DNA of 34,133 nt from Luteibacter yeojuensis (GTDB lineage Bacteria > Pseudomonadota > Gammaproteobacteria > Xanthomonadales > Rhodanobacteraceae), in NCBI RefSeq assembly GCF_000964085.1, contig NZ_JZRB01000053.1, positions 1 to 34,133 on the forward strand. The letters are read 5' to 3'. The position numbers and the translations under genes are program-made. The notes below the pieces were generated by a model. That model was given only the letters and a program-made list of their open reading frames with translations. It made no database searches and was not told the origin of the DNA. Shown piece by piece: positions 1 through 34,133 of the stretch. Numbering within the stretch: position 1 is the first letter of the stretch; each line of letters starts with the position of its first letter.

Positions 1-40
1 AGCCGCTAGAAGCATGCATTCGCGAACGCGAATGAACCGA
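1..40. repeat. 40-bp dispersed repeat, left copy
   Basis: This stretch matches the reverse complement of 33671-33710 at 34 of 40 positions. The perfect 15-bp core AAGCATGCATTCGCG lies at 10-24, and the outer parts AGCCGCT and ATGAACCGA are also shared. Both copies lie outside genes. It is seen directly in the sequence. That it belongs to a genome-wide repeat family is an inference. Confidence 0.6.
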
Positions 41-114
41 TACCAAAGGCACACGCCTGTCGTCCCATGGCCAACACAAGGGCGCAACCAAGGCCGCAAG
101 GCCGAGGAGAAGCC

Positions 115-293
115 ATCCTCTAGGAAAATCCTCATAAATAATGAAGGGGATTACCCCGACATCGTGTAGGGTTTTTCTGATATTTGGAAAAAGATAATAA
201 AACGCCTTCCCAATGCGCGATTAACTGGTCCACAATGCCCCGCAATCACGCATTAGCCAAATGCGTCGATAAGCACCCATCGGGAGATTTACC
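115..293 (+). promoter_or_regulatory. AT-rich leader of the H-NS-like gene
   Basis: The stretch 121-215 is markedly AT-rich against the very GC-rich background and holds short runs such as TTTTTC, GGAAAAAG and ATAATAAAA. It has two small dyads: AGGA-AAA-TCCT near 123 and GGGG-ATTA-CCCC at 146-157. No consensus -35/-10 pair can be fixed; GATAAT at 193-198 is the best -10 candidate. H-NS proteins bind AT-rich curved DNA and often repress their own gene, so autoregulation is a reasonable inference. The ribosome binding site GGGAG lies 7 nt before the start codon. No gene was found in 41-293. Confidence 0.4.
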
Positions 294-617
294 ATGGCCG
301 TCGATATCAAAAACCTCAACCATTCCCAGCTCACCGAGCTGATCGCCAAGGCGCAGAGCCGCCAGGGCGAGCTCCAGAAAGAAAAAGTCACGCGGCTGCG
401 CGACAAGATCAATGCCATGATCAAGGAAGAAGGCCTCACGTTCGACGACGTGTTCGGCCAGCGAGCCCCAAAGTCCAAGCGTGCCGGCACCACGGTGGCC
501 GCCAAATACCGCAATCCCGCCGACCCGGAACAGGTCTGGTCGGGTCGCGGCAAGCGCCCCCGCTGGTTTAACGATGCGCTAAAGGCAGGTACAAGCGAGA
601 AGGATATGCTGGCCTGA
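294..617 (+). CDS. H-NS family nucleoid-associated protein
   Basis: This 107-residue protein has the two-part layout of short H-NS/MvaT-like histone-like proteins. The N-terminal half is a charged, helical oligomerisation segment (about residues 5-50, rich in K, E and Q). The C-terminal DNA-binding domain carries the family core YRNPADPEQVWSGRGKRP at about 71-88, with the GRGKRP hook that inserts in the minor groove of AT-rich DNA. It probably acts as a global silencer of AT-rich or horizontally acquired genes. The start is supported by GGGAG 7 nt upstream. The gene is monocistronic: a strong terminator follows and an AT-rich leader precedes. The family is clear; the exact paralogue is not, since Xanthomonadales carry several. 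Confidence 0.92.
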   Translation: MAVDIKNLNHSQLTELIAKAQSRQGELQKEKVTRLRDKINAMIKEEGLTFDDVFGQRAPKSKRAGTTVAAKYRNPADPEQVWSGRGKRPRWFNDALKAGTSEKDMLA

Positions 618-639
618 TCCAGGCGGCCGGTTTACTAAT

Positions 640-667
640 AAAGCCCCGCCAACGCGGGGCTTTTTTT
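640..667 (+). terminator. Rho-independent terminator of the H-NS-like gene
   Basis: Stem GCCCCGC (643-649) pairs with GCGGGGC (654-660) around a CAAC loop and is followed by seven T residues (661-667). It starts about 25 nt after the stop codon of the H-NS-like gene. Confidence 0.93.
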
Positions 668-708
668 CGGGCGTATGATGCCGGGTATTCCACCCCAAAG
701 GCACTGAT

Positions 709-1089
709 ATGCCCCTCGTTCGCATTGACATCCGCAAGGGTAAAGACGCCGCTTACCGCACCGCCCTGGGCCATGCGGTGCACGACGCCCTCGTCGCCAT
801 TGGCGCACCGCAGGACGATCGTTTCCAGGTCATCGCCGAACACGACGCGGCGGGCCTCGTGTACGACCCGGATTACCTTGGCATCCACCGCACCGACGAT
901 GTGGTCTTCGTGCAGATCACGTTCAACGACACGCGCACGCTTGAGCAGAAGAAGGCGCTGTTCAAGCACATCGTGGAAAACATGGCGCGTTCGCCGGGGG
1001 TGAAGCCCGGCGATGTGCTGATCAACCTGGTCGAGGTGAAGAAGGAGAACTGGTCGTTCGGGAATGGGGAGATGCCTTACGCAACGTGA
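709..1089 (+). CDS. Tautomerase family protein
   Basis: This 126-residue protein begins MPLVRIDIRKGK, so removal of Met exposes the N-terminal proline that is the catalytic base of the tautomerase superfamily (4-oxalocrotonate tautomerase, CaaD and MSAD groups). The length is about twice that of single-module 4-OT and fits the fused two-module class (Tautomerase_2 type). The second half contains the family-typical stretch VFVQITFNDTRTLEQKKALF and the ending ENWSFGNGEMPY. The natural substrate cannot be read from the sequence. AAAGG lies 8 nt before the ATG. The gene sits between the H-NS terminator and a REP element, convergent with the exporter gene, so it is probably transcribed alone. Confidence 0.88.
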   Translation: MPLVRIDIRKGKDAAYRTALGHAVHDALVAIGAPQDDRFQVIAEHDAAGLVYDPDYLGIHRTDDVVFVQITFNDTRTLEQKKALFKHIVENMARSPGVKPGDVLINLVEVKKENWSFGNGEMPYAT

Positions 1090-1094
1090 AGGTA

Positions 1095-1117
1095 TCGCGC
1101 GCAAGCGCGCTTCCACA
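1095..1117. repeat. Single REP element
   Basis: This 23-bp element contains the palindromic core GCGCGCAAGCGCGC followed by TTCCACA. It is a one-base variant of the elements at 14106-14129, 29351-29373 and 33610-33633. It lies between convergent genes just after the tautomerase stop codon, the usual location of REP sequences, and could form a hairpin in transcripts from either side. Confidence 0.8.
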
Positions 1118-1160
1118 TGATGGCCCCACGCCCCACGTGGCCGCCAGCACCATTTGGCAT

Positions 1161-2450
1161 TCAAAGCGAGCGACGCGGGGCCACGATGAGGTCGCCGAAG
1201 AGCAGGCCTGCCACTAGCGAAACCAGCAGCGTGACGCCCAGCAGGCCTGTATCCATGCCCAGCGAGGTATCGCGGTCGAGCAGGTACGACACGCTGCGGA
1301 AGCTGACCGAGCCCGGCACCAGCAGGATGATGCCGGGCTCGCGCACCACGGCGCCTGGCTGTTGCGCGTAGCGCGCGTAGACGTTGCTGAGCGAGCCAAG
1401 CAGCACGCCACCGATGAACACGCCGAACGGCGCGCCCGGGATGGAGCCTGAGACCTGCCCACCCCACCGCGTGGCAAGGTAGCCCAGCACGACGGCACCC
1501 ATGACCACCAGCCAGTCGCGGTAGGCCGCGCGGAACAGGATGGCGAACGAGAACGCGCCCAGCAGGAGGAACGGCCAGTCGGCCCACGAGGGCAACGGCG
1601 GCAGCGCGTAGTCGTGCGGCACGATGCCCAGTGCCTCGCACAGCTGGGTGGCGGCGACGGTGCCGAAGGTAAGCTTGAGCAGCGTGGCTACCGCCCCGCC
1701 CATGCGGGCAACGCCCGCGACCAGGTGCTGGCTGGAAATTTCGCGCACGGCTGTCGTGAGCGCCATGCCGGGCAACAGCACGATGAGGCTGCCGAGGATC
1801 ACCGACTTGAGCGCGAGCGGCACGATATAGGCCGCGACCACGGTGGCGATGAGGGTGGCCACCATGGCGCTGATGGCTTCGCTGGCAGCCGCCAGGCGGG
1901 GGCGGCTGCCCGACGCCACCGTGATGCTACCGATGACGACGCCGATGACGCCCGCGGTGATGAGGTCGGGCCACGCGCTGTGCAGCAGCAGCGCCACGAC
2001 GCTGGCAGCGCACAGGCCATAGCTGGCGATGACGCCGAGCTCGGCGCGGAAGGATTCCGGCGCGCCGAGCTTGCGCAGCAGGTGGAAGCCTTCGCGCAGC
2101 TCCATCTGGCCGTCGATGACGGCATCGGCGATGCGGTCGGCCTCCACCAGCCGGGCGAGGTTCACGTCGCCCGGGGGCAGGCGCATCACCTGGGTGACCT
2201 GCGCTACGCCGTCCTCGCCCTGCCCCAGGTCGGCGAAGGAGACGATGATGGCCGTGGGGCTGGACCACACCTCGGCGGCGAGGCCCAGGCGCTGCGCCGA
2301 CTTGGCGATGGCCGTCTCGAGGCGAGGCGCCGTGGTGCCGTACTGGTGCAGGCGCCGCGCCAGCTCGGTGAGGAACGCGATGCGGGTGTTGATCGCCGTG
2401 GTGGCGAAGCTGACCGGCACCGCCACGGGCAAGGGCACCGCCTCAGCCAA
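1161..2450 (-). CDS. Threonine/serine exporter (ThrE) family membrane protein
   Basis: This protein of about 429 residues has the two-domain layout of the ThrE/YjjP-YjjB family. The N-terminal cytosolic plus membrane domain opens with the signature TRIAFLTELARRLHQYGTTA. Multiple hydrophobic segments follow from about residue 140, and the C-terminal ThrE_2-like domain ends near residue 420. About ten membrane segments are expected, giving an inner-membrane exporter of threonine, serine or related metabolites driven by the proton gradient; the substrate is inferred from family only. No ATG start exists: the longest form starts at TTG (2448-2450), overlapping the nfeD stop by 8 nt, while in-frame GTG codons lie 4, 8 and 10 codons downstream. 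The overlap suggests translational coupling. Confidence 0.85.
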   Translation of the reverse strand: MAEAVPLPVAVPVSFATTAINTRIAFLTELARRLHQYGTTAPRLETAIAKSAQRLGLAAEVWSSPTAIIVSFADLGQGEDGVAQVTQVMRLPPGDVNLARLVEADRIADAVIDGQMELREGFHLLRKLGAPESFRAELGVIASYGLCAASVVALLLHSAWPDLITAGVIGVVIGSITVASGSRPRLAAASEAISAMVATLIATVVAAYIVPLALKSVILGSLIVLLPGMALTTAVREISSQHLVAGVARMGGAVATLLKLTFGTVAATQLCEALGIVPHDYALPPLPSWADWPFLLLGAFSFAILFRAAYRDWLVVMGAVVLGYLATRWGGQVSGSIPGAPFGVFIGGVLLGSLSNVYARYAQQPGAVVREPGIILLVPGSVSFRSVSYLLDRDTSLGMDTGLLGVTLLVSLVAGLLFGDLIVAPRRSL

Positions 2451-2880
2451 CGTCGGCCGCCTTGACGCGCAGTGTGGTGCCTTCGATGCCGGTGACCTCC
2501 ACCGTGGCGCCCACCGGCAGGTCGGGCCCGTTCACCAGCCACATGCCGTCGCCCACGCGCGCCTTGCCGCGGCCGTTGACGATGGCATCGCACAGCGTGA
2601 GGCGCTGGCCGATGAGCTGCTCGCCGCGGCGGTTGAGGCGCTCGTTGCCCGAGGGGATGCGTGCGATGCGCGGGCGCACGTACTTCCAGTACACGAAGCA
2701 CGAGACGAACGTGAACACCGCGAACAGCACCGCCTGGGCCAGCGGCGCCATGCCGGGCACCGCCAGCAGCGTGATGCCCATGGCCGCGGCGGCGATGCCG
2801 ATCCACAGCATGAAGTAGCCCGGCATCACCACTTCGCCACCGATGAGCAGCAGCGCGACGATCCACCAGATGTAGTGCAT
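2443..2880 (-). CDS. nfeD: NfeD family membrane protein
   Basis: This 145-residue protein is of the short NfeD class. Two or three membrane helices occupy residues 4-70 (WWIVALLLIGGEVVMPGYF, then ITLLAVPGMAPLAQAVLFAVFTF). A soluble OB-fold follows at about 85-145, with GQRLTLCDAIVNGRGKARVGD typical of the family. NfeD proteins work beside SPFH proteins in membrane microdomain organisation and quality control, and the SPFH gene lies immediately upstream here. The start at 2880 is chosen because GGGAGG lies 7 nt upstream; ATG codons at 2886 and 2895 are in frame but sit on or before that ribosome binding site. The 3' end overlaps the exporter start. Confidence 0.9.
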   Translation of the reverse strand: MHYIWWIVALLLIGGEVVMPGYFMLWIGIAAAAMGITLLAVPGMAPLAQAVLFAVFTFVSCFVYWKYVRPRIARIPSGNERLNRRGEQLIGQRLTLCDAIVNGRGKARVGDGMWLVNGPDLPVGATVEVTGIEGTTLRVKAADVG

Positions 2881-2903
2881 GGCCATGCCTCCCATGGGTG
2901 GGC

Positions 2904-3869
2904 TCAACGCGGCAGCGGCGGCGTGCGCGGCGGCTGTGGCGCCGCCTGCACGGGCGTGCGCTGGGCGGCGAAGGAATCCTTCGCCAGCTCGGCGATGCCC
3001 GCGAGGGAGCCCAGGATGCCGACCGATTCCATGGGCAGCAGCAGCGTCTTCTGGTTCGGGCTCTTGGCCATTTCCACCAGTGAATCGACGTACTTGGTGG
3101 CCACGAAATAGTTCAGCGCGTTGACATCGCCGCCGGCGATGGCCTGCGAAACCATGGTGGTGGCCTTGGCCTCGGCCTCGGCCAGGCGTTCGCGGGCCTC
3201 GGCCTCGCGGAACGCGGCCTCCTTCTTGCCCTCGGCTTCGAGGATGGCCGACTGCTTCTCGCCGTCGGCCTTGAGGATGGCCGCCTGGCGGAAACCCTCG
3301 GCGTCGAGGATGTTGGCGCGTTTCTCGCGCTCGGCCTTCATCTGGCGAGCCATGGCGTCGACCAGGTCGCGCGGGGGCGAGATATCCTTGATTTCGATGC
3401 GCGTGACCTTGACGCCCCACGGGTGCGTGGCTTCATCGACCACCGTGAGCAGCTTGGCGTTGATGGCGTCGCGCTGGCTCAGGCTTTCGTCCAGGTCCAT
3501 GGAACCCAGCACGGTACGGATGTTGGTCATGATGAGGGCCAGCGCCGCGGCCTCGAGGTTGGCGACCTCGTAGGCGGCCTTGGCGGCGTCCAGCACCTGG
3601 TAGAACACCACGCCGTCGACACGCACCACGGCGTTGTCCTTGGTGATGACATCCTGCGACGGGACATCGAGCACCTGTTCCATCATGTTCATCTTGCGCC
3701 CGACGTTGTAAACGAACGGGATGAGGAAATGCAGGCCCGGCGTGAGCGTGCCCGTGTATTTGCCAAACATTTCCACCGTCCACTCGTAGCCCTGCGGCAC
3801 GATGCGGATCAGCTTGGCGAGGACGGTGACCGCGACCACCACCACGACAAGCGCGACGATGCTACCCAT
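2904..3869 (-). CDS. SPFH/Band 7 (stomatin-prohibitin, paraslipin type) protein
   Basis: This 321-residue protein starts with one membrane anchor (residues 3-20, [17 protein letters not shown]). The SPFH core (about 22-200) follows, with the typical [28 protein letters not shown] and [18 protein letters not shown] long A/E-rich coiled coil (about 200-265, many AEAE and EARER repeats) drives oligomerisation, and the tail is proline-rich and disordered. The family (QmcA/HflK/C relatives) forms large membrane scaffolds affecting proteolysis and lipid domains. AAGGCACC precedes the ATG. It is the first gene of a likely three-gene unit with nfeD (23-nt gap) and the exporter. Confidence 0.93.
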
Positions 3870-3920
3870 GGTGCCTTACTCCCTTCGGCGTTGATTAGCC
3901 CGGAGTATAGGCGAAGCGGT

Positions 3921-5312
3921 TCAATGCGGGCCGATGGGCAGCACCAGGGTCACGCGCAGGCCGCCCCCGTCGCGGTTGGACAGGGCGATGCGGCCACCAT
4001 GGGCTTCCGAAATTTCGCGCGCCAGGGCCAGGCCCAGCCCCGTGCCCGAGCGCTTGGTCGAGTAGAACGGCAGCAGGGCCTGCGCCAGCACGGTCTCGCT
4101 CATGCCCGGGCCGCGGTCGGAAACATCGATGAGGCAGTCACGGCCCACGACATGCACGCCCAGGGTCACCTCATCCTCGTCGCCGCCCGCCTCATGTGCG
4201 TTCTTGACCAGGTTGATGAGCACCTGCTCGATCTGCGTGGGATCGAACCAGCCGGGCTGCCTAGGCAGCTCGCTGGTCAGCTTGAAGCAGCAATGCAGCG
4301 ACAGGGCCTCGAGGAAGGGCTCCCATGCGATTTCGCGCGGCTGCGGCGCCGGCAGTTTGGCGAAGCTGGCGTAGCCCGCGATGAAGCCATGCAGGTGCTT
4401 GGCCCGGTCGCCGATGGAGGCGAACACGCCCGGCAACCGGGCCAGGTCGCCGCGCCGGGCCAGTTCGGCGCCCGAGTGCGACAGCGACGAGATGGGCGCC
4501 AGCGAATTGTTGAGCTCGTGGCTGATGACCCGGATGACCCGTTTCCAGGTGTGCACTTCCTGGCGCGAAAGCTCGCGGGTCATGCGGCGGTACAACTGCA
4601 ACCGGTGCGGCCGGCCCTGCAGGCGGAACCCGCGCTGGGAAAGGTGGAACGTTTCCTCGCTGCCCTCCATCTCCACGGTGAACAGCGCGTCCTCGCCCGC
4701 GGCGGCGGCCGCGCGCAGGTTCTCCGGCATCGCCTCGAGCACCGCCGAGAAGTCGAGGCCGGCGAGCGCGCGGCCCTCGTTGAACAGGTGGCGCGCCGCG
4801 ATGTTCGCGTAGGTGACCTTGCCGGCGGCATCGGTAAGCACCAGCGCCACGGGCGTGTTCTGCACCACCGTATCGAGCAGCAGCTCGCGCTGGGCCAGGT
4901 TCTGCCGCTGCTCGCGAAGGATGGTACCCAGTTGGTTGTGCATGCGGATGAGGTCGCCGAGCTCGTCGGTGCGGTCGGTGCCGATCGACATGCTGTAGTC
5001 GCCATCGCGGTAGCTGGCGACGGCACTTTCGAGCGCGCGCAGCAGCCGGCGGATGGGCTCGACGAGGATATGCGCGATCCATGCGGAAAGCGGTACCAGC
5101 ACCAGCACGCATATGGTCAGCGCCGTGCGCGTATCGACCGCCTGGGGCGGGCCAGGCACCACGGGCTGGCCGGGGTGCTTCGCCAGTTCGTCGAGCCACG
5201 CCACCGCCTGCGGGAACGGCCAGATGGCCACGCCCGCGAAGACGAGCGCCCCGATGACCGCCGATGCGGCGACCACGAGGGCCATGCGACCTTCGAGCGA
5301 GAAACGCTTCAT
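3921..5312 (-). CDS. NtrY-like sensor histidine kinase
   Basis: This 463-residue inner-membrane kinase pairs with the activator gene upstream. Two membrane helices (about residues 10-32 and 58-80) flank a short periplasmic loop of about 25 residues. A HAMP segment follows, then a PAS domain (about 155-240), a HisKA domain with phospho-accepting H265 in VISHELNNSLAPI, and a HATPase_c domain. The ATPase domain has an N box (INLVKNAHEAGG), a G1 box (DRGPGM), an F box (LPFYSTKRSG) and a G2 box (GTGLGLA). The start at ATG 5312 is 13 nt after the activator stop; an upstream extension would overlap the activator gene and lacks conserved residues. The small sensor loop suggests sensing within the membrane or through the exporter proteins, which is an inference. 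Confidence 0.92.
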   Translation of the reverse strand: MKRFSLEGRMALVVAASAVIGALVFAGVAIWPFPQAVAWLDELAKHPGQPVVPGPPQAVDTRTALTICVLVLVPLSAWIAHILVEPIRRLLRALESAVASYRDGDYSMSIGTDRTDELGDLIRMHNQLGTILREQRQNLAQRELLLDTVVQNTPVALVLTDAAGKVTYANIAARHLFNEGRALAGLDFSAVLEAMPENLRAAAAAGEDALFTVEMEGSEETFHLSQRGFRLQGRPHRLQLYRRMTRELSRQEVHTWKRVIRVISHELNNSLAPISSLSHSGAELARRGDLARLPGVFASIGDRAKHLHGFIAGYASFAKLPAPQPREIAWEPFLEALSLHCCFKLTSELPRQPGWFDPTQIEQVLINLVKNAHEAGGDEDEVTLGVHVVGRDCLIDVSDRGPGMSETVLAQALLPFYSTKRSGTGLGLALAREISEAHGGRIALSNRDGGGLRVTLVLPIGPH

Positions 5313-5325
5313 GGTCGCGACGGTA

Positions 5326-6660
<1,335 letters not shown>

Positions 6661-6755
6661 CTTGTCCCTTGGCATGTCGTCATGGATGCAGCCCACCCCA
6701 AAAAGGTTGCAACCCACATTCTAGCCACGGGTGGCCTCCACGGGGGAACCGCGGC

Positions 6756-7976
6756 TCAGTTCCCACGCGTGGCCTCGACCGGCGGCACGTGCGAGGCGCG
6801 GCGTGCCGGCGCGTACACCGCGACCTGGCCCAGCAGCCAAAGGGCGACCGCACCCACCGGAAGGTAAACCACCGGCAACCGGGGTAATTCGTAGTTCACC
6901 ATCAGCACGATGTTGATGGCATAGGCGAGCACCATGCCCAGCGCAATGCCCATCGTGGCCAGGAGGAAGTTCTCTGTCTGGAAATAGCGCACCACGTCGC
7001 CACGCGTCGCACCCAGGGCACGGCGCACGCCAATCTGGCGGCGGCGCTGCGCCACCCAGAAGCTACCGAGGCCGACGATGCCAAGCGCGGTGATGACAAG
7101 CAGCGCGATGCACACGCCCACGAGCAGGCGGGCCATGGCGCGGTCGCTGGCGAAGAAGGTGTCGCGCACCTCGCTGAAGTGCGTCTTCGTCATGACGATG
7201 CGGTTAGGGTCCAGCGACCCCAGGCGCGTGGCGGCGGCCTTGAGCACGGCATCGGATTGCCCCGGCTTCGCGCGCAGCACGTAGTAGGCGCCGAGCCCTT
7301 CGGTCATGTGCACCGGGAGCAGGATGGTGCCGTACATCGTGGTTCGATCGAATGCGTACGGCCGTGCCAGGTTGCTTATGACGCCGACGATGCGCATGGG
7401 GATGTCGTCGTAGTAGAACGTCTTCCCCAGTGCCTTGCCATGGAACAGCCTGTCGGCCACGAACTGGGTGACGATGGCGACGTGTGGCTTCACCACGTCG
7501 GGGCGCCCGCTCGTGATGTCATCCAGCCACGCGTACTCACCGGGGTTGAAGTCACGGCCCTCCACGATCCGGGCACCCAGCGTCTTGATGAGGTCGTCGC
7601 CGTAGTAATTCGTGACGTGCATGGCGGGTTGCGCCACGTCGCGGTCGAGCTTGAGGCCGGAGTTCCACGACTCACCGCCCAGCGGCAACTGGTTGGTGAG
7701 CGTCGCCTGCTCCACGCCGGGGATGTCGCGCAGGGCCGCCAGGGTCTCCTGCACGCGGCCGTGCATGTCCGGCGTGGGCTTGACGTTCACCGGGCGGACG
7801 GCCACCACGTTGGCCTCGTCGATGCCCGAGCTGATATCCATCCAGTCCAGGCGCTGGCGGACGAGGAAAATGGCGTTGCAGACAATGGCGCACGTCAGCG
7901 CGATCTCGAGCACGAGGAGCACTGCCGTGACCTTGTGCCGGTGCAGTGTCGACAGGATGGGGCGGATATCGAGCAT
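6756..7976 (-). CDS. FtsX/MacB-type ABC transporter permease, B-type, second pair
   Basis: This 406-residue permease has one N-terminal membrane helix (about 17-38, VTAVLLVLEIALTCAIVCNAIFL), a large periplasmic MacB-type core domain (about 40-270) and three C-terminal helices. The coupling motif QRRRQIGVRRALGATRGDV after the second helix is diagnostic of the FtsX family and contacts the ATPase. The start ATG overlaps the preceding stop as TGATG, so translation is coupled. It is most similar in layout to the gene at 9305-10522: both begin M-x-I-x-PIL-x-x-L-x-RHK and share the phrase LGxRxxxGRxFNP. The protein is the fourth permease of the operon. Its family is certain; what the transporter moves is unknown. 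Confidence 0.92.
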   Translation of the reverse strand: MLDIRPILSTLHRHKVTAVLLVLEIALTCAIVCNAIFLVRQRLDWMDISSGIDEANVVAVRPVNVKPTPDMHGRVQETLAALRDIPGVEQATLTNQLPLGGESWNSGLKLDRDVAQPAMHVTNYYGDDLIKTLGARIVEGRDFNPGEYAWLDDITSGRPDVVKPHVAIVTQFVADRLFHGKALGKTFYYDDIPMRIVGVISNLARPYAFDRTTMYGTILLPVHMTEGLGAYYVLRAKPGQSDAVLKAAATRLGSLDPNRIVMTKTHFSEVRDTFFASDRAMARLLVGVCIALLVITALGIVGLGSFWVAQRRRQIGVRRALGATRGDVVRYFQTENFLLATMGIALGMVLAYAINIVLMVNYELPRLPVVYLPVGAVALWLLGQVAVYAPARRASHVPPVEATRGN

Positions 7977-9286
7977 CACTGTGTCTTCAGCTGGAGGGCG
8001 GGGGTCACCTGGCAGGCGCGCCAGGCCGGGAGCAGGCCTGCCACCACCGTGGCCACGATGGCCATGGCGATGGTCGCGGCGAGCATGGTGAGGTCGAGGT
8101 GGGCCAGTGACGCGTACGCATCGGGTTGCTTGCGCACCATCCACAACCCGAACAACGCCAGCACCACGCCGCCCAGGCCACCGGCCACGCCGACAATGCC
8201 GGCCTCGGTCACCAGCTGGGCGAAAACGGCGCCGCGCGACGCACCCAGCGCGCGGCGCACGCCGACCTCGGCCGAGCGGCGCATGAACTTCGCCAGCATC
8301 AGCCCCACGGTGTTGACAAGGCAGACCACGAAGAAGCCAAGCGCCAGCCATACCTGGATATGCACGTCCTTGGGCACCACCTGGTTGAAGTCGAGCCATT
8401 CGTTGACGTTGCGCAGGCGCACGTTGGTGGGCAAGCGGAACTGGCCCGTCGCCCGCTGCTCATCGGAATAATGGGTGAGGAACGCCTTGTAACCGGCGAC
8501 CTTCACCGGGTCGTCGATCTCGACCCACAGCTGCACCCACGTACAGTTGGCGGTTTCGAGCGAATCCTCCTCCACCTTGCCACCCTTCCCCCAGCAGTCA
8601 CGGGAACCGGCGCGTTGGCCGCGGATGTCACGGGCGGTGCCGAGCGGGATATAGATGTCTTCGCTCTCGGCATAGCTGTCGTAATTGAGGTCGTAGAAAT
8701 GCGGGTGCGGGCGCCACGGATCGAGCACGCCGACGATGCGCAGGTCGGCGCCGTTATAGCGCACCGTGCGGCCGGTGCTGTCCTCGCCGTGGAACAGCTT
8801 GTCGTTGAGCGTGGCGCTGATGACCGCGATCCGCTCGCGGCTTTGGTCCTCCGCGGCCGACCACGCGTGGCCGTACTTCACCGGCACGTCGAACATCGGG
8901 AAAAAATCGGCCATGGTGTAGCGGGCGTGGACGAAGAACGGATCCTGCGCGCTGTTGGCAGGCTGCACCGGGCCCATGCCGCCGGTCATCACCGCCTGGC
9001 GGTCGGCACGCTTCGCGTTCGCCAGCGCCATGGCATCACGCCACGACAGCTGCAGGGGTGGCTCGCCCCGGTCGTAGAAGCCGTTGTCCTCGTCGCGCGG
9101 TTCCAGCTGCGGATAGAACAGCCGGCTGCTCTGCGCCGGAATCGGGTCGCCCGAGACGACGTAAAGCACCGTCAGCGTCGTCATGCACGCGCCGATGCCC
9201 ATGGCCACCGCCAGCACCATGAGCGCCGTGAGGGCTTTGCTTCGCTTCAGGCTACGCAGGGCCAGCTCAAGGTAATAACCGAACAT
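7976..9286 (-). CDS. FtsX/MacB-type ABC transporter permease, A-type, second pair
   Basis: This 436-residue permease starts MFGYYLELALRSLKRSKALT. It carries one N-terminal helix, a MacB-type periplasmic core (about 45-310) and three C-terminal helices with the coupling motif MRRSAEVGVRRALGASRGAV. The start ATG 9286 has GAGGAG 5 nt upstream; two in-frame GTG codons just before it overlap that site and are rejected. It resembles the gene at 10534-11841 in its start (MF-YYL-L-LRSL), in the C-terminal motif and in the periplasmic stretch KFMRR-x-EVGVRR. It therefore looks like a duplicate of that gene. It is 18 nt downstream of the previous permease and ends inside the next start codon. Confidence 0.92.
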   Translation of the reverse strand: MFGYYLELALRSLKRSKALTALMVLAVAMGIGACMTTLTVLYVVSGDPIPAQSSRLFYPQLEPRDEDNGFYDRGEPPLQLSWRDAMALANAKRADRQAVMTGGMGPVQPANSAQDPFFVHARYTMADFFPMFDVPVKYGHAWSAAEDQSRERIAVISATLNDKLFHGEDSTGRTVRYNGADLRIVGVLDPWRPHPHFYDLNYDSYAESEDIYIPLGTARDIRGQRAGSRDCWGKGGKVEEDSLETANCTWVQLWVEIDDPVKVAGYKAFLTHYSDEQRATGQFRLPTNVRLRNVNEWLDFNQVVPKDVHIQVWLALGFFVVCLVNTVGLMLAKFMRRSAEVGVRRALGASRGAVFAQLVTEAGIVGVAGGLGGVVLALFGLWMVRKQPDAYASLAHLDLTMLAATIAMAIVATVVAGLLPAWRACQVTPALQLKTQ

Positions 9287-9304
9287 CACCACTCCTCTTG
9301 CGGA

Positions 9305-10522
9305 TCAGGCGCGCGTCGCTTCCACCGGCGAGACCTTCGAGGCACGCAGGGCCGGCGCGAACACCGCCAGTTGCCCGAGCACCAACAGTAGCAAGACACC
9401 CACCGCCACGTAGGTGAACGACACGCGGGGCATCTCGAAGTACTTCAGCATCCACTGGCTGAGCCCCAGCGCGAGCATCGTGCCCACGATGACGCCGCCC
9501 AGCGCGATGAGGAAGTTTTCGGTGAGGAAATAGCCAAGGATATCGCTGCGCCGGGCGCCCAGGGCGCGGCGGACGCCGATCTGCTTGCGGCGCTGCCCCA
9601 CCCAGAAGCTCGACAGGCCCACGATGCCGGCGGCCGTGATGGTGAGCAGCACCGCGCACACCACCGTCATGAGGATGGCCATGCCGCGGTCGGCCTCATA
9701 GGCGGCGGCGCGGATCGTCTCGAATGTGCGGATGCCGGTTTTCTCGGGGAGCACGCGCATGCGGTTGCTGGCGTAGAGCGCCTTGGGGATGGCCTTGAAC
9801 ACGTTATCCTGCTGGCCGGGCTTCGTCCGCACCAGGAACTGCTGGTAACCGCTGTCGAAGCGCACGGGCATCAGGGTGACGTTATCCATGTGGTCGAAGT
9901 CGATCCAGGGCACGGTCAGCTTCGCGACGATGCCGATGACCGTGGATGGCTTGCCCTTCGCGTAGTACAGGGTTTTGCCCAGCGCATCGCCCTTCGGGAA
10001 CAGCTTGTCGGCGATCGCCTTGGTGATGATCACCTGGGCCGGCGCCGGGGTGGTTTGCGGGCCCACGGTCACGACCTCGGACGGGTTGAAGTTACGCCCG
10101 GCGAGCAGCTTCACGCCAAGGGTGGCAAGCGCCTGCTCGTCGACGAAGTACAGCGCGCTGGGCAGGCTGTCCTTGGTCTTGTCCGGCTCGGTCTGGATAC
10201 CGGTCGACCAGCCCCCGCGGCGCAGCGGGAACGCGTTGGTGACATACGCCGACTCCACGCCGGGGATGTTCCGCAGCGTGGCCACGTCGGTCTTCATCAG
10301 CGGGATGAAGGTATCGGGCTTGCCGACGTAGCGGTTCTGCACCGTGATGAGGTTGGTTTCATCCAGGCCAGTCGGGCGGTGCACCCGCTCGACGCGCTGG
10401 TGGACGATGAACAGCGCGTTGCACACGATGGCCAGCGTGAGCGCGATCTGCAGCGCGATCAGGATGGTGCCCGACTTGTGCCGGCGCAGCGCGGTCAGGA
10501 TGGGTTTGATCTGGAGGTTCAT
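9305..10522 (-). CDS. FtsX/MacB-type ABC transporter permease, B-type, first pair
   Basis: This 405-residue permease begins MNLQIKPILTALRRHKSG. It has one N-terminal helix (about 18-38), a MacB-type periplasmic core, then three C-terminal helices with the coupling motif GQRRKQIGVRRALGARRSDI. ATG 10522 is chosen because it aligns with the start of the paralogue at 7976 and has AAGG 9 nt upstream; ATG 10528 two codons earlier is an alternative. The gene follows the A-type permease with an 11-nt gap. B-type subunits are shorter than A-type ones because the periplasmic domain is smaller, which suggests that A and B form a heterodimer (inference). Confidence 0.92.
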   Translation of the reverse strand: MNLQIKPILTALRRHKSGTILIALQIALTLAIVCNALFIVHQRVERVHRPTGLDETNLITVQNRYVGKPDTFIPLMKTDVATLRNIPGVESAYVTNAFPLRRGGWSTGIQTEPDKTKDSLPSALYFVDEQALATLGVKLLAGRNFNPSEVVTVGPQTTPAPAQVIITKAIADKLFPKGDALGKTLYYAKGKPSTVIGIVAKLTVPWIDFDHMDNVTLMPVRFDSGYQQFLVRTKPGQQDNVFKAIPKALYASNRMRVLPEKTGIRTFETIRAAAYEADRGMAILMTVVCAVLLTITAAGIVGLSSFWVGQRRKQIGVRRALGARRSDILGYFLTENFLIALGGVIVGTMLALGLSQWMLKYFEMPRVSFTYVAVGVLLLLVLGQLAVFAPALRASKVSPVEATRA

Positions 10523-10533
10523 GCCCATGCGCC

Positions 10534-11841
10534 TTAATTGGATTTCAGCTGCCACGCCGGCTGCACCTGTGCGGCGCGCCACGTGGGATAGAACGCGGCC
10601 ACCACCGACGCCACGATGGCCGTCAGCAGGGTCAGGAGGATGAGCACCGGGTCGAGCGTGGCCAGCCGCGCGATGTCCTCGGGGAACACCAGCGTGGTAC
10701 CGAGCGTGCCCAGGCCCGTCAGCACCAGCCCGAGCACGCCACCGGCGATACCCACCGCCCCGGCCTCGATGAGGAACTGCGCGTAGATATCGCTGCGTGA
10801 CGCACCCAGGGCGCGGCGCACGCCGATCTCGGGGGCGCGGCGCATGAACTTCGCCAGCAGCAGGCCCACGGTGTTGACCAGGCAGATGACCAGGAAGCCG
10901 AGCGACACGACGAGGGAAATGGTGGATTCCTTCGGCACCACCTTCTTCGCGTCGAGCCACTCCATGACATCGCGCACCTTCACGTTGGGCGCCCAGTTCC
11001 AGCGGCCGGCACGCTGCTGTTCGGCGGCGTAACCATTGAGGTAGTTGCGGTAGGTGGCTACTTCGGCGGCCGAGTGCATCTCGGTCCACAACGCGATCCA
11101 CACGCATTCCGAGTGCAGGTAGCCATCCCAGCCGGCCTCCGGCTCCTTCACGCAGTTGTTGTTTCCGTTGGTGGGCAATTGCAGGTCGATGGCGCGGGTG
11201 AACGGGATATACACCGCGGCGCCCTCGTCGAAGCCGCCCGTGTTGGGCACGTCGAAGAACAGCGGCTGTGGCGACCAGTTGGCCATGACGCCCACGATGC
11301 GGAACAGGCGGCCGTCGAGGTTCACCTGCTTGCCCACGCTGTTACCGCCGTTGAACAGCTTGTCGTTGAGGTCCTTGGTGATGACCGCCACGCTGGCATG
11401 CTTCTCGTCGTCGTCGCGGGTCCACGCGTGGCCCTGGATGAAGGGCATGTCGAACATAGCGAACATGTCCGAGCTGTTGGCGTAGGCGCCCTCGCGCATG
11501 GGCAGGCGGCCGGCGTCATCGGGGATGACCGAGACGCTCACCGGGTACACGGCGGCCTGCCGCGGCGCCTTGTGGGCACGCAGTATCGCCGTGACGTCGA
11601 TGTAGGTGAGGGCATCGGCGGGCTCGCCGTTCTCGATGTTTTCCGGGCCGAACGCATCCACCTGCGTGTTGTAGAGCACGCTCGATTTCTGCGGGATCGG
11701 GTCACGCGAGGTGGCGCGGTACACCGAATAGGTGGTCATCGACGCGGCCACGCCGAACCCGATGGCCATCACCATGAGGGCGGTGAGCACCGGGTTCTTG
11801 CGCAGGCTGCGCAGGCCGAGCTGGAGGTAGTAGGCGAACAT
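10534..11841 (-). CDS. FtsX/MacB-type ABC transporter permease, A-type, first pair
   Basis: This 435-residue permease starts MFAYYLQLGLRSLRKNPVLT. It has an N-terminal helix (about 18-40), a periplasmic MacB core (about 45-310) and three C-terminal helices, with the FtsX coupling motif RRAPEIGVRRALGASRSDI. The start ATG 11841 has AAGGTG 6 nt upstream; the longer upstream frame is proline/arginine-rich and unlike the family. It lies 28 nt after the ATPase gene, so it is the first membrane subunit translated. It forms an A/B pair with the next gene, and this pair is repeated downstream. Confidence 0.92.
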   Translation of the reverse strand: MFAYYLQLGLRSLRKNPVLTALMVMAIGFGVAASMTTYSVYRATSRDPIPQKSSVLYNTQVDAFGPENIENGEPADALTYIDVTAILRAHKAPRQAAVYPVSVSVIPDDAGRLPMREGAYANSSDMFAMFDMPFIQGHAWTRDDDEKHASVAVITKDLNDKLFNGGNSVGKQVNLDGRLFRIVGVMANWSPQPLFFDVPNTGGFDEGAAVYIPFTRAIDLQLPTNGNNNCVKEPEAGWDGYLHSECVWIALWTEMHSAAEVATYRNYLNGYAAEQQRAGRWNWAPNVKVRDVMEWLDAKKVVPKESTISLVVSLGFLVICLVNTVGLLLAKFMRRAPEIGVRRALGASRSDIYAQFLIEAGAVGIAGGVLGLVLTGLGTLGTTLVFPEDIARLATLDPVLILLTLLTAIVASVVAAFYPTWRAAQVQPAWQLKSN

Positions 11842-11869
11842 GGGTGCCACCTTCGGCGCGGGGCCAGGA

Positions 11870-12586
11870 TCAGGAACGAGCGGTCTGGGCGTGGTTGTGC
11901 GCGTGGAAGCGCGGCTCTTCGGACAGGTCAACCACCTGGCCGTCGATCACGTGGACGTTGCGCTGCGCGCGCGCGGCCAGTTCGGGATCGTGCGTGACCA
12001 TGACGATGGTGGCGCCTTCGCGGTGGATCTCCTCCAGCAGCTCCATCACGCCGCGGGCCATCTGCGTGTCGAGGTTACCGGTGGGTTCGTCGGCCAGGAG
12101 CAGGCGGGGCGAGCCGGCCAGCGCGCGGGCGATGGCGACGCGCTGCTGCTGGCCGCCCGACAGTTCCGCCGGGTAGTGACGGGCACGGGCGGCCAGGCCG
12201 ACGCGCTCGAGGGCATCCATGATGCGCTGCTTGCGCTCCGGCGCCTTCATGCCACGGTAGCGCAGCGGCACTTCCACGTTATCGAACACGTTGAGGTCGG
12301 GGATGAGGTTGAACGCCTGGAAGATGAAGCCGATCTTCTCGTTGCGGATCTTCGAGCGGGCGTTGTCGTTGAGCTGGCTCACCTCGATGCCGTCGAGGTG
12401 GTACTCGCCACCGGTGAAGGTCTCGAGCAGGCCGGCGATGGTGAGGAAGGTGGTCTTGCCCGAACCCGACGGCCCGGTGACGGCGACGAACTCGCCCTCC
12501 TTCACGTCGATGTTGAAGTCGCGCAGCGCGTAGGTCTCGACGACTTCCGTGCGGTAGACCTTGGCGAGGTGAGTCATTTTCAGCAT
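11870..12586 (-). CDS. MacB/LolD-type ABC transporter ATP-binding protein
   Basis: This 238-residue ATPase carries every ABC motif: Walker A GPSGSGKT (38-45), Q-loop FQAFNLIP, signature LSGGQQQRVAIARA, Walker B LLLADEPTGNLD and H-loop VTHD. The sequence type is that of MacB, LolD and FtsE, which serve FtsX-like permeases that work as mechanotransducers rather than classical substrate tunnels. It is the only ATPase among four permeases, so it must power both pairs if both are used. The start ATG 12586 has GGAG 9 nt upstream and gives the family-typical MLKMTHLAKVY; a GTG at 12634 would add 16 residues without similarity. Confidence 0.95.
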   Translation of the reverse strand: MLKMTHLAKVYRTEVVETYALRDFNIDVKEGEFVAVTGPSGSGKTTFLTIAGLLETFTGGEYHLDGIEVSQLNDNARSKIRNEKIGFIFQAFNLIPDLNVFDNVEVPLRYRGMKAPERKQRIMDALERVGLAARARHYPAELSGGQQQRVAIARALAGSPRLLLADEPTGNLDTQMARGVMELLEEIHREGATIVMVTHDPELAARAQRNVHVIDGQVVDLSEEPRFHAHNHAQTARS

Positions 12587-12636
12587 GAGGGTTTGCTCCA
12601 GTGGTTCGTACGTCGAGGATTCAGGGGGCTTCACGC

Positions 12637-13908
12637 TTACCGTGCAATGGCTACATGCTTGGCGTCGCCGAAGGTGTCGGCGCCGGAGATGACGATCTTG
12701 TCGCCCTCTTTCAGGCCGTCCAGGATTTCGACCTTGTCGATGCTGCTGGCACCGACGCGGATGTCGCGGCGGTCGGCCATGCCGTCGTTGACGACGTAGG
12801 CGTAGCGGCCGGCGCTTTCGTCGACGAACGAGCCACGCTGCACGGTGAGCACGTTCTCGCGGCTATCGAGGAGGATGCGGACGGAAAGGCGCTGGCTCTG
12901 GCGCAACTGCTGCGGCGACTGGCCGTCGAAGCGCAGGCGGGCGGCCACTTCGCCGTTCACCACCTCGGGCGAGATGGCGCTGACCTTCCCCTTCCACTCC
13001 TTGCCGTTGCCGGTGATCTCGCCCGGCATGCCGATGGCGAGGTCGCGTGCGAAGCTTTCGGGCACCTTCATCTCCACCTCGAGGGCGGTGAGGTCGATGA
13101 CGCTGACCAGCTGGGCGTCCTTGGCCACGGTAGCGCGCTCGGCGATGAAGAGCTGGCCCACCTGGCCATCCACCGGGCTTTTCACGTTGAGGTCGTCGAC
13201 CTGGCGCTGCAGGTCCTTCACCAGGAGCTCCTGGCGGTCGTGCGCCAGCTTCTTCGACTGGATGTCGAACGTGAGGCTGTCGTTGTCCACGCTGAGGTCG
13301 CTCTGCGCGTGCTTCTGCGTGATGGCGGCCTTGTCGAGCGCCGACTTGGCCTTGTCGACATCCGCCACGGGCACCGCGCCCTTGTCGAACGCGCCCTGGT
13401 AGCGCTTGAGGTCGCGCTCGGCGGCGGTCTGGTCAACGGTGGCGTTGTCGTAGGCCTTCTGCAGCTCGGAGCGCTTCTTCTTCGCATCCACCTGGGCGCG
13501 CAGGTACTCCACCTGCATGGCATCGGCGGCGGACTGCTCCTGCGCAAGCTTGTTGGTGAGCTCCGGGCTGGTCACCACGGCGAGCACCTGGCCTTTTTTC
13601 ACCACGTCGCCCGCGTGCACCTGCAAGACCACGGCGCCACCGTACGGGGCGTAAAGCGTGGGGCTGACGGCCGCGACCACCTTGCCCTCGGCGGCGATGT
13701 CACGGACGAACGGCCCACGGGTGACCGTGCCGAAGGTGAGGCGGGATGCGCTGACCGACGAATCGGCCGAGAACATCGTGGAGAGCTTCGGGATGGCGAG
13801 GCCGATGGCCACGAGCACCGCCAGCGCGCCACCGGCGATAAGCAGCTTGCGATGGCGGTGGGGCGCGACCGCGACGAGGCGGTCCTGGGCGGAGGTGTCA
13901 CGGATCAT
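12637..13908 (-). CDS. MacA/HlyD-type periplasmic adaptor protein
   Basis: This 423-residue membrane fusion protein has one N-terminal membrane anchor (about 22-42, KLLIAGGALAVLVAIGLAI). A split biotinyl-lipoyl domain is interrupted by a long helical hairpin (about 115-245, K/A/Q/D rich coiled coil), followed by a beta-barrel and a membrane-proximal domain (SVRILLDSRENVLTVQRGSF, then DGLKEGDKIVISG). It should bridge the inner-membrane permeases to an outer-membrane TolC-like channel; no TolC homologue is in the window. It is the first gene of the export operon, starting about 23 nt after the predicted transcription start of the sigma-54 promoter, with GGGAAG upstream of the ATG. Confidence 0.93.
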   Translation of the reverse strand: MIRDTSAQDRLVAVAPHRHRKLLIAGGALAVLVAIGLAIPKLSTMFSADSSVSASRLTFGTVTRGPFVRDIAAEGKVVAAVSPTLYAPYGGAVVLQVHAGDVVKKGQVLAVVTSPELTNKLAQEQSAADAMQVEYLRAQVDAKKKRSELQKAYDNATVDQTAAERDLKRYQGAFDKGAVPVADVDKAKSALDKAAITQKHAQSDLSVDNDSLTFDIQSKKLAHDRQELLVKDLQRQVDDLNVKSPVDGQVGQLFIAERATVAKDAQLVSVIDLTALEVEMKVPESFARDLAIGMPGEITGNGKEWKGKVSAISPEVVNGEVAARLRFDGQSPQQLRQSQRLSVRILLDSRENVLTVQRGSFVDESAGRYAYVVNDGMADRRDIRVGASSIDKVEILDGLKEGDKIVISGADTFGDAKHVAIAR

Positions 13909-13941
13909 GGTGGCTTCCCGGTTGAACTTGCCAAGGACTTG

Positions 13942-13958
13942 AGCAAGCCGCGTGCCAA
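13942..13958 (-). promoter_or_regulatory. Sigma-54 (-24/-12) promoter of the export operon
   Basis: Read on the minus strand the site is TTGGCACGCGGCTTGCT, an essentially perfect match to the sigma-54 consensus: TGGCACG, four bases, then TTGC and T. The GG and GC dinucleotides have the required spacing. Transcription should begin near 13931, about 23 nt before the adaptor start codon. Sigma-54 promoters need an AAA+ activator, and such an activator is encoded seventh in the same operon. Confidence 0.88.
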
Positions 13959-14013
13959 CCGTGGAAACGCTTGTTTTTCCGTATGTTATGAACCTGGCCC
14001 AGCCCCTCGGCGG

Positions 14014-14042
14014 TGTCCGCGGACAGGTGTCCGGACACTGTC
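14014..14042. promoter_or_regulatory. Tandem palindromic activator-binding sites
   Basis: Two perfect 12-bp palindromes stand side by side: TGTCCGCGGACA (14014-14025) and GTGTCCGGACAC (14027-14038). They are followed by another half-site TGTC (14039-14042). Their centre lies about 95 bp upstream of the predicted start of transcription, the usual distance for enhancer sites of NtrC-type activators. Binding by the regulator encoded at 5326-6660 is inferred. Confidence 0.72.
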
Positions 14043-14064
14043 AGCGACCACTTTCCCGTCTCGA

Positions 14065-14129
14065 TGTGGGAGCGCGCTTGCGCGCGATGGGCGGTGCCGC
14101 GGGCCATCGCGCGCAAGCGCGCTCCCACA
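14065..14129. repeat. REPIN-like inverted REP pair
   Basis: A 24-bp REP element at 14065-14088 (TGTGGGAGCGCGCTTGCG then CGCGAT) is followed after 17 bp by its exact reverse complement at 14106-14129. The two arms can form one long hairpin, and each has its own small palindrome. It lies between the 3' end of the gene at 14141 and the palindromes of the sigma-54 promoter. It may separate the two transcription units by acting as a transcript-end hairpin. Confidence 0.88.
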
Positions 14130-14140
14130 GTGGGATGTGG

Positions 14141-14704
14141 TCAGCTGGCCATGGCGACGGATTCGGAGACGGCGATATCGCGCGCCACGCCACGGCCCAG
14201 CGAGGAAATGGCCACCTCGCGCGCGCCGAGCACGTCGAAACCGACGAGGCGGCGGCGCTGGAAGCTCAGCACGCGCGCGCGGCTGGCGCGGAGCCACTCG
14301 CGGTCGGGCGCGCGGCGCGAGGGCGCCTCGACGGGCGTGGCGCCCGCGAAGAGGCCATCCCATGCCAGGTAGTCGGTATCGGGCAACAGGTAGATGCGCG
14401 CCAGCGTGTCGCCGCCCTGCGCCACGCAGTCGAGCCACTCGCGCGGGCCCTCGGCCGTGATGGCGCAGGTAAGGCCCACGTACTGCGTGCAAAGCAACGG
14501 CGCAAGCTCGGTGTTCTCCACCAGGCAGCCCGCCGGCGGCAGCGGTGTCGCGGCCCCAGGGGTGGGCCGTGGCGCGAGGTAGAGCACGCCGCCCAGCTGG
14601 CCGAGGCCCTCGACCAGCGTGCGCGGTGGCACCGCGAGCCAGCGGGTGGTGGAACCGGTGCGGGCGCGCTGCTGCACGCCGAAGGATGCGAGCCAACCAA
14701 ACAT
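14141..14704 (-). CDS. Hypothetical protein downstream of hemP
   Basis: This 187-residue protein has no family that I recognise. It has no clear signal peptide or membrane helix. There are aliphatic stretches (LVEGLGQLGGVLYLAP, TLARIYLLPDTDYLAWDGLFAG), three cysteines (about residues 60-95) and an arginine-rich segment at about 128-155 followed by FDVLGAREVAISSLGRGVARDIAVSESVA. The start ATG 14704 has GGGAG 7 nt upstream. It lies 90 nt after hemP on the same strand with no visible terminator between them, so it may share the iron-controlled promoter and a role in iron or haem use; this is context only. A REPIN follows the stop. Confidence 0.72.
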   Translation of the reverse strand: MFGWLASFGVQQRARTGSTTRWLAVPPRTLVEGLGQLGGVLYLAPRPTPGAATPLPPAGCLVENTELAPLLCTQYVGLTCAITAEGPREWLDCVAQGGDTLARIYLLPDTDYLAWDGLFAGATPVEAPSRRAPDREWLRASRARVLSFQRRRLVGFDVLGAREVAISSLGRGVARDIAVSESVAMAS

Positions 14705-14794
14705 GGGGCGTCTCCCGGTGACGGCCTTGGGAAAAATGCCTGGCTGGCGGCTGAGGGGAGGCCCGCGTGGCTTGGCGTCGGGGAGATGGAACGC

Positions 14795-14992
14795 TTACTT
14801 GGTGAGGATGAGCTTGTCGTTACGGGTAAGGCGCAGGTGGTATTCCGCGCCCTGGTGCTCGATGACAAGCTCGCGCGAGCCATCGAGGAGGTTCTTGCTC
14901 TCGATGCGGCGGGCCGGCGCCGTGGGGGCACGCAGCGGGACGACCTTGTCGCGGCCGGCGGTATCGGTCAGGGGAAGGCTTCTCATCAACAT
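14795..14992 (-). CDS. hemP: Hemin uptake protein HemP
   Basis: This 65-residue protein has the HemP signature in its second half: ESKNLLDGSRELVIEHQGAE then YHLRLTRNDKLILTK at the C-terminus. HemP is a small cytosolic protein found in Fur-regulated haem operons; in some beta- and gammaproteobacteria it activates transcription of the haem receptor gene. No haem receptor or ABC transporter is next to it here. The start ATG 14992 has GGAG 8 nt upstream; a second in-frame ATG lies two codons on. A Fur-box promoter is directly upstream. Confidence 0.92.
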   Translation of the reverse strand: MLMRSLPLTDTAGRDKVVPLRAPTAPARRIESKNLLDGSRELVIEHQGAEYHLRLTRNDKLILTK

Positions 14993-15025
14993 GGCTAACT
15001 CTCCGCAAGTGAGGGTGCGGAGTTG

Positions 15026-15053
15026 ATGATAATGATTCTCAATTACGCGTCAA
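15026..15053 (-). promoter_or_regulatory. Fur-box promoter of hemP
   Basis: On the minus strand TTGACG (15053-15048) and TATCAT (15031-15026) form a -35/-10 pair with 16-bp spacing, each matching consensus at 5 of 6 positions. Overlapping it, 15028-15046 reads GATAATGATTCTCAATTAC on the plus strand and matches the 19-bp Fur consensus at 14 positions, including the first nine. Repression by Fur with iron is strongly implied. The -35 box overlaps the chpC stop codon. Confidence 0.85.
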
Positions 15054-15520
15054 GCACTTTCTTGCATGCCGACGAGCGTGCCTTCGATCTCTTCCAGGTC
15101 CGGGATGACCGCGTTGTCGTCGCGCACCAGCACGTGGGCCCGGACGCCGAAAGGCAGGTCGTGGCCATCGTGGGTGGGCAACAGCAGCTCGGCGTTGAGC
15201 GTGGTCAGGCGCGGGAAGCCATGGGTGAGCACGGCGATGTAGGGCATGTCGGCGCGGTTGCCGATGGCCTTCAGCACGGCCACGCGGGCCGCCTGCGGCG
15301 GCGCGTCGTCGGCCAGCTTCGCCACGTGGTCGAAGTTCACCAGCGGAATATGCCAGCCGCGCCATTCGATGCGGCCACTGAGCCACTCGGGCGCGTCCGC
15401 GATGGGCTCGACGCCGGCGAGGGTGATGACTTCGGCGACCGCGGCGTTCGGGAGCAGCAGGCGCACGCCACCGCTCGGGACCAGGACGCAGCGGATTTCG
15501 CGCGGTAACGGCTCGCTCAT
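15050..15520 (-). CDS. chpC: CheW-domain coupling protein ChpC
   Basis: This 156-residue protein is essentially one CheW domain: REIRCVLVPSGGVRLLLPNAAVAEVI (strand and loop start of the fold), PEWLSGRIEWRGWHIPLVNFD, then a C-terminal part. ChpC is the second CheW-like coupler of the Pil-Chp system, linking receptor signals to the ChpA kinase, possibly from receptors other than PilJ. The gene is the last of the cluster and starts inside chpB by the classical ATGA overlap, with GAGGA 6 nt upstream of the ATG. Its stop codon is embedded in the hemP promoter. Confidence 0.88.
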   Translation of the reverse strand: MSEPLPREIRCVLVPSGGVRLLLPNAAVAEVITLAGVEPIADAPEWLSGRIEWRGWHIPLVNFDHVAKLADDAPPQAARVAVLKAIGNRADMPYIAVLTHGFPRLTTLNAELLLPTHDGHDLPFGVRAHVLVRDDNAVIPDLEEIEGTLVGMQESA

Positions 15521-17211
15521 GGGAATTCCTCGTTCAGTTTCTTGGCCAGCGCGGCCACATCGCCCGCATAGCCCGCCACGCGCTCCTCGCGGATGCCCGT
15601 GACCATGTGCCCGCGCTCGTCGCCCGGCGCCACGGCCTGCACCCACACGCGGCCACCGCCGTCGTAGACCGCCTGCGCGCCGGCAACGGCATCGTTGCCG
15701 CGCCCGGCGAAGACGATGGCCAGCGCGTCGGCGCCGAAGGTACTGGCAAGCGTGCCGAGGATGCCGTCGATCGACGGCCCCTGGCTCTGGATGGCGCTAC
15801 CGTCGTCGCGTACCACCACGCCACCGTCGCGGCGCACCTGCACGGTGGCGCCACGCGGCACGACAAGCACCTCGCCGTGGTTGGTCGGCACGCCGTCTTC
15901 GGCGATGCGGCCGCGGCCAAGGCGGCTGGCGAACGACGCCGCGTCGCCGGCATGGTGCGCGACGACCAGGAAGGTCGCCGGCACGCGGGCCGGCAACGCC
16001 GCCAGGAACAGGCGGATGTCGTCCTCGCTTTCGGTGGTACCCGCCAGCGCCACGACGCGGCGTACCGCGCGCGTGCTGGTTTCCAGGATCATCTCGTGCG
16101 TGAAGCGGCCATCGGTGGGCGGGGCCACCGCGTCATCCATCGACACCAGCTCGAGCGTCAGGCCCGGCTCGATGCGCGCGCTGCCGTCATCCACCACGTC
16201 CTGCGCAAGGAACTCGGCGGCGCTCATCGTTTCGATGCCGAATTCGCCTGCCTCCGCGCGCGGCGCGGCTTCGGGCACGATCGTGTCGTGGTCGACCAGG
16301 TCCCATTCCGGCGCGGGGGGCGGCGCGTATTCCGTGGCGCGCGAGGTGATCTCCACCGACGGCGGGGTATCGTCCGCGGCGATGCTGAACTGGCTTGCGT
16401 CGAATTCGCTTTCGACGACGGCGGGCGGTGCCGGCGCGTCGTCCACCAACTCGAAGCCGGAGAGGTCGAGCGAGGCAAGGTCGGTGAGTTCCAGCGGCAT
16501 GGACGGCACGTCGTCGATACCATCGGTGCCCTGCGCGCCGGCGGCGCCGGATTCCGCCAGCGCCGCTTCCAGCTCGGCGGCGAGGTCCTCGGGGCTGGCG
16601 GCGCCCTCCCCCTCGTCCTCGCTGCTGACCAGCGTGGTCGAGAACGTGAGTTCATCGTCGACATCGCCTTCGATGTCGGCCACGGCATCGAGCGAGACGG
16701 GCGCGTCGGCGTCATCGAAGGCCATGGGCGTGGCCGGGTAACCGTGCACGCCGGTGATGGCGAGGTCGTCGGTGATCGGCTCGCCGAGGAATTCCTCGGC
16801 GGGCGCGGGCTCGCTGGCCATGGCCGCGACGCGCGGCTCGATGGCGCGCGCATCGTCGGGCCGCGGCGGGTCCACGGGCGGCGTGCCAACGAGCTTGGCG
16901 GCCAGGTGCCGGGCCCAGCGCGCGCGGTCCCAGCCCGCGAGGCCGCGGCTGGCGTCGGCATCGTTGAACACCAGGCGCGGATGGCCACCCTCGACCGTCT
17001 CGTAGAGGCGATCGAGGTCTTCGTCCGACGGATCGTCCAGGTCCACCACCACGACATCGGCCGACGAGCCGACCAGTTCCGCGGGCGCGAACGCCTTCAG
17101 GTCGGATTCGTAGACGATTTTCGCGCCATGCTCGACGAGGGCGTCGCGCAGGTGCGCCGAAAGGCCGGCGTCGTCGAACAGCAGCGCGACCGCCGGCTCG
17201 TTATCCACCAT
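15517..17211 (-). CDS. chpB: ChpB, CheB-like methylesterase with altered active site
   Basis: This 564-residue protein has a degenerate receiver-like region (about 5-110; LLFDDAGLSAHLRDAL, VVVVDLDDPS, but no KP motif). A long acidic, disordered linker (about 115-380) follows, then a CheB-type domain (about 385-560). By alignment with CheB, the GASTGG nucleophile motif reads AGTTES, so catalytic Ser is Thr; the QHM histidine is kept in VVAHHAG, and the catalytic Asp is kept in AGRGNDAVAGA although the neighbouring Met and Gly are changed. Methylesterase activity is therefore doubtful. The start ATG overlaps the chpA end by 11 nt. Position between chpA and chpC supports the name ChpB. Confidence 0.85.
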   Translation of the reverse strand: MVDNEPAVALLFDDAGLSAHLRDALVEHGAKIVYESDLKAFAPAELVGSSADVVVVDLDDPSDEDLDRLYETVEGGHPRLVFNDADASRGLAGWDRARWARHLAAKLVGTPPVDPPRPDDARAIEPRVAAMASEPAPAEEFLGEPITDDLAITGVHGYPATPMAFDDADAPVSLDAVADIEGDVDDELTFSTTLVSSEDEGEGAASPEDLAAELEAALAESGAAGAQGTDGIDDVPSMPLELTDLASLDLSGFELVDDAPAPPAVVESEFDASQFSIAADDTPPSVEITSRATEYAPPPAPEWDLVDHDTIVPEAAPRAEAGEFGIETMSAAEFLAQDVVDDGSARIEPGLTLELVSMDDAVAPPTDGRFTHEMILETSTRAVRRVVALAGTTESEDDIRLFLAALPARVPATFLVVAHHAGDAASFASRLGRGRIAEDGVPTNHGEVLVVPRGATVQVRRDGGVVVRDDGSAIQSQGPSIDGILGTLASTFGADALAIVFAGRGNDAVAGAQAVYDGGGRVWVQAVAPGDERGHMVTGIREERVAGYAGDVAALAKKLNEEFP

Positions 17212-20200
17212 GGGTGACTCCGAGCACGTCGTTGATCTGCACCACCAGGTCGTTCTCCTGGTAGGGCTTGCCGATGTAGCGGTCGACGCCGATATCGAAC
17301 GCGCGCTGGCGGTGCTTATCGCCGGTGCGCGACGTGATCATGATGATGGGCACGCCAGCCAGGCGCTCGTCGGCCTTCATGGCCGTGGCGAGCTCGTAGC
17401 CGTCCATGCGTGGCATCTCGATATCGAGCAGCATCAGGTCGGGCACACGTTCGTTGAGCTTCTCGAGCGCATCCACGCCATCCTTCGCGGTCATCACCTC
17501 GAACTCGTTGCGCTCCAGCACGCGGCCGGTCACCTTGCGCATCGTGATCGAATCGTCGACCACCATGACCAGCGGCTTCACGCGCACCTCGTCCTGCTTG
17601 CGCGGCGCCTGCGGGATCGCGGCCTCGGCCTCGAACGCGCGCCGGGCCACGCCATGGCGCACCAGCGGCGCCAGGTCGAGGATCATCAGCACCGAGCCAT
17701 CGCCCATGATCGTCGCGCCGAGGATGCCCGGCACCGAGCTCACCTGCGGGCCCACCGGCTTGACCACGATTTCGCGCGAACCCAGCACCGCATCCACCCG
17801 GATGGCGGCGCGCAGGTCGCCCGAGCGGGCCAGCAGGAGCGGGATATCGCCTTCGTCGGGCGAGCCGATGACATGCACGCCCAGCAGCTGCGGCAGGTCG
17901 TGGATGGCGTAATCCTCGCCGGCATAGCCGAACTGCGGATCCTCGTCGGCCATGCGGTGGGCCAGTTCGTTCGGCTCGACGTTGGCCACGCCGTGCACCG
18001 AAGTCATCGGGATCGCGAAGTTGGTCTCGCCGATACGGACGATCAGCGCCTGGGTGACGGCGAGCGTGAACGGCAGGCGCATCACGAAGGTGGTGCCGGT
18101 GCCGCGCTGCGACTCGATGCCAAGGGTGCCGCCGAGCTGCTTGATCTCGTTGGCCACCACGTCCATGCCGACGCCGCGGCCGGCCACCTGGGTGACCTTC
18201 TCGGCGGTGGAGAAGCCCGGCACCTGGGTGAGCTGGAAGATCTGGTCGTCGGAAACACGGGCATCCGGGCGCAGCAGGCCGCGCTCGATCGCCTTGTCGC
18301 GGATGGCATCGCGGTCCATGCCCGCGCCATCGTCCGAGAGGCGAACCACCACCTCGGTGGCTTCACGGGCCACCTGGATGCGGACCGTGCCTTCCGGGTT
18401 CTTGCCGGCTTCCTCGCGTGCCTGGGGCGCTTCGATGCCATGGGCCACGGCGTTGCGCAGCATGTGCTCGAACGGCGCCTTGATGCGGTCGAGCATGTTG
18501 CGGTCCATTTCGCCGTTGGCGCCCTCCACCACGAGCTGGGCGCGCTTGCCCACGTCGTTGGCGGCCTGGCGCAGCGTACGGCGCAGGTTCGGCACCATGG
18601 CGTCGAACGGCAGCATGCGCGTCTGCATGAGGCCTTCCTGCAGCTCCGCGTTCACCTTCTGCTGCTGCAACAGCAGCGTCTCGGTCTGGCGGGTGAGGTC
18701 GTCCATCATGGTCTGCAGCGAGACAAGGTCGGAGACCGACTCGGCAAGCGCACGGGAGTACTGCTGGAGCTGCGAGAAACGGTCGAGTTCGAGCGGGTCG
18801 AACGCGGCCGCCGTGTCGCGGTTTTCCTGGTGGTAACGGGCGATGATCTGCGTTTCGGTTTCGATTTCCAGCATGCGCAGCTGGCTGCGCAGGCGGCTCA
18901 CCGTCTGCTCGTGCTCGGTCAGCGTCGAACGGAAGCTGGCCGTCTGCTGCTCCAGGCGCGAGCGGTAGATCGACACTTCGCCCGCGTGGTTCACCAGCGT
19001 GTCGAGCATGTCCGCGCGGACGCGGATCTGTTCCTGCGACGCGCGCTGGATCTCCTCTTCTTGCATCTCCGGCAAGAGATCGGGCAACACGCGGTCGAGC
19101 ACCGGGATCGGCTCGGGCTCGGGCGCGGCCGGCGGGACGATGGGCTCGGGCTGCGCCGCCTCGCGTTCATCGCGGTAGCTTTCGGCCGTGAGCAGGTCGG
19201 GCGCGATGGGCGCACCGGCCAGGCGCGCGAACGGCTCGACGTCGGTATCGGTGATCGACACCGGCTGCAGCTTGGCCACGGCCAGGATCATGCGGTGCAG
19301 GCGGTCGAAGCCGCTTTCCATCGCCTCGATGGCCAGCGTGTCGCTTTCGCGCTGGCCACCGGCCACCGCGTCAAGCAGGGCCTCCATGGCATGGGCGAAA
19401 TCGCCGATGGCGGCAAGCCCGGCCATGCGGGCGCTCCCCTTTAGCGTGTGCAGGTCGCGCTGCAGCGAAGCCACGTGCTCGCCCTGCTGCGGCTCGGCGC
19501 GCCAGGCCGCAAGCGCGGCGTCGGCGTGGTCGAGGATCTCGCGGCCTTCTTCCACGAACACTTCGAGCAGATCGGGGTCGATATCCGCGTAGGGCGAGAG
19601 CTCCGGCACCAGGGCCGGGGCGTAGTCGTCCAGCGGCGGGTCGACCGGTTCGGCCAGCGGCTCGTGCGCCTGGTCCTCGATGACCGCAGTCACGTCGAGC
19701 GCTTCGGGCAGCCAGGTGTCTTCGACGGGCTCCGCCGGTTCGGCGGGTTCCGCCGGGGCGTCGGCCGCTACGAAGGCCACCGGCTCTTCGATCGGGGCGA
19801 TCTCGGCGGCGTCGGCGGGCTCTTCAGGCAGCACGCCATCGTCGGCATGCAGCACATCGCCATCGTGCGACATCGGCTGCGGCAGTTCGCTGGCCGCAAG
19901 CGCGCGCCACTCGGCTTCCTGGGCCGGGTCGTACTGGGTGATCGGCTCTACCTGCGGCCGGTCGATGGTGAAACCCTCCATCGAGGCCATCAGCTGGGCG
20001 GTAAGGTCCTGCTCTTCCGCGACGAACTCGATGCCAGGCAGCGCGCGTTCTTCCACCGGCTCGGCGCCCGCGTCGGCCATGGGCTCGTCCGTCCCGGCCT
20101 CCCGCTCGTCTTCCGCCTCTTCGTCCGCATGCGCGGCGCTGGCCGCTTCCAGCTCGGCGAGTTCACCGGCCAGCATGGCTTCGAGCTCGGCTTCGAGCGA

Positions 20201-23200
20201 TGCCGCCGAGGCTTCGGGGGCGACGAGGTCGTCGTTCGCGCCCTTCTCTTCAGCGGTGTCGGCAGTGTCGGCGGCGAGGTGCGCTTCCGCGGCGCGGACA
20301 TCGGCCTCGAAGCGCGCGTCCTCGTTAATGAAGGCGTCCAGCTCGGCCTCGTCAAGCGCCGAGAGCGGTGCTGGCGACGGCTCGTCGGTGGCAAGGGCCG
20401 CCACGGCCGGTTCGGCCTCCGGTTCGGCGGCGGGCTCATCAAGCCGCGGGGCCTCGTGAAGGGGCTCGGCCGGCAGCGATGCCTCGGGCTGCGGCACGTC
20501 GACGAACGACTCGTCGGCGACGTCCTCGTCAACCTCTTCGGCCACGTCCTCTTCGGCCACGTGCTCGCCAGCCACATGCTCGCCAGCCGCGTCCCCATCG
20601 ACCACGTCGAACGCGTCGACCACGGGCTCGGGTTCATCGTGCTCCGGCTCGTCGTGCACCGGCTCGTCGACCGGCTGCGGGTCGGGTTCGTAAAGGATGT
20701 GCGCGACCGTCGCTTCCGGCTGTTCGTCGCGCAGCGCGGTGATGTGTGCCGCGAGGGCGGCCACGCCGGGCACGCGCGGGTCTTCGGTGTCGAACAGGTC
20801 CATGACGTGGTCGACCAGGTCGGCCGTGTCGGTGAGCGCATCGACCCCCTCGGGCCGCAACGGCACGCCCGAGGCGCGTACGCGCTTGATCAGGCCTTCC
20901 AGCGGCGCCAGCACCTGGATCAGCACCGGGATATCGACCATGCCGATGGCGCCATGCAGCGTGTGCACGGCGCGCAGGAGCGCGTCGTCCACCGGCAGTT
21001 CGCCGTCACCAGCAAGCGCGAGGTTGGCGCGGATGATGTGCAGGTACTGCGCCACTTCCGTGCGCAGGATATCGAGCAGCACGGCGTCGACGGGCGGCAG
21101 CGGCGGCGCGACGTAGGCCGGCTCCTCCGCCGGGGCCGGCTCCGGCTCGGCGGCCGGTGGCTGGCCGTAGCCTGCGAACGCGGCCGTGGGCACGGCGGCG
21201 ATGGTGTCGCGCGGCACACGCCGCTTCACCTTGGTGCGCACCTTCTGCACCGCGTTGCGCGCCACGTCCTCGACGAACGCCATGTCGCCCATGGCGAGGC
21301 GATCGGCCGTCTCCATGATGGCGGCGATGGGTGCCGTGACGTTTTCGTCGCCCTCGAGCGCTGCCTTCAGCTGCGGCAACGCGTCGACGGCGTGGCGCAC
21401 CAGCGCCTGCACGCCTTCGTGCGGCCCGATGCTGCCATCGAGCACGCGGTTGAGCATGTTTTCGACCTTCCAGGCGAACTCGCCCAGCAGGCGGGCACCG
21501 ACCAGGCGGCCAGAGCCCTTGAGGGTGTGGAACGAGCGGCGCACCGGGGTCAGCGCGTCGGGGCGCTCCGGGTTCGGCAGCCACGCGGCAAGGCCCGCGC
21601 GCAGATTCTCGATTTCCTCCTGGGTCTCCTCCAGGAAGATCTCGCGGATCTCGTCGTCGATGCCATCGACCGTGATCTGGAAACCGGCGAACTCGGCCAC
21701 GCCGCTGTCGCCACCCACTTCCTGTTCGATTTCTTCTTCGATCTCGACCCAGTCTTCGTCAGGCAGTGCGGCAACCGGCTCGGCGGCGACAGCGGCGACG
21801 CTGCCGGCGGCCATCGTCCCGGCGGGCTCGGCCGGCGGTTCGTCCACCAGGTCGAACGTATCGGCGAAGCTGGACACCTGCTCGCCTTCATCGGCGCTAC
21901 TGGCAGGCACGGCGATGTGTTCCACCGCTTCGGCCTCGATGCCGCCGATGGCTTCCTCGCCCAGGCCTTCGTCGTCCGCGGCATCGACCGGCACCGGCCA
22001 GTAGCCGAGTTCGGCGAGGCTCTGCTGGGTGACGTCGAGGATGTGGTCGAGCCCGCCGCGGTGTTCGCGCGCGGCTTCGAGGTAGTACTCAAGCGCGGCA
22101 AGCGCGTCGGCGAGGCGATCCATCTGCGTGCCGTTGGGCACGCGGCGGTCGCCCAGCAGTTCGCGGTGGATGAACAGGCCGATGCCGTCGGCCAGCTCGG
22201 CCGGGCGCGGGGCGCCCAGCATGCGCATGGCGCCACCGATCTCGCCCATCAGCTCCGGCGTGCCGGCCAGCTGTTCGTGGTCCCACTGGGACTCGACGAA
22301 GCCGACGATGGCGTCTTTCACCCGCGACGTGTTGGTGGTGGCCTCGCGCATCAGCGTGCTGAGGATGTGGCGCGCCTCGCTGCGCGGCAGCGGCGACGGG
22401 CCGGTATCGGCCATGGGCGTCTCGCCCTCGGCGCCGAGGCGCTCGATGTGGTCGTCGAGCGACGCTTCCACGTAAAGCAGCGCGCCGGCGACATCGAGCA
22501 GGGATTCTTCATCGGGCGCACGCGTGCCCGTGGCGATCTCGCCAAGTATGCGGCGCTGTTCGCCCACCACGCGGCGCGGCACGCCCAGGGCGAGCATGCC
22601 CAGCGTATCGCCCACGCGGTCGAGCACGTCGGCCTGCGGCCCGAGCTGGCCCGGGTCGCCATCGGGGCGGCGCAGGAACAGGTCGAGCGACTCCTTCACG
22701 CGCAGCAGGTCTTCCTTGATGGCCGCCGATACGGTGTCGAGCAGCGCACGGTTGTGGCCCGACATGGAGCCACGGGCGTGTTCCACTTCGGCCGCGCGCG
22801 GCAGCAGCCCGTCGAGGCGATAGGCCTGGCGGAGCTCTTCCACGCGCTCGCTGCCTGGCTTGGCCTGGGCCACGTAGTACAGCAACTTGCGGGCGAGGTC
22901 GTCCGAATCGCCCGTGAGCATGGCCTCCTCGCCGCCATCCACCAGTTCGCGGATGGAGCGATCGACGCGGCCGATGAGCTGGCGCACGTCTTTTTCATGG
23001 GCACGCAACACGCCGCGCTCCAGGCCCTCGAGCACGCCGGCGGCGATCCACCACAGGCGGCGGCCGGCGATGGTGTAGCAACGCGCGGCGATGCTGTCGA
23101 GCGTGCCACGCATGCCAAGCAGCTGGCGTTCACCGCCCTGCCCGCGGAACCACGCGAGCAGCTGCTGCTGGAAGCGGGCGCGCAGCTCGGGCAGCTCGCC

Positions 23201-23698
23201 ACGGTGCGCCTCGGCCACGCCCGGGTCGGCGGCGCCCGGCGCGCCGAGCGGCAGCGGGGTGTCGAGGTTGGGCGTGAACAGCGCGGATTCGTGCAGCGAC
23301 TGCTCGCCACGGCTGGCGCGCAGGTCGTTGAGCAGCGGCAGCAGCACGATGGGCACGTCGCGGTGGCCGCTTTGCAGGCGCTCGAGGTAATCGGGCATCT
23401 GCATCATGCCGCGCATCAGCGCCGCATAGGCTTCGTCGCGGTTGGCGACGCGATCGCTGATGAGCGCCGCGACCAGTTGCTCCATCTCGCCCACGACCAT
23501 GGCGGCGCCGTACAGCTCCACCATGCGCAGCGTGCCGTGCACCTGGTGCAGGTCGGCCGCGCAGGTGTGCATGACGTAGGCGTCGCGGGAGTCTTCGACG
23601 TAGGACTCGAGCGCCTGGCGTGCCTTGGACAGGGCGTCGTCGAGCTCCGCCTTGACCCAGTGCAGCGTGGTGAAATCGGTATGGTCTTGGAGTCTCAC
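17201..23698 (-). CDS. chpA: ChpA, multi-Hpt hybrid chemotaxis kinase of twitching motility
   Basis: This 2165-residue CheA-like kinase is the hub of the Pil-Chp system. An N-terminal Hpt-like domain has HQVHGT near residue 51. Clear Hpt domains follow with H724 (FHTLKGSGRLVG), H912 (VHTLHGAIGMVD) and H1417 (LHTLKGSARMAG); two or more degenerate ones seem to lie between 51 and 600. Long acidic A/P/E linkers separate them. The kinase core (about 1500-1985) has the N box HMLRNAVAHGIEAP, G1 DDGAGMD and G2 GRGVGMDV, then a CheW domain. A receiver (about 2038-2160) has D2092 in LLDIEMPRMDGY. Pseudomonas ChpA is about 2470 residues, so this is slightly shorter. It starts with GTG, 4 nt after the pilJ stop. 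Confidence 0.96.
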   Translation of the reverse strand: MRLQDHTDFTTLHWVKAELDDALSKARQALESYVEDSRDAYVMHTCAADLHQVHGTLRMVELYGAAMVVGEMEQLVAALISDRVANRDEAYAALMRGMMQMPDYLERLQSGHRDVPIVLLPLLNDLRASRGEQSLHESALFTPNLDTPLPLGAPGAADPGVAEAHRGELPELRARFQQQLLAWFRGQGGERQLLGMRGTLDSIAARCYTIAGRRLWWIAAGVLEGLERGVLRAHEKDVRQLIGRVDRSIRELVDGGEEAMLTGDSDDLARKLLYYVAQAKPGSERVEELRQAYRLDGLLPRAAEVEHARGSMSGHNRALLDTVSAAIKEDLLRVKESLDLFLRRPDGDPGQLGPQADVLDRVGDTLGMLALGVPRRVVGEQRRILGEIATGTRAPDEESLLDVAGALLYVEASLDDHIERLGAEGETPMADTGPSPLPRSEARHILSTLMREATTNTSRVKDAIVGFVESQWDHEQLAGTPELMGEIGGAMRMLGAPRPAELADGIGLFIHRELLGDRRVPNGTQMDRLADALAALEYYLEAAREHRGGLDHILDVTQQSLAELGYWPVPVDAADDEGLGEEAIGGIEAEAVEHIAVPASSADEGEQVSSFADTFDLVDEPPAEPAGTMAAGSVAAVAAEPVAALPDEDWVEIEEEIEQEVGGDSGVAEFAGFQITVDGIDDEIREIFLEETQEEIENLRAGLAAWLPNPERPDALTPVRRSFHTLKGSGRLVGARLLGEFAWKVENMLNRVLDGSIGPHEGVQALVRHAVDALPQLKAALEGDENVTAPIAAIMETADRLAMGDMAFVEDVARNAVQKVRTKVKRRVPRDTIAAVPTAAFAGYGQPPAAEPEPAPAEEPAYVAPPLPPVDAVLLDILRTEVAQYLHIIRANLALAGDGELPVDDALLRAVHTLHGAIGMVDIPVLIQVLAPLEGLIKRVRASGVPLRPEGVDALTDTADLVDHVMDLFDTEDPRVPGVAALAAHITALRDEQPEATVAHILYEPDPQPVDEPVHDEPEHDEPEPVVDAFDVVDGDAAGEHVAGEHVAEEDVAEEVDEDVADESFVDVPQPEASLPAEPLHEAPRLDEPAAEPEAEPAVAALATDEPSPAPLSALDEAELDAFINEDARFEADVRAAEAHLAADTADTAEEKGANDDLVAPEASAASLEAELEAMLAGELAELEAASAAHADEEAEDEREAGTDEPMADAGAEPVEERALPGIEFVAEEQDLTAQLMASMEGFTIDRPQVEPITQYDPAQEAEWRALAASELPQPMSHDGDVLHADDGVLPEEPADAAEIAPIEEPVAFVAADAPAEPAEPAEPVEDTWLPEALDVTAVIEDQAHEPLAEPVDPPLDDYAPALVPELSPYADIDPDLLEVFVEEGREILDHADAALAAWRAEPQQGEHVASLQRDLHTLKGSARMAGLAAIGDFAHAMEALLDAVAGGQRESDTLAIEAMESGFDRLHRMILAVAKLQPVSITDTDVEPFARLAGAPIAPDLLTAESYRDEREAAQPEPIVPPAAPEPEPIPVLDRVLPDLLPEMQEEEIQRASQEQIRVRADMLDTLVNHAGEVSIYRSRLEQQTASFRSTLTEHEQTVSRLRSQLRMLEIETETQIIARYHQENRDTAAAFDPLELDRFSQLQQYSRALAESVSDLVSLQTMMDDLTRQTETLLLQQQKVNAELQEGLMQTRMLPFDAMVPNLRRTLRQAANDVGKRAQLVVEGANGEMDRNMLDRIKAPFEHMLRNAVAHGIEAPQAREEAGKNPEGTVRIQVAREATEVVVRLSDDGAGMDRDAIRDKAIERGLLRPDARVSDDQIFQLTQVPGFSTAEKVTQVAGRGVGMDVVANEIKQLGGTLGIESQRGTGTTFVMRLPFTLAVTQALIVRIGETNFAIPMTSVHGVANVEPNELAHRMADEDPQFGYAGEDYAIHDLPQLLGVHVIGSPDEGDIPLLLARSGDLRAAIRVDAVLGSREIVVKPVGPQVSSVPGILGATIMGDGSVLMILDLAPLVRHGVARRAFEAEAAIPQAPRKQDEVRVKPLVMVVDDSITMRKVTGRVLERNEFEVMTAKDGVDALEKLNERVPDLMLLDIEMPRMDGYELATAMKADERLAGVPIIMITSRTGDKHRQRAFDIGVDRYIGKPYQENDLVVQINDVLGVTHGG

Positions 23699-23702
23699 TG
23701 CA

Positions 23703-25733
23703 TTAGCCCGGCAGCTTGAAGTTCGCGACGGACAGGCGCAGGTCGTTCGCCAGCTGGGCCAGGTTTCCGATGGATTCGGCCGTCTGGCTCGCGCCGAGCG
23801 AGGTCTGCGAGGTGATTTCCTGGATGACGTTCATGGTGGCCGAGGTATCCGTGGCCGCCGCCGACTGCTGGCGGGCCGCCGCGGAGATGTTCTGGATCAG
23901 CGCCGAGAGATCGTTCGAGACGCGCTCGATGTCGCCCAGCGCCGTGCCGGCGTCTTCGGCCAGGCGCGCACCGGCCACCACTTCCGCGGTGGTCTGTTCC
24001 ATCGAGCTCACCGCTTCGTTGGTATCGCTCTGGATGGCCTGGACCAGCGTTTCGATTCGCTTCGTGGCGCTTGCGGAACGTTCCGCGAGGCGCTGCACTT
24101 CGTCCGCCACCACCGCGAAGCCGCGGCCCGCCTCGCCCGCCGACGCAGCCTGGATGGCCGCGTTGAGCGCCAGGATGTTGGTCTGCTCGGCGATGTCGTT
24201 GATGAGTTCCACGATGGAGCCGATTTCCTGCGACGACTCGCCCAGGCGCTTGATGCGCTTGGAGGTTTCCTGGATCTGGTCGCGGATCGAGTCCATGCCC
24301 TGGATGGTTTCGCGCACCACTTCCGCGCCGCGCGATGCGATCTGCACCGAGCGCTGCGCCACGTCGGCCGACTCGGCCGAATCCTTCGACACCGTATCCA
24401 TCGAGGTGGCGATCTGGTTGATGGCGGAGGTGGCCGAGGTGATCTGCTGCGCCTGCTGTTCCGCCGCGTCGGCGAGGTGCATGGCGGTGGCCTGGGTTTC
24501 CTGGGCGGCCGCCGAGACGCGCACCGCCGTCTCGTTAATGGTCGTGACGAGGTTGCGCATCTCGTCCACGGCGGAGTTCATGGCGTCCGCGATGGCGCCC
24601 GTGATGTCCTCGGTCACCGTGGCCTTGATGGTCAGGTCGCCTTCGGCGAGCGTGCCCATCTCGTCCAGCAAGCGCATGATGGCGGTCTGGTTACGCTGGT
24701 TCAGCTCGCTCGTGGTCTCGAGGCGGCGGCGCTGGTCGCGCACCAGGCTGAAGACGAGCACCAGGGCGAAGGCCACCGTGGCGATGGCGCCGAGCAAGCC
24801 GGCCCACACGTTGGGGAACAGGCGGGTGAGCGGCAGCTTGCCGATCTGGTCCGCGGATTCATTCGCGCGCAGCAGCACGGTCTGCGAATCCAGCGAGGCC
24901 TGGTTGCCCGCGCGCTTCACGTCCTGCAGGTTGGGCGAGGCGGTGACCAGCTGGGCCACCGGGTCGACCAGATCGCCCCAGGAGGTCTGCATGTCGAGCA
25001 GGATCTTGTGCGCGTTGGCGTCGGAGATGGCGCGGACGCCGCCATCGGGGTTGCCTTCGATGAGGCCCTTCAGCACCGAGCCGTAAAGCTGGGCATCGCG
25101 GGAGAGGCCATCGGCCGCGGACTGGGCGGCGTCGCCACCCTGGAGGATCTCCTGCACGCGGCGGATCATGCGGTCGGACATGAGCATCCAGCGCGCGAGG
25201 GTGAAGGTCTGCTCCACCGAGGCGTTCTTCTGCTGGACGATGTTGAGCACTTCGTCGGTGCGGGCGTTGAGCAGTGGCAACTGCTTGCCGACGAGGTCGG
25301 CGCGCTCACCAGAGGAAAGCACGAGTTCCTTGTTGCCAAGGATCTTGCCGATGTCGGCATCCAGCTGGTGCCAGGCGTCGGCAAGCGCGCCGATCTTGCG
25401 CCCCGTTTCGCCGGCCAGCTTGGCGTAGGCCGGCATGCCGGTCTTGTCATCGCCCGCGACCAGGCGCTGCACCGCCGAATCGATGGTGTTGCGGGTCACG
25501 CCCAGCTCGACGAACGAATCACGGTTGCCATCCGAGGCTTCGAGCGCGTACTTCGCCGTCTGCTGCGAAAGCACCTGCACCTGCGTCGTCAGCGCGATCG
25601 CTTCGCGGTCTTCGCCGTTCTTGCTGTTCAACAGCCAGAAATCGACCGATGCCAGGCCAATCGAAAGAAGCAGGAACACGATGACCATCGTGTAGCCACC
25701 TTCCCGGCCTGCGCCCCCTGTTGTCGTGCTCAT
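23703..25733 (-). CDS. pilJ: PilJ, methyl-accepting chemoreceptor of type IV pili
   Basis: This 676-residue receptor (Pseudomonas PilJ is about 680) has a first membrane helix at about 17-35 ([20 protein letters not shown]), a periplasmic PilJ-type sensor region to about 300, a second helix near 305-330 ([16 protein letters not shown]), HAMP, and a cytoplasmic coiled coil. The hairpin tip that binds kinase and coupler reads [20 protein letters not shown] then [19 protein letters not shown]. PilJ senses pilin or surface signals in Pseudomonas. The ATG 25733 has GAGGTG just upstream; a TTG five codons earlier is less likely. A 173-bp gap, unusually large for this cluster, separates it from pilI. 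The pilK methyltransferase gene found next in Pseudomonas is absent. Confidence 0.95.
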
Positions 25734-25746
25734 ATCCACCTCACCC

Positions 25747-25785
25747 AAACAAAACCCGGTGACCGGGGCTCCTGGCAGCCCCCGG
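25747..25785 (-). promoter_or_regulatory. Attenuator-like alternative hairpins before pilJ
   Basis: Read on the minus strand, a large hairpin (CCGGGGGCT with AGCCCCGG, 25785-25763) shares its 3' arm with a smaller one (CCCGG-TCA-CCGGG, 25767-25755) that is followed by TTTTGTTT (25754-25747). The two cannot form together. This resembles a terminator/antiterminator pair 14 nt before the pilJ start. Function is a guess from structure alone. Confidence 0.35.
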
Positions 25786-25906
25786 CAGACGAACGGCCCC
25801 TCGATGAGGCCATCCCCTCGTTCCCTTGGCGCCGCCGGCTAACCGGTGGCGCTTATCCTGTGCGGGAGGGCCAACGCGGCCGTCCCGTCCCCCTTGCGTG
25901 GGCGCC

Positions 25907-26452
25907 TTACAGCGCCGCCTGCCGGAAATCCGGCGCACGAACCAGGCGGTTCATGCTGAACAGCCCGAACGATTGCTCGCCGAGCTGGATGTTCTCCACC
26001 ACGAAACGCGCCAGCCGCGGGTCGAGCTCTTCGTTGCCCGTGCCACGCTCGCCTTCGTCCATGGTGCGCTGGCCGAACACCTCGTCGACCAGCAGGCCGA
26101 CGGTGCCGCCGTGCTGGCGCACGAGCAGCAGGCGCGTGCGCTCGGACGACGGCGTGCGCTCGTCGAAAAGGAAACGCCCCAGGTCGATCGCCGGGACGAG
26201 GTTGCCGCGCACGTTGGCCACGCCCATGAGCCAGGGCTGGGTGCCCGGCACGTTGGTGAGGGCCGGCACGGCCAGGAGTTCGTTGATCTCGTCGATGCCG
26301 CTGACGAAGGCACGGCGGCCCACGCGGAAACCAATGCCGCGCCACAGGCCGACATTGTCGACGCGCTCGGGCGCGCCGGCCGAATGCACGAGGCATGCGC
26401 GTTCGTAATGGGCGAGCAGTTCAAAGGGCGTCAGTGCCGCGTTCTCGCTCAT
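25907..26452 (-). CDS. pilI: PilI, CheW-like coupling protein
   Basis: This 181-residue protein is a CheW-domain coupler, with FELLAHYERACLVHS at the start and then typical CheW strands GIGFRVGRRAFVSGIDEINE, WLMGVANVRGNLVPAIDLGR and GLLVDEVFGQR. It links the PilJ receptor to the ChpA kinase. The start ATG 26452 has AAGGG 6 nt upstream. It lies 12 nt after pilH, so the two are co-transcribed. The position pilG-pilH-pilI-pilJ is the conserved order. Confidence 0.93.
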   Translation of the reverse strand: MSENAALTPFELLAHYERACLVHSAGAPERVDNVGLWRGIGFRVGRRAFVSGIDEINELLAVPALTNVPGTQPWLMGVANVRGNLVPAIDLGRFLFDERTPSSERTRLLLVRQHGGTVGLLVDEVFGQRTMDEGERGTGNEELDPRLARFVVENIQLGEQSFGLFSMNRLVRAPDFRQAAL

Positions 26453-26464
26453 GGCGTGCCCTTC

Positions 26465-26836
26465 CTAGTTCTGCTTCGGCAGGAGATCGGCGATGGTCGA
26501 GAGGAGTTCCTTCTCGTTCACCGGCTTGGTGATGAATGCCTTCGCGCCCTGGCGCAGGCCCCACACCCGGTCGGTTTCCATCGACTTGGTGGTGATCATG
26601 ACCACGGGCACGTCCGCCGTGGCCGGGTCGCGGCTGAGCGTACGGGTGGCCTGGAAGCCGTTCATGCCGGGCATGATGACGTCCATGATGACCAGGTCGG
26701 GCTTGCTCGCACGGATGCGGTCGATGCCCGCTTCCGCGTTGTCGACGCTGGAGACGGAAAACCCCGCCTTTTCGAGCAGCGTGGTGAACACGCGGACGTC
26801 GGTGGGCGAGTCGTCGATGATGAGGATATTTGCCAC
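26465..26836 (-). CDS. pilH: PilH, single-domain response regulator
   Basis: This 123-residue CheY-like protein has acidic pair D8/D9 (ILIIDDSPTD), phospho-acceptor Asp in LVIMDVIMPGMNGFQATR, Thr in MITTKSMETDRVWGLRQGA and Lys in FITKPVNEKE. The phrase ETDRVWGLRQGAK is characteristic of PilH. In Pseudomonas PilH favours pilus retraction or acts as a phosphate sink opposing PilG. It starts with GTG, preceded by AGGGGG 4 nt upstream. It is 33 nt after pilG. Confidence 0.95.
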   Translation of the reverse strand: MANILIIDDSPTDVRVFTTLLEKAGFSVSSVDNAEAGIDRIRASKPDLVIMDVIMPGMNGFQATRTLSRDPATADVPVVMITTKSMETDRVWGLRQGAKAFITKPVNEKELLSTIADLLPKQN

Positions 26837-26869
26837 ACGTCCCCCTGGACGCTTACGGAATGAGGGTGG

Positions 26870-27271
26870 TCAGCCGGCCGTCGCGTAGCGATGGATCGCG
26901 CCGAGGAGCTCGTCGCGGGTGAACGGCTTGGTGAGGTACTGTTCGGCGCCAACGATGCGGCCGCGCGCCTTGTCGAACAGGCCATCCTTCGAGGAGAGCA
27001 TGATCACCGGCGTGCCGCGGAACTGGGCGTTGTTCTTGATGAGCGCGCAGGTCTGGTAGCCATCGAGGCGCGGCATCATGATGTCGACGAAGATGATGTT
27101 CGGCTTCTGGTCCGAGATCTTGGCCAGCGCTTCGAAGCCGTCGACGGCGGTGAGGACGTCGCACCCTTCCTTCTTCAGCAGGGTTTCTGCCGTCCGCCGG
27201 ATGGTTTTCGAGTCGTCGATGACCATGACCCGCAGGCCGGCCAGGTCCGTACCACGTCCGTTGTCGTTCAC
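26870..27271 (-). CDS. pilG: PilG, single-domain response regulator
   Basis: This 133-residue CheY-like regulator matches PilG closely. It has LRVMVIDDSKTIRRTAETLL at the start, phospho-acceptor Asp in IIFVDIMMPRLDGYQTCALI, and MLSSKDGLFDKARGRIVGAE followed by QYLTKPF. PilG promotes pilus extension and raises cAMP signalling in Pseudomonas. The start is GTG 27271 with GGGGG 4 nt upstream, giving the short hydrophilic N-terminus usual for PilG. It is the first gene of the Pil-Chp cluster, divergent from gshB across 252 bp. Confidence 0.95.
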   Translation of the reverse strand: MNDNGRGTDLAGLRVMVIDDSKTIRRTAETLLKKEGCDVLTAVDGFEALAKISDQKPNIIFVDIMMPRLDGYQTCALIKNNAQFRGTPVIMLSSKDGLFDKARGRIVGAEQYLTKPFTRDELLGAIHRYATAG

Positions 27272-27358
27272 TGCGCCCCCATCACACGAAAAAACTGCAA
27301 GTCCTGGCAGCAGGATATCGGGTGGTAGCCCGGGTATCCGTGCGCCAGGTCGTAAAGC

Positions 27359-27377
27359 CCGGCACCCCCGGTGCCGG
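27359..27377. other. Perfect 8-bp hairpin in the pilG-gshB intergenic region
   Basis: CCGGCACC (27359-27366) and GGTGCCGG (27370-27377) flank a three-base loop, CCC. The hairpin lies in the divergent promoter region of pilG and gshB. It lacks a T-run on the plus strand; on the minus strand it is followed by GCTTTACG. It could be an operator or a 5' leader structure of pilG. No promoter could be fixed confidently in 27272-27523. Confidence 0.4.
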
Positions 27378-27523
27378 TCACCGCTCTTCGGCGGCCCTTG
27401 GCACGCTGTTTAAAGGTTGCCGGGTGTCCCGTCAAGATGAATTGTTCCTAACAGGACAACGCCTTGTGAAATCATCGACCCCGCTCCACTAAACTTGACA
27501 CCTATTTTCAACAGGGGCTCCCC

Positions 27524-28465
27524 ATGCCGCTTTCCGTCGCCGTCCTGATGGACCCGATCCGCGCCATCAAGATCGCCAAGGACTCCACCTTCGCCATGCT
27601 GCTGGAGGCCCAGCGCCGCGGCCACGGCCTGCTTTACATGGAGGAAGGCGACCTGGAGCTGCGGGGCGACGCCGCCTGGGCCCGCCTGCGCCCGCTCACG
27701 GTGAAGGACGACCCCTCGGGCTGGTTCACCCTGGGCGACCCCGCCTGGCGGCCCCTGGCCGGGGTGGACATCGTCCTGGCCCGCAAGGATCCACCGGTCG
27801 ATGCCCAGTTCATCTACGACACGATGGTGCTGGAGGCCGCCCAGCGGGCCGGCGCCAAGGTGGTCAACGACCCGCGCAGCCTGCGCGACTGCAACGAAAA
27901 GCTGTTCGCCCTGCAGTTCCCCCAGTGCATCGCCCCCACGCTGGTCTCGCGCGACCGCGCCCAGCTCAAGGCCTTCGTGGCCGAACATGGCCAGGCGGTG
28001 CTGAAGCCGCTGGACGGCATGGGCGGGCGCGGCATCTTCAAGGTGCAGGCCGGCGACAACAACCTCAATTCCATGCTGGAAACCCTGCTCGACGGCGGCC
28101 ACCACTTCACCATCGCCCAGAAGTACATCCCCGAGATCACCTCGGGCGACAAGCGCATCCTGCTTGTCGACGGTGAGCCGGTGCCCTACGCCCTGGCCCG
28201 CATCCCCCAGGGCGACGAGTTCCGCGGCAACCTGGCCGCCGGTGGCCGTGGCGTGGGCGTGCCCCTGACCGAGCGCGACCGCTGGATCGCCGCCCAAGTG
28301 GCCCCCGAGCTGGTACGCCGCGGGCTGCGCTTCGTGGGCCTCGACGTCATCGGCGATTACCTGACCGAGATCAACGTCACATCCCCGACGTGCATCCGTG
28401 AGCTCGATGCCCAGTTCGGCATTAACATCGCCGGGCTGATGTTCGACGCGATCGAGGCCCGATGA
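27524..28465 (+). CDS. gshB: Glutathione synthetase
   Basis: This 313-residue enzyme joins glycine to gamma-glutamylcysteine with ATP, the last step of glutathione synthesis, in the cytosol. It has the GshB N-terminal domain (VAVLMDPIRAIKIAKDSTFA, LLEAQRRGH) and an ATP-grasp domain: KPLDGMGGRGIF (ATP loop), AQKYIPEITSGDKRILLVDG, RGNLAAGGRG and GLDVIGDYLTEINVTSPT. The length matches the family. AGGGGC lies 5 nt before the ATG. It overlaps tonB by four bases. The gshB gene beside pilG is conserved in Pseudomonas and Xanthomonadales. Confidence 0.97.
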   Translation: MPLSVAVLMDPIRAIKIAKDSTFAMLLEAQRRGHGLLYMEEGDLELRGDAAWARLRPLTVKDDPSGWFTLGDPAWRPLAGVDIVLARKDPPVDAQFIYDTMVLEAAQRAGAKVVNDPRSLRDCNEKLFALQFPQCIAPTLVSRDRAQLKAFVAEHGQAVLKPLDGMGGRGIFKVQAGDNNLNSMLETLLDGGHHFTIAQKYIPEITSGDKRILLVDGEPVPYALARIPQGDEFRGNLAAGGRGVGVPLTERDRWIAAQVAPELVRRGLRFVGLDVIGDYLTEINVTSPTCIRELDAQFGINIAGLMFDAIEAR

Positions 28466-29325
28466 CGACCCGTACCACCGGCGCCGACCTGATCGGCGCG
28501 ACCTTGCTGTTTTCGTTGCTGTTGCACGGTGTCGTCATCCTCGGCATCACGTTCCAGGCGGAAAAGCCCGCCCCCAGCGTCCCGACGCTGGATGTCACGC
28601 TGGTGGACGTCGCCAACCAGGAGCAACCCGACAAGGCCGATTTCCTGGCCCAGGCCAGCAATGCGGGCGGCGGCGACCGCGACAAGGCCTCGCGCCCCTC
28701 CGAGCCGGTCAGCGGGCCCCTGCCCACCCGCAACCAGGGCGCCGCGCCGCAGCCCGAGGAAGCCCGTGCGCCGGCCCCGCGCGAGGCCACGCCCGACCAG
28801 GTGCTGACCACGTCCGGCCAGACGGGCTTCAAGGTGGATACGACCAAGGAGCAGACCGAGCAGAAGGAACTGCCCCTGCCGCCCTCCGACGAGGAAGTGC
28901 AGCGCAAGCTCGAGATGGCGAAGCTGGCCGCCGAGGTACGTGACCAGTCCGAGGCCTACGCCAAGCGCCCGAAGAAGAAGTTCATCTCGTCGAACACGCG
29001 CGAGTACGTGTACGCGGCCTACATGAAGGGCTGGGTGAATCGCGTCGAGCGCGTGGGCAACCTCAACTACCCGGCCGAAGCGCGCCAGCAAGGCGTTTAC
29101 GGCGAGCTGGTGCTCACCGTGGGCCTCAACCGCGACGGCACCATCAAGAGCATCGACGTCATCAAGAGTTCCGGCCACAAGCTGCTGGATGACGCGGCCC
29201 AGCGCATCGTGCGGCTGGCCGCGCCGTTCCCGGGCCTGCCCCGCGATTCGAAGGAAAAGGTGGATGAGCTCTACATCACCCGCACGTGGCAGTTCCTGCC
29301 GGGAAATGTCCTTCGGAACTATTGA
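28462..29325 (+). CDS. tonB: TonB-family energy transducer (TonB3-like)
   Basis: This 287-residue protein has one N-terminal membrane helix (about 10-32, LIGATLLFSLLLHGVVILGI) with the His found in many TonB anchors. A proline-, glutamate- and alanine-rich periplasmic linker (about 35-180) follows, then a TonB C-terminal domain (about 195-280; YPAEARQQGVYGELVLTVGL, ITRTWQFLPG). It starts by an ATGA overlap with gshB. In Pseudomonas the gene in the same place (tonB3) is needed for twitching and pilus assembly rather than iron uptake, and synteny suggests the same here. There are no exbB/exbD genes next to it. Confidence 0.9.
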   Translation: MTTRTTGADLIGATLLFSLLLHGVVILGITFQAEKPAPSVPTLDVTLVDVANQEQPDKADFLAQASNAGGGDRDKASRPSEPVSGPLPTRNQGAAPQPEEARAPAPREATPDQVLTTSGQTGFKVDTTKEQTEQKELPLPPSDEEVQRKLEMAKLAAEVRDQSEAYAKRPKKKFISSNTREYVYAAYMKGWVNRVERVGNLNYPAEARQQGVYGELVLTVGLNRDGTIKSIDVIKSSGHKLLDDAAQRIVRLAAPFPGLPRDSKEKVDELYITRTWQFLPGNVLRNY

Positions 29326-29350
29326 TTCGCGTCATCGCTTCGTTGGCTTT

Positions 29351-29424
29351 TCGCGCGCAAGCGCGCTCCTACATGGGGATTGCCAACGCTGCCATGCCCT
29401 TGTGGGAGCGCGCTTGCGCGCGAT
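29351..29424. repeat. REPIN-like inverted REP pair
   Basis: A 23-bp REP in one orientation (29351-29373, core GCGCGCAAGCGCGC then TCCTACA) is followed after 27 bp by a 24-bp REP in the opposite orientation (29401-29424, TGTGGGAGCGCGCTTGCG...). The arms differ at one base (CTCCTACA versus TGTGGGAG). It fills the space between the converging tonB and small secreted-protein genes and ends directly before the latter's stop codon, so it may serve as a two-way transcript-end hairpin. Confidence 0.88.
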
Positions 29425-29754
29425 TCACGGTTTCGGCAGCAGCTGGTCAGCCTCACTGACGTAAGCCTTCTCCGCCTTCCGGTCCCATACGCACAACTCT
29501 CGCCCCGGCGCGTTCTTCATGTGCTTCTGCGGGTAGCGCCCCGCCAGCACCAGGGCCGTTACCGGCACGCGGTCGTCGTACTGGATGGGCCCGCCCACGG
29601 GCTTCACCTCCTTCAGGCCGCTGGCGGCCACGCACGCCTGGGTCACCCTTTGGTTGTAGTCCTTCCAGGCGGCGGGCGAGGAAGCCTGCGCCGCCACCGC
29701 CGAACACGCGGCCAACACACCCACAAAACCCTTTGTAAACATCGTCTTCGGCAT
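29425..29754 (-). CDS. Small secreted hypothetical protein
   Basis: This 109-residue protein has a typical signal peptide (positive MPKTMFTKG, hydrophobic FVGVLAACSAVA, cleavage likely after AAQA). The mature part of about 85 residues has two cysteines that could form a disulfide (TQACVAA and RELCVWDRK) and is moderately basic. I do not recognise the family; periplasmic location is inferred. The start ATG 29754 has GGAGG 6 nt upstream. It lies on the opposite strand between tonB and yqgE, interrupting the order seen in Pseudomonas. Confidence 0.8.
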   Translation of the reverse strand: MPKTMFTKGFVGVLAACSAVAAQASSPAAWKDYNQRVTQACVAASGLKEVKPVGGPIQYDDRVPVTALVLAGRYPQKHMKNAPGRELCVWDRKAEKAYVSEADQLLPKP

Positions 29755-29833
29755 GAGCTGCCTCCATGTGAACCCGCGCACAAGGTACGGCGCCGGGTCT
29801 GAACATTTCCGCACGGGCGCGGGCGGGTGCGGC

Positions 29834-29846
29834 TACAATGGCGCCA
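29834..29846 (+). promoter_or_regulatory. -10 element placing the start of transcription at the yqgE start codon
   Basis: TACAAT (29834-29839) matches the -10 consensus at 5 of 6 positions and ends 6 nt before the ATG. No purine-rich ribosome binding site lies in the preceding 20 nt. Transcription would begin at or near the A of the ATG, giving a leaderless mRNA. No clear -35 box is visible. Confidence 0.5.
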
Positions 29847-30412
29847 TGAGTATCGCCAACACTTTCGCCGGGCAGTTCCTCATCGCGATGCCTTCGCTCG
29901 CCGAGCCCCCGTTCGCACGTGGCGTGGCGTTCCTCTGCCAGCATGGCGAGGACGGGGCCGTCGGCCTGCTCATCAACCAGATCTCCGAATACCGCCTGGG
30001 CGATGTGCTCGCCCAGATGAAGCTGCCCTGCGAAGACCCCGAGGTCGCCGACTACCCCGTGCTCATCGGCGGCCCGGTGCAGCAGGAGCGCGGCTTCGTG
30101 CTCCATCGCGAGCACGGCCACTGGGATTCCAGCTACCGCATCAACGACGACTGGTCGGTCACCACGTCGCGCGACATCCTCGTGGCCATGGCCCGGGGCG
30201 ATGGCCCGCGCCGTGCCGTCGTCACCCTCGGCTACGCCGGCTGGGAGGCCGGGCAGCTCGAGCAGGAAGTCATGGAAAACGCGTGGCTTACCACGCGCGC
30301 CGACGAGCACATCGTGTTCGATACCCCCATCGAGGAACGCTGGTTCGCCGCCACGCGCAAGATGGGTGTGCGCGACCCGTCCCAGCTCGCCGGCTACGCC
30401 GGGCACGCCTGA
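29846..30412 (+). CDS. algH: YqgE/AlgH family protein
   Basis: This 188-residue cytosolic protein belongs to the UPF0301 (YqgE/AlgH) family. It has FAGQFLIAMPSLAEPPFARG, VAFLCQHGEDGAVGLLINQI, VLIGGPVQQERGFVLH, and the end GYAGWEAGQLEQE then NAWL. The molecular role is unknown; the name comes from an alginate regulator in Pseudomonas. ATG 29846 aligns with the family start, but no ribosome binding site precedes it. The gene is followed after 3 nt by ruvX, the same pair as in most gammaproteobacteria. Confidence 0.95.
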   Translation: MSIANTFAGQFLIAMPSLAEPPFARGVAFLCQHGEDGAVGLLINQISEYRLGDVLAQMKLPCEDPEVADYPVLIGGPVQQERGFVLHREHGHWDSSYRINDDWSVTTSRDILVAMARGDGPRRAVVTLGYAGWEAGQLEQEVMENAWLTTRADEHIVFDTPIEERWFAATRKMGVRDPSQLAGYAGHA

Positions 30413-30415
30413 TCC

Positions 30416-30835
30416 ATGGGCTGTCTGCTTGGTTTCGATGTCGGCACGAAAGTGGTCGGCGTCGCCGTTGGCAACCGGCTGACGGGCACCGCCCGTGCGC
30501 TCGCCGCCCTGCCCGTCCGCGACGGCACGCCCGACTGGCAGGCGCTCGACACCCTGCGCCGCGAGTGGCTGCCCGATGAACTTGTCGTGGGCCTGCCCCT
30601 CGACAACGATGGCAAGGAGCAACCGATGACGCGCACGGCGCGCCGGTTCGCCCAGCAACTCACCGAGCGCTACGGCATCGCCGTGGCGTTCGCCGACGAG
30701 CGCATGAGCTCGCAGGAGGCCGCGCGACGCTTCGCCGCCGGCCGCGCCGCGGGCACGCGCAAGCGTTCGGATGCAAAATCCATCGATGCCGAGGCCGCCG
30801 CGGTGATCCTCGAGTCGTACCTTCTCCAGTCGTAA
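30416..30835 (+). CDS. ruvX: RuvX/YqgF Holliday-junction resolvase-like nuclease
   Basis: This 139-residue protein has the RNase H-like fold motifs of YqgF. A first acidic residue lies in LLGFDVGTKVVGVAVG, then LVVGLPLDNDGKEQPMT, then ADERMSSQEA, and a final acidic part in AKSIDAEAAAVILESYL. The family processes the 5' end of pre-16S rRNA and is also proposed to resolve junctions. It starts 3 nt after yqgE, so translation is coupled; length matches the family. Confidence 0.95.
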   Translation: MGCLLGFDVGTKVVGVAVGNRLTGTARALAALPVRDGTPDWQALDTLRREWLPDELVVGLPLDNDGKEQPMTRTARRFAQQLTERYGIAVAFADERMSSQEAARRFAAGRAAGTRKRSDAKSIDAEAAAVILESYLLQS

Positions 30836-30868
30836 CCCAACGTTTCCACCTGTTAGCTTGAGGACGTC

Positions 30869-31795
30869 ATGTCAAACCGCCTGCGCCATCTGACCACCCT
30901 CGAGAACCTGCCGCGCGAAACGATCGAGCGCCTGCTCGACAAGGCCAACAGCCTCCGCGACCAGTCGGCGCACGGCACGCGCAAGCTCGATATCCTGGCC
31001 GGCCGCACCGTGCTCAACCTGTTCTTCGAACCCTCGACGCGCACGCGCACGTCGTTCGAGCTGGCCGCCCGCCGCATGGGCGCCGACGTGATCAACTTCG
31101 ATATCGCGCTGTCGTCGTCCAGCAAGGGCGAAGAGCTGTTCGATACCCTGCACACGCTCGAGGCCATGCACCTGGACGCCATCATCGTGCGCCACAAGGT
31201 CTCGGGCACGCCCGAGGAACTGGTGAAGCACGCCATGAGCGGCGTCTCGGTGGTGAACGCCGGCGACGGCAACCGCGCCCACCCCACCCAGGGCCTGCTC
31301 GACGCGCTCACCATCCGCAACCACCACCCCGATTTCCGCAAGCTCAAGGTGGCCATCTGCGGCGATGTCCGCCATTCGCGCGTGGCCCGCTCCGATGTGC
31401 ACGTGCTCACGGCCATGGGTGCCAAGGATGTCCGCATCGTGGGCCCGTCGCGCCTGCTCCCCACCGAGGGCGAGTTCAAGGGCGTGACCCTGCACGAGGA
31501 TTTCGACGAGGCGATCCAGGGCGTCGACGTCGTGATCATGCTGAGGCTGCAGAAAGAGCGCATGGCCTCCACCGACCTGCCGGACGAGGCCGCCTACTTC
31601 GAGCGCTACGGCCTCGACACCAGGCGCCTGGCACGGGCCGCCAAGGGCGCCCTGGTCATGCACCCCGGCCCGATCAACCGCGGCATCGAGATCGCCCCCG
31701 AGGTGGCCGATGGCGCCCAGTCCCGGATCCTGGAGCAGGTGGGCAATGGCGTCTTCGTCCGCATGGCCGTGCTCTGCGAGGTCATGGGGCGGTAA
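30869..31795 (+). CDS. pyrB: Aspartate carbamoyltransferase catalytic subunit
   Basis: This 308-residue enzyme makes N-carbamoyl-aspartate from carbamoyl phosphate and aspartate, the committed step of pyrimidine synthesis. The carbamoyl-phosphate loop FFEPSTRTRTSFE is at about residues 52-64. Other motifs are SSSKGE, the HPTQ motif in AHPTQGLLD, CGDVRHSRVARSD, and the aspartate-binding MHPGPINRGIE. GAGGA lies 5 nt before the ATG, 33 nt after ruvX. In Pseudomonas pyrR precedes pyrB here and a dihydroorotase-like pyrC follows; neither is in this window, so regulation by PyrR is not expected from this locus. Confidence 0.97.
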   Translation: MSNRLRHLTTLENLPRETIERLLDKANSLRDQSAHGTRKLDILAGRTVLNLFFEPSTRTRTSFELAARRMGADVINFDIALSSSSKGEELFDTLHTLEAMHLDAIIVRHKVSGTPEELVKHAMSGVSVVNAGDGNRAHPTQGLLDALTIRNHHPDFRKLKVAICGDVRHSRVARSDVHVLTAMGAKDVRIVGPSRLLPTEGEFKGVTLHEDFDEAIQGVDVVIMLRLQKERMASTDLPDEAAYFERYGLDTRRLARAAKGALVMHPGPINRGIEIAPEVADGAQSRILEQVGNGVFVRMAVLCEVMGR

Positions 31796-31809
31796 GGCGC
31801 GCGATCCGG

Positions 31810-31815
31810 CATAAT
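31810..31815 (+). promoter_or_regulatory. Possible -10 box of the lipoprotein gene
   Basis: CATAAT matches the -10 consensus at 5 of 6 positions and lies 34 nt before the start codon, directly after pyrB. No convincing -35 box is visible, so this is weak evidence for a promoter separate from the pyrB unit. Confidence 0.35.
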
Positions 31816-31849
31816 GCCGGTTCCAAGGGACCAATCAACGGGATACAGA

Positions 31850-33598
31850 ATGCGACCGACGAAGCGACTCCTCGCGCTCGGCGTCGCCAGCGTGCTGCTG
31901 GCGGCCTGCGGCCACAAAGACAAGGATGCCCCGCTGGCCTTCGTGCCGGCCGATACACCGTACGTGGTGGCCAGCCTCGACACGCTGGACGATGACGCCT
32001 ACCAGGCCGTGCTGGCCCAGCTGAACCAGGAAGCCCCGGGCCAGGTCGCCCAGATGAAGTCCTACGCCCAGGAGTTCGACGCCAAGGGCAACGCCGACGC
32101 CGCCCGCCTCCTGCGCGCCCTTGTCGCGGAGATGGACGGCAAGAACGCCGAGACCATCGTCAAGAACCTCGGCGTCGACCTGAAGACCGGCTCGGCCATC
32201 TACGGCGTGGGCCTCAGCCCGGTCGTCCGCGCCTCGCTGGCCGATCCGGCCGCGTGGGACGCCTTCGTGGGCCGCCTCGAGACGGCTTACGGCAAGAAGC
32301 TCGACACCGCCGATGCCGGCGGCCAGGCCTACCGCCACGTCGCCCTTGGCGATTCGGGCACCCAGCTCATCATCGCCACCGTCGGCAAGAACGCCGTGGC
32401 CGCGCTGCTCCCGGCCGACGCCGCGCAGCCGCTGGTCCGCCAGGCCCTCGGCGTCGACCGCCCGGACAAGAACCTCCAGGACGACGGCCGCCTTGCCGAC
32501 CTCGCCAAGGACAAAGGCTACAAGGATTACGTGGTGGGCCAGGTCGATCTCACCCGCCTGCTGCCGCTCGTGGCCGCCGGCAAGGATCCCCTGTTCGCCA
32601 CCTTCCTGAAGCACCAGTCGCAGAAGACCGGCGAGCCGGCCCCGCAGATCCCGGCCAGCTGCCAGGAAGAAGCCACCCGCGTCGCCGCTCGCGTGCCCTC
32701 CTTCAGCTTCGGCTACACCAAGCTCGACCTGCACCACGTCGAGCAGCGCGTGGACGTGGCCCTCGCCAGCGACATCACCAGCGCCTTCTCGGGCCTGAAG
32801 GTGGAACTGCCTGGCCTGGGCAGCGACGCCACGGGCAGCTTCGACGTCAGCCTCGCCCTGCCGGTGGAACAGCTGCGCACGTTCTTCACCGCGCAGTCCG
32901 AAGCCGTCGCCGCCAAGCCCTTCGCCTGCCCCGCCTTCGCCAGCCTCAACGACAGCTTCGCGAAGATGGGTTCCACCATGCAGCAGGCCGCCATCCCGCC
33001 GTTCGGCGATATCCGCGGCGTGCGCATCGTGGTCGACTCGTACAAGCCGGGCGCGCCGGGCGCGGCCCTGCCGCAGGTCAACGGCCGTGTGGTGCTGGCC
33101 ACCCGCAACCCGGCTGGCCTGCTGGCCATGAGCCAGGCGGTGCTGGGCGGTGAGTTCAAGCTGGCCGCCGACGGCAAGCCTGCCGCGCTGCCCGCCAACC
33201 TCACGCAGTCGCTGGGCATGCCGGCGTGGGCCGCCATGAACGGCCAGGCCATCGCCATCGGCCTGGGTGACGGCGAGGACGCGAAGCTCGACGACCTGCT
33301 GATGGGCAGCACCGGCGACGCCGGCCGCCTGGCCCGCCTGCATCTCAACGGCGACATGTACCGCACGTGGGTCGACATCATGTCGGACAAGGCCCAGGCC
33401 TACGCCTCGGCGATGGCCGAAGCGGCGGCCGCCGATGGTGCGCCGGATTCCCAGGCGGCCGACACGGCGACGGCACAGCGTTCGAAGGCGCAGTTCGACG
33501 CCATGAAGGCACAGGCCGCCCGCGTGGTGCAGGTCGGCGGCGAAGCCCACATGGAAGAAAAGGGCCTGGTGATCTCGGGCGCGGTCGAATACAAGTAA
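31850..33598 (+). CDS. Large predicted lipoprotein, DUF3352-like
   Basis: This 582-residue protein has a lipoprotein signal peptide: MRPTKR, hydrophobic core LLALGVASVL and lipobox LLAAC with lipidated Cys20. The mature protein opens with AFVPADTPYVVASLDTLDDD, a pattern of the DUF3352 type in which a tethered protein repeats long beta-alpha modules. It is alanine-rich with a coiled A/E stretch near 520-550. Its function is not known to me. The start ATG 31850 has GGGAT 6 nt upstream. A REP and a terminator follow, so this is the last gene of the block. DUF3352 assignment is from the opening motif and layout only. Confidence 0.75.
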   Translation: MRPTKRLLALGVASVLLAACGHKDKDAPLAFVPADTPYVVASLDTLDDDAYQAVLAQLNQEAPGQVAQMKSYAQEFDAKGNADAARLLRALVAEMDGKNAETIVKNLGVDLKTGSAIYGVGLSPVVRASLADPAAWDAFVGRLETAYGKKLDTADAGGQAYRHVALGDSGTQLIIATVGKNAVAALLPADAAQPLVRQALGVDRPDKNLQDDGRLADLAKDKGYKDYVVGQVDLTRLLPLVAAGKDPLFATFLKHQSQKTGEPAPQIPASCQEEATRVAARVPSFSFGYTKLDLHHVEQRVDVALASDITSAFSGLKVELPGLGSDATGSFDVSLALPVEQLRTFFTAQSEAVAAKPFACPAFASLNDSFAKMGSTMQQAAIPPFGDIRGVRIVVDSYKPGAPGAALPQVNGRVVLATRNPAGLLAMSQAVLGGEFKLAADGKPAALPANLTQSLGMPAWAAMNGQAIAIGLGDGEDAKLDDLLMGSTGDAGRLARLHLNGDMYRTWVDIMSDKAQAYASAMAEAAAADGAPDSQAADTATAQRSKAQFDAMKAQAARVVQVGGEAHMEEKGLVISGAVEYK

Positions 33599-33609
33599 AC
33601 AACGCCCCC

Positions 33610-33633
33610 TGTAGGAGCGCGCTTGCGCGCGAT
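33610..33633 (+). repeat. Single REP element
   Basis: TGTAGGAGCGCGCTTGCG followed by CGCGAT, 24 bp, identical in form to the elements at 14065 and 29401 except for A in place of G at the fourth base. It lies 12 bp after the lipoprotein stop codon and just before the terminator. Confidence 0.88.
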
Positions 33634-33639
33634 GCTCTT

Positions 33640-33669
33640 AAAAAGCCCGGCCAGTGCCGGGCTTTTTTT
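33640..33669 (+). terminator. Rho-independent terminator of the lipoprotein gene
   Basis: AAAAGCCCGG (33641-33650) pairs with CCGGGCTTTT (33657-33666) around a six-base loop, and seven T residues close it (33663-33669). With A-runs on one side and T-runs on the other it could work in both directions. Confidence 0.92.
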
Positions 33670-33670
33670 G

Positions 33671-33710
33671 TCGGTTCATCCGCTGGCGCGAATGCATGCT
33701 TTGAGCGGCT
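33671..33710. repeat. 40-bp dispersed repeat, right copy
   Basis: The reverse complement matches 1-40 at 34 of 40 positions, with the core CGCGAATGCATGCTT at 33687-33701. It directly follows the terminator and precedes the small hairpin GCGGC-TTGC-GCCGC at 33706-33719. Confidence 0.6.
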
Positions 33711-33747
33711 TGCGCCGCCTAGGGCTGGCGCGGTGTCGCCAGTCGGC

Positions 33748-34133
33748 GGCGGGTGGGCCCCTGGTGCCGCCAGTCGCGGACCTTCGGACCGGGCCGTAGC
33801 TCCGCTATCGCCACTACGTTGCGGTGCGCGGCCCTCCGCTCATGTCGGCCCCAGGGGCCCACCCGCCACCGAGCCCATGCGCCCGGTTTCGTGGGGGCAA
33901 GAGCAAAAGACCCTCGCACGCGTACGGTCGCGAAAGACCCACGAGCTCCCAAGCACGTCTGCCACTGCACAAACAGCGAAAGCAGCGAGCCCGAACGGGC
34001 ATCGCACTACACAGCACCGGCCTGTGCCACACGACACGAGGCGTAACGACTCGGGGGCGGGCAGGCCCTTGGGGCCGACATGAGCGGAGGGCCGCCAAGC
34101 CACCGGTTATCGCGAAAGCGGCGCTACGGCCCG
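33748..34133. repeat. Large imperfect palindrome of alternating repeat arms
   Basis: The stretch 33790-33867 matches the reverse complement of 34056-34133 at 62 of 78 positions, including a perfect 26-bp block around CCTCCGCTCATGTCGGCCCC. Weaker similarity continues inward for about 30 bp (20 of 30). A third copy of one end of the arm (22 bp, 21 matches) lies at 33748-33769 in the other orientation. No plausible gene was found in 33599-34133: open frames there have arginine/proline-rich low-complexity translations and lack ribosome binding sites. The element runs into the window end and may continue. Confidence 0.75.

Follow-up and report, generated by a model that had tools for sequence, protein, structure and literature searches.

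A self-activating σ54 regulon, governed by an NtrC-type response regulator and serving a MacA/FtsX-type exporter together with its likely peptide cargo, is the reading that we favour for the DNA described here, with a probability of roughly 0.8. It is based on the conservation of a −24/−12 promoter and its upstream palindromes, the register of the two, their co-occurrence with the regulator and the membership of a wider regulon, each of which was demonstrated computationally. The window, which is the whole stretch of 34,133 nucleotides that was analysed, is contig C94 of the Luteibacter yeojuensis source genome (G000; 4.55 Mb); the features of its exporter operon, and genes found under the same element elsewhere, are collected in Table 1.

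Table 1. Promoter, operon and candidate regulon members; positions refer to the window, other locations to contigs of the source genome (C) or loci of relatives (L).
Feature	Location	Strand	Basis or context
−24/−12 σ54 promoter element TTGGCACGCGGCTTGCT	13942-13958	minus	pattern match and conservation in orthologues
Presumed upstream activating site, perfect 12-bp palindrome TGTCCGCGGACA	14014-14025	minus	
Second perfect 12-bp palindrome GTGTCCGGACAC	14027-14038 (core 14028-14037)	minus	
Periplasmic adaptor (HlyD/RND_mfp type, N-terminus MIRDTSAQD)	12637-13908	minus	
ABC ATPase (MacB/LolD/DarD type)	11870-12634	minus	
MacB_PCD/FtsX permease 1	10534-11841	minus	
MacB_PCD/FtsX permease 2	9305-10522	minus	
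MacB_PCD/FtsX permease 3	7976-9286	minus	
MacB_PCD/FtsX permease 4	6756-7979	minus	
NtrC-type response regulator (receiver, AAA+ with GAYTGA, Fis-type HTH)	5326-6675 (start may be 6660)	minus	
Sensor histidine kinase (HAMP-like region, HATPase_c)	3921-5312	minus	
TolC-type protein, 448 residues	C112		PF02321, 1.9e-51; downstream of composite element
Four paralogous 42-43-residue peptides	C61, C68, C74, C99		downstream of composite element
69-residue peptide	C53		composite element upstream; trmL-like gene follows
FtsX permeases in relatives	L093 and others		under element; L093 by Pfam, others by sequence
TolC-type protein in relative	L139		under element
S33-type hydrolase in relative	L131		under element
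DUF4440 protein in relative	L112		under element
DUF885 protein in relative	L169		under element
Beta-lactamase-family hydrolase after 28-residue peptide	L091		under element

Promoters of the σ54 type follow the consensus TGGCAC-N5-TTGC. The minus-strand element that the original prediction placed before the adaptor gene is present at 13942-13958 and matches this consensus at −24/−12 spacing; because it ends at 13942 and the adaptor ATG lies at 13908, the two are separated by 33 bp rather than the 34 bp first given. The two perfect 12-bp palindromes, predicted about 95 bp upstream of the transcription start, were likewise found, with centres ~88 and ~101 bp 5′ of the start predicted at 12 bp past the −12 GC. 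The genome holds one RpoN gene, on which the promoter is predicted to depend. The interval separating the palindromes from the upstream gene carries an inverted repeat made of GTGGGAGCGCGCTTGCGCGCGATGG and its complement (window 14050-14130); L031 has a stretch resembling it near the promoter. Further 5′ are a 187-residue open reading frame (14141-14704, minus) that matches nothing in Pfam or NCBIfam and, upstream on the same strand, one of 2165 residues (17201-23698, minus) whose product, by eye, resembles a kinase of the chemotaxis type that includes a receiver domain.

Palindromes of the form TGTCC-n(0-2)-GGACA were observed twice in the window vs. 0.04 expected, and 0 of 100 shuffles contained two, whereas a −24/−12 match alone is not rare (1 observed vs. 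1.24 expected in the window at no more than one mismatch). Genome-wide the palindrome alone is at background frequency (15 places vs. 16 for a reversed control); it was therefore dropped as a marker and its composite with the −24/−12 element was used instead. The composite pattern was matched in 77 of 250 genomes of the order, and the reversed control gave 0 in every row; the rarity resides in the pair in register. Lone palindromes at background frequency are what would be expected if they were an operator or a transcript hairpin with no tie to σ54 activation, but their register to −24/−12 in many genera and the empty reversed control render that explanation highly implausible.

The placement of the regulator and kinase as the final two genes of the unit was confirmed, on the same strand as the others. 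The regulator begins ~80 bp after the last permease, or ~95 bp if its start is 6660, and 13 bp separate it from the kinase. Between 3700 and 14300, terminator-like sites number 4 vs. 4.8 expected from shuffles, of which two weak ones are on the operon strand (9139-9122 and 5664-5652), and 0 sites of the σ70-promoter type were found vs. 0.8 expected, counts that speak neither for nor against an interruption of the unit; co-transcription of the operon genes is presumed. A plasmid search with the promoter and the adaptor returned no match. The regulator has the domains of the NtrC family above cut-off (PF00072, PF00158, and PF02954), with a Walker A motif (TGPNGAGKE) and a GAYTGA loop; the change of Phe to Tyr in GAFTGA is tolerated, and four orthologues (L056, L057, L199, and L215) have GAYTSA or GAYSGA where the window's protein has GAYTGA.

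Searching 61 genomes located the adaptor in 53 of them, at 56 places in total, and the upstream DNA of every one of these places was read. All 22 loci of the genus have both the σ54 site and the exact palindrome TGTCCGCGGACA, and among the other members of the family, counting the best copy in each genome, these occur in 14/14 and 12/14, which gives 36/36 for the σ54 site. In the rest of the order, again with the best copy per genome, conservation is weaker (σ54 site in 11/17, exact palindrome in 4/17), and one further locus outside the family has TGTCCGGACA in place of the exact palindrome. Three second copies of the adaptor (L068, L069, and L071) are preceded by neither the σ54 site nor the palindrome. 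The tandem arrangement that was originally claimed stands within the genus, where the core of the second palindrome is present in 15/22, and fails in other lineages, which show one full palindrome and half-sites. In a profile of 18 genus loci (L031, L032, L036, and L039, with other gaps, were excluded), the palindrome and most of the −24/−12 core reach 2 bits per position and the flanks mostly 0.1 to 0.6: both elements are preserved in orthologous operons while the surrounding sequence drifts. Such conservation supports the predicted σ54 promoter with upstream palindromes, and the original prediction, which loss of the palindromes from orthologous operons would have refuted, passes this check within the family.

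Among the matches listed, the composite element precedes the exporter adaptor in Xanthomonas, Stenotrophomonas, Shewanella, and Roseateles, and loci of Rheinheimera and Arsukibacterium also carry it before the same adaptor. The regulator accompanies the exporter in the Xanthomonas, Stenotrophomonas, and Shewanella loci; it was not seen within the Roseateles stretches read. With a relaxed pattern, 18 of 60 Xanthomonadaceae genomes were matched once each, 16 of these before the adaptor, and outside the order the composite pattern was matched in 1 of 364 genomes of the class.

In the source genome the composite pattern occurs at seven places, the window operon included, and with its targets in relatives (Table 1) it marks a regulon beyond the single operon of the original prediction. 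The gene that follows the 69-residue peptide is probably trmL. Among the matches listed, 119 loci in named genomes were sorted by target: the adaptor is downstream in 76 (tblastn), a peptide of the family in 25 and an FtsX permease in 7 (both by eye), and the remaining 11 have another gene or none assigned. These 11 include adaptor-like N-termini (L210 and L289), an ATPase (L291), a hydrolase (L188), a DUF4440-like protein (L203), and three loci outside the spacing bands described below. A match at a transposase (L085, in G119) is likely due to chance, and four to which no gene was assigned (L136, L256, L264, and L271) perhaps are too; L264 belongs to Xanthomonas, and an adaptor there may have escaped detection. 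In a genus of another family (g47), an unrelated hydrophobic peptide of 55 residues lies under the composite element (L083 and L084).

The distance between palindrome and promoter is also restricted. A search that relaxed the palindrome ends and allowed gaps of 15 to 110 yielded 242 distinct sites, of which 238 had gaps of 42 to 69, clustered at 42-45, 51-59, and 63-69 with two single sites between (48 and 61). In the pattern scan of named genomes, 116 of 119 loci among the matches listed have gaps of about 44, of 52-57, or of 64-69 bp, bands that cover 17 of the 31 allowed gaps and were drawn after 80 loci had been seen; 38 of the 39 loci first read after the bands were set also fall within them, again among the matches listed. 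The three loci out of band (L213, L218, and L280) are without a plausible target. Exact phasing at 10.5 bp was rejected, the Rayleigh scan having its peak near 12 bp (0.77) and a value of 0.67 at 10.5; the bands are consistent with a constraint on helix face, and we claim no measured period. The consensus for integration host factor (IHF) is WATCARNNNNTTR. Of 238 spacers, 49 match it in full vs. 0.8 expected and 77 at all but one position vs. 12.2 expected, where the expectation comes from 20 base shuffles per spacer and common descent makes the sites non-independent. The spacer in the window belongs to neither of these groups, which match at 9 and 8 of the 9 positions.

Orthologues of the regulator were defined by a cut of our own (at least 56% identity, E up to 1e-150, with paralogues at no more than 50%) and occur in 118 of 250 order genomes. 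The σ54 site (TGGCA-N7-TGC) is found at the adaptor in 34/34 genomes that have both adaptor and orthologue; in L063 its distance from the aligned adaptor start is 168 bp, but an upstream ATG follows it after ~28 bp. It was found in 0/6 adaptor genomes without the orthologue (G040, G043, G046, G051, G053, and G055; 400 bp scanned), among which a looser pattern gives one site, in L059. In 30/34 genomes the regulator follows the adaptor at a distance of 4.7 to 21.6 kb and shares its strand, and in the other four (G030, G039, G047, and G056) it is unlinked and the σ54 site at the adaptor is present nonetheless, with the exact palindrome in G039 and G056. Across the 250 genomes, 76 have both composite element and orthologue, 1 the element only (G119), 131 neither, and 42 the orthologue only, so that the exact element is absent in 42 of the 118; the association (Fisher p = 4e-32, a test that ignores phylogeny) is confounded by phylogeny. 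Within the family, seven orthologue genomes are without the exact element, six with a regulator at 66-74% identity and one (G227) at 84%. Of 27 aligned orthologues three were cut off; the other 24, ranging from Luteibacter to Shewanella (L247) and Arsukibacterium (L199), are readable to the end and all have the identical recognition-helix core SRQALYRR.

Five other proteins of the genome match the central domain of the regulator, and one of them could be what binds the palindromes, the operon's own regulator being a mere neighbour; PilR was considered as a candidate binder. The paralogous response regulator on C46 (L376, G000:C46:168855-170162) would suit such a role in that it has the identical SRQALYRR core together with a σ54 interaction domain, and G119 keeps a peptide promoter in a genome where no orthologue of the regulator was found. 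The C46 protein has GTLPGS instead of the GAFTGA loop, and an activator without this loop should not activate σ54, so C46 should not do so, although it might bind or compete for the palindrome sites; the core is absent from the remaining four, which differ in the helix. With the orthologue present in 76 of 77 element-bearing genomes and the adaptor promoter in 34/34 genomes with it vs. 0/6 without, another activator is unlikely, and the operon-encoded regulator is preferred. In G119 (L367 and L383) the peptide gene and its promoter, with two mismatches in the palindrome, stand before a trmL-like gene as in the source genome, and neither adaptor nor regulator orthologue was found there; the peptide gene may be a relic or have a different use.

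The peptides under the element form a previously undescribed family that is easily missed by annotation. Sixty-nine distinct members of 27 to 73 residues passed the filter. All 69 have E within the first nine residues, a position at which the filter favours it, followed by a hydrophobic stretch at residues 10-28 (median hydropathy 2.15) with a net charge of 0 or +1 before it. This N-terminal part is conserved; the tail is variable, often C-x(6-10)-C, and 39 of the 43 peptides of at least 55 residues carry, beyond residue 30, a pair of Cys separated by 6-10 residues, often as CALPPDGVVCP, a tail kept across genera. An N-in, C-out topology and disulfide formation are presumed. Three peptides were searched against Pfam and NCBIfam, and none had a match better than chance. 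Between close copies, 31 pairs picked by DNA identity, there are 98, 46, and 170 differences at the first, second, and third codon positions, a bias that supports their being coding; pN/pS is 0.28 over 21 pairs picked by at least 70% protein identity, a value biased low because of that selection.

A profile of 24 peptides recovered five members in the source genome, identical to the five found by promoter, and matched 47 of 250 order genomes, 45 of them in Rhodanobacteraceae (52 sampled); the match in G026 among these 45 is weak, as are the two outside the family. Forty loci, hand-chosen from profile matches missed by the exact pattern and not all such matches, were fetched, and all 40 have a near-palindrome, with one mismatch in 39 and two in 1, and TGGCAY-N6-TGC at a gap of 57 or 64-68. 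As the profile was built from promoter-found peptides, it extends the association past the exact pattern without making it fully independent, and where peptide genes are duplicates, part of the promoter conservation reflects common ancestry. The four genes for 42-43-residue peptides lie in repeated cassettes of ~1 kb, 80-90% identical (L009:1193-2193, which is G000:C74, L013, L005, and L008) and bounded by long inverted repeats, the C68 copy being cut by the contig end. A single repeat arm is matched 22 times in the genome, counting both cassette arms, and some of these matches flank other sequence, e.g., on C83; a mobile element with target-site duplication was rejected, none being convincing at three cassettes. 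In G003, of the same genus, there are ten peptide matches, two of which were read (L413 and L414) and have the same flanking repeats.

Rather than cargo, the peptides may be membrane proteins with one helix each that modulate the exporter or the kinase: the hydrophobic helix is their conserved part, the 12 of 69 distinct peptides that are only 27-29 residues long have no tail for export, and in Xanthomonadaceae exporter and regulator occur where the peptide profile finds nothing, so the peptides cannot be the exporter's universal cargo. Against this stand the paired-Cys tail across genera, the resemblance of a constant leader and variable tail to exported peptides, and the inclusion of a TolC-type channel in the regulon. 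We regard a modulatory role as quite possible, if on balance doubtful, and export of the peptides from the periplasm, by analogy, as probably the likeliest job of the exporter.

In the self-activating regulon that we favour, the kinase would phosphorylate the NtrC-type regulator, which would sit on the palindromes at 14014-14038 as enhancer sites and, across a spacer that in many relatives may be bent by IHF, contact RpoN polymerase at 13942-13958, stimulate open complex formation and turn the exporter operon on. The regulator and kinase genes at the operon end would supply positive feedback, and the regulator would act in trans on the TolC-type channel, the peptide family and, in some relatives, extra FtsX permeases; the exporter would then move peptides out of the periplasm, for which MacAB-TolC is the precedent. 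Binding of the palindromes, RpoN dependence, autoregulation, and peptide export are what we infer from the computed evidence. More speculatively, and with little confidence, Rhodanobacteraceae might use one σ54 two-component circuit of exporter, channel, and tiny peptides that share a leader and differ in their tails, often paired by disulfides, for peptide secretion or signalling; the kinase may sense the exported peptides and so close the loop, and in Luteibacter some of the peptide genes would have multiplied on cassettes with long inverted repeats at their ends. A promoter guess becomes in this way a defined regulon with an exact predicted binding site, an unnamed peptide gene family gains a candidate exporter, channel, and switch, and what a widespread MacA/FtsX-type exporter carries can be tested directly.

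Among the matches listed, in literature whose coverage left subscription papers and preprints mostly outside, no title or abstract opening concerned the TGTCCGCGGACA site, the regulon or the peptide family. MacA, FtsX, and TGTCC do not occur in the available part of PMC3162934. Control of FtsX-like permeases by σ54 has been predicted computationally in general terms (PMC12316311); unlike the present case, the accessible text of that study has no enhancer motif, peptides or Xanthomonadales exporter. The system resembles those of NtrC, ZraR, PrsR, and CbrB in its receiver, AAA+ and Fis-type HTH domains and its −24/−12 promoter, and NtrC-type systems generally in a palindrome ~90-100 bp upstream of the predicted start and, in many relatives, an IHF-like spacer. 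It differs in falling below the NCBIfam equivalog cut-offs: the best match of the regulator is PEP_resp_reg (341.2 of 502.6 bits), and membership of PrsR/PrsK (PEP-CTERM) was rejected on this score and one of 63.2 of 300 bits. Relative to NtrC-type systems, the site TGTCCGCGGACA with this target set is a further difference, absent from the titles and abstract openings among the matches listed.

Two known systems come closest to the exporter itself. The best NCBIfam match of its ATPase is DarD (254.5 bits) and its adaptor matches DarC (80.7 bits), as in the darobactin exporter DarBCD, membership of which was rejected because the scores are below the DarB, DarC, and DarD equivalog cut-offs (375 and 450 bits for the ATPase and adaptor matches). 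PhoPQ controls MacAB in E. coli and Salmonella, and MacAB-TolC takes a Sec-secreted peptide with a disulfide bond from the periplasm out of the cell (available text of PMC5985334). With MacAB-TolC the present system shares the adaptor, MacB-type core domains with FtsX, an ABC ATPase, and a TolC-type channel in the regulon, so that both an adaptor, in the operon, and an outer-membrane factor, under the element, are present. The MacB equivalog is out of reach of the ATPase (best 214.2 of 966 bits), and MacB fuses the ATPase to one permease, whereas here a separate ATPase accompanies four permeases; the exporter is therefore MacAB-like rather than MacAB.
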